From: Cliona cf. orientalis
Lineage: Eukaryota; Porifera; Demospongiae; Clionaida; Clionaidae
Reading direction: 5' to 3'
DNA: 64,000 nt
Assembly (NCBI GenBank): GCA_963930775.1
Contig: OZ005690.1
Coordinates: 7,920,225-7,984,224 of the forward strand
A model generated the notes under the pieces. It was not told the DNA's origin. It was given only the letters and a program-made list of their open reading frames with translations, and did not search any database. The position numbers were made by a program, and so were the translations under genes. The number at the start of each line of letters is the position of its first letter. The stretch's first letter is position 1. Positions 1-64,000 of this stretch are shown piece after piece.

Positions 1-1188
1 AGTCTACTCGGCTCTACCCCAGAAAACGATGTTTATTTAGGCTATTGTGTTACCCTCCTTTATATCTGAAATGTGATAGAAGCTTATGTGATGGACGAAC
101 GACAAACCAAACAGTAGCCTCTGTAGACCATGCAGAGTAGGACAGTGACAGATTGACTGACCCGGATTGCTGTACCTCTCCCTTACATTACAACTAGAGC
201 TCTCTGATTTTAATAGATTTGTTGGGTCGCTTATAATGCCTAATTCTCAAGATACCAGATTCTGGCTCTTTTGTGCTGATGATGGATGATGAGAGATGGA
301 CCAAACTGATTGCTTTTTTTTTTTAATAGGGTAAAATTAGATGCTACACTGTGTCCTGCATAGTTATTTTTCACATTTCCTACAATTATCTGGCAAAGGA
401 TGCCCTATCCTAGTCCATAAGTAGTAAACCATATGTGCATATGGGATAAAAACAAAGGATTATTATTGACCATTATAATTATTGTTGTGTGGGAGAGATA
501 GTTGTCATTCGAGTATAATAGAGATATGCTTTATTGTGTGCGTGGGGAGGGGGTGGAGGCGAGTACCCACACTTGAAAGGAGATCCTGGTATCGATTACG
601 TGTACAAGACATTGCAATGGGACTACATAAAATTTAATTTTAATATTACCTAATAGTGATAGCTATCTTGTTCAACGGCATTGGCCAAGTAGTTTTAATG
701 AGCTTTACTGGAGCTTCAATTATCGAGATGAGTGTTCACCTCCTACTTTTCCAAGCAGAGAGATAAGTTTGCTCAAAGTTCCCTTTTGGTAGTGTCATTC
801 ATAGTTCCCATCTGTTCAAGCTCTTGCTCCAACATAACAACTACTGCTAGGGCTGTTAGTGTGTGAATGTGATAATGGTTAGTTGAAACTGCTAGTCTGG
901 AGATGATGACATGAATAACATTTGTCGGAAATACAGATAGGGAAAACCGAGAGACATGATCATGATATAGCCATAAGTGGGTGTGATAAGCAATTTATGT
1001 GTGCATATTGTAGTTACTATACATTATGGCCTCTGTTTTTCAGGGTACAAAATTATCCATGATCTGGTCACCGTTTGTGACTAATGTGACGCTATGATAA
1101 TTTCAAGTTAAAATGATCACCATAATTAAATTTTGTTGCTATCAATACAGGTCAATCTTTGAGTCATTGCCTATAGTATTGTAAAAAA
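1..1188. other. Upstream region without a recognised gene
   Basis: No convincing coding stretch is seen. A polypyrimidine-poor but plausible splice acceptor (AATACAG followed by GTCAATC) lies at 1144-1150, so bases 1151-1188 may be the end of a 5' untranslated exon of the gene that starts at 1189. The promoter could therefore lie further upstream or outside the window. Confidence 0.4.
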
Positions 1189-2038
1189 ATGGCTGAAGTA
1201 AGTGGATTAGACGTCCCACCTGAGGTTGATTCACCTGTCACTGTGGAAGTTGATGCAACTATTGCAAGTGAGGAGGGCTTGATATCAGCTGTGGCTGTGG
1301 CTATAGACAGTGGTGATACTACTGAGGTGGAGATTGAAGAGCCGGAGCCAAAACAATTTACGCTTGTATTTCAGCCTCCTCGTCCAGACAAATACACTTT
1401 GGAGATTAGATGGGGTCCGAATCATGTTTATGGTAGTCCATTGCACCTTGACCTTCGCCCACCAAATGCTAAAGCTGTCACAATTGCTGAGCCCCCTGCT
1501 GGAAAATTAAAAGCGGGTCAACCAGTAAAGATGTGCTTTGATACATCCAATGCTGGTCGAGGTGAGATGTTATGCACATGTAAAGGAGAGGATGTGGGAG
1601 AAATTAGCGTTGATGTGGAGCGAAGGGACTTTACAAACAAGTTTGATGTCAAATTCAAACCACCACATGAGGATGAGTATATTGTCCATGTTAAGTGGGC
1701 AGAAAGGGGTATTAAAGGATCACCATTCAAAATTGACCTCATTCCGGTTAATGCCAACAAAGTGACAGCATCTGTTCCGATAGTACCTGTAAATCCTGAT
1801 GATCCAATTGAAATCGATATTTCAACAAAAGGAGCGGGAAATGCCGAGCTTACAGCTGAATGTGTTGGTACTAGATGTGAAAAGATTCCTATCAGTATCA
1901 TAAAAATTGCTGCACATGACTATCGCATCTCTATAGCTCCCCCCATGAGGGATGCGATTTCGATATCCGTGCTCTATGGAGGAAAGCACATACCTGATTC
2001 ACCATTTACTATCAATACCCTGCCAACAAGTGCTCAAG
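1189..2038 (+). other. Exon 1: three filamin-type Ig repeats
   Basis: The ATG at 1189 opens 283 codons. The segment holds three tandem repeats of about 90 residues. Each ends in the filamin signature: YGSPLHLDL near residue 90, KGSPFKIDL near 185 and PDSPFTIN near 277. Each also has the PP..D.Y...V.W core. Filamin repeats are beta-sandwich protein-binding modules. No actin-binding CH domain precedes them, so this is not a filamin. The donor GTAAAT follows codon 283 in phase 1. Read-through would end at 2094. Confidence 0.85.
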
Positions 2039-5000
2039 GTAAATTACATGTATGTGTAATATTATTTTATCCTGCATGCATGCACAAGGGGTGAAGTAAT
2101 TGATTGTGTTGTTGTCGTTATCGTAAGCACAAATCACCACATCTCAAGATCTAGGCATCTGAGCGACTCGTAAACACGACACCATCAAATTTGGTAAAAA
2201 ACTGGCTTCGGTATGATGCACACAGCCCACATGTGTACAAAATATTATTAACAGTGCCTTTTTGTTGATTAGCATAGCCACACCTATTGTCAGTGCCTAC
2301 TCCTACTCTATTGCGTAATACATGTACATGCAGGCCAAGTGCTTTCTACTTACGCATACAACTAATTACTCTGTGTGCAGGCGAGGTACCGTGTTTATGC
2401 TAATAGAACGCATGATCCAATTACCGCAAGAAAATTCAATTCCAGGAATTGTTTGTATTCTACTAGAACGGAAGCGACTGTCTGTAATTATTTTCTACGA
2501 ATCCAATTAGCGCAATAGTGCTAAGGTGAGGCTATTGCGCATGCTCAAACCGCGTGCTGCACGGTTAAACCACACCTGCTTAGTAATAAACCGTTCTGGA
2601 AGCCTCAATATTATATCTCGCTCTGTCTCTCGGACTCGTTGCTAGCTATAGTTAACCAAATCGCAACTGTCGTTCGTCGTTCATGAGGGTACTAAACTAC
2701 ACTCGGGACTGACCTTAGTTGGAACTGCACTAAGTCCAGCCGCCAGGGCCTCAGACTCAGCGGCGATCAGCACGATTCAGTGGCATCGCTAACCATGCGG
2801 CGCGGCTGTCAGAAGGCCTTTCTCAGGCTACCCTCGTGATGATCGGGACCAGGGGCACAGGTACGATACCATCGATAGCCACTATTCGTCGTCACTCAAA
2901 GCTATGCTAATAATCTATTACAACGCAACATCTAATTAACGCAAGAAAATTCACTTCCTGGAATTGTTTTGACTCTAATTGTGCGCAAATCAGATTTGAA
3001 ATTATTTTTTTTGCTTGCGTTCTATTAGAATAAACACGGTAATCCGTTTTATCTGTCATCTAGGCATCTGAGCATTAGTATGCTTTGAATCGTTTGGTAA
3101 GGCCCACGAGCATCGCAACTATTTCGTTTGTTGGGCACACCTATTGATACTATCCACTATGTGCTTTCTGCTCATGCGCACAACCTGGCACCATATGTAG
3201 GTAAAGATTGTCAACAGGCTGCTGGTATGGAGCTCTCTGACATAGACGCTGCAGCACGCACAGGGTAGTTAGCCTATTAATCTTATACACACTAGTTGAT
3301 ATGTAGTGCTACCTACTGTTTGGCTGCTAGCCGCTGACTAATAATAAATATAGAGAATGTAAAATGCACTATTACAGTTAAGTATAGGTAGTAACAGTCC
3401 ATGTCTTCCTAGATCTTGAGCAAGAGAAAGGATATTTTTGCTGACATTACCATGATATCTAGAATGCTTGTAGCATTTCACAAAATTTTATGCACTCAAA
3501 AGTTTCCAGAATTCAGTATTGTCATCTCTGTATATACAGATCGATGCTGATGCTGCAGTGCGCGCATGGGATACATACAGTGTACACGTATGTGCTCTAC
3601 AGAGCTGTATTTTAGCAGTAAATCATTTTCACCTTTAAACTTGCTCTCATAGTGTGGTAATGTTATGACTAAAAATTGTAGCACTCTTTTGTGCAAAACC
3701 CTTGGTACAATGTGATAGCTAGCCTACACAAAATTTAATGACAAATAATTTTTGCAAGCTAAGCCCGCATGTTAGATCTAAGATACGAAGAATGCATTAG
3801 TACTGATTGCACACCATTTAATACGCAATAGTATCACAAGCATGGCAAATTGGTACAAAAAAGTAAAGCCAAGCAGTGTATAGTTGATTGTCTACTATGA
3901 CCAATGACGACTCAGTCGAGTTATAAGAACTATTGCTAGACCTACACTAGTCTTCTTAATATAAAGTAGTCGCCATCTCTTGTATCCATCGAGACGTCAA
4001 AGAAGTCAGTCAGTGGTGATTAGGTCAGCAAATGTGGCCATAACTTTCAAATAAAGCATTTTCAATGAAATCCACATGATGTGTATGTTGAAAATTCCAT
4101 AAGAAGTCTAAGGACACACATACGCACTCGTAACCCTTGAGTATGTGCCAAGGCTTAAAGTAGGCATGGCAGGGCCAAATTAAAAGTACACAAACAAGAT
4201 TTGTTGGGATAATCACATCCACTATGCTTGCTTTTATTGATTATCATGCATCTAACTTGTTTGTTAATTAAGTGCTCTTGACTTGCATGTGGGTCAGACG
4301 TTACTGGTTGTTTTTGCACTCCTCAAAAAGGGATGTACAGTGGATATGATTATCCCTACGAATCTTGTTGTATACTTTTTGGCCATGCCATCCCTACTTC
4401 ATCCTTCAATTTTCTTCAATTGTTTTTATATTTATTTCTGTTCTTTTTTTATTGCTCTCAGTGTAATTCATCAATGCCATCTTACATGGTTTGCTCATTC
4501 AACTGTCAATGGGCCAATATAATTAAGTAGAAGATGGGAGGTTCCGTGTGTGTGCAAAATTCGTAGCCATCCCCCTCATTGACTTGCGTTCCTATGATGA
4601 TGAAGGCTGCTTTAGGTGGTCCAAGTAGCAATGAGACTCTTCCATTTAGGGAGAAAACCAAGTTCTAAGTTTATTGTTGGCAGCAGCTACGATATTTTTA
4701 TGACCTGTGCGTTACGGCCTACGTGCACACTGTACATACGTAGGTTCCCAGCCTTGCTGTAAAAAGTTAATAACCTTTCTCAACCTCCCTCCCTCCTTCT
4801 CTAGCTCTCCCTTTCTCTCTCTCTCTTTCTCTCTCTTTCTCAACTTTCATGATAATATTATTATTATTGTGCTATCAACGATAATGCCTAGAGCCTTGTG
4901 CCTTATGATCGATCCAGCGGAGCACTAGCGTTGCACGTGCTAGTGAGTAGCTCGCCTAAGCCTAGCACCTTACCGCTCCTCAAGCTCTGCAACTTCATAT

Positions 5001-8000
5001 CATGATCGATCTAGTGGAGCATTTAGTGCTGCATGCGCAAGGTAGTAGCTCGCCTATGACTAGTGCTTACAATGTAGCACCTAGGCTATAGGACCAAGGT
5101 ACTGTCACATAACTTAACCATGGCAATACATTCTGAGCATGCGCATTATATCACAAATGGTGTATCAGTCACACCCAATTGTCAATGCGCCGTACACACC
5201 CACTATTACGTAACTGTCAAGATAACGCAGAATTAGCATGTCACTGCAGTGCATGCTACAAAAGGGAATGGATTTATACTCAAACTAAGATGAGAGGTGG
5301 AGGCAGTCTTGAGCTGGCCCAAGAAACTAATGACAAAATTAATGGCGATTTTGAACTGGCCTCGTCCCCAGACCACTCCCATGTTTTCAATGTTGCACGC
5401 AGATAAGGGGGAGGGTCTGGTATGCAAAGTAACGTGCGCCATGTCACAGATAGACAGAAGGTACAAAAGGTATAGACAGAAGGTCTGGTGTATTGCAGCA
5501 GGTTAAACACAGTGATATGCATGATTGAACGACTGTGATAATCTGCTGTATCCTTTAAGGTTCCCAGAGTCTGAGGGAGCATGATCTTTATTATCTGCTG
5601 TAGCAATGTATCCCTGGCCAAGTATGCAAAAATCAGTGGAGTAGGAATTAGCGGGGGGGGGGGGGGGGGGGGGGGGGGGGATCCTTGCTGATCTATTGGG
5701 AAATCCAGTCCCCTTGGCCCCCTGATTTCCACTCCATTGAAAACGGTGATTCTTGAAGCAGCGACATACATGTAGCTATTGGGAAATTTCTGACCTGGCA
5801 TCCAATTATATATACTCCCACATTTGCAGATCGAAAGAAAAAATACTGGTTGATTTGATAGGTTGAATTGTAGGTTTGGTAGGTGATTTGTCAACCTCCT
5901 TTTAATTGGTCATGTTTCAACCATGGTGATAATTTTCATTCATACTGCATATGAGTATTGTAATAGCATATGCATGTAATTTGCATTCAAATACGTTGAA
6001 TAGTGTGTCAAGATTATGGGGCTATCGGCATGTACAGTGTATGCTGTGGTATACGTGTACGTGGTAGTGAAATTCATAATTTGCCACAATTATGGTGCTA
6101 CAAAATGAGCCTTGCTTTTAGGTGTTGTTCATTAGTTTTCAATATCCCCAGGATTTTCAGAGGTTATGTCTGAAGATGAATTTGTGGACTACTTGAAGGA
6201 AAAGGGACTGAGCACAATAGACTCTTCTAAATTGATTGGTACGTTAACTGATTTCACTAGACCTATAAATGCAGCTAACAGGATACTCAGCACAATTATT
6301 TAAGTTGCTTGAGTGTGCTAGTATAGGCCAAGCATATGCTATCCACTATGATAGATATGAAGTATACGATCCAAATTTGCAGATAATGGTATTGGAGCAC
6401 AGCAGTTCGTGCAATTGACTGATGAGGATATTGATGATGAACTTGGCTTTAGCTCTGGTGGAAAGACAATCCTGAAGCGACTTCTCAAGACTTTCAGTGA
6501 GTTATACCATAGTAGACTTACAGTAGGAGGCATAAAAACGGTGACTATTACGTTTAAACGGAAACACGTGGCCATTCTGTTCAACAGAAAACAGGAATTA
6601 AATAGGAGCGACAAATGGTGCGACTGACTACGTGAACCGTAGCTAGCTCGAACTACATGGCAGAGGAGTCCAAGAAAGCAGAAAGAGTACTGCTTCAGTT
6701 AATCTGCTAGTTGTAGAGGCGATTTGAATTGATCAGTGATCCGAGGTCGATCGATCGACGATAGCAAAAATCGCTCACAGTCAAGTGGCGATCATGAAAC
6801 ACGCTCAAATCAGAAGAGCGGCAAAATTAAAATTCGCCAATCTCGCTGATAGGCCAATCTGCCAAATTTAATTCCCACCAAATTTTCTGGCTATATGGTG
6901 TCACATGCTGCTCATGGCGGGTAAAGGCGTGCCTCTGTGGTTTATGATTGTACATGCGTCAGCATTAACTTGGCCCTCTTGATAGTGATGTTAACTTCGG
7001 TTTACACTTGTAGACCCCATCTTTGCTATATTACATTCAACTAACTATTGAAGCAATTATTACCCCACATGCATGCGTACGAGGGTAAAGAGGTAGTTAT
7101 TGTAAGCACATAGATCTTCATATCTGAGACCTGAGTGACGCGTAACGGTAAGCATAACGAATTAAACAAATTCAATGAGAAACTGGCTTCAGGATCATCA
7201 GCATCACAAATAGTGCCTTTTGTTAGCCATCATAGCCACACCTATCAATGGTGCCTGCTCAATGCATGACACATGCAGGTGATGTGCTGTGCACAACCTT
7301 ACTGGCCTAATATATATGTACTGGTCAAGATCCACAAAGTTTATGCTAGTGGCATGCTGGCTGAAACTTCCAGAATTGTGGCATTGTCATCTCTGTAGCT
7401 ACAGATTGTGTGATTTGCACATAGGGTACGGGGTATGTGCTCTTGTTATTAATATTACTGAAGCAAAATCCATTATGACCTACTTTTTAATTATCCAGAA
7501 ACATCAAATGATGATTACAGTGTTCCCAAGGAGATTCAACGTTCTGGTACGTACATGACATTGTATGTATGTATAGATATCAAGTATCAACCAGACCTAC
7601 CATACTCGCATAGCTACATGTATGCTGACAGCAATTGCACAATGAACATTGGTGTTTTCGTATTCCTTAGACGCATTTCAAGATTTGGTAGCTACCCACA
7701 CTCTGCTATAGTTGTGGAAGCCTCTAGCAGATGTATTGAAGCTGCATGAACTGAGTAGTCTTCTTCATCGAGCTCCTGCCAGATTCGGTACTATAGCGCA
7801 TGACCGTTTGGTTGATTGAAACGTGTACATTTAAACTCGCTGTTCAGACTATTAATATTCGAGTAGCTAGACCCAGTATGGTAATGCATTATGTGTCGTA
7901 CCATTACATATAGGTCAGGCAGCCACTGCTGAAGCATCACCATCTAAGAAAGAAAGACCTCATATCATTCCTCAAGGTATTCAAACACTATACCATATCC

Positions 8001-11000
8001 CTTGTAGCTGCATAGTAGTATTGGTGCATATGATGGGTCATCAATAATATAGTGCATGCACTAATTGTGGAGATGGAGTCTGAGACTGACTCTTGACCTC
8101 GATAGTGATGGACAGGTATAGTCAGAATCTAAATATGGATGAATATTTCCATATAAAATCAACCATGTTTGGTTACTGGTATGTCAGAATCATCCATATT
8201 TGGATGATTATTACATAGCTCTCTCTATAGAGAGGCTGATGTCACCTATAATCATCCAATATTGGATGATTCTGTTCATCCAATATTGGATGTGGCCTGT
8301 TTCTTCCATTATTGGATGCTTTATATCATCATTTTCTGGATGAAACTTATATGATACAATTATCATCCATTGTTGGATGTAACTTGTCATCATTTTCTGG
8401 ATGAAATTATATGAAGAAACTATCATCCCTTACAGGATGATTCTTGCCATCACTTTCTGGATGAAACTTACACAGTATAATTATCATCCATTGTTGGATG
8501 TACCGTAAATCGCGAATATTTCGATGTTAAAATATTTTCGGACAGATGGCTTGTGCGAAAATTGAACGCATGAAATACATGCGCAATATTAACGACAATG
8601 CGGTACAGGGTGGTTTGTCCAAAAATTATTTAACGTGAAAAATTATTGCATGAAATATTTTAGACACGAAATATTCGCGATTTACGGTAGCTTGTAATGT
8701 CACCATTGTCTGGATGAAAATTATGTAAGGAAACGATCATCCCTTACTGGATGATTCTTTCCGTCACAGTACAATTATCATCCATTATTGGATGTTGTCT
8801 TGTAATATTTAAGGCATTTTAAAAGTAGTAAATTTACATAATACATTAAAAGCTGATATTAATGCTACAACTGTTACTTCAACTTATCTCAAAGCAAGAG
8901 GTGTTGGCTCTTGGCTGAAAGGATCGTAATATCGTTGTGGCTTTTTGCTTGGTGGGATTCTTGTATTCACTTCAGCTCCTTTGGTATCATCATCACTCTT
9001 TAGCCGGCTGTAAATATCTGGCATGAGCCTACCCGCAGGTGAATCCCTGGGTGGGGGCTGTGGCCAGGTAGCACAGATGTATCTGCACGGCTATCTTGTG
9101 AATCTTCCTGGACAAAAGTTTCTGGGTTGAGACCATAGCAGTATCTTAGAATCTCCCTCAATCCATCACTCCAATTGCCTGCAATTAATGAACAGAACAT
9201 GGTATTCATGGGCAGTATAATATTACAGTAGTAATAATCTGTGCAAGTACCTTCATAGTTTTCAGGAGCACTGGTTACATTCCCGAAGGGAATACGAGAT
9301 GGCCACCAGACGTAGTCTACCAGCTTACACAGCTTATCAGTGAACAGCCCACCGTGCCCCAGAGGATCAAGATGCCTGCTGAAAGTATTCCTCCAGCCAT
9401 CCAATGCTCACTCCTGGGATTTTTACCATCTTTTGCCCCCACGGAGTGTGCTGTGGATTTGAAGTCATGCGTTTGCATGAGTCACTGAAGCACCAGTTTG
9501 AGATTTTCTCCACTCATTTTGAAACACCTTCAGTAGCAAGCCAATGCGGGGCTACAGTGTATAAAGGGATAAATTGCGTACATGAAACCAGAGAATTTTA
9601 TGTTTCACGTTAAATTATTTCTAAATAATAAAGGAGGAAAAATAGATGTAGGAAAACTGTCATTATAATTAATAATATTATATCACTGTAGAATTACATT
9701 TATAATACATAATTATATTCATTGTTGAACTTGCACAATGACAGAATGAATTAAAGATTCTTCCAGAAACTGATGACAAAAAACATCCAACAATGGATGC
9801 TAAATTTATCATACAATTTTTATCCAAAAATTGATACAAAGAAACACCCAATGATGGGTGATAATTGTATTGTGTAACTTTCATCCAGGAACTGATGTCA
9901 AGAAACATCCAACAATGGATGATAATAATAATTTAAAATACAAATCATCCAAAATTAGATGATTTCATAAGTGATGAAATAATCATCCAAAAATGGATGA
10001 TTTTATATGGAAATTTCATCCATTTTTGGATCAGGAACATACCTCTGACAGATCTCAATGCTACAATTTGCAGAGATAAGCTTGCGACAGCACAATATTG
10101 CATGTATATTACATGTATGGATGATCTCCCTGAAGTAGTCCTGGCCTTGTATGTGTATTGAGGTGACGATTTTAATGTCGATTGGATTTTCATGTATTTA
10201 TGATGTTTTTACACCGAAATGTTTCCTCACCAAGCAGATTATTGTACATACATGTAATATTCCAGTTACAGTACGTGTATGGCCGCATGATTATTACCAT
10301 TTTTAATTATTTTACATTGGAGAGATAGGTTTTTGGGGTGGGAGAGCTTCAGCTATGAGCAGTATTTTATTAACCCTCGGCGCATGTGTGAGGGTTACGG
10401 TAGTTGTTCTGTGTGTCTATGTGTCTGTCTGTCACCAAACTAGCTGCTATATACATTGTACCTCGTTTGCAAGTCTAAACTGTGGTGTTATACGATTCCT
10501 TATGGCGTTCCAAACATGCATTGTGTGGATTCCGCTGAAAACACTTTGTTTGCCTGTTTTGGCGTCATTTGCTGATTGTAAGCTTCTTGACTTTTCCCTA
10601 AGCGGCACTCAACGTTCTATTTATATGAAAGGTCATGTACAGGTGCTGTATATAGTATGCTCAGCGCATGGGCGAGGTTTAGTGAAAGTCCGGCCCACTG
10701 AGTGAAGCGTGTGTCTTGAGCTCGCAGTTTGCAAAAGCCTATCTGGTGGCAAAGTGTCGTCCTCTACCACTGATTATAATTATAATAATTATATAGCCTA
10801 TGCCTCTACTTACTTGGTTGTCTACCACGCCTGTTCAACGCATGTTTCATTGGCGATCATTACCAATTTCATGAAGAACCTGATTGCTTTTATCCTTTGC
10901 TGTGCATGCCACAGTCAACACATTCATTATTATGAACAACAATAGTACTTAGGCTTAGTGCACTTGTGCTGAGCGTTTCGCACCATAGTGGTACTCACTT

Positions 11001-14000
11001 GATGTCAGCACTGCAGTACAAAGTTTCATAAAACAGCCACCATGGTTGTTGTTGCTGCTAGCCATTGATCTTCGAACAATACTGCTATGCTAGCTATAAC
11101 ATTGTATTGTCGTTGCCTGTTTGTTCAACTAATACCATATGCACGCAACACGCCGAGGGTTTGGTGCTCTAGAGAGCTCTAGTTAAATTTTGAAAACAAT
11201 TCAGTACCCTCAGGTCATATTCTGACAAGAAGAGAGCTGCAAGTGCTGTCCACTTTACTTGCTACATATAGCAGTGAGAAGTTAAAAGAGATCAAGGTTG
11301 CTCTTCAGGAGGATGAAAGTGGAGATATCTCACGTGAGGGAGTTGAAGAATCACTCAGGCAGAATGGCCTAGCAACAATTGCTAATGGATTAAAAGAAAA
11401 TTTGCAGAAAGGTACTGTAACAACATTCTGTTTGTTGCTAATTACTATGCAAAAGTGGTATCTTACTACTCAAAAGATGGCCCATGAGTGGTACGTGTTA
11501 CCTTCATGCATTAATTATTATTGGGGTGAGCCTGAGCAAGCCCCAAATAAATTACTGCACGGTGCGAATGTGACCGATATAATTATGGTACGTCGGTCCT
11601 TAGTTATGCTCTGCCCCACGTCAGCTGGGTCGGTCATTCCATATAATTTGTATGGTGTTCTAATTTAGCAATATATTTGATGTAACTTTAACATAATATT
11701 GTGCGGCCGGCCGTGCGTGCATGCACAAAACGTATAATTAGCACCTCAACCTTGGCTGGGCCCACTGCCAAATTTAAATTCCGCCAATATTTATAAATGC
11801 CCGGTATGGAGCCAAAATGCAAAATTAAATGACCGCCAATATTTCCAGCTTTATTATGGTTCTGATAATACCACAACTACAGACATGCTTGTCATACAAA
11901 CTAGAATGATTGCACAAACAATGAATGGCTAGTGACCAGTTCTTTTAAATCTGGAGGAGATTTCCATGGTCACTGCATATGTTCACTGTGCTCAGCTTTT
12001 GCACTAAGCAATAACTACCTATGTCTGATGCTAGCCACCTAAGTATCTACAAGAGAGTCTATGATTATTGGACTGAGCATGTCATGCAGTCAATTAGACT
12101 CTAAAACAGAATCAGTTGGTAAGCAGTGACATTGGTATCTAAGCAAGAATTTATGATGTATTCACTTTCTATACTCACCTGGCTAGATATGTTTTTATAT
12201 TGTAAAATCATTATAGGTGTTGAAAACATGGATCATTATGAAGCGTACAAGGAAGCTCTTGAGGGTGGACTACGACTCACCTTGAAGTACCTCAAGTTCC
12301 TATTTCTTGGTCCACCTCGTTCTGGTAAGACATCAATGCGACGGCGCCTCGTTCAAGAGATCATTAATCTCGCTAAACTAGGACAACCGTCAAAGAGCAC
12401 AGGAGTAGCTGAAACGAATGATGTGCTGATCAAAAAGCTTGTTAGTGAGTCAGCAGTGATTGCTGATTCGATGTGGCATTCACTAGAGATGTCTAAAGGG
12501 GAGAAAATTGAAGTTGATCCTGTAGGAAAAGAGTCAGACATCACATATGTTGTGCAGTTGTTTTACCAATTAATTTCAACTACCGCTCCAACTTCTTCAA
12601 CTTCTACTACAATCATTACCACTCCAGAAAGTGCAGAGAAGAATGATGCCCCCTCAGGTGTAAAGAGAGAAGTTAAGCGTAGGAAAACAAATGAATTAAG
12701 TGATTCAGAGAAGATAGAGATCAAGGAAGCATTTGAAAAGCTCACAACAATCCTTCAGTCTGACACTCCAGAAGACCTTCGAAAACTACTCGAAGATCTG
12801 ACAATGATCAATATGGTTGATGTTGGTGGTCAACCTGCATTATTAGAAATGTTGCCCGCTTTTACAATAGGTCCAGCATTATATTTCCTCTTTTTCCGCC
12901 TTGATCAAGAGCTAGACAAAAGATATCCAGTACGTTTTCATGCAGCTGATAGTGAAAAAGAAACAACTCTTGACAGTTCATACTGTATTGAAGATACTCT
13001 TTATCAAGCCCTATCCAGTATTGCATGTTATGGATGCTGTAGCTCCCAAGAGAATTCGGCATCCAGTCGTGTGTTGCTTTTTGGTACATATAAAGATAAA
13101 GCCAGTCATTTACAGATTTCGAGAGCGAATGATTTGCTACAAAAAAGGCTTGTGAAAACTGAGCTATATGATGGAAGGAAATATCATTTGGTTCTAAGAG
13201 CAAAAAGAAATAGCCTTTTCTTCCCTGTTGATAACATGAACGGGGATGAGGCAGAAATGTTAGAGATTCGCTCAGACATAGAAGGAGTAATCAAAAGCCA
13301 TTTTTCAGCCACTGAGATTCCAGCATCGTGGCTAATGTTTAGAATAGTCCTTCACCTCCTACACAAGCCAATTCTTGGCTTAGCTCAGTGTCAAGCAATT
13401 GCAAAGCGTCTTTCTATGCAGACACCAGTGCAGGAAGCTCTTTGGTTCTTTCACCATAATATTGGGAGTATAATGTACTATTCTGATATCCCATCAATGA
13501 AGGACACTGTCATCTGTGACCCGCAGGTTATCTTTGACAGTGTAAGTAAGCTGATCATCAATACGTTTACGTACAAGAACAGATCTCTTTCATCAAAAGA
13601 AGTTGATGATTTTTATGAAAAGGGTCAGTTTTGCCTGGCACAGATTAAGGATGAAGCTGAACAACAACAATGCAGTAGTCTTACAGGCAAACAACTTGTG
13701 GATATAATGAAACATCTCAATGTCTTGGCTGAGATTGCACTTGATCAAGAAGTTGCACAACCAGAATCAGATCAACCACGGCCAAAATTTATCATGCCAG
13801 CAGTTCTCAAGTTTGCTTCAGAAAAAGAGTTGCAGCTCTCAGCTTCAAGCCAGTATATTTCAATCCCTCTTATGATACGCTTTAAGGGTGGCTTTGTACC
13901 TTTTGGTATCTTCTGTGCCAGCATAGCTCATTTGATAGCACACCAAGACACCTTCATTCCAAAGTGGCAGCTACATAGTGAACAAGTGATGCGGAATAGA

Positions 14001-17000
14001 ATTAGTTTCAATGTTGATAGGGCATTCAAAGTCACACTAGTTTCTCAACCGCAGTGCATCAAGGTCCAAGTATCAAAGCATCCGAAAGGAAGGAGCAAAG
14101 AAACACTATCGACTATTTGCTCTAAAGTACGTGAAACCATAGTCAACACACTTACAGGAGTGATTTCCAAGATGAAGTACAAACTGTTTTTGCCCGAGAC
14201 ACCAGTGCTTTCTGAACAGCCATTTGATCTGGCTTTCATATGTTGCATGGATGACTCCCACTCCGATCACTTGATGATAGTGGTTGAAGTTGAAGGTGAA
14301 AGCTGTGCTCTATGTCCCATTGACGACATTTCATTTGAGCTTAATAAAGAGCACCATTTCTGGTTTGGTATGGTAAGTTGAATCATCCATTAAAATAGGC
14401 TTTTCCAAAATAATAGCATACAGCGCCATTATTGACCACCAAACGTACCGCAAGTAGAACTCCTCACGCATAGCTAGGTCTAATGATCATGAAGCTTGCA
14501 CCAGCTCAAAGGGTGTGCTTTACCCAATGGTACCTGTTTAGACTATACCTACTACCACAATAGGCTTCGAGCAGTGCTTCATGCAGTGGAGCTATCATTG
14601 GACTAATATAGTACTTGACCTTACATCATTTATCGACCTCTGAGAATACCTTCATATTATTTTTTGGTGTAGACACTTTTGTAAATTATTGATCCCACTG
14701 TGTCCTTTTGTTAAAATGATGCATGTGTCTGACCGACAATGTTGAAAAATTTGTGCACTTTTTATGTAGCGCCTGGCTGTAGAGCATGGGGAAATAAAGC
14801 ATCGACTTTGACCTCCAAATTTTTTGCCTCTCAATGCCATTAGTGCAATAAACATATTCATAATGGAAGTGATGGTAAGTATTGGGCAGTGCAATATGTG
14901 GCCAGTTGAGGTCAAGTCCAGATCAACTTGACTCGCGCCCCAATATGCCATACTGAGCATCGATATGCCTGAGATTTATAATGTGTACTAGTCAGTAATC
15001 AGCAGTGTACGCCACAGTAGAACCCCACCTTGCAGACACTTTGTCTGGTCCGGAACACCATCTCCATAGACTTGCATATAATCAGTACTCCTGAAATGCG
15101 GCCACCTTGCTACCGTAGGTCGGATTTTAATTGCGAGTATCTATTAATTGCGAATTGTGAGTTTTTATACGTTTCGCAATTAATAGATTCGCAAACGTAA
15201 ATGTGCACGTATACTACAGTACAGTACGGGGTCGTCTATCGCAATTATTGGATTCGCAATTTGGCCGGACTCACAATTATTAAACTAAAACCCGTCCTAC
15301 GGTATTCCATAAAGCAGACACTTGGCTTGACCCCAACAGTCACAATCATTGCCCATACAAACTCACCCTTATAGCGGACACTTTGTCAAAAATTCATAGA
15401 CTCACTTGTAAAGCAAATAACAAGAAGAATGAATGCACAGGAGTGCAAAACCCTCACCGCTACACGCATGCATGACTCATGCACATGTAGATCTATAGTA
15501 GCTAGCATATCTCAGTGTGTCTGCCTGCTCAATATCATAGAGTCGGTAGACTCTATAAGTAGGGATGGCCCGGATATGCCATATATGTAATACATTACAA
15601 ATACCCAAATATCTCAAAATCGGTAATTTTATGAAATTTCTAAGTGTGAGAATCAGAATCTCCAGCAAATTGTGCATCTAACAAGACCAAGATCATTCAT
15701 CAAAACAGTTGTACACGTCAGAACCAGATGTTCAAAAAATAGGCCATTTCTCATTCTTTCTTTCTTCTTTCTTTCTTTCTAGTTTCTTGGGCTAGCTCAA
15801 GACTGCCTCCACCGCTCATCTTACTTTGAGTATAAATCCACTCTATTTTGTAGTGCGCAGTGCAGTGGCACGCTAGTTATGCACCTGTCAACGGTATGCC
15901 CCACTATCCCCCTCCCGCGCAAAACCAAGGGGTACCAAGGGGATTTTACAGGAGAAGCTGGACATAGGGTGGGGCATTTGATTTTATTCGTAAATTAGAG
16001 GGTGTGGCTCACGAGACTATGATTGCCACGTCATAACAGAAGGAGCACGAATGCAATCAAATCCCCTATGTTCCCCTAGGATACACTAGGTACTGAATAG
16101 GGGATTTGACTTCAAATATTGCTCCGACCCTGGGGCAATTGAAACGATCAATGTCAAATCCCCTAGTATGCCCCTACTTGGAGCGGGAGGGGGATACTGG
16201 GGCATACCATTGACAGGTGCATTAGTCGTTATCTCGATAGGACGTAATAGTGGGCGTGTACGGCGCATTATCGAATGGGTGTGTCTGATACGCCATTTTT
16301 ATGATATAATGCGCATGCTCGGAATATGTTGCCATGGTGAAGTCATGTGACAGCGCCTGGCCCTAGGCGCCTAGGCGAGCTGCGATACTAGCTCGTACAT
16401 CGCTAGCTCGTGCAACGGCGCCGGCGCTGGACCGATCATGGATATGAAGGTTCAAGGCTCGAGGAGCGGTAAGGCGCTAGGCATAGGCGAGCTACTCGCT
16501 AGCACTTGCAGCGCTAGTGCTATGCTGGATCGATCATAGATATAAGTCATACCATCGCGATACGAAGGCGCAAGGCTCGAGCAGCGGTATTTTAATAACG
16601 TACAGATCATAAAATTATGCCGGGTAGCTAGCTGCTGCCGACAGTAAAACTTATAACTTAGTTTTCTCACTAAGCGTTAAGTCTCATCACTACTTGGGCC
16701 ACCTAAAGCACTGAGCCTTCTTGGTCATCCTGTTCATCGTCATAATAATTATGAACGCAAGTTAATGAGGGGCGTGGCAAAGAATTTTGTGCACCTCCCA
16801 TCTTCCACTTAATCAGAAATTGTGAGCAAACCATGTAAGATGACATTGATAAATTTCACTAAGTGCAATAAAAAAGAACAGAAACAAGTATAAAAACAAT
16901 TGAATAAAATTGAACAAAAAAGTAGGGATGGCAGGATCAAAAAGTACACAAACAAGAGATAATTGCATCTACTATACATCCCTACGCTTGCTTTTTGAGG

Positions 17001-20000
17001 GGTGCAAATATGACCAGTAGTAATGCAATTGAATCAAAACTGATAAATTCAAACCATCGTGACAACTATAGGGAACAACCTGCACGAATGTTTCCCACAT
17101 ACTGCACTCAACAAACACATCAACCATGATTAATAGGTGCACAGTAGTCGAGAAAAGTAAGCGTAGGGATGTATAGTAGATGCAATTATCTCTTGTTTGT
17201 GTACTTTTTGATCCTGCCATCCCTACTTCTTTGTTCAATTTTATTCAATTGTTTTTATACTTGTATAAGGAGTATTGAACTAGATACATACTACCATAAT
17301 ATTATGGTAGTATGTATCTAGTTCGATACTATTAGCTATGCATATCCTGCACCTGAGGTACTCCAGTTTTCTTCAGAGTCAGTGCATGATATAGGCTAGG
17401 GGGAAGGCACCTGCCTATGTCACTATAATTATATCTGTGACTACTTAATTAAACTCAATTATGCACTTGAGAGCCACTGCCTGTTTACACTGTCACTGCA
17501 TTGACAACTGACCAGCAAGGCACGGAATGGCAACCACAGCTGCACACTATTATACCACTGGGCAGGACTTAACGTGACCACTCTTCCTTGATGCCTGGTA
17601 ATCCTCAGATGCGTACTTTCTCTCAGACGACCCTTACCATACGGACGGACGGACGGACAAAAATCGCCAAACGATTGCAGTAACCCTCCGCCTACGCTTT
17701 GCGGCAAAAGGTTAACTAGAGACGATATTTTAACATCAATGGGGCGAGCCTCCGCGAACCCCACACAAGTACAAATGATTTGGTATACATGCAGATCGGA
17801 ATTAATTTAATGATTGACTCGAGGGAGTGGAAACTATGGTTAGGCCCCTCCAAATCAATTAGTAGTTTCTCATCCCCTCTGAGCTCAAAATTGATGCGGG
17901 CGGGCGGTGGTAATGGTCGTCAATATGTGTAATTTTTGATGGAAATGGTCGTCAAAATCGCTTGCAAAAAAGGATGCGGTATACTTTTGCATTGTGCTCC
18001 TAATCACAAAATGCATGCGGGCGGAAATTAAGGGGGGATGAGAAACTACTAATTGATTTGGAGGGGCCTTAGCTTAGCTCGGAACATGTCTCTAGCTACT
18101 CATAGTACTAGTTCAGCAATGATTATTTTGCTAGCAACAGTCACTTGTTCTTGATCTTTTTAGGGCCTTGAATCGCCTTGAATCTCACATGGACCCTCTG
18201 CACTCAAAATGTTCCGCTCTGCCTGGCTAGAAAGACATATTTTCTCTGTAGCCTTGCCCCTCTCAGTATGAGTCTCTGCAGCTCTCCTTTCGAAATTTCT
18301 GATATTTGTTTCTGCGTTTTCTCAGTCTTTTTTCCTTTTTAGCCGCTCGATGTCACAGGGCTTGCCCTCTTTCTCTAGCTCTACGTTGAAGTATTCGCTC
18401 CACTCTCGCGCTTTGCTTGTTGTATGCGCATGCGCGTAACGGATGAATATTGCATATTGTTGAAATAGAAGACGGGTACATACGGAATGACGGACGGCAG
18501 ATATATACATATACCACACAAACGGAAAATCTCGATTGACTTCACTTGTGTGGGGCTCACTTCGGCTCGCCCCAATTATAGCACTACAAGTATGCTAGTA
18601 CTGCTAATCTTGGTGTTCATAACCTTCAGCAGCTTCCATGTGCTTCACTTGTGAGGTCACAGGTAACATTTCATCATCAGTTATAGTGGAAAGCCACATC
18701 CACTATACATATTTCAACTAGAGCTCTGTAGAACACATACCCCGCGCACACATTGCACAATCTATGGAGTTGCTTTTGTGTGCATGGCTATAATAATTTT
18801 GTGAACTTCAGAAAATTAGTGGAAATATATGCTGCTTTTGTACGTAGCTACCGGAGGTCCCAGTGACAAAAAGCACTCTCTCTGCACCAGATCTAGACTA
18901 CTAGGAGATATGAACTGATACTTGCAATATTTATTGTAATAGTATAGCCATCTTACATTATGATTTAGCTCCATAGGGTTGCAGATTTCAGCTCTGTGGA
19001 TAGATTATGGATTTCACAAGCATTATTAATTTCGACGATCTTTACCAGTCATATTCTTGGCTACTTGGTTGTGTGCATGAGCAGAAAACACAATGGGCAT
19101 GCTTTATGCATTGAGTAGGCACTGTCGATAGGCGTGGTTACATTAGCTAACAAAAAGGCACTATTTGTGACGCCCGTGGACCGTGTCCATCGATTTGACG
19201 CACATTGAAGTTTTTCGCCGAATTCGATTGTCAATGATTTGTTGTGTTTACGAGTCGCTTAGATGCCTACATCTCAAGATATGGTGTTTTTTTGCTCAAC
19301 GACAACGACAACGACAACGACATGACCGATTACTTTACCCCTTGCGCATGCGCATGGGGTAATAGCCAGAGGACACCTAGCTAATCTAGCCACTTGTATT
19401 CAGTCCCAAGGGTGTCTGAATTATAGGGGTTCCACTGTATATGCGTACATGTGTTGTTGCCTGGGGAATGTCTTGGTGCGCACAGGCACCCTGTGTCACA
19501 AACGCTATATAGACTGCCTCAGAAAATTATCATAATATTATTGCATAAAGCTACAGCCCATTCAGTAAAATCATATTATACATGCTCAAGGGGTAATCAT
19601 GCACACTCCAACTGCTCCCAAGCCCACACACCTGCCAAGCAGTCCCGTTAACAAGTATAGTTACTTTAAGCCTGAACAAGATGGACAGCTGGCTCACCCC
19701 CAAATGCTTTCACTGCACTGGGATTTCAATCGCCTACAAGTCGCAACCCCGTAATGTCTCCCGGCTTTGCATGCCCTGTCAAGGATTAATTAGGTGGGGG
19801 TTACAGGTCAAAGGTCACTATGTGTAGGCCAGAGCATTATATCTCCGCGCGCCCACCATTCCACATGTATATTAATTAATATTATTATTGATAGCTACAA
19901 GCTAGATCTTGTTACACCAATCTGGCATTATTTCTCTCAAATGAAAAATAATAATTCATCATAATGATGAATTATTATTTTTCATTTAATGCATTATTTT

Positions 20001-21564
20001 TCATTTAATGCATTATTTCTCTCAAATGAAAAATAATAATTCATCATAATGATGAATTATTATTTTTCATTTAATGCCAGATTGGTGTAACAAGATCTAG
20101 CTTGTAGCTATCAATAATAATGTTATGACTACCCAATCAAGAAGTTCTCTGAAACGTTATATTAATTAATGTTATGTAAGTTGCTATGTAATAATGAATG
20201 TAACAGTTGCATGAGGTTTAACCACAAGAGATTAAACCAGGTTACTGTGAGTGGGAGGCACATGCGGAATGGGCTGGTCATGTTGCCCGGACATGCGCAG
20301 CTCGGCGGCGCGATCATCATATTGGCGCCGGTGTGAGGCATAATATGTGCATGCATAATGGGAAGGAGGAGCTGATTGGTCAGTTAATACTTATAGGAGA
20401 GCTGTTACCTTAGGATCGGGGCTAAGGATGCCGTCATCAAACAGTAAGAGCAGCTGCAAAGTGGAAGGAGAGTCATTTAGCTGGTGCCCACCCTCCCACC
20501 CTATACTTGTCCACTGAGGGATGATGTGTTTCCTTCAGTGTGATCAGTGCCGAGATAATGTATGGGAGTGGGATTCAGGATCCCATTTCGAGTGCCCTCC
20601 AAGTCAGTAGATGGATGTTGCCGGCTTTGCATGCTCTGTTGAGGGTTAAGTAGGTGGGGCTTGCAGGTCAAACGTCACCATGTGCAGGCACGTGACACGC
20701 CCCAGCCCAGGGCCGGCCAGATTGTTATATCTTGGCGCGCCCGCTATTCCACATGCACAAGACTTGATTAATGTTATGGAAATTGCTATGTAATAATGAA
20801 CATAACAGTTAATTCAAAAAATTAATAATAATGGTTCAGGTGTGCAGTTATTGTGCAATTGGTGTGTGCACGTAATTTTGCCCCCTAGTCTCTCCCACCT
20901 TTAAGCGTGTACATACAACATTGAAAGCTAGGAGCATAAGGAATATTTTCACTACATACGCATGTGCTACACAAACCGCTTATTGACATTATACTTATGA
21001 ATTTCTGGTGGGATTAGCAACAAACAGAGATTTTACAGTCATTCTTAATTTGTTTCCAGGATGATCAATACAGAGGCAAAGCTCAAATATTCGGAGGTAG
21101 GCTGCTTATTAATGCTGGATAATAATGAAGTTTGAAATGAAGCATATCGGCGAGAAAACTGAAGTATTTAAGCATAGATAACTAGACATGAGCTCTAGCT
21201 ACATAAAGAGAAAAATATTGTCTTGCCCATCCAACTTTGTATTTAAGAACTATGTATCAGTGACTCTCTTCTTTTCCTCCACAGAGACTGCAGAGACCGT
21301 ATTAAGCATTAATGATTTACAAAAAATCATTGATCAGACTTGGGATGCCCGTTCGCAGTGGTACAATGTAGGTCTGGGTCTAGGTATCTCGGCTGATAAC
21401 TTGGATGCAATGCAGATAGACAAACAAGGCAACTGTGGTGCTTGCTTCTGTGAAATATTTAAAAAGTGGAAATCATCGTCGACCAACTTGGAGTCTACTG
21501 GCTGAAGCCTTAGAGAGTCCATCAGTGGGAATGGCTGAGCTTGCTAATAAGATAGCTGCCATGT
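1189..21564 (+). CDS. Filamin-Ig / SAM / Roc-COR-like GTPase / Death-domain signalling protein
   Basis: Nine exons can be chained by GT/AG sites and matching phase: 1189-2038, 6152-6238, 6383-6496, 7499-7546, 7914-7976, 11214-11411, 12217-14372, 21060-21096 and 21285-21564. Introns 1-6 are all phase 1, the seventh phase 0 and the eighth phase 1. The product is about 1,277 residues. It has three filamin-type Ig repeats (about 1-283), SAM (about 284-350), a charged linker, a helical segment (388-453), a Roc-like GTPase with Walker A GPPRSGKTS at 485-493 and DVGGQ at 655-659, a COR-like region, and a C-terminal Death domain. Proteins mixing Roc-COR with Death or SAM modules are known from sponges, cnidarians and lancelets and are thought to act in innate or apoptotic signalling; that role is inferred here. 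The Death exon needs a one-base shift to stay open, so the annotated end is uncertain. Confidence 0.8.
2387..3041. mobile_element. TACCGTG-type inverted-repeat element, 655 bp
   Basis: The left end, TACCGTGTTTATGCTAATAG, is the inverse of the right end, which reads back as TACCGTGTTTATTCTAATAG. The similarity continues inward as AACGCA. A TA dinucleotide flanks both sides if TA is counted as the target duplication. The centre is GC-richer than the host intron and contains no recognisable gene. A 143-bp relative sits at 47325-47467. It lies in intron 1 of the Roc-COR gene. Confidence 0.8.
4060..5335. repeat. Dispersed repeat, inverted partner of 15775-16965
   Basis: This stretch of intron 1 is the reverse complement, with divergence, of 15775-16965 in intron 7 of the same gene. 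Shared landmarks are the block ending CTTACATGGTTTGCTCA, the block AAGTAGAAGATGGGAGGT, the block GATCGATCCAGC, and the block GATTTATACTCAAACTAAG. The part before about 4440 matches the arm of the 16884-17264 element. It is probably a non-autonomous transposon of about 1 kb that is present several times. Confidence 0.65.
5361..5445 (+). repeat. Solitary end of a long-TIR element
   Basis: The sequence CTCGTCCCCAGACCACTCCC and what follows matches the left terminal repeat of the complete element at 55534-55944, including the block GTTTTCAATGTT and CACGCAGA. The opposite end was not found near it, so it is a fragment. Confidence 0.55.
5653..5680 (+). repeat. Poly-G run, 28 bases
   Basis: An uninterrupted run of 28 G lies in intron 1 of the Roc-COR gene. 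The exact length is unlikely to be reliable in a shotgun assembly. Confidence 0.9.
6152..6496 (+). other. Exons 2-3: SAM domain
   Basis: Exons 6152-6238 and 6383-6496, both phase 1, encode about 67 residues with a SAM pattern. The order is FVDYLKEKGL, then NGIGAQQFVQLTDEDIDDEL, then GFSSGGKTILKRLLKTF. The LT.EDL..ELG core and the G...ILK closing helix are typical. SAM domains form homo- or hetero-oligomers, so this one could gather several copies of the protein. Confidence 0.75.
8501..8689. mobile_element. TACCGTA-type MITE, 189 bp, nested in the fold-back element
   Basis: The ends TACCGTAAATCGCGAATATT and its inverse AATATTCGCGATTTACGGTA are perfect over 20 bases. Both inner parts carry further AAATATTTT-like inverted matches. 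It interrupts one arm of the surrounding fold-back element and is therefore the younger insertion. There is no coding capacity. Confidence 0.85.
9000..9404 (-). CDS. Unidentified reading frame inside the fold-back element
   Basis: The minus strand is open for 134 codons, and the frame stays open upstream past 9404. A likely intron at about 9170-9251 (donor GTACTTG, acceptor TTAATTGCAG) would join ...SAPENYE to GNWSDGLREILRYC. The conceptual product is rich in Trp (DYVWWPSRIPF, EHWMDGWRN). I do not recognise the family. Its position in the middle of a transposon suggests a remnant of the element's own protein, but this is inference. It could also be captured host sequence. Confidence 0.3.
   Translation of the reverse strand: MDGWRNTFSRHLDPLGHGGLFTDKLCKLVDYVWWPSRIPFGNVTSAPENYEGTCTDYYYCNIILPMNTMFCSLIAGNWSDGLREILRYCYGLNPETFVQEDSQDSRADTSVLPGHSPHPGIHLRVGSCQIFTAG
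11214..11411 (+). other. Exon 6: helical segment of the Roc-COR gene
   Basis: The exon adds 66 residues in phase 1. It reads as two or three amphipathic helices around the acidic loop QEDESGDISREG. The loop loosely resembles an EF-hand, but the glycine is misplaced and only one loop is present. A degenerate Death-fold helix bundle is the other possibility. Function is unassigned. Confidence 0.5.
11700..11855 (-). repeat. Dispersed repeat copy with TTTGGCGG-like ends
   Basis: Read on the minus strand, the block GGCAGTGGGCCCAGCCAAGG followed by GAGGTGCTAATTAT matches 56400-56440. The flanking AATTTAATTTGGCGG type motifs also occur at 6810-6900 and 56345-56850. It is a non-coding repeat in intron 6. 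Confidence 0.6.
12217..14372 (+). other. Exon 7: Roc-like GTPase plus COR-like region
   Basis: One 2,156-base exon encodes residues 454-1172. The Walker A motif GPPRSGKTS (485-493) follows a hydrophobic strand. DVGGQP (655-660) is the G3/Walker B position. FGTYKDK (742-748) may serve as G4. A Ser/Thr-rich insert followed by a basic KRRK stretch lies between G1 and G3. The rest has the COR-like pattern FIMPAVLKFAS, then IPLMIRFKGGFVPFGIFCA. The acceptor TTATAG precedes GTGTTG, and the donor is a consensus GTAAGT in phase 0. The GTPase would act as a regulated switch for the flanking SAM and Death modules (inference from the Roco family). Confidence 0.8.
15111..15304. mobile_element. TACCGTAGG-type MITE, 194 bp
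   Basis: The left end TACCGTAGGTCGGATTTTA pairs with the inverse of the right end, TACCGTAGGACGGGTTTTA. Inside, GCAATTAATAGATTCGCAA-like blocks occur in both orientations. The length is close to the 189-bp element at 8501, but the internal sequence is different. No gene. Confidence 0.8.
15775..16965. repeat. Inverted duplicate of 4060-5335
   Basis: The stretch is the reverse complement of the intron 1 repeat, about 11 kb away in the same gene. It has been split by a smaller inverted-repeat insertion at about 15885-16222. Differences are spread along the whole length, so the pair is not a recent copy. Confidence 0.65.
15885..16222. mobile_element. Inverted-repeat element inserted in a repeat, about 338 bp
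   Basis: The left end ACCTGTCAACGGTATGCCCC and the inverse of the right end, ACCTGTCAATGGTATGCCCC, match at 19 of 20 bases. The match continues as TATCCCCCTCCCGC. The homologous repeat at 4060-5335 lacks this segment, so the insertion can be seen against an empty copy. Confidence 0.75.
16884..17264. mobile_element. Element with about 112-bp terminal inverted repeats, 381 bp
   Basis: The ends ACAAGTATAAAAACAATTG (16884) and CAATTGTTTTTATACTTGT (to 17264) are perfect inverses. The arms remain nearly identical to about 16995 and from about 17153, through CAGGATCAAAAAGTACAC. The close identity suggests a young copy. Related arms occur near 4150-4440, 35745-35870 and 37959-38600. Confidence 0.85.
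17271..17330. repeat. 60-bp near-perfect palindrome
   Basis: The arms meet at 17300/17301 with one mismatched pair; the centre is CCATAATATTATGG. It begins six bases after the end of the 16884-17264 element. It could form a hairpin or cruciform. No gene is implied. Confidence 0.85.
17400..17720. repeat. Dispersed repeat, copy 1 of 3
   Basis: Landmarks are GCACTTGAGAGCCACTGCCT, ACTGACCAGCAAGG, a GGAC microsatellite, and AAAAATCGCCAAACGATTGC followed by AGTAACCCT. The same order is found at 23760-24060 and 50035-50450. The CGGCG...GGGTTA end also appears near 10370, 25495 and 57465. Non-coding. Confidence 0.7.
17842..18069. mobile_element. AGGCCCCTCC-type MITE, 228 bp
   Basis: The left end AGGCCCCTCCAAATCAATTA and the inverse of the right end are identical over 20 bases. 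The match continues as GTAGTTTCTCATCCCC. A related, larger copy with ends AGGCCACTCCAAATCAATC lies at 38079-38545. The interior has GCGGGCGG motifs and no gene. Confidence 0.8.
19020..19360. repeat. Dispersed repeat with ACGACA microsatellite
   Basis: The copy includes GTTTACGAGTCGCTTAGATG, CATCTCAAGATATGG and GAGTAGGCACTGTCGATAGG. Related pieces are at about 2095-2330, 3050-3260, 7070-7440, 22060-22460 and 57400-58160. It ends in CCCCTTGCGCATGCGCATGG, so it carries an NRF-1-like palindrome at 19344-19353. Non-coding. Confidence 0.6.
19756..20815. repeat. Direct duplication, one copy interrupted by a palindrome
   Basis: The stretch 19756-19880 plus 20161-20215 is repeated at 20618-20815. Shared blocks include GGCTTTGCATGC, AGGTCAAAGGTCAC-like sequence, TATTCCACATG, and TTGCTATGTAATAATGAA. 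The second copy runs straight across the place where the first copy is interrupted at 19881-20160. Confidence 0.7.
19881..20160. mobile_element. Palindromic insertion, 280 bp, with flanking ATTAATTAAT
   Basis: Bases 19881-20121 form an inverted repeat. Outer arms of about 50 bases begin ATTATTATTGATAGCTACAA and hold two direct copies of an inner palindrome, with 22-base arms around ATTCATCATAATGATGAAT. The element is bordered by ATTAATTAAT at 19871-19880 and again at 20161-20170. The paralogous copy at 20740-20790 lacks it, giving an empty site. There is no coding capacity. Confidence 0.8.
21060..21564 (+). other. Exons 8-9: Death domain with an apparent frameshift
   Basis: Exon 21060-21096 joins in phase 0 to the Roc-COR exon and ends in phase 1. 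Exon 21285 then opens with TAETVLSINDLQKIIDQTW. The Death-domain pattern follows: SQWYNVGLGLGISADNLDAM, CFCEIFKKWKSSS, then, one base out of frame, PTWSLLAEALESPSVGMAEL. The shift falls between about 21470 and 21482 and could be one extra A at 21482. Without the shift the frame ends at 21504, losing helices 5-6 of the domain. A consensus donor GTAAGT follows ATGT at 21564, so at least one more exon is expected. Candidates are a sequencing error, a recent null allele or a true truncated form. Confidence 0.65.
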
Positions 21565-24500
21565 GTAAGTCAAATAAAACTCGAGTTCTGGAGAGTGCAT
21601 ACCCCGCATGCATGTTGCATCTTGCTTGCAGCAGAGTGCATTTGCAGGATCCATCCATTGCAGCGTGAACCCTGTTGACCATCTTTATCTACATATTCAT
21701 GATATTGTAATGTTATGTGGGCTGCAGACTCTGAAGCTTGCGTGCAGTTACGTACAAAGTTGGCCAGAGGATAGTTGCAATAATCATTGAGATCTGACAT
21801 AGTGAGGGCTGATGGGCGTTTACATGGAAATCATAGCAGCCCTTACAGAATCACAGAAATATTAGATGACACGATGACTATGCAATAATTAGCATCAGTC
21901 AGTGAACCCTGAAATAAATTAGGCACATGAACAATACAATTTATGTCAGCATGAATTAGACAAGTTTTCATAACGTTCAACATTACAATATTGTTGTGTG
22001 CATGAGCAGAAAGAAAACACTGTTTGCTACACTCATGGGGCTTACCAATCGCATAATGAGGCATGTTTTTCGATGGATATGTTGTTATTTAGATGCCTAG
22101 ATGTCCAGATTTGGCAATTTTTGACTAACAGACGACACAACTGATTTCATAATCATTATCCGTTGCACATGTGCGTGGAGTAATTATCAGGGATAAATCA
22201 GAGTGATGTCAAAGCCCACAGCCTTTGCTTTCTCCCTGAACTTGTACTTACACTCGTACCCAACGATCCATGCACAAGCATAAGCAATATAATAGTACTT
22301 TTTTCTTGGCCACGTAACCACGCCTATGGATAGTGCTTACGCAATGCATATTGCATACTAGCATGCGCTTTCTGCTCATGTGCACACACAACTAAGTGGC
22401 CTAGTATATGTATATGAACTGGTAAAGATCATGGACATGTTCTAATAATCTGATTACAGTGGAATACCTTTAGAGGAGGTAGGACATGATCATGTGCGAG
22501 CCCAAAATTGCTTTGTCAAACTTATTCCCATAGTGATGCAGTACAAAACAGCAAGTCACTCAATCATAAGACAGGCTTGGCCATTGCTCGGCATCAACGT
22601 TAAAAAGGATTTAGTGCCTGAGCCCCGCTGTGCCCCGTAATTTGGCACTGCTAGCAATGATTTGTACATAGTTTTTATGGAGAGAAATTGTGTGTGTGGC
22701 TTAATAATAACTTCCTGTTGTGCCTCCATCGATCCTCTGTGTGGATAGATAACTGTCTATGCTGAGTACATAGGTGCAAGTTTCAAGGAAAAATATTGAT
22801 CACAATTGGAGTTATACACATGAGTGTCGTTTTTTAATTATATATCGGAGCGGTTAATTGTGCCCATAACTACATTTAATACAAATGTATGAACATAATA
22901 TCAAAATAAAGCCAAAACCTTCATGATAAACTAAAAAGGAGAAAATTAAAGGAAAAGAAGATTTTTTCACATTCAGCCATTATTGAATATTAATTAAATT
23001 TTATGCCTTAAGGTCCCTTTTCTCAGAGCAGGTCACATTTTTATGAGTTACACAAATAAACTATAATATTATAACTGACAGGATATGGGTAATATTATAC
23101 AATGTTTTACCTATGAGGTACACTATAATAATGAATGCAGTGGAGTGCAGGATCCTCACCGCTGCATGCATGACTGTGACTCCGATCCGGTGTGTGTATA
23201 TAGCATGGCTGTGACTATTATGGCCACACCTGCATTCTTATTCAAGTTCATGATCAATCTCGGGAGCATTGAACTATCTGAATTTCAACAGGGTCCTGGT
23301 TAGGGGTAGGTAAATAATGCTGGCATAATTTTGAGCATAATAGGTGTGTGTAAGTAGTTGGGAATTATGCTAGCTAGCATTATAGGCATCTACTGGCATA
23401 TTTTGAGAATTTTAGGGCACACAACTGGCAGGCACATGTAGCTGTTCAACACAAGTAAATTGAACAACGCCAGGCCTGGACTACATATTGTGGACTGGTG
23501 AAGGGTTGATCAATCAGCTGTTGCCCGCTTTCGAATCTGAGAACATGTAAAACTAACATGGCTACGTACACTCGACGATAGTGTAACCAAATCTCCCTAT
23601 GTATCCTACAGGTTTTTATTAACATTATGGTTGCATGGTTCGACTTGAGCATAATGGACAATGCATTGGGAATTATAGGTACACTTCCTGAGCATTATTA
23701 GGAATTTTTTGAGCATTTGAGAATAGCATAATTTATACTTACCCCTAGTCCTGGTAGATCATAGTTCTCTGCAGATCAGTGGGATGATCTGATGCACTTG
23801 AGAGGCACTCCCTATTTGCACTGTCCACTGCCTTACCAACTCCATAGATCAGGAAAGCACAGAATGGTAATCAGTCATGTAGCTGAGGTATAGGTGCCAG
23901 ACTGGCAGAGCTACACACTAGCTACTACACCACTGAACATCATCACCACTATAATTCCAGGTTTAAATTTGGACAGACAGACAGACAAAAATCACCAAAT
24001 GCATAATTATATGATTGCAGTAACCGCATCTGCCTAATCTTTGCAACAAGAGTTAATGTTATTTGTACTACAACCACCACATTTCTGTATAATAATAATA
24101 TCATTATAATTATATTATACTCGGGTATAGCACTTACAGTAACTTTGTACTCCTTGCAGGATCAAATTATGTTGAGACTAAGAAGCAATTAATTGACTAG
24201 CCATAATATTATTGTAGAATTAGTTGCCTCCACTATTATAATGATTAATTCATAATGTATTTTCTGTGTGTTGACCATCTGGCAGTGCCTGTTTAATCAT
24301 GATTTTTGTATTCTGAATAATTTTAAACCACCGACAACGGGTTACAGGGTCATATCTTCCCTTGGTACACACTGTAGCAACCATGCACAAAATTAAGTTT
24401 GAGATGCTGCAGCTACTAAAAACTCAGTTTAATAGCAACAAAGAACTACATGTACGCTACCTTTGAAAGGATTGCTATAATAATTATACTATAAACTAAC

Positions 24501-24583
24501 AATGTTAATCAAAACTAGATCAAAACTAAAAGTTCATCAACTACTGGTTGTCACCTTCAAATGTGACGGTTAAAGTTCGCAGT
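21565..24583. other. Intergenic or 3' intronic stretch, repeats only
   Basis: No exon with good coding character was found. A possible last acceptor for the Roc-COR gene (CTCCTTGCAG before GATCAAATT, near 24160) would create an immediate TGA in phase 1, but this is speculative. The stretch contains pieces of the 19020-type repeat (22060-22460) and copy 2 of the 17400-type repeat (23760-24060). Confidence 0.5.
23760..24060. repeat. Dispersed repeat, copy 2 of 3
   Basis: It has the same order of blocks as 17400-17720: GCACTTGAGAGGCACT, CAGGAAAGCACAGAATGG, GACAGACAGACAAAAATCAC, then GATTGCAGTAACC. It is more diverged than the other two copies. Confidence 0.6.
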
Positions 24584-26650
24584 TCAGTTGAAGACGGCAT
24601 TGAAGTCCTTGGACTCCTGGCCCTCCTTGATGCAAGTTACTGGAATCAGAGGGTGCTTTGTCTTCATCAGGTAGTTCTGTAAGGTGTGGTACTGATAACT
24701 AGCATGTTCAATGGTTTTTTCCCCAAAGTACAACACTGATATTAAACACAAACACTCTCCCCAAGTACCCCATTCCAAGATGCTGACAAATATTGCATAC
24801 TTGCACACTACCGTGCATATGTTCATAGAAACATTGGAACAGCACTTACATGTTCATAATACGCAAAATTAATTCTGATATGGCCAGAACAACAACAACA
24901 AAAAATAGTAACGTGAAAATCATACTTGAATGCAATGAATTGATGTAATTGCTTCACTCTACAATTGAGTGATTGCACATCAAGGTGCCTCATCCACCAC
25001 GTAATTATTAATTCACACACGTAAACATTTAAAGCAGGTTGAGCCAGATGATCATGCAATGTAGGAACAAGGAAGTACAATGTCATGTACTCAAATAATG
25101 ATTGTATAGAAAACTTAACTTGCTTGTGGACCCCAAAAAATTACACTTTCTATTTCCTACTTACACATGATGTTTGTTACTCTAGTTGGCATTGTGCCAC
25201 GACATAGTAAAATTAGTGTCACATGCGATGTTACCGCGCCCATTAGATTGAAAAGGCTGAAGTGTTGGAGCTGAAAGGTCTGTCGCTAGTGGAGGAAGGT
25301 AAGAGATCTATCAGAAGGACGGGTGAGAGTCGGCCATGCCAGAGTAGCGATGTCTATGTCTAGCTAGATCCACCAAGTGCAAGGTAGTATACCATGAGTA
25401 GATTTACTTTTAGCGAGCGAGAGTACAAGCAGATAGAGATACCAGTCTTCTAGCAGTGCCACGAGTAGCTACGCCCTTGCCTTATTAATGGTCGGCGCGC
25501 ATGCGCACGAGGGTTACGGTAGTCTGTTTGTGTTTGTTTGTCCGTTTGTTTGTTACCAGTCTACTGCCTGTGTATGACATTTATGCAACAAAATGAACGT
25601 ACCAGCCGATTTTCCAAAGGTTTTCAACTAAGGGATTTTGCTAAAAAGCTTTCTCTCACGAGTTATAGCTTATTCTTCATTTTTAGCATAGCGAAGTCAG
25701 CCATTTTTCATTCCCAGTACTGTAAACTAGGGTTAAATCCCCTCCGTATACTACCTGTGGTAATGTCTATAACCATATTATTATGGCTACAGGATACAGT
25801 TCATAGGCTATAGGGCAAACTCAATTGCGCAATCCATAGTTGCCACGTGGCAGTGTCTAATATTAAAATGCTCACTGTTCATCCTGATCACATGTATACC
25901 TGGGTTCGAGACTACATCACAGCTTATGGTCTCATCTTAGAATTGAGTGAGTTACCATCCTGTCATACCAGTAGCTTTATAGTGCATGAGGCCAAGCTTG
26001 GTTGTACTCTTGATTGTACATGTATCTTTAGATGACAGTAGCTATCCAGTGCAGTCTAGCAACCTGGCCAGTATTGCTGTTTTAAAGTTAATATTGTCAG
26101 CTGGTTAGTGTTTCAGAGCCACACACTGCATTAGCACAATTATTGTAGCACTACAAAATATCGTTTTCTACTAGTATATTTACCACCAATCCTGCCTTGT
26201 AATCTTAGCACCATATCAACCATCAACATCTACTGTTAAACACTGCATTTGTGCCGAGCGTTCTGCACTTTAGTGCTCTAGTTATTTGATGGTGTTCTGG
26301 CGTCCACGAGGAGCACGCGACAATATTTTGTATGTGCACGATTTTTGACAATGCGAGTCCGTATACTAGATCTAAAACAATCACTGCTTATACCGTGGCA
26401 CAATGCCTTCAAGTCCTCCTAATCTATACACTCCCACTCAGGCCCGTAGCCAGACTTTTTAAAGGGGGGGGGGGGGGTGCACATGTGTATGGGTTTAATT
26501 GCTATAATGTACTTGCAACAAGGGTTGGAACATTTCTTGCTGTTGTACTATACAATTTCAATGTACTACTGTAACATGTAGCTACAATGTATTAATAATA
26601 ATGTGAAATGACATGCAATTATTAGGCTGAAAAAAGGGGGGTGCACGTGC

Positions 26651-26687
<37 letters not shown>

Positions 26688-29600
26688 CCTACGGGCCTGC
26701 CACTATTCCTTAAAAATCCCAGATTCTGGCCTCAGTCACTCACATGAGCATATGTCATGGCATTCTTCTTTTCACCATCAGAGGCTCCCTTTCCCACCCA
26801 CACAAAGAGGCTCTTTCCATTATCGGCAATGAAGACATCTTTTGGGTCCAGAGAGCTACGGGACAAAGACCCCTCAGACACAAGAGAGAACTCGAGCTTT
26901 CCTCCCTCATCACTCAGCCGGAACAGAGATGGAGTGAAGCTATCATCTTTCTCCTAATAAAGACACAAATTACATTACATCATGCACCGACCCTATCTGC
27001 AACTTGTAGCGGAATCACGGCAATAGAGTCATAAACTTAGCTTTATGAAAGGGCCTGCTTTGAGCTAAAACATGCTAGCTAGCTGCAATCAAAATCGTCT
27101 TGCTATCTAGCTACCATACTCTGGGACAAACCCTGGTTTTGGCACTAGATGCCCTCTTCTTACCACCATAACCCCCTCTACCAAAATCAGTCAACCCAGC
27201 CCATCTTCTTTGGCTTCCCGCAATTCATTACATGTACATACACACAATGTACCTCTTCATCAGCTTCCACATCCACGTCAGGGAGGCTAGTGTAGAACTT
27301 ATGACTAGAAGATGTGTCTGCTTCATCTGTATTACAAGACTCAGGATTATTACATATAATTTATAGAAATATCTCAAAACCTACCAAGGCTCTCAACCTC
27401 GGGCTTTCCACCACGCTCAGACTGAAAAGGAATGAACAGTTGAAATGATAATAATTATGTTATAGGTACATATCAATGCACATCTTAACTTGCAATAAAT
27501 CATAGTAATGGCATGCATATCTGAAGTAGATTTCAAGCTTAATGGTGTGCTAGTGTTCACTTTTAGACGGTTGATATTACAGAGGTTGTGAGTAAGGTCA
27601 TTTCGTGTTTAATGCTACTGTGATGTAGAAGAGCTGTTTTGGGGTGTTCGTTTAGTGCTACAATCTGATGTCTGTGGCTCTGAAATACTAACCACTGAGA
27701 GAGGATGGCACTGCTGTGGTGGAGATACATGTATGTATATACTAACAGATGCTATTAAATAGCAATACTGGCCGGGCTGCTAGACTAGACTAGACTGTCG
27801 TCTGTTGGTTTCGTATCCAAAGCTATCTGTACAATCAAACTTGGCCTCATGCGCACCTAAGATGGTGAATACATGTTAAATTGTTAACAGAGAATCTTCA
27901 TTGTTTGCAAATATTCAGCAAACAATCCAAGATGCCTCGATGCCTCCTTGGTATCGTTTACAACTGCCCACTCAATGGTAGGCTTTTCGCTCGCTATGTT
28001 TGAAACTGATCCTTTATTTCTAGCGTGTGTGGCTATGTACAAGCCAATCATTAAATTTGTCACGCTTGCCACACAATATTCTATAGCTAGTAGAACATGA
28101 TAACAAGAAAACCTCAGTCATTCATCAACAATACTTGGCAATGACACTTCCTGGTATCGCCTTCTACTATGGTAATCGTTACACAAAAATTAATGGCGAG
28201 TCTATGCACTCAATTTTTAATATTGCACAGTATTGTGCTTTACTAGGATGACCAATCAGATACCTTGAGTTTTTGGATGTACTGAACAGCAGTGAATTTT
28301 TCATCCTTGTTGCATGTTTTACCATTCCACTACAAGATAAAAAGAAATAGGTACAGGTATAATTATAATTAGTACGTCATGTTTTGTATGAATAGCTACA
28401 TGTATTCTACTATATTAATTATTATTATCATAGCACTTTGTATGCTTATCATTATACACACTTGGTAGATGGTGAGTCCAAGGTCGAGAATGAACACATC
28501 GCTGGAGTCCAGTGACTTTCTGGAGAGGGAAACTTCCTTCACAGCAATCTTCCTCTTTACTCCATGGAAGTGCAACAGACGTGGGGTATACTTAGTGGGC
28601 TCCACATGACGGAATCCAGTATCAGCTCTGCACGAGTGAGTTAATGCGTACAAGTATCATGTATAATAATTGTGTGTGTACCACTATTGTCACAATCACT
28701 CACTATCCATCATGATCACTCATAATTATACATATACAACGAAAAATATTTTTCAGACGATCAATTTTCTTATATAGTCCGTGTCCTAACCTGGAGGGCA
28801 TAAAAGATGCGCTCTCCTACAAGTTCAGAAGACTCACGATTGGTCATAATTGTTGTGCCGTGTGCACAACCGAGGTTGCCAAGGCCTAGGGGCCATAGAG
28901 ATGCATTCTCGAGCTCGAGCGAGTGGCGCAAGCGCCACGCGTTTCGACAGGCCTGCTCGGCAGGCCACCGAGCATCGAGCAAAGCGAGAGGCGATGTCTG
29001 CTTTTTGTCATGGTCTGGTGGTAGATTCGACGTTCGAGCAGAGTGAGAACTTCGCCATTACACAGTGAGTTTGATCAGCTACTCTTGGCCTCCAGTGAGG
29101 GGTGTGGTCTTCATCTGCGCATGCGCGCTATACTAACTGGCACTCGATTGTACTATAGCATGCTGTTAGTAGTGTTCAGTCACATTATCCCATGATTGTG
29201 ACCTCAAACATACTTGTGTAGGTGTGATAATTAAAAAGAATCCAATAATAATTTTGGTCAATCTGTTTCTAAGTCAGGCACTCCTATCCTTTCAGCTTCT
29301 CATGTGCAGTTAAAAAAGATCGCAATGCCTTGGAATGGGATTACCTCGATACCTAGCACCCTGCACATACTATAGCTAGAGCCCAGACGTATGTGCACGC
29401 CCATAATAATATTATGTACAAGTCGGTTCTATCTGATGTCACGCACATGATAAGGCTCCCCTTCCTATCTGGCATGCTGTTGAAAAGATTGGGGTGTCTG
29501 GGGACAAGGTTAATACCATTTCATTAAAACATTAAATCAACAATCTTGAATCAACTCGTAAGTATCCCAAACTTATTCTTATGCATCTAGTGTCATGACA

Positions 29601-32600
29601 ATAACCATTACAGTACGACATTAAAAGTCAGGGATCAGTTTTGACAGGAACTTATGAGCCACTGAAGGTGGCGAAGGAGTGTGTGACTTGCATGCCATCG
29701 AAATACAAAGTCATACATGGAATTAGGAGTAGCTAGCCGTGTGTGTATATGGCAATCGGCATTTCCAATGACACACACTTCCAAATATGGAAAGTATTGT
29801 GCTTAAATTTGTATCTTGATGGTACTCGGGCATACTCGGTAGTTGCTGCTCCTTTGCCGCCTTTAGCAGCTCATTTGCTCCTGGTTTTGACTTACCCTCC
29901 CTCAAGAAGAGTGATTTCATCAAAGTATCCCTTGAACAGCTCTGACTCGTGTCCCATAACTTCCCTGTGCTGCACTGGCTTGTCATCCAGCTGTGTGCAT
30001 TGATAATTAGTTAGTGTGCATAACAAAGATACCATGCCGTGAATTTATTTTTTGGTCAGATTATAAATCGTCAGACAATAATCATCAGTAGTATAATGAA
30101 TAATACTGTGTTATTCATAACAGTAAGTTACTCATAACAATGTTTACCGATGTTATCCACTGTAACAGTCTCTCAAGTCTACAAGATACCGTAAATTCTG
30201 GTTAATAAGCACATGTGCTTATCACTGTCGGTGGTAAGGATATATGCACCTATTAAGTATAGCCTATCTCATGGAGACGGCTATCAAATGGTGAATATTA
30301 TTGTCATCTTATTTGGTGCCTGCGCTTATTAGACAACAGGAAGGAAGTATGCACTTAATAAGTATGTGTGCTTATTAACCAGACTTTATGGGCATTATAT
30401 ATGGACAAGGAGGTTCCACAGAAGTGGCTTCAGTCCAGGAATTACTTCCCAACTACAAAGACTAACAATTGGCTCTGGACATGCAGATGTTGTGTTGTAG
30501 AATGCTCAGAGATCACTAAGTTTGGGGGTTCATTCCCAAGCAACTTGTGAGTTATGACAAAGAGGTTGGCAGGAGAGAGATTTGAGAATCTACGTCGTTC
30601 CAGCATGCTACATTGTACATGTACGCATATGATATACACATGGTATACTGCAACAGATTCCTTATTAGTGCACAGTGCGAGTGGAGACAGTTACTGAACC
30701 TTAAGTTCAGTATTATGGTACAAGTTTATGACTTAACGCTAAAACAGATGATGAATACTTATCAGTTAAAATAGCACATGTTGACTACAGTTTATGTGCA
30801 ATTTCTAGTCTAAGGCATATTGCCCATTAAAGGTGAATATAATCTCTAGCTTGAATCTGGCATGGGCGGCTAAGCACGCACGCACGCTAGGAAAAAATCA
30901 ACAGCAAAAACAGAGGAACACTGGCCATGTAGGACCGTGACAGTGGATGGAGATTATAGTAACATATGAGGCTAGTTAGTGGATAATATTAATTTTTATC
31001 AAGCTATAATATTACAGTAACAACTTGGTTATTGCACAATGTTCGTAATGGTAAGCCGTAAATGGTAAAATTATTGTAAGTACTTGTAGCTTACTTTCTA
31101 CTGGACTACACAATAAAGCTTGAGGCTTTCATAATAATAATAATTATTATTATACATTTGCACCTCTATTGATCAATATCTCAGTGTGATCAACAAGGAG
31201 CTACATTACCACACAATAAATTTTGATCAGGTGTGTAACTGCTGACTAGTGTGCTCTTTGTTCTCCATGGAATATCAACACGATGTTTTGATCACTGAGT
31301 CGCCAGTACATGTAGTTTTCGAGTGCATGCTAAATTGTTTTTGTCAGTTACTATAATAACCACCTCCTAGGCGGAAGTACATGTACATGTATGGGAACAA
31401 GACACTGTCACTATCACCAATCACAAAAAGGCTTCTACACGAGTACACACTATGACAGAACTGGTTAGCACTACTACGCTCCAGATAAGGCTTGAAAAGA
31501 CACTCTAAATCTAAGCATCTGGAAACAATCGACAGGGATAAAAAAATTTAATTAGTACTTGCTTCAATGGATGTGCACTATGTCAGAGACACATACTGCT
31601 ATTGTTCTAGCTAGTGAATGCCTTTATTAATGACCTCATGTAATATGGACACAATAACACACATCACCCCAAATTCATTTCCTACTGTGACTAGTGCCTC
31701 CCTCTCCCAAATATGTGATTTGTTCTACTCTACTGAAATAGTAATAATTGTTTCATGCATGAGCACACAAGAATAACTGCAGTTCAGATTCCAAATGGAA
31801 AAAGAATGCTCAACTATTCTAGTGGTTCACACGGAAGAGCACCCAATCTAGTGCTCCACGTGGCTCCTTATTTGGACAAAGTTTACACATGCACACAAAT
31901 ATTTTCATACACATACACCAAAGTTGACTTAAGGGTTTACTGTCAATGATACATGTAGATTGTGATTGCAATCTATCCCGTAACAACATTTGTTCAATTT
32001 TTAGTATTTTAGTGTACTCCTTGTCAACATCATAAACTATACTTATATTATTATGCTCCAGGTGGGCAGCTCACCAGAGTGTCCAACTCCACAGTTTTAT
32101 AGGCAGCTGTGCCATACTCATCCTGACTAGAGTACTGACCGATCCAGAAGTGCACATCATAGAGCAGCTCCTATATCAATAGAGCAAGGCAGGTCCAAGA
32201 CATGTCTGAGTTAAAATTAATGTGATAGTATGGTGATCTCAATGCTGTAAGGATTGAAATCTTCAATTAGGAGATCAATCCAAGTAAATTCACTACAAAC
32301 AAACTAACACATCAGGTAACATCAAATTTCTGTTAACAGTGATACCCAGAAAAAACATATCGACACAGAGCATTGGTGATGATTGCATGGTTAAAAATTC
32401 ATAGTACAATAGTGTACCGAGTCACGCATCAATGCACTATAATAGTCAGAATGGACAAACTAACTCACATCCTCTCCTGGGTTTTTGTAGGTATTGAGGA
32501 TAATGTAGGAATCTCCATTGTAGAACTTGCCATAGTCATCCTTGGGCCAGTGTGTGACCTGCAAGAGAAAACCCAAGTTCATGGCAAAGTACAACTGACA

Positions 32601-32995
32601 AGATGTTTTTGGGGGGGGGGGGGGGGGGGGGGGGGCGATTTGTGGGTTGTTGAACAAATTTTTTTGCAAGGGCTGTTCTACAGAGCCCTAGTTAGCAGAC
32701 CAGTAATGCTATCAGTACATCACTGTATCAGTGCATCGTAGTCTACCTTGAACTTGACTATACGCCAGATCTGTATTCCAACCTTGCCTCCAGCGCCCTT
32801 CCAAGCTGGCTCAGTCTCTGCAGACTCTTTCTTTACCTATCATGCATGACAAAACAGAGCATCAAACTTGACGGCTCACTGGGTGCTATTGCTAGCAGCA
32901 AATTATGTAAGGACCTTTCTCTCGGTGTCAGAGCCAAACAGCGCAAGGTTGCTGTCCTTCCAATCGTACTTCTTTGCCTTTCTAAGCCCAGCCAT
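24584..32995 (-). CDS. Severin/gelsolin-type actin-severing protein, three gelsolin domains
   Basis: Eleven exons on the minus strand are 32915-32995, 32747-32836, 32469-32558, 32075-32170, 29896-29990, 28462-28627, 28264-28329, 27385-27421, 27253-27326, 26744-26953 and 24584-24676. They total 1,098 bases and close in frame from ATG to TGA, giving 365 residues, the usual length of severin/fragmin-type proteins. Gelsolin domain 1 shows [47 protein letters not shown] and [12 protein letters not shown]. Domain 2 has [15 protein letters not shown] and [20 protein letters not shown]. Domain 3 has [20 protein letters not shown] and [15 protein letters not shown]. The family binds Ca2+ and severs and caps actin filaments in the cytoplasm. 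Introns range from 58 bases to 2.1 kb. It is divergent from the membrane-protein gene at 33198. Confidence 0.95.
24677..26743 (-). other. Last intron of the severin gene
   Basis: This 2.1-kb intron has no second gene. It holds a GAGGGTTACGGTAGT repeat end at about 25495-25525, preceded by the palindrome GCGCATGCGC (25497-25506), and the CAGGCCCGTAG element at 26439-26699. Short open frames here belong to repeats. Confidence 0.6.
26439..26699. mobile_element. CAGGCCCGTAG element with poly-G and poly-C arms, 261 bp
   Basis: The ends CAGGCCCGTAG and CTACGGGCCTG are perfect inverses. Just inside them are a run of 14 G (26464-26477) and a run of 35 C (26652-26686), each next to GTGCAC. The homopolymers are thus part of the inverted repeats. 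It lies in the last intron of the severin gene. Confidence 0.75.
28855..29060. other. GC-rich, hairpin-rich island in a severin intron
   Basis: A block of about 200 bases rich in CpG stands out from the AT-rich intron. It contains hairpins GTGGCGCAAGCGCCAC (28923-28938) and GGCCTGCTCGGCAGGCC (28950-28966). On the minus strand a short open frame [19 protein letters not shown] begins at 28847 and runs to a possible donor GTTAGG. It does not match the phase of the next severin exon, so it is not an obvious alternative first exon. Origin unknown. Confidence 0.4.
29991..32074 (-). other. Intron 4 of the severin gene
   Basis: This 2.1-kb intron is largely AT-rich. It contains the TACCGTA-type element at 30187-30392. 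No exon or RNA gene was recognised in the remainder. Confidence 0.55.
30187..30392. mobile_element. TACCGTA-type MITE, worn, about 206 bp
   Basis: The left end TACCGTAAATTCTGGTTAAT continues as AAGCACATGTGCTTAT. The right end reads back as CCATAAAGTCTGGTTAATAA, then GCACACATA. The right terminus has lost the exact ACGGTA ending, so the copy is older than its relatives. Confidence 0.65.
32611..32635 (+). repeat. Poly-G run, 25 bases, in a severin intron
   Basis: In the sense of the severin gene this is a C25 run about 52-76 bases upstream of the acceptor of exon 32469-32558. It might act as an extended pyrimidine tract. No inverted partner was found nearby. Confidence 0.85.
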
Positions 32996-33197
32996 TTTCT
33001 TCTTTCTCGATCGATCGAATGACGTCACAGCAAGGAGACGTGATCATGAATAGTGGATATTCAGAGCATGCGCATTACGATCCTGCTAGTGTTGCAAACT
33101 GAAGCGGAAGCTGTGGTGGTGATATTAGCATAATAATTAATAAGTGAGAGGTCCGTGGATATCCTGCAACTCTCCTGACCTGTGCTATTTCAAAATA
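32996..33197. promoter_or_regulatory. Divergent promoter between severin and the four-helix gene
   Basis: Only 202 bases separate the two outward-facing start codons. The gap contains a perfect CRE palindrome TGACGTCA (33020-33027), an NRF-1-like GCATGCGC (33066-33073) and an ETS-type GCGGAAG (33104-33110). No TATA box is seen. A GC-motif, TATA-less layout is usual for divergent housekeeping promoters in animals. Co-regulation of the two genes is an inference. Confidence 0.65.
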
Positions 33198-35265
33198 ATG
33201 ACCAGGCAAGAACTTACTGAAATTGTTCTCAGAGGAATACTGCTGGTATGATAATAATATTAAATAATAAGAGAAATGTTATAGCCTGGTAGAGCATCAT
33301 GAGCAGGAAAAAATTGTAGTCTGCCTTAATAATAATCATGTGCAGGAAAAATAATGTAGTCTTCATTAAGGAAGACTACATTATTTTTCCTGCACATGAT
33401 GCTCCGCTAACATTAATTTTCTCTTCCTACTTGTGCTTCGCATAATACAGATCCTCTCCATTGGCTCAATTGGCGCTGCTTCAGCATACTTGGGAGCCCT
33501 CTCAAACCTCTGTCAGTACATGGAGTTGACTCATCAAAAAAATCATAACACAGTGATTGGAACGTGTGAAATATTTGCATATAAATATGGAACCAACAGT
33601 GGAGGTCGGCCAGTTGGTGAGGGATCGCTCAAATTTGAGTCAAAAGGCACTGCTTATTGGGTGCTTACCCTCTCACTGGTCATGCTGATCTATGAAGTCT
33701 TAGCACTCCTGCAGCTCTACTGTAAATCTGCAATTCTAAATGCCAGGAAAGCATGCTGCAAATCCACTGCAACAGTCTTCTCCATATTTGTAAGGATATT
33801 TTTCATATAAATTAATAGGGAGATGTTTTATTATTGTGCATGTTCTTGATGTCCTCTATATACTTTGAGATATTCCTAGTGAATAACAGTATACGTTGGA
33901 TATTAAAATTAATATAGGATGACAACTGAAACTTATTAGCATAATTATTATCAGCTATCAGTCAGGCCTAGGCTGAAAAGGACTCCTAGGAGGGCTTCGG
34001 CCACGGCTGTGAATTTAGGCTGTTTGCAGTCACCTCTTAGTTGAGTCCCGCCATCTCCAATTCAGAAGTGAAGTTGCTGGAATTGAACTATGGTTCCTTA
34101 GGATATTACCACCAATCCTACACTCCCCTGCCATCAGGGCCCAGTACCTCTGTTGGTAAGAGTGTCCGACTAGATATCAGAAGATCCTGGGTTCTAGTCT
34201 CGGTTGGATCCTGAGATTTTTTTCTCCTTTCACTTATTTCACTTTTCTCTCGCTTGCCTTTCCCATTAAATACAATGTCATAATAACAGCCAACTCACTG
34301 ATAATAGACAGATTTAAACGACATGTGCAATTAATCTTCTACTATAAAAGATGATAATAATTATTATGCCACACTAGAGCTGGCCATGCAGGAATCTGAA
34401 TTTGAGGCTCTACAATCAGATATTAATTTAACCCTGTCCCTAGTCACTTCAATCTTATCAACTCACGCATGCATGGCTTTGAGGATGTGACTAGCCATAG
34501 CTAATCACCCTGGGCTGACTGGGACATGAGACCAACATAATCTATTTTGACCAGTATAGTGTTTATGGTTTGTCTGTTGTCTCATTCCTTTTCTAATTCT
34601 CATGATACTGGGACCCCACAGTTTGCCCTTATGAGATTATTTTTGATCTGACAGTGTATGCTATCATGATAATACCACAGGACACAGTATTGATGTTCAT
34701 ATTTTCCATTGGATACTTTTGTGGTGGATTGAGTGCTGCTCTACTGGCTAGTATCAAGTGGAAGAGTGTCATCAACTTTTACAATGATGTCAAGATATTT
34801 TACAGCCTTTATGGAGAAATTGCACAGCACATTGCTGGTTCCAGTATCATCCATGCTTGTGATACAGTTGCTGTAAGTCACAGTAGTTAAAAAGTTAGCT
34901 ATACGTGCGTGCACTTGAAACATAATATTCGGTCACAATAATAGCTAATAGTATGACAGTATGACAGAATGACAATTAAATTGCGCTATGCATGCTATTA
35001 TCCTTCCAACTTCTTCTGGAGGTATTATTGCTCGTATATTATGCACCATGTTAAGATATAATATCCATTCCCAGTTTGTCAATGCATTGAAAGGTTGGAG
35101 AGGCTGGGAGATAAGGCTTAGCTACTATTCACTTTGCAGGGTTTTGCTTTCTTCTCCATGTTCTTCTGCATCATCACAGTTGTATACCTCCTCGTTGCAA
35201 GGTGTGTTCTCAAGTGGCCCACTCATGGAGCTGTTTGTTATGAAGGAGAAAAGCTACCAAACTGA
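33198..35265 (+). CDS. Small four-transmembrane protein, MARVEL-like, family uncertain
   Basis: Four exons are likely: 33198-33245, 33451-33789, 34655-34872 and 35140-35265 (stop TGA at 35263). The chain shows helix 1 (ILLILSIGSIGAASAYLGAL), a roughly 50-residue loop with two Cys, helix 2 (YWVLTLSLVMLIYEVLALLQ), helix 3 around DTVLMFIFSIGYFCGGLSAA, a loop, and helix 4 (FFSMFFCIITVVYLL), then a short polar tail. This is the topology of MARVEL/synaptophysin-like membrane-traffic proteins, but no signature proves it. Exon 2 ends in phase 0 with GTAAGG, while exon 3 needs phase 1. Either a micro-exon is missed or the donor at TAC T|GTAAAT (about 33722) is used, which would shorten the loop between helices 2 and 3. 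Confidence 0.65.
33293..33412. repeat. Perfect 30-bp-arm inverted repeat in intron 1 of the four-helix gene
   Basis: The arms 33335-33364 and 33371-33400 are perfect inverses around a 6-base loop; they include GCAGGAAAAATAATGTAGTC. A third, imperfect copy of the left arm lies at 33293-33322. It is probably a tiny non-autonomous element. Confidence 0.8.
34140..34230 (+). repeat. tRNA-derived SINE-like copy
   Basis: An A-box-like CTCTGTTGGTAAGAGTGTCC is followed about 30 bases later by a B-box-like GGGTTCTAGTCTCG and the tail TCCTGAGATTTTTTT. The same tail follows the copies at 62490 and 62890. The tRNA fold is degraded, so it is not a tRNA gene. Confidence 0.6.
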
Positions 35266-35431
35266 AAGAATTTAATCTGCTTCTCTCACTAGCTATAATT
35301 ATCTGTGAAGAAAATTAATAATTGCTAATAATGTCAGAAGAAATGGAATCAAAGGTTATTGATGAAGAATATAAGTCCATGGCCACCATAATTGATTGGG
35401 TTAATAGTTTCCAGATTGGAGAAACTATAGA
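35266..35431. other. Short intergenic gap
   Basis: This is 3' flank of the four-helix gene before the pseudogene begins. No feature is recognised. Confidence 0.5.
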
Positions 35432-37800
35432 ACGTCCATTGCGCGTGCGCTAAGATAGTTTGTCGTTGATCCGAGTATTAATGCCGATGCAAGGGATTGC
35501 AGCAGTTCGTTGTGGTTATTAGTTGCTCTGCTGAAGCATGGCTGGTTGAGAGAGGTGCATGGATATTCATGATCTGCCTGAGCAGCTGTCTTTTCCCTAG
35601 TGCTATTATAGCTTGATACCGGGGACTATTATTATTCATTGGAGACCATGCATGCACTATATTGCACAAATTCATCCAGTAGAAAGGTACGTTATAATCC
35701 ATACTGTACAGGCACACAATTAATTTTTGGTCTATATAATATACAAGTATAAAAAAAACAATTGAATAAAATTGAAGGATGAAGTAGGGATGGCAGGGTC
35801 AAAAAGTACACAAACAAGATTTGTAAGGCATAAGCATCTGCTATACATCCCTTTGCTTGCTTTTCTCGTTATTATGCACCTAGCTATTAATGTTGATGTA
35901 TTTATCGAGTGTGGCATGTGGGAGACATTCTGATTCAGGTTGTTCTCTGATTGTCATGATGGTTCAGGATATTGCCTTTTGAGGGGTGCAAAAATAATGC
36001 TACTGAATCAAAACTGAAATGGAGTGGATTTATACTCGAACTAAGGCGAGTGGTTGTGGTACTCTTGACAGGGGTGGCCAAGGTGCTGAAGGTCATGGGC
36101 CAACATCTCAATATTAAAACACACGTTGGTGCCATTTCAGTACATCACCAAATATAATATTATAGTATAATAGCTAGCTAGCTAGCAATGTGTGCTGTGA
36201 TCCACCTAGCTGACTGTAACTACGTACATTAATGGGATTAATCACTGATTGTATTTCAAGCTTGAGGTAGCTATACACTTGAATCAAACCATAAGGCCAG
36301 CTGTTTCGAAGGAACACATCATTTCAACTATAATGAACGATTGAAGCTCCATTTCATACACAGTATAAGGTAAATGAACCAGTTATGAAACAGTTCCAGT
36401 TATGAAACAGTGAGTTATAAACTGACTTTTAGGTGAAACTAGATCTAATTAGCTCTTTGTTTCATAACTGGTACATGTTTCATAACTGGTTCACTTCCCT
36501 TATAGCTAAGCAGTATGATCATGGATTATGATGTGCAGGCAACATCCATTTCAGATATGAGTAGCTAGAGTACACAAATTATTAAAATTAATTTTCATGC
36601 ATAGCACAACTACTACCAGGGGCCATAAAAAATTGGTCAGGGGCCACAAACGGCCCCCAGGGCCGCATTTGGCCATTCCTGCTCTTGAGTGTGCCCAGGA
36701 AACAGAAAGAAAGAAAGAAAGAAGGAAAGAAAGAAAGAATGATAAATGGCTATTTTTTTGAACATCTGGTTCTGGCATATACATTTGAGTTGATGAATGA
36801 TCTTGGTCTTATTAGATAGATAATTTGACGTAGATTCTGATTTTGACACTTAGAAATTTCACAAAGTTCAAGATATTTATATATGGAGTATCCGTGCCAT
36901 CCCTACTTAAAGTTTAATAGTCTACCGACTCTATGATAGATTGAAACCAGTCATCGTATTGCATGGCGGAGAAAATCCTCTCAAGGTGGCACTTGTACTG
37001 ATGATACAATTGCCAAATTATGACAATCTTCTTGGATCAGGGGAGCTCGTGTGCCAAAGTGGATGCACTGGTACTGGTACAGTGGATTTAATGAGCTATC
37101 TCTGTTCTAATTAAATTTTCAGTGTAAGCGATAACTGGAGTGCTGGAGAAAGGTTCAAGTCTCTATTTTGAGGTCTCGTGAGTTTGTTGACAAAACCTGA
37201 GTTGCATCAAGATTTTTAATATTATTAAAGTACAATGTCATGTCTGCTGAAGATCTGCATGATCAGTTGCATTTAGCATAAAATTATTCTATAACTTTTG
37301 TGTAATAGCTTCCTATTGTAATCACAATTTAGCTATAATATTATATTATTTGAACTTTATTAAAACACACAGGTATGGTTTCATAATCTTTATTGGGTTG
37401 GAGTAAAGGGCAATCTGACCAGGCGAAGTGCATGATAATGGTTTGATCACCTGATCAAGTATGCTTCCTATCATCCATTTAGTAATCTGGACTGTAATTT
37501 ATGTATACAGTCCAGATGTGAGCACACAGCATGAATACCAGGTATAATATATATCAGTCACGAGTAAGAGTGCTGTATATTATAGTTATGGAAAGCTCTG
37601 ACCGTGTGATAAAATTACATTCCAGCTATTTAAATTGGCCGAGTACTTAGTTGTAGCAGCTTTGTGTTATAGTTGCTTCTCTACAGTTGAAGATGTTGAT
37701 GGAAAGCTTGTAAAGTGCAGAATTGTACAAAGCTCCTATGGAGAGCTAGTGCTCACTGAGATTGGTTCCTGCAAGTCTAAATGAATCAATTAGCTATATG
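35432..37800 (+). pseudogene. Decayed partial duplicate of the SRCR receptor gene (promoter and exons 1-4)
   Basis: Four blocks match the intact gene downstream in the same order. The promoter and exon 1 (35432-35725) match 39520-39805. Exon 2 (about 36940-37200) matches 39815-40095. Exon 3 (37370-37560) matches 40190-40380. Exon 4 (37665-37795) matches 40975-41105. The copy of the start reads ATGGCTGGTTGA, so it stops at codon 4. Several indels and lost splice signals follow. Copies of exons 5 onward were not found. Exons 1 and 2 are pushed apart by repeat DNA at 35735-36935. It arose by tandem duplication of the gene's 5' end. Confidence 0.85.
35735..36935. repeat. Composite repeat block inserted in the pseudogene
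   Basis: The block begins with an arm of the 16884-type element (CAATTGAATAAAATTGAAGG, CAAAAAGTACACAAACAAG). It includes TTTATACTCGAACTAAGGCG, as in the 4060-5335 repeat, and a GAAA microsatellite (36704-36739). It ends in sequence also found at 15477-15740 (GTCTACCGACTCTATGAT). It replaces the 50-base intron 1 of the parental gene. Confidence 0.65.
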
Positions 37801-37958
37801 TAGCTATTGACCTCCTCTCTTACCTGCATGACTAATAGTCAATAATGAATAATAATAATGCCACATGAAACTACCATTGAATTTTACACAGCAAATTCTG
37901 GAGATAGCTATGTAACATGATTATCTGCTGTACATATTAAACAGCAGATTCTATTTTA

Positions 37959-38600
37959 CAAGTATAAAAAATAATTGAATAAAATTGAAGGACAAAGTAG
38001 GTATGGCAGTGCCAAAAATTGTATAAACAAGGTTTGTAGAGATAACGTATCACATCTGGTCCACTATAAGGCCACTCCAAATCAATCATTAGTTTCTGGT
38101 CACCCGCCCGCATGATATTTTGAAAAGCCAGTTTATGAGGACTATAATGATATTCATAGAAAGATGACGTAAAATTACACGTATTGAGTCATCATAAATA
38201 TTATGATACTCTCGAGATCTCGATCTCAAGCTCATTGCCTTGCTGCACATGGTGAATCGAATACTCTTAGAGTCTAAACTTCACTGTGTCACATCAGTTC
38301 GTCATCCTGCATTCTGTTGACCTGCCAGTGTACATGTACTTCAACAGCTCATATATAGCTGATCTGACAGGCTGTTGTTTGCACTCGAGGTTTGCTGACC
38401 ATGCATTTGTGGTATAATTTAAGTACTTCCTCTTCCTGTCTTAATTCAATTAGTCATAGTCCCATAGTCCTAACCACCCGCCCGCCCGCATGTACCTGAG
38501 ACAACTGGTGTGACCAGAAACTAATGATTGACTTGGAGTGGCCTAATAATATATAGCTACATCCATGCGCTTGCTTTTCTCGATAATTGACATCATACAC
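37959..38600. repeat. 16884-type repeat arm split by another element
   Basis: The arm sequence ACAAGTATAAAAAATAATTG to TGGTCCACTAT is cut at about 38078 and resumes after 38545 with TACATCCATGCGCTTGC. The element at 38079-38545 is therefore nested inside it and younger. Confidence 0.65.
38079..38545. mobile_element. AGGCCACTCC-type element, 467 bp, nested
   Basis: The left end AAGGCCACTCCAAATCAATC pairs with the inverse of the right end, TAGGCCACTCCAAGTCAATC. The match continues as ATTAGTTTCTGGTCAC. CCCGCCCGC blocks lie inside both ends. It belongs to the same family as 17842-18069. Confidence 0.8.
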
Positions 38601-38800
38601 TCCTGATTCAGTATGTAAAGTGTCGCTATAATATTATTAATATTATTAATTTTTGATATTGATCCATGTAGTGAACTACCGGTAGCTATCCCGCAGCTAT
38701 TTTCAAACCCAAAACCCTATATATATATACCAAACCCAAACCCCGCCCCTTCACGTGACCAATCAGAAGCGACCTTTGAAATGAGCTGCGGTATTATAGG

Positions 38801-39249
38801 TACCGTAGATATAGCGGGAAATTTTCGTTGGTGCTAATTTTCGTATGATTGACCAAAATACCCTTAGAATAAATTTTCGTATTTCGTATGCTTGCTGTGT
38901 GAGATTGTGCGCATGCGCAGTTGCTAGCGAACGCACTATACGGTAACGCTAGCATCACTGGCTTCCCCTTGATCGTAGCGGGGCTAATCGATGTCCACTG
39001 GGATCAGGAAGGTCACTCCGTTTCGACGCCTTGGAAAAGAACCGATAAAGATACATTGTTCAGTGAGCTAGCTTTGCATTTAGCATCCGCCGACCGCATG
39101 TGGCCGTGGTAGGCCTATAGGTCAAAGGTCACGCACGTAAGACAAGCTTCACACGTTCAAAATTTTCGCAGTTTTTATTTCGTATAAGGGATGGAGCATA
39201 CGAAATATACGAAAATTAGCACCATACGAAAATTTCCCGCTATACGGTA
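38801..39249. mobile_element. TACCGTA-type MITE, 449 bp, upstream of the receptor gene
   Basis: The left end TACCGTAGATATAGCGGGAA and the inverse of the right end, TACCGTATAGCGGGAA, share the block AAATTTTCG and then TGCTAATTTTCGTA. The interior carries an exact NRF-1-like palindrome GCGCATGCGC at 38909-38918. It sits about 380 bases upstream of the receptor's start codon. Confidence 0.85.
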
Positions 39250-39529
39250 GTACTTGTCTCGTCCCCAGACCCCACCCCCATAAGGACTTGGGCTGAATCC
39301 TCGGTTCTCGTTCTACCGGCAGTCAAAGCAAACCTTGTCAGCGAAATTGACGGTATATATAGCGATGTTGCATTCCTGCGATAAGTTTGTCATATAACTG
39401 AGCCAAAGCTACGATCTCATTGGCGCGTGGAAATTCCTCAGCACAGGCCCCGGATTCTGCCCAAGTTCACCAGACCCTTTTCCTCCTCGAGGGTGGGGAC
39501 TGGGGACGAGACTACCTTTCCGAACGATT

Positions 39530-39585
39530 GCGCATGCGCTAAGATAATTCGTAATCTGACCTTTGACCAGAGTGTGATATAAAAA
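39530..39585 (+). promoter_or_regulatory. Core promoter of the SRCR receptor gene
   Basis: An exact NRF-1-like palindrome GCGCATGCGC (39530-39539) is followed by TATAAAAA (39578-39585), about 50 bases before the ATG at 39634. In the pseudogene the first motif has become GCGCGTGCGC (35441-35450) and the TATA box is absent. Factor binding is inferred from motif only. Confidence 0.55.
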
Positions 39586-39633
39586 GCTCGGATTGCAGCA
39601 GTTCATTGCGATTGTCAGTTACTCTGGTGAAGC

Positions 39634-42600
39634 ATGGCTGGTCGAAGGAGGTGGATATTCATGATCTGCATGAGCAGCTGTCTTTTCCCTAGTGCTGTTG
39701 TAGCTTCATACCGAGGAGGCGCTATTCACTGGAGACCACTAAATCGCACAAATTCACCCAATGGAACGGTATGTTACAATCCATACTTTACAGGTACACA
39801 ATTAATTTTGGTATGTACAGGTTGAAATCAGTCATCGTATTGCATGGCGGAGAAACTCCTCTCAAGGTGGCACTTGTAGTGATGATACAATTGCCAATGA
39901 CGATCTTCTTGGATCAGGGGAGCTCATGTGCAGAAGTGGATGCAGTGGTACAGTGGGTTCAATGAGCTATCTCTGTACTGATTTTAGTGTAACCGATAAC
40001 TGGAGTGCTGGAGAAAGGACTTATGAACATGATTTTGGCTCAAGTCTCTATTTTGAGGCCTCGTAAGTTAGTTGACAAACAATTGCATCAAGAATTCCCT
40101 ATTAGTGCTGGACATCTATAATACTATGAAATTAAACAGTGTAATAACTGCCTATTACTATGTGTGAGCTTAACTTATTCTTGTATTGCAACACACAGGT
40201 ATGCTGATAGTGGTTTCATAACCTTCATCGGGTTGACAGTAGGTTGGGAACTAAGAGTAAAGGGCAATCTGACCAGGCGAAGTGACAATGGTTTGATCAA
40301 CACATCACCTGTATCAAGTATGCTTCCTATCATCCATTTACAGTCGGGATGTGAGCACATAATACGAATACCAGGTATAATATTATTAATGTTACAAGCA
40401 AGAGTGCTGTACGGTGGAACCTGTCTAAAGCGGTCACCATTGGGCCAAATATCTGTAGCTGCATTAGAGAGGTGGCTGCAATATGCAAAACATAGGGGGT
40501 GTGGCTTGTAGGAGAAATGAGGTTGCAAACTTAACTGTGGCTGCAATAGAGCAGTGTAGGGCACTGTAAATTGCTGGGAATGCCTGCAAACGCAATTAGC
40601 TGGTAGTCTAACAAACCCACAAATTGTACCTGGCAGCCAAGTGGGGTTTCCCTGGGGACTGTCCTACAGTGGCCACTATAATATTATATAGGCAGGCTAA
40701 TTTGTACTAGTGTAAATGCCAGGAGACCTGGCTAACTGGCCGGTATACGCAATAGGCAGGTGGCCGTCTTATCCAGGCTGCATTCCATAGTAAATGCATT
40801 GTGGCTGTTTGGGACCTACAGGATGTGGCTGTATTAAGGAGGTGACCGCCTTGTCCAGGTGACCGCTAAGGCAGGCTCCACTGCTATCGAAAACTCAGAC
40901 AGTATTAGCTACATTCCTGCTATTTAAATTGGCTGTAGATTTAGTTGCAGTAGCTTTAGTGTTATAGTTGCTGTATTTCTCTATAGTTGAAGATGTTGAC
41001 GGAGACCTTGTGAAGTGCAGAAGTGCACAAAGTTCCTATGGAGAGTGCTCGCAAGTTTGTTTGAGATTGCTTCCTGCAAGTCTAAATGAATCAACTGTAT
41101 GTAACCGTTGATCTCCCTATATAAATGCACTGTAGCTTTTCCTTCTGTTAGTGTGAACTTCATTATACATCAACTGATGGATCAGGTATTTACTCTGTGG
41201 CACTTCAGATAGAAGATTTTGCATCTGCAGCTGATACGATTCCTCTGAGTAGCATTCCATTACAGTTTGTGGCTTCTGTGTTTCCTTCGGAGTACCAGTG
41301 CACAGACAGACCTCGGTTTATTGCTCCCACCAGGCTGGATGGCTCTTGTGTCGGTGTTTCCTTCAACACTCAATGGCAAGAACAAATTGTTGTGCAAAGT
41401 TTCTCTGAGGATATTGTGTAAGTTGCTATAAATAGAAGTTATGAATCAATAATTATTGTCATAATATTATTGTCTTCAGTGTTACAGAGATTGTGACATC
41501 ATCTCCTCAGGGACTGAGAAAGTCAGTGCTATTAACTTTGTCTGATGGTGATGGCATTTCGAAGTCATATTATTATGTCAATCTCACATGGAAACCGACA
41601 GAGATCCAATATGGGCCAAACATTATGTGTTTCTCTGCACTGACTAACGTAGGGTATGGTGCACTTAAAAATTAATGTTGAGCAATGATTATATAAATTA
41701 GTACGGCCTTACATTGTTTCATATTCACTTACATATTTCGGATCTTTCAGATTGGTGGCACCTCAGAGATGCATTACACTTCTTGGAGGAGGTATAGAGG
41801 GCATACATGTAGGCCTTTCCATCATTGATAATTGTTTTAGTAGTGTGGGAGGCTGACATGTACCAATGACACATTATTCTTCTTTTCTACTTCTATCAAT
41901 AAATGTATGCATTATTCAGTGTCTGCACCTCCTTATACTTAAATAATATTGCCATAAAGTAAATAGCAGGGAAGAGCCTTAGAATAACAATATGTTGAAG
42001 AGGCTAAGGCATGCAAGTAGCTATTGTAGGACTTTTTGTATGCAGTGGAAGCTCCTGAACCACTAACAGATTCTGTGACACCTACTGGAGTATTACATTC
42101 CAACCCTCTTGATTTTTCGATTACCTTTAATCGATTTGTAAGTATTGTAATATTTTTTATAAAGACTCTTAAACTGTGTTCTTGTTTTGAAATAATGCAG
42201 TTTGTTCGGCCATCAAGGAACAGATTTATAAGAATATTTGAAGAAGGAGTAGGAGAGATATTCTCCATTAATGTTGCAAACTCAACAGATGTTGTGTATC
42301 CTACTGATGGAACGATGCTATTAAAATTTCAAGTGGATTTGGAGCTTTCACAAGGAAGTGTATACTCTGTGCTACTAGATCCCGGTATATTAATAACTAA
42401 CAGTATGTGGCAGGCAAAATAAATCTAAATTCCGTTGTTGTTATGCACACATGGTAACTGTAATTCTAGAAGGTCAATTAGGTGTGAATGTAACTCTATA
42501 TCTCTCAACTACAAATTAAATATCTTCTAACATACATACATTAAGGGTCATGACCTATGAATTGAATATCCATTCTTTTTACTTGTTGGGCTGCCTGTTT

Positions 42601-42984
42601 GTTTGAATGCTCAGATTATTATAATAAAATTTTAAAACTTTAGTTAGTCTGGCAATGCATGCCAATACTAACATAATGTTGGAGCCTGTAAGGCTGGTAA
42701 GGGCCTACTAAACGTATTGAGCCTTCATTTGTTGACATCGATCCTCAGTTCACAACCTACCTGCAAAGCTAATAGTAAATACACTATCATTAATTTTGGT
42801 ATTTGCAATCTGCGTTTATTTCGTAAGTAACTGGGTGCTCTCTTAACAATGATGCTACCAGGATTTACTTGTGTGCATTTTATTATATTTCTGGATAAAC
42901 TTGCAGGGGTTGCTGTTGGTACAGAGTACTGTAATGCTGAGTCACCAGCGATTACAGATCATTCTGTTTGGAAGTTCACTATTG
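39634..42984 (+). other. Receptor exons 1-10: signal peptide and N-terminal region
   Basis: The exons are 39634-39768, 39821-40062, 40199-40374, 40987-41096, 41152-41417, 41480-41653, 41751-41791, 42046-42137, 42201-42384 and 42907-42984. Motifs in order are [84 protein letters not shown] and [10 protein letters not shown] recognise this order as a recurring N-terminal module of large extracellular proteins in sponges, cnidarians and lancelets, but know no agreed domain name. The paired Cys and the Asn-X-Ser/Thr sites fit secretion. Confidence 0.75.
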
Positions 42985-45900
42985 GTATGCATTAATTTCT
43001 TAATTATAATATTATTATTAGTGTCCCTAATTTGGCATCTAGCCATTACTTTTGTACCACTATAACCTCTTGACCAGATGCCAAGACTAGTAGCAAACTG
43101 AGAATCATTATCTGATGCATTTACTTGCAAGCCTAAGCTGACTAATATAGCTATTGGTCTGCACACACTCTGACAGAGAGACCAGAATGTTTCACGGAGT
43201 TTGGTTTGAGTCTAACAAACAGAACTGTCACAAGGACAGGAACTCATCTTGAGCATGAAGGCAATCTCGAAATTTGCTTTGAGGGAAAATTTGTGGCCAT
43301 CTGTGATGAAAGCTGGGATGATACTCATGCTCAGATTTCATGTAATCGCTTGGGATATCCTGCACCACGTTTTCGTAAGCTATTTACATAAAAATTTTAA
43401 AATATTAAGTACAAATCTTATTTTTATAGGTGGAGAAGCTGTTCATAATTTGAAATCCACTGTCCCTATTGTCCTGGAAAGTATTGTTTGCAATGATACA
43501 GTCTCTATGTTCTCACGATGCTCGGTCCAAACTCCGCCCTCAACCTCGAGGTGTTTGAGTGACGCCACTGATAATGCAGCTGGAATTCGCTGTATCTTTG
43601 GTAATAAGAGTGCCTGCACATTTCTTGCTGTGTATATTATAGTGAATGCCGATTTGAATATCGGGTTACTATGGTTAAAGATCAGGATTTAGAGTTTTGT
43701 ATATGATGTAGCTAACACCTCCACAATGAGCCATCATTAATAATACTTCTCTTATTTCAGTTGTTTGCATTGACGGTGCTGTCAGGCTTATTGACGGTTT
43801 CGCTAGGAACAAAGGACGTGTGGAAGTGTGCCATAACAATGACTGGGGTACAGTCTGCAACAGACTGTGGGATGACGTTGATGCTGGAGTTGTCTGCAGA
43901 CAGCTTGGGTTCTCTTTCACGGGTATGGCTCAGTAATCATAATATTATCTCATGTGTTGTGTTGCACTGAGGGCAACAATGCATGCAAACGGCCATGTGA
44001 TTCTGATCTGTTTAATGTTATAGCATTGTAGTCTCTGAGTGTGCACAAAATTCCTAGAAACTTGGGACTTCGGATTCTTCAGTGAAATTGCACATACTGT
44101 ACTTAATTTAATACAATGCATGGAAAAAATTTTCAATATTATTAATTTTTGAAAAACACGTATTTTTCTGGTAAAGGTCATCAGTTGCAAGCGTTATGAG
44201 AATTCGTAAAATGCAAATTTATTGCGTTAAATTGGATCATGAGTTGTATTCGATTAATTATGGTATAGTGTTCATGTACTGAATATTCCATTGTACTACT
44301 GCTTTCTAAACTACTACATGTATTATTTACCTAAAGTTATATACGGTATGTAAGAAATTTATACTTGCATATGCGTGTATGAGCTAGCACTTAATGCACG
44401 GAGTGGGCCTTAACCTGGATGCTCATTGGAAAGATAATGAAATGGTGGGTGAGCAGTCAGTAGATTTAGGATAAATATTTGCACTAACTAGGCTAGATTG
44501 CTCATGTACATGCAGAGATGTCCCAATCAAAACTCCTAAACTTGTGAAAAATTCATTGGAGCTTGCTATCATAGCCATTAATCCAAGATGTACATACATG
44601 CATGCTTCAGTTACATCAAGGATGTAGGCGGTTCGATATACCCTTGGGTACATCATCTAAAGAGACATGATGATGTGCTACAAACGATTACTGATCCAAC
44701 TCCAATTACCGGTATGCATTGTGTAGAATTTGCTGAAAAAGATTCATTTGGGAGATATGGCGTGTGATGTCAGCACACATGGTTTGTTCAGATAGCTAGG
44801 CCATGGCGCACAGCACGAGTGGATAACATCTTCCATCTGCATATTTCAGTGATTACTCCAGTTCATGTCATGCTGGCTAGCTCAGTTCATCCCCATCTTA
44901 GCTGCTTTTCACCATCCTGCAAGCTATGATGAGCTCTGATAGTTTGCTATAATGTGCTGAGGCTTTTGCACAATAGGACTTCACATTTTAATGACTGAAT
45001 TCCTTCTGCTCACAGGTGCCCGTGCACTACGATTTCCATCATTTAGAGCAGTTCCTGCGTACTTACTTGATGGCGTAGCCTGTTTTGGACGTGAAGAAAG
45101 CATCTTCAATTGTATTCACAGTGGAATAGGTGTACATAACTGTGACAGACTTAGGGAGGCAGGAGTTGAGTGCAAAGGTAGGCTGAATGTTTGAATTGTA
45201 CTATTACTTGATGCCTATTGTTTTTATGCCATAGATTGTGTTGATGGGGAACTTCGTCTGATTGGAGGCAGTAAAACAAAATTTAATGATGGGCGGGTGG
45301 AGGTCTGTATGAATAGGATCTGGGGTACAGTGTGTGATCGCACATTTGATGTAGCTGATGCTGAAGTAGCCTGTAATCAGCTGGGACACTCTGAACTTGG
45401 TATGTTGGATGCCTAATCTACTAAAACAGTAATATCATTGTCACCTCTGTATGATTTTACAACAGTTCACGCTGAGGTTGTGGGTGATGCCTTCTTTGGT
45501 AGTGGTAGTGGACCAATATTTGACTTGGATTGCACTGCAAATGGGACATCTAATCTCTGTAGTGGTAGACCTGTGAATGGCACTTTGGGATGTACCCATG
45601 CCAATGATGCAGGCATTATTTGCAGAGGTATATGCTTTGGTATCATTATAGATGTATGTAATATTTATTATTATGATCATTTCACAGTATGTACTGATGG
45701 TGATGTCAGACTGGTTGGTGGTTCTATACATACTGAAGGACGTGTAGAGGTTTGTAGTGTAAATGAATGGGGGAAAGTTTGTTCCCGATTCTGGAAAGAT
45801 TGTGATGCTGGCGTTGTTTGCAGACAGGCTGGATTCACTAGGGAAGGTAATCAATTGTTGAAGGTTACTGGTATCGATACTCTTACTTTTGTGTACAAGA

Positions 45901-48900
45901 TAATTATTAATCTCCATACAAAACATTGGACTTGAGCACATGAACTCGTGGCAAAATTTTTGGTGTCACTTTTTGCATAGTTAAAACATTGGAAGATTAT
46001 ATACAAGGTCTGTTCTAATTCTGCAACTATCAGTGCAGGGCCAGATCTTTCAATGTTTCGTTTAGCGTGTTCGAGGCCCAAGTTATGGGTGAGTTTATAT
46101 GCAATGGTATGGCAAGAAGCTGATCGTGCTGCTACATTGATGACTCTTGAGTGAAAATGGAGTGATTTTGTAGTCAAAATGTCATATCTGGCCCTCGAGA
46201 GCATTGAAAGCTAGCTTTTGTAAGTGTAGGTTGTAGGTGGACTGCTATGCTGTAGGAAAAAACTGATACTAAAGTTTTTAAGTGATCGGGCCACCACTGT
46301 GTGTGGACTAAGGCCACAAAATGGTTTGAGTCAACTTTAGCTGGGACAGGAGAAGTATTAATTTTATAGGCTAGAGCAGACTACTAAGTAGTTGTGTAAC
46401 TATCTCTTTTATGAGATGCAGAGAATTTTATTTCATTGTCATTAAAACAGTTTCCCATTCAAGTTGATAACTTGCATATCATAATAGTTTTTGTGATCCT
46501 ATTGTGAAATTAAATTTGTTCATAGGCAGTACTGCTGCTGTTTTTCAACTTATTGCCATTAACAGAATTACTTCTAAATTACTGTGTGCTATATGGATGA
46601 TATGTGCTGTCATTTAAAGGCATGTGCATACATGTACTATTATCAACGATATCCTTGATATGTTCCAACTTAACATGATACAAATTGTGGTAAATATAAA
46701 TAGGTGCTATTGCTGTAACCAATTATGCTCAATTTGGTTTCACTACTGGTCGAGTATTGGTGAGTAGTGTGCGATGTTTTGGAGATGAAGACCGTATCTT
46801 CAATTGCCCTCACAGAGGAGTAAGTATCCATAATATCTGTGGAGTCGACAATGTTGGAGTCATCTGTGCAAGTAAAGATTGGTGCAGTTGCACTGAATTG
46901 TATTTATGTAGTATGTAATATTATTAGACTGTAGTGATGGAGAATTCAGTTTGGTTGGAGGCAATACGTCTAATGAGGGACGAGTTGAAATTTGTATGGA
47001 TAATACCTGGGGTACAGTGTGTGACAAATTGTTTGATGTAAATGATGCTGAAGTAGTCTGCAAAAAGCTGGGATACTCTGAACTTGGTCTGTGTTATTAT
47101 TATTATTATTCTAGGCATTATTTAATCTTCTTCTGTGTTCAGATGATTTTCACATCACCAGTGGTGGTTTCTTTGGTTCTGGCAGTGGAATCATTTTTGA
47201 TATTGACTGTATTAAAAATTCTACGAATTGTAGTCACCAAGTTGTTGATGGTACTTCAGGGTGCACACATTCAAATGATGTTGGAATTGTTTGCACAGGT
47301 ACATGTATGAGTCAGACCATCAATTACCATGTTCATGCTAATAGAATGCAAAATCTAATTAGCGAAAGAAAATTTGTGTTCTATATAAGACTTTTTATAA
47401 TGTAGAGTGTGATGATCTTTACCAGAAAATCACTTTTATCTTATGTTCCATTAGAATAAACACGGTAATGCAAATAGCCTTGACTTGATGCACAGTAGCT
47501 GTATTTATTATAGCCATGATTGTGACTGATACAATGTTATTTTGGCATGCATGCAGTGTAAACTATTGGCAGACACACTCTGTAGTTGATGCAGTTTAAT
47601 AGTACAATATGTATTACCGTATATTATTATGTTCTAATATTATAGGCACCGCCCTAATTGAGACCTGCGCATGGCTTCCTACACAAACATATGGGAATAC
47701 TTCAAAGGGCCGTAACTTTAATTCTAACGTGTGAATCAAAATTCCCCAAGGTCAAATCTCTAGTTTCGACCCATTCTGTGTGCCTGTGTAAAAATTATGG
47801 CCCCAGATGCTCCCAAACCACCCGTGAATAATTTTTCTCTACTTTAATAGTGTATAACTTAGTGTTTAATCAAGGAGCCCATACACTAAGCAGAAAAAAA
47901 AATGCTCTACATAGTCGAGCTGGACGCATAGTAAAGCTATATAATGCAAGCAGGCATCCTGTCTGACCAAATCTGTTAAAGGTCGTTACGTTTATGTGCG
48001 CGCTGGAGACCCATACAATGCGAACAGGCAGCCTTAACTGACCAAAGTGGGTAAAGGTCGTCATATTTATGTGCCCTGTCTAACCTATTATTGATCGTCA
48101 AGATAATGGAATAATACTACTTCTCTTTGCAGTATGTTCCAATGGAGATGTAAGACTAGTTGGAGGGGCTGTACTAAATAGAGGACGTGTAGAAGTGTGC
48201 TACAGTAGCAGATGGACCTACATCTGTGATGATGTTTACTGGAGCTCTTCTGCTGCTGAAGTTGTTTGTAGGCAGGCTGGATTTTCTCGCTCCGGTAATC
48301 AAAATTCATTATTAGTATTGCCTGAAAGTGAGTATGGGATTAAATTCATGGATCAGTATGCTGTATGCGTTTAATTTGTCATATAGTCTCGTGTGACAGG
48401 CACTCCTACCTAGGCCCCGTGTTCCCTGTGCACTGTATAATAGTGCGCGCCAATCAGATGCACATGCAGAGTAAAGTCACATAACTGCGCGGGCACGAAA
48501 GGAGCATGGCAATGGGGTGTATAACTACTTAGCCGAATGATCAGTACAGCTGCTACAGACGTCACACAGGGGGTAGCTATGTGGGGTACTAGCTAACAAC
48601 AAATCATAATATTATTGTAAACCAAGGTAGGTATGTAACTATCATCAAAAGATGTACCTGGAGCAGGTTATGGTGTGATAGCAATTGGCTGCTAGTAGAT
48701 GTAGCTGTTGATTAAAAGACCCACAGGTAGACTCATCCTGTCCTGCTGCAGCCTGCTGGGCTTGCCTCTCTGCCCTCACTTGCTGTCAGACAAGGTCTAG
48801 CGGGTCTGGCTGGTGAGAGAGTCAGGCTGAGGTTGTTGGAGTTGAGCTCAAGCAGTGCTGCTTAGCATCACGGCAGTACTTGATCTCGTAGAGGCATGTG

Positions 48901-51900
48901 TAGACTGTCATGCAGAATGATGGACAGGGCCTTGCGCAGTCTTGTGGCCACATCTAACAGACTTCTCTTTAGGCATGGTTAACATTATCTATGCTGGCAT
49001 GAGGTCTACAGCCATGCATGTGCAACGGAGACTTCCGTAATCCCACATAGTGCGGGGGAGTGGCCCCTTAATATTATGTTAACTGTATCTAGAGCCTCTT
49101 TAAATACTATTTTACGGTAGATGGGTGCAGTTTCGGCAGGGTATACAGGAATTGGGAGTGGTATAGTCACTCTAGCTGGGTTATTATGTTTAAATTAATC
49201 TTGTGTTTATCTGGTGGGATATCCTTTGTGTCAGGGAGCCCCATATAATATGTGTACCGTACGTATGTATAATCAGGAGCATATGAGCCGCCCGAAGGGC
49301 GGCGAAGGAGCGTCCGACTGCGTGTCAGATGTGTTAGGCGAAGTTCATTAGCAATGCTTGACCTTATATGGAGTGGCCAGCTGCAGGGTATTTCCATTGG
49401 TTAAGCTCCATAGTGATAGCACCGCCCGTAGTGCACAGTCTACAACCACACTACAGACTAAGTCAATTAGCTAGTACAGTGTGGCTTGTACAAAAGTAAT
49501 CTGCTATGCACCGCACCAGCTGCACGTTCCAAATAAGGAAGTGTAGCCTTAAGGACTTCGCCTAACACATAGTACAGCCAACCCTACGGTAGTCGGACGC
49601 TCCTTCCCCGCCCTTCGGGCGGCTCATATGCTCCTGGTATAATATATGCCACTTGTGCTGAAGCAGGAGGCCATGAATTTGATTCCCAGTCTGCCTTGGG
49701 TTTTTTCAGCTGGTTTAGTAATGTAGAAGATATGAAGGATCTGTGGTAACAGTGTGGCTGCTGCCAACACAGATATATGAGTGGACAAAAGATATATGTG
49801 TGGTGCTCTAGTACATTTCGGCTGTTAACAACTTGACGCAGATATAATACTATATGAAAGGATCTATGGTTACTCTGGTCCAGTTTGGCTGCTATCAACA
49901 CAGACTTGAATGAATATGAAAGCTTCCATTTATGTTAGGCTAAACCTGAACTATCACATACCCATTAATAATTTTCTCATGGACTACTCAGCATTTACTG
50001 TGTTTATCTAATAGAGCGCAAGCTCAAAAATTGAATGCACAGGAGTGCAGAACCCTCACTGCTACATGCATGCATATAGCATGGCTCACTGTAGGCACCT
50101 GGCTATGCCACTATATAAACGGAAAGCCTCTGTGACATACTTCAACTGAAATATGCACTTGAGAGCCACTGTCTGTTTACACTGACATGTCAATACAGTG
50201 ACTGTATTGACAACTGACCAGCAAAGCACAGAATGGCAATCAGTCATATGTAGTTGAGGTAGGGCCATGTAAACACAGGCAGGACTTAACATGACCACTC
50301 TTCCTTTATGCCACGTATACCTTAGAATGCGTACTTGTTCTATGACGACCCTTACCATTTAGCAAAAGAGGGTTGCAACGGACGGACAAAAATCGCCAAA
50401 CCATGTACCAATGCAGTAACCCTTCGTCTACGCTTTGCGGCGAGGGTTAATAATTACAATTTTAAATTTCGTGTGATGTTCTGGTAAAGGTCGAATAGAG
50501 ACCAGTCACTGTATCATTTATTCAGAGGTTTCAGTATATTACTGCTCTATCTGTCACACAGCTGTGGGCATGGCATTCTGTGTTTGCTGTAATTAGATTG
50601 TATTATGGTGTTCTTGCATGTCCTTACAGTACTTGTATCTGCTACTTTGATTTGACAGGTGCTATGGATAGTGGATTCACTTTGCAGGGACCAGGTACTG
50701 GACTCACTTTGCTTGCGGAAGTCCGTTGTTCAGGCACTGAGGATAGAATCTTTGATTGTTCTCACAAAGGATTTGGTTTTTTGCATACTTGCTACAGTGA
50801 ATTTGCCACCGTATCCTGCAGGCGTATGTTTAAACTGAATATTATGTTGCATGTAACAAACTTTATAGTTATTGTGTAGATTGTGCCAAAGGAGAAGTTA
50901 GTTTGATTGGAGGCAATCAAACCAATGAAGGCCGAGTGGAAATCTGTAAAGATATGGTTTGGGGAACTGTGTGTGACAATTTGTTTGATTTGAATGATGC
51001 CGAACTTGTCTGTGCACAACTAGGATATCCAGAACTTGGTTTGTTGCTAAAGATTGGCAAGATTTATTATAATAATATTATGCTACGCTTAACAGCTCAA
51101 GTGATCATTATGAACGGTTCTTTTTATGGTTCTGGCAGTGGACCAATTTTTAACCTTGAATGCACTGAAACTGATGGAAACTTTACTAATTGTACCCTTT
51201 CCGAGGATACTTTAACTTGCACTCATTCAAATGATGTTGGAATCGTATGCATAGGTAATATTTAATGCTTCTTATTGTCTTATAGTCTTACTTTAAGTTT
51301 TCTTGTGTACAGTGTGTTTTGAAAGTAGTATCAGACTGGTTGGTGGTTCTGTATCAACTGAAGGCCGTATAGAAGTCTGCCGTGATAATGGGTGGGGCAC
51401 GATCTGTGATGCCGGATGGGATGATACTAGTGCTGGTGTAGTTTGTAAAGAGCTTGGTTTCTCTCAGTCAGGTAGGTATTTCATCCTGAAGGATTAAGAT
51501 CTTTCTTAGAATACATTGTAGTAGATTTCATTTGCTTTGTCTTGTATCATTATGTTGTGCACATGATCTGAAGCATGTGGTCTACTGTAGGTGTAGTTGA
51601 ACTTTTGATTTCAAAGTTGATTTTTCCTAAATGAGCAGTTTCAAAAGCATGCCATGCCACCTGATATTCGATACATTGTAGACTTGTTCCCAGGCCACTC
51701 CCATGATAATCGGACTCTCCTTTGCTGGCTGATAGTCATCCCTCCCTCCACGGACACCTCTTTTTTAGTTACTTCCTCGACCTATAGCATAATATCTCTC
51801 ACTGAGCTATTAAACGGGGTGCATGCATGTGCACAGGACCTGCCCCCATCTGTGAGACACTATACTTCTTACTGGTAGAGCCTAATGCGATGGTGATAAA

Positions 51901-54900
51901 ATTAATGAGCATCAAAATCTGAGTGCGAATAGGCAGAATTTCGCAAGTCCTAGGAAAAGAGCTAGGTTGATAGTACTGTAACGAACAACCTAGCTTTATT
52001 CCCAGGCTTCTTGCAATGTTGCACACGGATGTGTTAGGGGAATTACTTAATTAAGTCTGCTCTTCGTTACTTGGAATGTGCAGCTGACGCAGTGCATAGC
52101 AGATTACTTTGTATAAGCCACAGTGATTGACTTTGTCTATGACATGTCAACAGTCAGCAGTGTGGTTATAGACATGTAGTGTGGGCAGTGTTATCACTGT
52201 GGCGAGTGATCAGTGCTTAGCCAATGGAAAGTATCCTACAGCTGCCACTCCATATTATGGTAAAGCAGTGCTAATGAACTTTGCCTAATACATCTGCTAC
52301 TCATTTGGATGCTCCTTTGCCACCCTTCGGATGGCCTACTATAATGCATGCATGCATGTTAAAGTTCAGAAATTCGTAAGATTTGTTTTGGATATAACAA
52401 TTTGAAATGGAGATTGCAGCCCAGATTTGGAAATTGTCAATACCCAAACAGTAGCAGCATTGGAGTATGAGGCTGTGTGCTAATTGTTTTGAGCACCTGC
52501 TGAATGACAGTGCACAGTTGCATATTAAACACAGTTACTGTAGTCTATAGTTTGCTCAAGGCTACTAGCTAAAATACAGATTGAAATTGTTAACTAAACA
52601 TTTAAAAATGAGAATACAAATTTTAGAAAGTTTTATTTAAAAATAATTGATAAATTGGTAGTTTTGGAATGGCCCTTCTTGGCCATTGTAGACAGCAGAT
52701 CGTGATTGATGAGCATGGATTATGTTATAATATACTTTGTCAGAATTCTTGTTCTAAGCTACCACGTGCATGGCTTTATACTATTTCCACTGTTTTATAG
52801 GCTATAATATTATACTATTTCCAATGACCATAGAAATTGTGATATATTGATTGCTCTATACAGATGCTATAGCACGAGGTGGTGCATTCTTTGGACATGG
52901 AACTGGTAGTATTTTGTTTCGTGGTGTAGGGTGTTCAGGATACGAGGCTAGCATCCTTGATTGTTATCAAGCTGGGGTTATTGGCTGTAACCACGAAAGG
53001 GATGCTGGAGTAACATGCAGGCGTAAGCAAATACAATAAATTGGAGTAATAACTGTTTTAGTAGCACGATACTGTCCAGGTTGTAAAGACGGAGAAATTA
53101 CTCTTGCTGGAAAGCCCCGATCTAAATTAAATGAAGGCCGGCTCGAGATCTGTAGTAATGGAACCTGGGGCACAGTGTGTGACAAATCTTTTGGAACAGA
53201 TGAAGCTGCAATTGTCTGTAGTCAGCTAGGATACGCAAACATTGGTTGGCTTTACTATCAAGATTTAGTAGTACTCTGTAATAATCAATATGCTCTTGTT
53301 TTCATTCCAGATGCTGTAATTATGAAAGGATCTTTCTATAATTCTGGTAGTGGACCTATTTTCAATATTGAATGCCCAGAAGACGGAAGGAGCACGAATG
53401 AATGTAGTTTTGTAGTGGCCAATAATTCTTTGGATTGTACCCATTCAAATGATGTTGGAGTAGTGTGCCAAGGTATTAGCATTTTAATAATAAGAGGTAA
53501 TTACCCAAAGTCCCTTTGCAGTATGTATTGATGGCGATGTTAGATTGGCTGATGGTTCTGTGCCAACTGAAGGACGTGTGGAAGTGTGTTACAGTGAAAC
53601 ATGGGGAACAGTTTGCGATACCATGTGGGATAATTTTGATGCTGCAGTTGTTTGCCGGCAATTAGGTTTAACAGGTATTCCAATGTTCCTACTAATCTAA
53701 GTCTAAGGGGTCTGTTGTACTCAGTGTATTGATAAGTTCTGAAGTACCGTATTCGATCTAATTAACTCGTCATGAAAGTAATTACGAGTGTTAGATGGCA
53801 CGCCATTAGAGCGTGAAAGTTATCCTTCGCGACCAGGTGGCGCGCAAAATTTGTACACAAAAGTATAGGGACGCGTGGGTGGGCGCATTCAAATAGAGCG
53901 TGAAAATTGCACTTCAGGCCGAGGTGGCGCATCTATTAGAGAGGCGCGTTAATTAGATCGGATACGGTAGTCATTCATCCGAAGAAGACATCTCTATTTA
54001 ATGCATGCTGCTATCATTCCTGGTGAAACTTCTATAAGGCTATACCTAGTTAATTTTTTGTTTCTCAGACTCGGCAGGTCTGTTTTTGGCTGATTTAAAA
54101 AAAATTAATTTTTTTTTAACATTCCTCATATTATGATAGTGACAGGCCAGGAGTACTCTTTAGAAAAAGCACTCTTGGTCTGCTACTGATAGTGCTATAT
54201 GCTAAATGATCATCAAAATTGCTCTAGAATGCAATCACTACTAAAATGATAGCTGGCTGACTGTGGACTGCTGATGCTCACGATTCACTAGGCCACACCT
54301 TCTGTTAATTATTTTTTTAATTTTCATCCCTCACCCGGGTCAGTTTCCAAGCCCCTGTTTGTCCGAGAAACGAAACATCAAATTTAATTGGTATTGCTTC
54401 AGCCTAATTGCTTGATATTATCAGTTGATGGTAATATACAAACTAATAGATCGATCTGTGCTGCATGGACTAACTGTTTGCATAGCTATCACCTGTTATG
54501 TATTGTAAAATGTGATTATCGTTCTCTCAATAATTTGTATTATATCATACCAAATAAGAATGATACTGCAATTGTTTTGTTTTCTGACATATACAGTGAG
54601 TGTTTCTACTGCACTGAGTGATGCTTATTTTGGATTGGTAAATAAACGTCACTTTCTTGATGATGTTGATTGTGTTGGAGACGAGACTTATCTCTTTGAC
54701 TGTTCTCACGCGGGAATACTTGTTCATAATTGTGGTGGACTTCACAATCTTAAGGATGCTGGAGTGATATGTCGAAGTAAGTAAAAATCTAGACTCTTGA
54801 ACTTATGAGAGCAGATAGGATCCTGTTAACTAGAACATGTTTGTGTTATAACATGTATTATATATTATGTTCAGACTGTACACATGGTGAAGTTAGACTA

Positions 54901-57900
54901 GTCGGAGGCAGTAAGCCACAAGAGGGAAGGGTTGAAATCTGTATTGACCAAGCCTGGGCTACGATTTGTGATAGGTATTTTGAAGTGAATGATGCTGAGA
55001 TACTCTGCAGCCAACTTGGATATAGTAAACTTGGTTTGTTGTGTGCATGGAGCTGATTATTGAATCTGAACCAATGTTTATAACTTCCTTGTACATTTGG
55101 TGTGTCCAGACCCTGTTATTGTGGACAGTGAAGTCTATGGGTTTTGGGCTGGACTGATTCTTGATATAGAATGTGCTGGAGATGGTGAAAGCGTGGACAA
55201 CTGCATTTATAAAGCTATTAGTAATGTCTCAACCTGCACACACTCAAATGATGTTGGATTGATTTGTAGAGGTACTATTTGTATTGTACCAATAGTGTTT
55301 ATATTTTGTAAGATTCAAAATAATTGGCAACCTTGCAGTGTGCACTGATGATGAGATCCGATTGATTGGTGGCTCTGTTTCCAGTGAAGGACGTGTAGAG
55401 GTATGCTACAATGATGAATGGGGCACCATTTGTGATGAAAGGTGGACTGCTACTGATGCTGCAGTAGCTTGTAAACGGGCTGGATTCTCTCCACTAGGTA
55501 TATACATATAAAATATGGCTTGGAGTATTGACATAGCCTCGTCCCCAGGCCACTCCCACGTTTTCAATGTTACACGCAGAAAAGGGGGAGGGCCTGATAC
55601 GCGAAGTCACGTGATGGTGAGAGAAGGTCCACAACACCTCGCGGGTCGAAGGTCACCGGACTTATGAGCGCTACAGCTCGCAAATGATGAGAGACATAGA
55701 GATATCGCTATCATACGAGTAAAAGGTGATCTTTTGTCAGCTCAAATTGTATGTTTATAGTTGATAGAAGGCATGGATAGCGTAGAAACGACCCGGTTTT
55801 GTTGACCTCGATCGACCTACTTTCGTTCGCGTCATGCCACGTCACGATCGATCATCATGACACGATGCACCTGACTTCGCGTACCAGGTCCTCCCGTTTT
55901 TTGCGTGTAACATTAAAAACTGGGAGAGCCTGGGGATGAGGCTAGTATTGACATGCTTGTGTTCATTCTCACATTTCATGCTCACAATAATGGCAATTTT
56001 TGGGCAAAATAATATTGGCCACCATTATTACGTAACTTTCAAGCTGTTGAATAACATTAACATAATAATTTTTGCATTCCACAGATGCTATTGCACTGGG
56101 TAGGGGAATATTTGGAAGGGGTTCTGGTCGTATATGGCTTGATGATGTGGACTGTTTGGGATTTGAAGACAGTCTCCAAGAATGTGCTAATGGAGGAATT
56201 GATAATCATGACTGTAACCACTTACGGGACATTGGAGTCAGATGCAACAGTAAGCCAAATTATAGTTACCATGTCTGGAGTAAGGATTAAAGGCATCACC
56301 TATGATAAATACAATCATAAGTCATAACCCACTCTCATGATTTACGGTATATTTAATTTGGCGGTTTGCCTCTAACCTGGGCATTTAAAAGTATTTAAAT
56401 GTGGCAGTGGGCCCAGCCAAGGTCGAGGTGCTAATTATGTGCTTTGCGCACGTGTGTATGACTAGCCATGCAACATATTAAAGTGGGCGGGGTCTGCTTC
56501 GTATATACATGTACTAGCGCTAGCGTGTGCATATAGTCAATTGAGCGAATAGCTGCTGATTCTCAGTTATGAAGCTGGAGACCATTGACGTACACAGCTG
56601 TGTTCTAGGACATCATGTTTATGACCATGGACTACTTGAACAGTACCATTGTCAACAGTGAACGCGGTACCGATTGAATGGCTTATTACTAACAATCTAA
56701 CAATTTTTCGCATTCGTGATATGAACAGAGCTAACTAGCTGACTACGTTATGTCAATAAGTATCGGGCAAGCAAAAAATACTGGTGGAATTTAATTTGGC
56801 GGTTTAGCATCAACCGTCAAACTGCCAAATTTAATTCCCCGCCACTAATTCCAGCTATACGATACATTAATTTTGTGTGTGCACTTGAACAATTATATGA
56901 CATTGTTCTTACAGACTGTACTGATGATAGCATTATTACATTTCTTATAGACTGTACAGATGGTAGCATCATTCTAGTTGGAGGTAATAAACCAAATGAA
57001 GGTCGAGTAGAGATCTGTGTGAATGGTTCTTGGGGCACAGTTTGTGACAGTTCCTTTGATCTACATGACGCTGAAGCAGCCTGCAAACGTATAGGATACT
57101 CTCAACTTGGTTTGTTACAACTTTTATAACTTTCAGATATATATTCTTTTCTGATCCATGCTAAATATATGGGATCAATGCTTGAGCTAAGCAGCTACAG
57201 TTTCTCAATACACTCTCCATATATTCACTCCCATGAACATCTATGTGAAAGTTTTAGGTACACATGTAGCTTCTGGATAATGATACTAGAGCTTTGTAGA
57301 GCACATACTCGTATACACATTGCGCAATCTGTAAGTTTGCCGAATTTGATTGATCTATTTTGCTTACGATTTGCAATCTGTAGTTTTGCTGAATTTAATT
57401 ACATGTAATCTGTTGTGCTTACTAGTCGCTTAGATATCTACATCTTGAGATATGGTGATTTTAACCCTCGGCGCATATGCGAGGGTTACTGTAGTTGTTC
57501 TGTGTGTCTGCGTGACTGTTTCCAAGCTAACTGCTACATACCTTGTTTTGTGAGTCCAAAATGTGGTTTTGTATGGTTCCTTTCAGCATTCCAAATGCAT
57601 GTATTGTGTGGATTTCGCTGTTCTCCAGCTTTGGAGTCATTTGGTGATGCTAAGCTTCTTGACTTTTGATACTGTACCTTCTATTTATATGTGTAAGGTC
57701 ATACACACAAGTGGTCAATATGTTTTTAACCATCTGCGCATGCATGAGGGTTACGTACAGTAGTCACGCATGGTCAGAGCATACATGTAGTGGTCAGAGG
57801 CAGAGGCAGCTGGCAAATGTCCCCAGACAAAAATTATCCGCACATTGTTCACCTTAAAATGTCATAAGAAGTCTGATAGCCCAACGATCTTTACCTACTC

Positions 57901-60900
57901 TCTCCACTCTGCCAACAGCAACAGTGTTGCTCCATCATAGAGCTATGTCTCCATGGCTTAGCTTACAAATTTGCAACCTGTAGATTACATACTGCTAGCT
58001 ATAGCTACCTACATATGCCTTTGGGCTCACAGTTTGTCACTACCATTTCAATAAATCTCATAGCGCTGAGGGTTTGGCACCAATGGTGTTCATTATGCTT
58101 ATAATGATGATGATGACACAACCTATTATATTACCCCCTTGTGCATGCACACGGGATAAAAAGTATACGTAAACCAAAACCTGCACACTGTGGCTTCTTA
58201 TGTAATAATTATTATAAGATTCTTATTGTAAAACAGCTCAAGTTAACATTTTGGGTGGTGCTTCATTTGGTTCTGGCAGAGGACTAATCCTTGACTTCGA
58301 CTGCTCTCAGACTGGTGAAGCACAGAATTGTACTATCAATTCTGTGAATAGTTCTTCTGGTTGCACACATTTACATGACGTTGGAGTTGTCTGCATAGGT
58401 ACGTCGTTTTTATCCTTTAATGATATTGCCTTGATTCCTTTATTGCCTTGAACAGTGTGCTTTAGTGGTGATGTCAGACTTGCTGATGGTCCTGTACCCT
58501 ATGAAGGACGCGTTGAGGTGTGTCATGATAACAAGTGGGGTAGAGTCTGTGATGATCAGTTTGATGATCTTGATGCTAAAGTTGTTTGCAGACAGATAGG
58601 ATACCCACAAACTGGTAATCCATTCTAGCTTTTCATGTAGTGAATTGGTACCCAGTTATATGAAATGTGTGAAACACTGTTTTCATACATCCAGTTGCTT
58701 TTGCTCAAAATGATGCCTTTTATGGAACTGGCAGCGGACAAGTCTTTCTTGATGATTTAGCTTGCACTGGTAATGAGACCAGGCTGATCAATTGTACACA
58801 CAGAGGAATTGGTGATTATCACTGTGGTTATAGACATATTGCTGGAGTGATTTGTGAATGTAGGAATACTACTTGCATGAATGAATGAAATGTAAGTGTG
58901 GTTTCTTTTATATCATTAGTATGTACCAATGGAGAAGTTCGACTAGTTGGAGGTCCTAATGCAACTATAGGCCGAGTAGAAGTTTGTGTAGGTGGCAACT
59001 GGGGGACTATTTGTAATGGCCTATGGAGTGATGCTGATGCTATGGTTATTTGTACACAGTTGGGATTGACAGTACAGGGTAAACAGTTCAGTCTACTTGA
59101 TGTAAAAACTATACAACGTCATATTATTATAATTTTCTTATCTTCTGTAGATGCTGTTGCCATTCACGAATTCAATGCCCTCTATGGTGATAGTGTGCGT
59201 GTTAGGCCTATCTTCTTCAATAATGTAAAGTGTAGTGGAATGGAGACCAACATACTTGAGTGTGTACGCGATTCTGAAACAGCCAATTGTAGTAACGCAA
59301 ATGAAGCTGGAGTTCAGTGCATTGGTAAGCATTGTTAGCATATTATAATAAAGTGCTATAAGTGAGGAGAAACAGGGAGAGGGCATAAAAACAGTGGGTA
59401 TTATGTGCTACTAAATTTCTGTGGTAATGCTCAAGTCAACCATAAGAGATTTGAATTTCTATGCTAATGCTCAATCATAACATTTCTGAATTTCAATGCT
59501 AATGCTCAATGATATCTATCAAAATTAGTGATACTATGATAATGTGTTGTTGGTTATTTAGTTTCTAAAGCAGAATGATCTTCCTGATTACAGTATGCTT
59601 CGATGGTGGAATTCGACTGGTTGGAGGATCCAGTGAGATTGAAGGGCGTGTAGAGCTGTGTCACAATCAACAATGGGGGACAATCTGCGACAATGGCTGG
59701 ACTGACACAGAAGCCAGTGTTGTTTGTAGACAGGCTGGCTTCTCTGGATTTGGTTAGTAATATCAGTCACTTTCATGAGTCCATTTCGTCATATATTATA
59801 GCTACTAAATTTATTGTAGGGTCTGTGGCTCTTTCCAGGGCAGCATTTGGTCAGAGTGTGGGTGCCATCTTATTGGACACTGTAAGTTGCTTTGGCCGAG
59901 AGGACAGTATCCTTGATTGTTCACACGGAGGCATTGGTAGACACAAGTGTGGGCACAGTGAAGATGCTGGAGTGATTTGTGAATGTATGCCATTACTAAA
60001 TTATTGTTACTAAGGTGATAAGTGTAAACACTTATTAATTTTGTCATGCAGATTGTATAGATGGAGAGCTACGACTTGTTGGTGGTGCTACATTTACCAG
60101 TGGTCGTGTGGAAGTGTGTATCAATAGAATATGGGGAACTGTATGTGATGACTTGCTTGATTCACGTGTTGCAGCAGTCATCTGTGAGCAGTTGGGCTTC
60201 ACAAGATATGGTAAACATGATGAAGATTTGAGTCAATGGCTATTCTTGATATTGATGTCATAATTATTATTATTAACTTTATGTTATACCTCTAGATGCT
60301 GTTGGCATTTCATCTGCCATTTATGGTCCAGGAAATGGACCAGTACACTTCAGTGGTCTTCAGTGTACTGGGTTTGAAATCAATATTCTTGACTGTCGTT
60401 ATGACCAATCAGTTTCATGGAGTTGCAACCACACTAATGATGCAGGTGTCCAGTGTAGACTTCCAGATAACATCCCACCGACTATTCTATCTCACAGTGC
60501 TCCATCTTTCTCCAATGAGAACGTAACTATAAACTGGGTATACAGTGAGGAGGCTACTTCGTTTTGCACGTTGCGGTCTCCTACGAGTTTGACTCCAGTA
60601 CCTTGTAATGGCAACTCTGTAACTCTAACCAACCTTCAGGAAGGGTACCATACTTTGTATGTCCAAGGCACTGACCCATTCAACAATACAGCTGACCCAG
60701 TAAGGTTTACATGGAGAGTTGGTATGTATTAGGCACAAGAATATTATTAATAGCCGTTACATTTATGTCGCTCTTGTATTATACAGATTTGATACCTCCT
60801 AGTATAAAGCTTACTTCCCATCCACCAGCTGTTTCACGACAAATTGAATGGCTGTTCAGATTTCAATGTACTGGAGAAAGATCATGCACATTCATGTGCA

Positions 60901-61056
60901 GTATACATAATATCAATGACTTGGCTCAATTTACCGACTGTAGCGAAGGCCAGTTGTTGGCAACAAATCTACAGAACAATATTCAGTATGAATTGTCAGT
61001 TACTGCTTTAGATGCTGTTGGAAATGTTGGATTGATACATTACCAGTGGAAAATTG
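39634..61056 (+). CDS. Giant SRCR receptor: signal peptide, N-terminal region, 17 SRCR domains, Ig-like domains
   Basis: Forty-five exons chain in frame through GT/AG sites and give about 2,530 residues in the window. A signal peptide ([20 protein letters not shown]) is followed by a Cys-containing region (to about 499), 17 SRCR domains (about 500-2355) and two Ig-like modules. Each SRCR is encoded by two phase-1 exons, the split falling after LGY.E.G. The domains keep the GRVEVC...WGTVCD...DA.VVC and DAGVIC cores. Sponges are known to carry large SRCR receptors proposed to act in cell aggregation and immune recognition; that role is inferred here. Exon 45 ends with a consensus GTGAGT donor, so more exons or a short last exon must follow. 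No transmembrane segment is in view, so it may be membrane-bound or secreted. Confidence 0.88.
40412..40883. mobile_element. Inverted-repeat element in receptor intron 3, 472 bp
   Basis: The left end GGTGGAACCTGTCTAAAGCG continues as GTCACC. The inverse of the right end reads AGTGGAGCCTGCCTTAGCGG, then TCACC. GGTGGCTGCAATA-like blocks are repeated inside. The pseudogene lacks this insertion at the matching place, so the element entered after the duplication or was lost there. Confidence 0.65.
43177..45177 (+). other. SRCR domains 1-2
   Basis: SRCR 1 is exons 43177-43374 and 43430-43600. It is diverged: its first half keeps [19 protein letters not shown], and its second half is short of the usual GTG.I.LD core. 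SRCR 2 is exons 43761-43922 and 45016-45177 with [20 protein letters not shown] and [24 protein letters not shown] 2 is of type B as defined for the array that follows. Confidence 0.85.
47325..47467. mobile_element. TACCGTG-type MITE, 143 bp, in a receptor intron
   Basis: The left end TACCATGTTCATGCTAATAG and the inverse of the right end, TACCGTGTTTATTCTAATGG, identify it as a short deletion form of the element at 2387-3041. It is in the intron between SRCR 5 and SRCR 6. Confidence 0.75.
47940..48075 (+). repeat. Two-copy tandem repeat of about 74 bp
   Basis: The copies begin ATAATGCAAGCAGGCATCCT and ACAATGCGAACAGGCAGCCT. Both end GGTCGT...TTTATGTGC. Non-coding, in the intron before SRCR 6. 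Confidence 0.7.
49274..49636. mobile_element. CAGGAGCATATGAGCC element, 363 bp
   Basis: The ends CAGGAGCATATGAGCCGCCC and GGGCGGCTCATATGCTCCTG are perfect inverses. They carry an internal hairpin GCCGCCCGAAGGGCGGC, and matches extend to TGTGTTAGGCGAAGT and its inverse. GTATAAT flanks both ends, a possible 7-bp target duplication. Diverged relatives lie at 29645-29690 and 52028-52345. Confidence 0.8.
50035..50450. repeat. Dispersed repeat, copy 3 of 3
   Basis: Blocks match 17400-17720 in order: GCACTTGAGAGCCACTGTCT, AACTGACCAGCAAAGCACAG, AGGACTTAACATGACCACTC, then CGGACAAAAATCGCCAAACC and CTACGCTTTGCGGCGAGGGT. Confidence 0.7.
53755..53969. mobile_element. TACCGTA-type MITE, 215 bp, inside SRCR 10 intron
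   Basis: The left end TACCGTATTCGATCTAATTA and the inverse of the right end, TACCGTATCCGATCTAATTA, differ at one base in 20. GAGCGTGAAA and GTGGCGC motifs are repeated inside. It does not touch the flanking exons. Confidence 0.85.
55534..55944. mobile_element. Long-TIR element with a 9-bp target duplication, 411 bp
   Basis: Terminal repeats of about 75 bases begin TAGCCTCGTCCCCAGGC and, inverted from the other end, TAGCCTCATCCCCAGGC. Both contain AATGTTACACGCA and ACGCGAAGTCA. The 9-base sequence GTATTGACA flanks it exactly at 55525-55533 and 55945-55953. Long TIRs with 9-bp duplications are typical of Mutator-like elements; no transposase is present. The intact duplication points to a fairly recent insertion in the SRCR 12 intron. 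Confidence 0.85.
56345..56850. repeat. TTTAATTTGGCGGTTT repeat in a receptor intron
   Basis: It begins with TTTAATTTGGCGGTTTGCC. Near its other end it has the inverted pair TAATTTGGCGGTTTAGC and AACTGCCAAATTTAATT. Part of it matches 11700-11855. It explains the unusually long (701-base) intron before SRCR 13, which is about 57 bases in most other pairs. Confidence 0.65.
58920..60480 (+). other. SRCR domains 15-17
   Basis: The exons are 58920-59078 with 59151-59324, 59594-59752 with 59820-59984, and 60052-60210 with the first part of 60296-60721. They break the A/B order. SRCR 16 is B-like ([12 protein letters not shown]). SRCR 15 and 17 share the endings EAGVQC and DAGVQC and the DAV.I start of the second half, and look like a third type. 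Confidence 0.8.
59410..59515 (+). repeat. Three-copy tandem repeat in a receptor intron
   Basis: Three units of about 30-40 bases are built on AATTTCTATGCTAATGCTCA. They lie between the exons of SRCR 15 and SRCR 16. Confidence 0.6.
60481..61056 (+). other. Two Ig-like (FN3/HYR-type) modules after the SRCR array
   Basis: The end of exon 60296-60721 and exon 60787-61056 each encode a sandwich-like module of about 90 residues. The first has [47 protein letters not shown] and FTWRV. The second has [13 protein letters not shown], the Cys pair CTFMCS, and [20 protein letters not shown]. This pattern (short Cys loop, then H.L.V...D..GN, ending in W.V) recurs beside SRCR and EGF domains in animal surface proteins. 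Confidence 0.65.
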
Positions 61057-61739
61057 GTGAGTTGAGCATAGTAGATGCTATGGCATTCAGTTTGTGACAA
61101 AATTCTTAAGCTGCTATGTTAAAAAAGTGAAAGATTAGAGTGTAACACAGGAGTTCAATCCAGGTTGAAAACTTCAGTAACCTTTTATATGCTTTCATCT
61201 TTTTCTGAAAAGAAAAGTGATATAGTCTATTATATCGTAATACTACTGTCTATTCAATCCCTTCTGTATGTAGCCATCATTGATGTCCCAATTCTTGACC
61301 AGAGGAGGTACAAAATCATTAATATTGCACATTACTTTTGCACATACAAACCCACCCACATCATTGGGGATGTGGGATAGTTGCTATGATAAAGATGAAA
61401 ACAGTGGGATCCTCGAGGGTTTGCTAGCTTAACCGTTATTGTTTTAATTGTTTGTCCCATTTATATCGGTTTGAAGTGGGTATCCGGGAGGTTCACCCTT
61501 GAAAATAATTGTGATCGAAGTTTACTTATTTCTTCTTTCTATAAAGTCTATAGGGATAAAAATGATGACTCGGCAGTTCGTCTTGGCCACGTGATGCTTT
61601 TGCACCTCCTCTGATTGCCTTTTGCATTAGAGGACATGGAAGCTTACATATGCATGCATAGCTAATACTAAGCCACTTGGGGCTTTTAATAAAATGTCAA
61701 TTGCCATGAAGTTGCAAGGATAGCCTGATATACCCATAA

Positions 61740-62187
61740 TACCGTATTTTCTCGTTATTAGGCGCATCTCGCTTATAAGCGCATATTCGTTATTAAGCGC
61801 ATGCCCTTTTCCTGGCCTAAGTACTCGCTGTTAGGCGCATTTGCGTATAAGCGCATATGTGACCCTTGACCTCGATATGATACTATCTGCATGCTTTCTT
61901 GCTAGCCCAGGATTCCAGCCTTTTCAAGTTACTCGAAATCACGATAGCTACTATCGATTCTCAGGTTCTTCAAGCTATGAGCGCCATTTCGAGCTGGGCG
62001 GAATGAATGATTGTGTGATCGATTGATTGGCCACGCCCATAAACGATACCGCAAACGCGCATGCGTTCTTGGATGTAGCTATTCTTTGTTAGGCGCATCT
62101 CGCTGTTAGGCGCACTTCGCTATTAAGCGCAGGTTTTCTTCCTGTGGAGATATAAGCGCATGTGCTTAATAGCGAGAAAATACGGTA
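61740..62187. mobile_element. TACCGTA-type MITE, 448 bp
   Basis: The left end TACCGTATTTTCTCGTTATT and the inverse of the right end, TACCGTATTTTCTCGCTATT, differ at one base in 20. GGCGCAT and TATAAGCGCAT units are repeated many times inside both arms. Its length nearly equals that of the 38801 element, but the internal sequence differs. Confidence 0.85.
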
Positions 62188-62214
62188 TCAGAAAATAACT
62201 TTCTCTTGTACAAC

Positions 62215-62460
62215 ACCCCTGGCAGTGACGATATTGTCACTGTGGCTCTTGGCTAGATGAACTAGCCATCAAGCTGGTGTGAAGTAAGGGTATGCAAGTG
62301 CTGACTGTGGTTCTCGGTTAGATACACTGGTCATCAAGCTGGTGTGAAGAAGTGTTGGTTCTTGACCTATACATCCCCTGGCAGTGATGATGCTATTGTC
62401 ATTGCCAGGGGTGTTCCACTACTTTCTGATGTACGGGCACCAAGACCCAGCACTTGTATA
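62215..62460. repeat. Inverted and tandem repeat block
   Basis: ACACCCCTGGCAGTGACGAT near 62210 is answered by the inverted CATTGCCAGGGGTGT near 62400-62415. Between them two direct copies of GCTAGATGAACTAGCCATCA-type sequence (62250 and 62320), each followed by AGCTGGTGTGAAG, are 66-70 bases apart. Confidence 0.65.
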
Positions 62461-62489
62461 CCCTTCCTTTACACCAGCTTGCTCCTAAG

Positions 62490-62565
62490 GGCCTGGTAGC
62501 TCAATTGGTACAGCATCACACCGGAGATATGTGTGTGTGTTTGATCCCCATTTAAGTCCTGAGAT
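62490..62565 (+). repeat. tRNA-derived SINE head, plus strand
   Basis: GGTAGCTCAATTGGTACAGC is a good A box. TTTGATCCCC is a B box at the expected spacing, and the tail is AGTCCTGAGATTTTCTTTTC. The stem pairing is poor and there is no 3' acceptor structure, so it is a SINE head rather than a tRNA gene. Confidence 0.7.
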
Positions 62566-62807
62566 TTTCTTTTCCAGGAAAAAAAAATCTTGGGACGTGT
62601 ATGCAAGTGCTATAGCCATAATATTACTAGTACAGCACTAGCTAGTCGTAATTACAGTTACTACAAGGATAAGTTTAACATCCATAATATCATATTAACC
62701 CGTAAGATCAAAATGTAGTATTGCACTTAGCTTAATAATAGCTTATGACATATATTTTTCATTGATCATAAGCTGTACCACTTGTATACAAGCTCTATGA
62801 CTTCTTC

Positions 62808-62892
62808 ATAGAAAAAATCTCAGGACTTAGTGGGGATTGAACCCGCGCACTCACATCTCCGGTGATGCTCTACCAGTTGAGCTATGGTATAA
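62808..62892 (-). repeat. tRNA-derived SINE head, minus strand
   Basis: Read on the minus strand it has the A box TAGCTCAACTGGTAGAGCAT, the B box GGGTTCAATCCCC and the tail AAGTCCTGAGATTTTTTC. It is the better preserved partner of the plus-strand copy 300 bases away. Together they could fold back in RNA. Confidence 0.75.
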
Positions 62893-63391
62893 TAATATTA
62901 TCGGTACTTGATGGTAACATTTAAGTTCACAATTATTGTAACCAACAGCGTACAGTAACTGTACTTTGGTAGAGCATATTTCTTATAGGTTGGTGATTAG
63001 GTGCAATATGATGATTACTGCTTAGCTGCTTACAGCAAACACTGATTGTTTTGAGTGATGTTTATCGTAACGAGCATGAGGTATTCAGATAGAGTCTGTG
63101 TTTGAATTATCAGCAGATTGTAATGTAGCTACCGCGTACGCTAGGTGGCAATATTCTGTTTTAGTGAGTGTAGAGATAGAATTGAAGTCAGATTGAGATT
63201 TTTACTGAATAATGACAGCTTCTGTGGCCTTTATATAGAAATCAGTAGTATGTAAGAGGCACAGAGATGAGGCATTATAGGGTGAGATACAAATTAGCTA
63301 CAACAGACAACATGGAAATAACTGTGATAGATACATTAGTGTATAGAATAAACAGAGTCAGTCAGGTACTTGTTACAAGATGCATGTACCG

Positions 63392-63911
63392 TACCCTCAC
63401 GAAAGAGGGCCCACTACAAAATATCAGCCCACCCCCTTACTTTGGGCTCAATTTCCTGCTAAGATCTAATATTTATTTGAATATGCGCCATGTGTAGCTG
63501 CCTTTGAAAAATGCAACTCAAAATGGCTGGTTAATGAGGACTGAACTTTGAATAGTCTAGATAGGTAACATGCCAAACAGCCGTAAAACTAAGCCTAGCT
63601 AGCCTAGCTAACGTTTCAGCACAAATAAATGATTGTGCATGGCTAGTGATTGTAGCCATGCCCACTTAATACGGCTGCTGTCAATGACACATGGTGAAAT
63701 CGGCCCCACAGCCGGAAGTTCTGGCCCTTGATTGGTATTACTGTGCTTAGTAACCCGATTCAGCCCCTATTCGAATTATGAAGATAGTGTGGGTAATTTA
63801 CCACATATCTAAATGCGACGCTCATATCTCGAATATCGGCCAACCCCCCAGTCTTAATAGCTTGGCCCAAAGTAAGGTGCACCGCCCATGGGCCCTCTTT
63901 CGCGAGGGTTA
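63392..63911. mobile_element. TACCCTCACGAAAGAGGGCC element, about 520 bp
   Basis: The left end TACCCTCACGAAAGAGGGCC and the inverse of the right end, TAACCCTCGCGAAAGAGGGC, agree apart from a one-base offset and a few changes. Both ends then have CTTACTTTGGGC. Non-coding. Confidence 0.7.
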
Positions 63912-64000
63912 TAAAATGAATAACTTTGCTAGTTTGAGTAGTTTCTCATCAGTGCCAATTCATATTATAGTTATCATGATACAAGTTCATAATCGCTGTA

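Follow-up and report, generated by a model that had tools for sequence, protein, structure and literature searches.

A predicted gene with filamin repeats, a SAM-like domain, Roc-COR, and a frame-broken Death exon within the expanded Roco family of the sponge Cliona cf. orientalis

In the demosponge Cliona cf. orientalis, we describe a predicted nine-exon gene in which filamin repeats and a SAM-like domain stand in front of a Roc-COR GTPase and the first part of a Death domain. The gene lies within what we call here the window, that is, the entire stretch of 64,000 nucleotides that was analyzed (C2:7920225-7984224, in a genome of 217 Mb and 149 contigs). On balance, we favor the interpretation of these exons as one exon-shuffled Roco gene, in which a Roc-COR-Death core acquired a filamin exon and a SAM module of two exons at its front, and we consider a single gene, as opposed to two, to be likely.

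Gene model and domain assignments

All nine exons have AG/GT borders and join in phase (Table 1). The junctions are in phase 1 through exon 7, in phase 0 after exon 7, and again in phase 1 ahead of exon 9, and the joined exons 1 to 8 are free of stops for 1187 codons before exon 9 is reached. The preliminary description of this locus had nine exons joining in phase, and its borders and phases stand, but exon 9 does not stay open to position 21564. Three introns of the gene are long (4.1, 3.2, and 6.7 kb), and repeats lie in the last two of these. In the intron ahead of exon 6, we found an element of ca. 1.9 kb (window positions 8114-10044), the long arms of which are inverted (ATCATCCA-type units), and in the intron ahead of exon 8, there are MITE-like hairpin elements (16884-17264 and 19877-20125) with arms that are 98% complementary. 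Elsewhere in the window (45417-60729, forward strand), six ORFs carry SRCR domains and perhaps belong to one multi-exon scavenger-receptor-like gene.

Table 1. Exons and domain features of the predicted gene (window positions)
Feature	Position	Strand	Description
Exon 1	1189..2038	+	Start codon, three filamin repeats, 283 aa, phase-1 donor
Exon 2	6152..6238	+	SAM-like domain, first half
Exon 3	6383..6496	+	SAM-like domain, second half; donor GTGAGT
Exon 4	7499..7546	+	Short linker, phase 1-1, predicted from splice-site form
Exon 5	7914..7976	+	Short linker, phase 1-1, predicted from splice-site form
Exon 6	11205..11411	+	69-aa module ahead of Roc; conserved in the family
Exon 7	12217..14372	+	Roc GTPase and COR, 719 aa
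Roc G1 (P-loop), GPPRSGKT	12309..12332	+	G32, P34, R35, G37, and K38 invariant in 20 sequences
Roc G3 motif, DVGGQP	12819..12836	+	D, second G, Q, and P invariant in 20 sequences
Roc G4-type motif, TYKD	13086..13097	+	THKD/THRD in L035/L037; T and D invariant in 20 sequences
COR-A homology	13320..13592	+	Pfam COR-A, E value 1.2e-7
Exon 8	21060..21096	+	Linker, phase 0 in, phase 1 out
Exon 9, readable part	21285..21505	+	Death, first part, then frame lost; TGA at 21503-21505
Death remainder	21477..21563	+	Out of frame; matches RPTW..LAEALRSPSV of relatives
Exon 9, full extent	21285-21564	+	Donor-like GTAAGT at 21565

The donor of exon 7 lies at a codon border right after a conserved Trp, and the same holds for 15 of 17 paralogs (judged by eye). 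Exons resembling exon 8, with the same phases and an Asp codon at the start (DEQ.., DKNG..), follow Roc-COR in 7 of the 17 paralogs, as found with a lenient pattern and with slight sequence likeness. For the linker exons 4 and 5, no homologs were found. The interval in which they lie contains 145 phase-1 exon candidates, and only 6, exons 4 and 5 included, pass the splice filter; this is a weak test, since the donor list of the filter was composed with these two exons in view.

It is extremely improbable that the model consists of unrelated ORFs strung together by chance. Such an artefact would be compatible with exons 4 and 5, which were recognized solely by the form of their splice sites, but exon 1 contains three filamin stretches of certain identity (Pfam E value, 2.1e-30), the close paralogs of the Roc-COR exon match it with E values of 5.4e-199 or lower, and both exon 6 and the Death exon have rightly placed paralogs, which makes this explanation unlikely for exons 1, 6, 7, and 9.

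Among the domains named in the preliminary description, filamin and Roc-COR hold, Death is supported by its family but frame-broken, and SAM is likely but weak. A profile search had been expected there to return filamin, SAM, Roc/COR, and Death in this order. With Pfam, the window chain gave filamin and a weak COR-A, while SAM and Death went unmatched, so that the latter two assignments derive from relatives. The same scan of the window chain gave no kinase, NACHT, or LRR.

The Roc-COR-Death core and its paralogs

Exon 7 has at least 75 matches in the genome (62 of 536 candidates were scored). Nineteen of these loci are close paralogs, namely, L010 to L027 (18 loci, at 55 to 59%) and L028, which matches in two pieces (63% and 53%); one of them, L016, has a stop inside the matched Roc-COR stretch. 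We aligned the window sequence with 17 of the 19 close paralogs (L016 and L028 were left out) and with the more distant L035 and L037 (alignment A1, 20 sequences). COR-A was matched in all 20 (E value of ≤0.1). In the window chain, the Pfam COR-A match scored 32.2 bits, under the cutoff of 35.3, and in the genome search, the match at the window scored 35.3 bits and was marked as over the cutoff. Pfam Roc was weak (E value of 0.13 in the window, with matches in 2 of the 20 A1 members and a best value of 0.013), and the A1 profile retrieved a single PDB chain, a leucine-rich-repeat protein, at an E value of 0.055. Judged by its family, the Roc-COR identity of exon 7 is nevertheless certain. The dN/dS ratio of this exon was 0.10 to 0.13 in three of five pairs and saturated in the other two. 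Over all pairs compared, saturation was the more frequent outcome, and we therefore rely on differences by codon position; both exons 1 and 7 diverge from their relatives mostly at third codon positions.

Across the genome, the COR-A profile gave at least 150 matches (290 candidates), three of which are under the cutoff, leaving at least 147, many of them in ORFs of 1400 to 1700 aa; these figures are matches and not counted genes, since split genes and dead copies may be among them. The Roco expansion in this genome appears to be very large.

Every close paralog (19 of 19) has, by position, a Death or SAM exon downstream, within ca. 3.1 kb and on the same strand. In eight of them (L012, L014, L015, L016, L020, L023, L024, and L027) it is the Death type of the window, in seven (L013, L017, L018, L019, L021, L022, and L025; the match in L017 contains a stop) a second Death type, and in four (L010, L011, L028, and L026, the last by one weak match with an E value of 7.5e-5) a SAM-like exon; relatives with SAM-like exons after Roc-COR are found on contigs C4, C10, and C3. 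Pfam support for these downstream exons was modest: the first Death type reached 1.7e-6 at best, and the values for the second Death type (1.5e-4 in L013, 0.032 in L017, and 0.034 in L035) and for the SAM of L010 (0.21) were all under the cutoffs. When 23 pairs were hand-picked from the lists of COR-A and second-type Death matches, 22, L035 among them, had both domains in one ORF and one frame, with Death downstream. Other combinations occur as well: in L029, Roc-COR precedes a Death-like exon (Pfam, 0.0083), which is in turn followed by a SAM-like pair, L038 looks alike, and L030, L031, L032, and L036 have two successive Death exons. Together, these arrangements suggest that C-terminal modules have been exchanged among the Roc-COR paralogs.

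Two further domains were seen at these loci. A RING finger exon (Pfam C3HC4, 1.7e-8) occurs in L028 (C10:3128859-3133421, minus strand), where it stands, on the strand of both its neighbors, after the Roc-COR exon and ahead of the SAM-like one. In L027, a TNK-type SAM exon (positions 4944-5195; Pfam SAM_TNK, 2e-12) comes right after the Death exon and probably belongs to a neighboring gene.

Exon 6 is likewise shared. Besides itself, it has 19 matches, at 59 to 68%, 18 of which are upstream of a close Roc-COR paralog on the same strand; the distance to Roc-COR is within 2.3 kb in 16 cases and about 7 and 9 kb on C10 and C7. The remaining match, at C2:14081344 (59%), has no listed Roc-COR beside it, nor is one listed between it and a second-type Death exon at C2:14092521 (89%, one stop). 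Against PDB profiles, exon 6 matched weakly, the best hit being a kinase chain (E value, 0.009) that bears an EF-hand. A calcium-binding EF-hand was set aside as an identity for exon 6, given the weakness of this match and a loop that lacks the usual ligands of the EF-hand pattern.

The Death identity of exon 9 is supported by its family, with 34 to 49% against seven Death domains of relatives and as much as 55% when the genome was searched. Pfam Death matched seven of the eight sequences of this set (alignment A3; E value of ≤0.1, best 1.7e-6), and the eighth, the half-domain of the window, was unmatched. The chain had earlier been drawn through the entire Death domain, and as assembled this continuity fails. 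The first part of the domain ends at TGG 21467-21469, the frame breaks between 21,470 and 21,482, and the remainder (RRPTWSLLAEALESPSVGMAELANKIAAM) continues in a different frame. The loop between the conserved TGG and the CCA of PTW is 13 bases long in the window. Among relatives that stay in one frame, it has 12 bases in L015 and L016, 18 in L020 and in the C13 copies, and 21 in L014, L027, L033, and L034. The window exceeds the shortest of these loops by one base and falls short of the others by five to eight. The view that the break is incompatible with a one-base error was rejected on the comparison of 13 with 12 bases in L015 and L016; the break may be a real loss, may be allelic, or may stem from a sequence error of one base.

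A decaying chimera, in which the exons are real but this copy lost function beginning with the Death frame break, would account for the break and the stop at 21503 as well as for the long, repeat-filled introns. The one-base alternative lowers the weight of decay, and we regard it as fairly improbable. No further stop occurs in the codons ahead of exon 9, the Death remainder is still recognizable, and third-position divergence dominates in exons 1 and 7, although the pairwise values mix both branches.

The filamin-SAM front end

Exon 1 appears to have been copied from the beginning of a filamin-like gene that lies on a different contig and to have diverged since. At C18:1933930 (L040, examined over 3.9 kb), there is a filamin-like ORF whose first three repeats are 71% identical to exon 1, with the start codons aligned; unlike the window gene, it continues as filamin repeats to a total of 1420 aa. 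The differences between both copies were 0.22, 0.15, and 0.57 per first, second, and third codon position, a pattern such as would be found between protein-coding sequences long apart, with the branch that carries the constraint not distinguishable in pairwise values. Filamins have N-terminal actin-binding CH domains. No CH domain was matched by Pfam in the predicted chain, and exon 1 opens directly with repeats. Among the 80 other listed matches of exon 1 (137 of 147 candidates scored), none adjoins any of the 19 close Roc-COR paralogs, and filamin was rejected on this basis as a feature of the whole Roc-COR family.

The SAM-like domain of exons 2 and 3 is split by a phase-1 intron, and the same split is present in L070 and L071. 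Pfam SAM matched neither the window chain nor any of five relatives. In the profile comparison, the best three PDB matches were Caskin-1 constructs (E values of 0.07 to 0.13), and we assume that the part matched is the SAM of Caskin; a SAM domain in exons 2 and 3 is likely, but the assignment is weak. Besides itself, exon 3 has only two matches at an E value of ≤0.001, C14:4148691 (61%, 4.0e-5), where SAM reads into a stop, and C2:14014227 (57%, 9.4e-4), and with just these two, the front SAM was also rejected as a family feature. More distant SAM-like exons do occur elsewhere in the genome. The front end as a whole (filamin plus SAM) would be a property of this copy and not a family trait; given that its filamin and SAM exons have no listed matches by the close paralogs, it is without an independent witness.

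The SAM at C2:14014227, which is of the window's type, lies 1.5 kb 5' of a caspase (Peptidase_C14) domain on the same strand (C2:14015814, 158 bits; L071 covers the start). Two Death matches follow the caspase, also on the same strand, at C2:14016860 (with an internal stop) and C2:14020475. The SAM, caspase, and Death exons of this stretch (14014227-14020642) are a candidate single gene.

The front end is also where a division into two neighbors has to be weighed, namely, a short filamin-SAM gene that comprises exons 1 to 3 and stops shortly beyond them, and an independent Roc-COR-Death gene that runs from exon 6 on and has its own first exons. Such a pair would agree with the filamin and SAM exons having no listed matches by the 19 paralogs and with SAM hits that read into a stop within ca. 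ten codons in L070, L029, and L038. If left unspliced, exon 3 of the window would itself reach a stop at 6,625-6,627, and the early Met of exon 7 could begin a shorter protein. We nevertheless think two genes unlikely, if by no means negligible as an explanation: the SAM end has a strong donor, exons 4 and 5 would keep the phase, exon 6 has no Met, and in L022, two putative short phase-1 linker exons are found upstream of exon 6 (L073, 1,550 bases), within 1.2 kb. The phases, the missing Met of exon 6, and the L022 linkers support one transcript indirectly, while the donor, phase, exon 6, and L022 points are not sufficient on their own to link SAM with Roc-COR. One of the L022 linkers has 86 to 93% DNA identity to the linker between Roc-COR and Death of L012, L020, L023, and L024 and could be a remnant of a neighboring copy; together with the bias of the donor list, this caveat lowered the weight that we give to one gene. 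In the upstream DNA of L010 (with L072), no exon was recognizable.

Known relatives and proposed working

Roco proteins have been studied mainly through LRRK2 and DAPK1. In the part of the source consulted, DAPK1 is described as having a kinase before Roc-COR, no LRR, and a C-terminal Death domain (PMC6337361). DAPK1 and the window gene both have Roc-COR followed by Death, which is frame-broken in the latter, and the position of the kinase in the former is held in the latter by filamin, SAM, and the 69-aa module. For actiniarians, the available portion of the published account gives NG3 as kinase, SH3, Roc-COR, Death, and TIR and NG1 as LRR, Roc-COR, and TIR_2 (PMC5094078). Like the window gene, these have Roc-COR shuffled with immune adaptor domains; the word filamin is absent from that text, and SAM is not mentioned in the same portion of it (PMC5094078). 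Trichoplax has at least 17 Roc-COR genes, with LRR, TPR, CARD, and Death, as told in the sections consulted of a work on brown algae (PMC11378527); these genes are far fewer than here, and those sections mention neither filamin nor SAM as a partner. The brown algal ROCO genes themselves are presented there as expanded, exon-shuffled candidate immune receptors, with 9 to 47 per species (PMC11378527), the upper figure being the highest published ROCO count that we met. Brown algae shuffle LRR exons, as far as the sections consulted go, whereas here whole N- and C-terminal modules seem to have been shuffled, with COR-A matches (not gene counts) numbering at least 150.

In the open-licence literature, judged mostly from listings, we recognized no description of filamin and Roc-COR in one protein, in agreement with the preliminary description, whose author knew of no protein with this domain order. 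Roc-COR with Death is already known, and what appears to be new here is the filamin-SAM front.

GTPase switches of the Roc-COR type work as dimers, and the assemblies that Death and SAM domains build are helical or open. If the nine exons are indeed one gene, exons 6 to 9 would represent a Roc-COR-Death unit that was multiplied in the genome, and the front modules would have been gained through symmetric phase-1 introns. The filamin repeats may bind a partner, e.g., a cytoskeletal or foreign protein, and this binding would free the Roc-COR GTPase dimer to change its nucleotide state. SAM and Death could then nucleate a signaling cluster, which would plausibly reach a caspase, given that the same type of SAM is found just before a caspase domain. 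In the copy as assembled, the Death output would be truncated, and the protein would act via SAM alone or as a regulator, or else its output would be blocked; this view would be void for a break that is allelic or stems from a sequence error. A sensor-switch-adaptor had been proposed for this protein. It fits the family insofar as all 19 paralogs have a Death or SAM exon downstream, but filamin takes the sensor position only in this copy, so that a sensor role for the repeats is one that we infer.

Any likeness to NLR proteins would be of logic only. Tentatively, the genome may hold an NLR-like repertoire in which the Roco switch takes the place of NACHT, with more than 100 Roc-COR genes and exchangeable sensors and Death/SAM outputs; this is possible, although we put it forward with reserve. 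The gene described here would then be a chimera whose sensor came from a filamin gene and whose SAM plug is shared with a caspase, leading to GTPase-gated clustering of the caspase.

The larger point is the size and modular make-up of the surrounding Roco family. Its many COR-A matches, together with the swapped Death/SAM ends, would show Roco used as an animal signaling repertoire, and natural chimeras like this gene would let readable inputs of the Roc-COR switch be compared.
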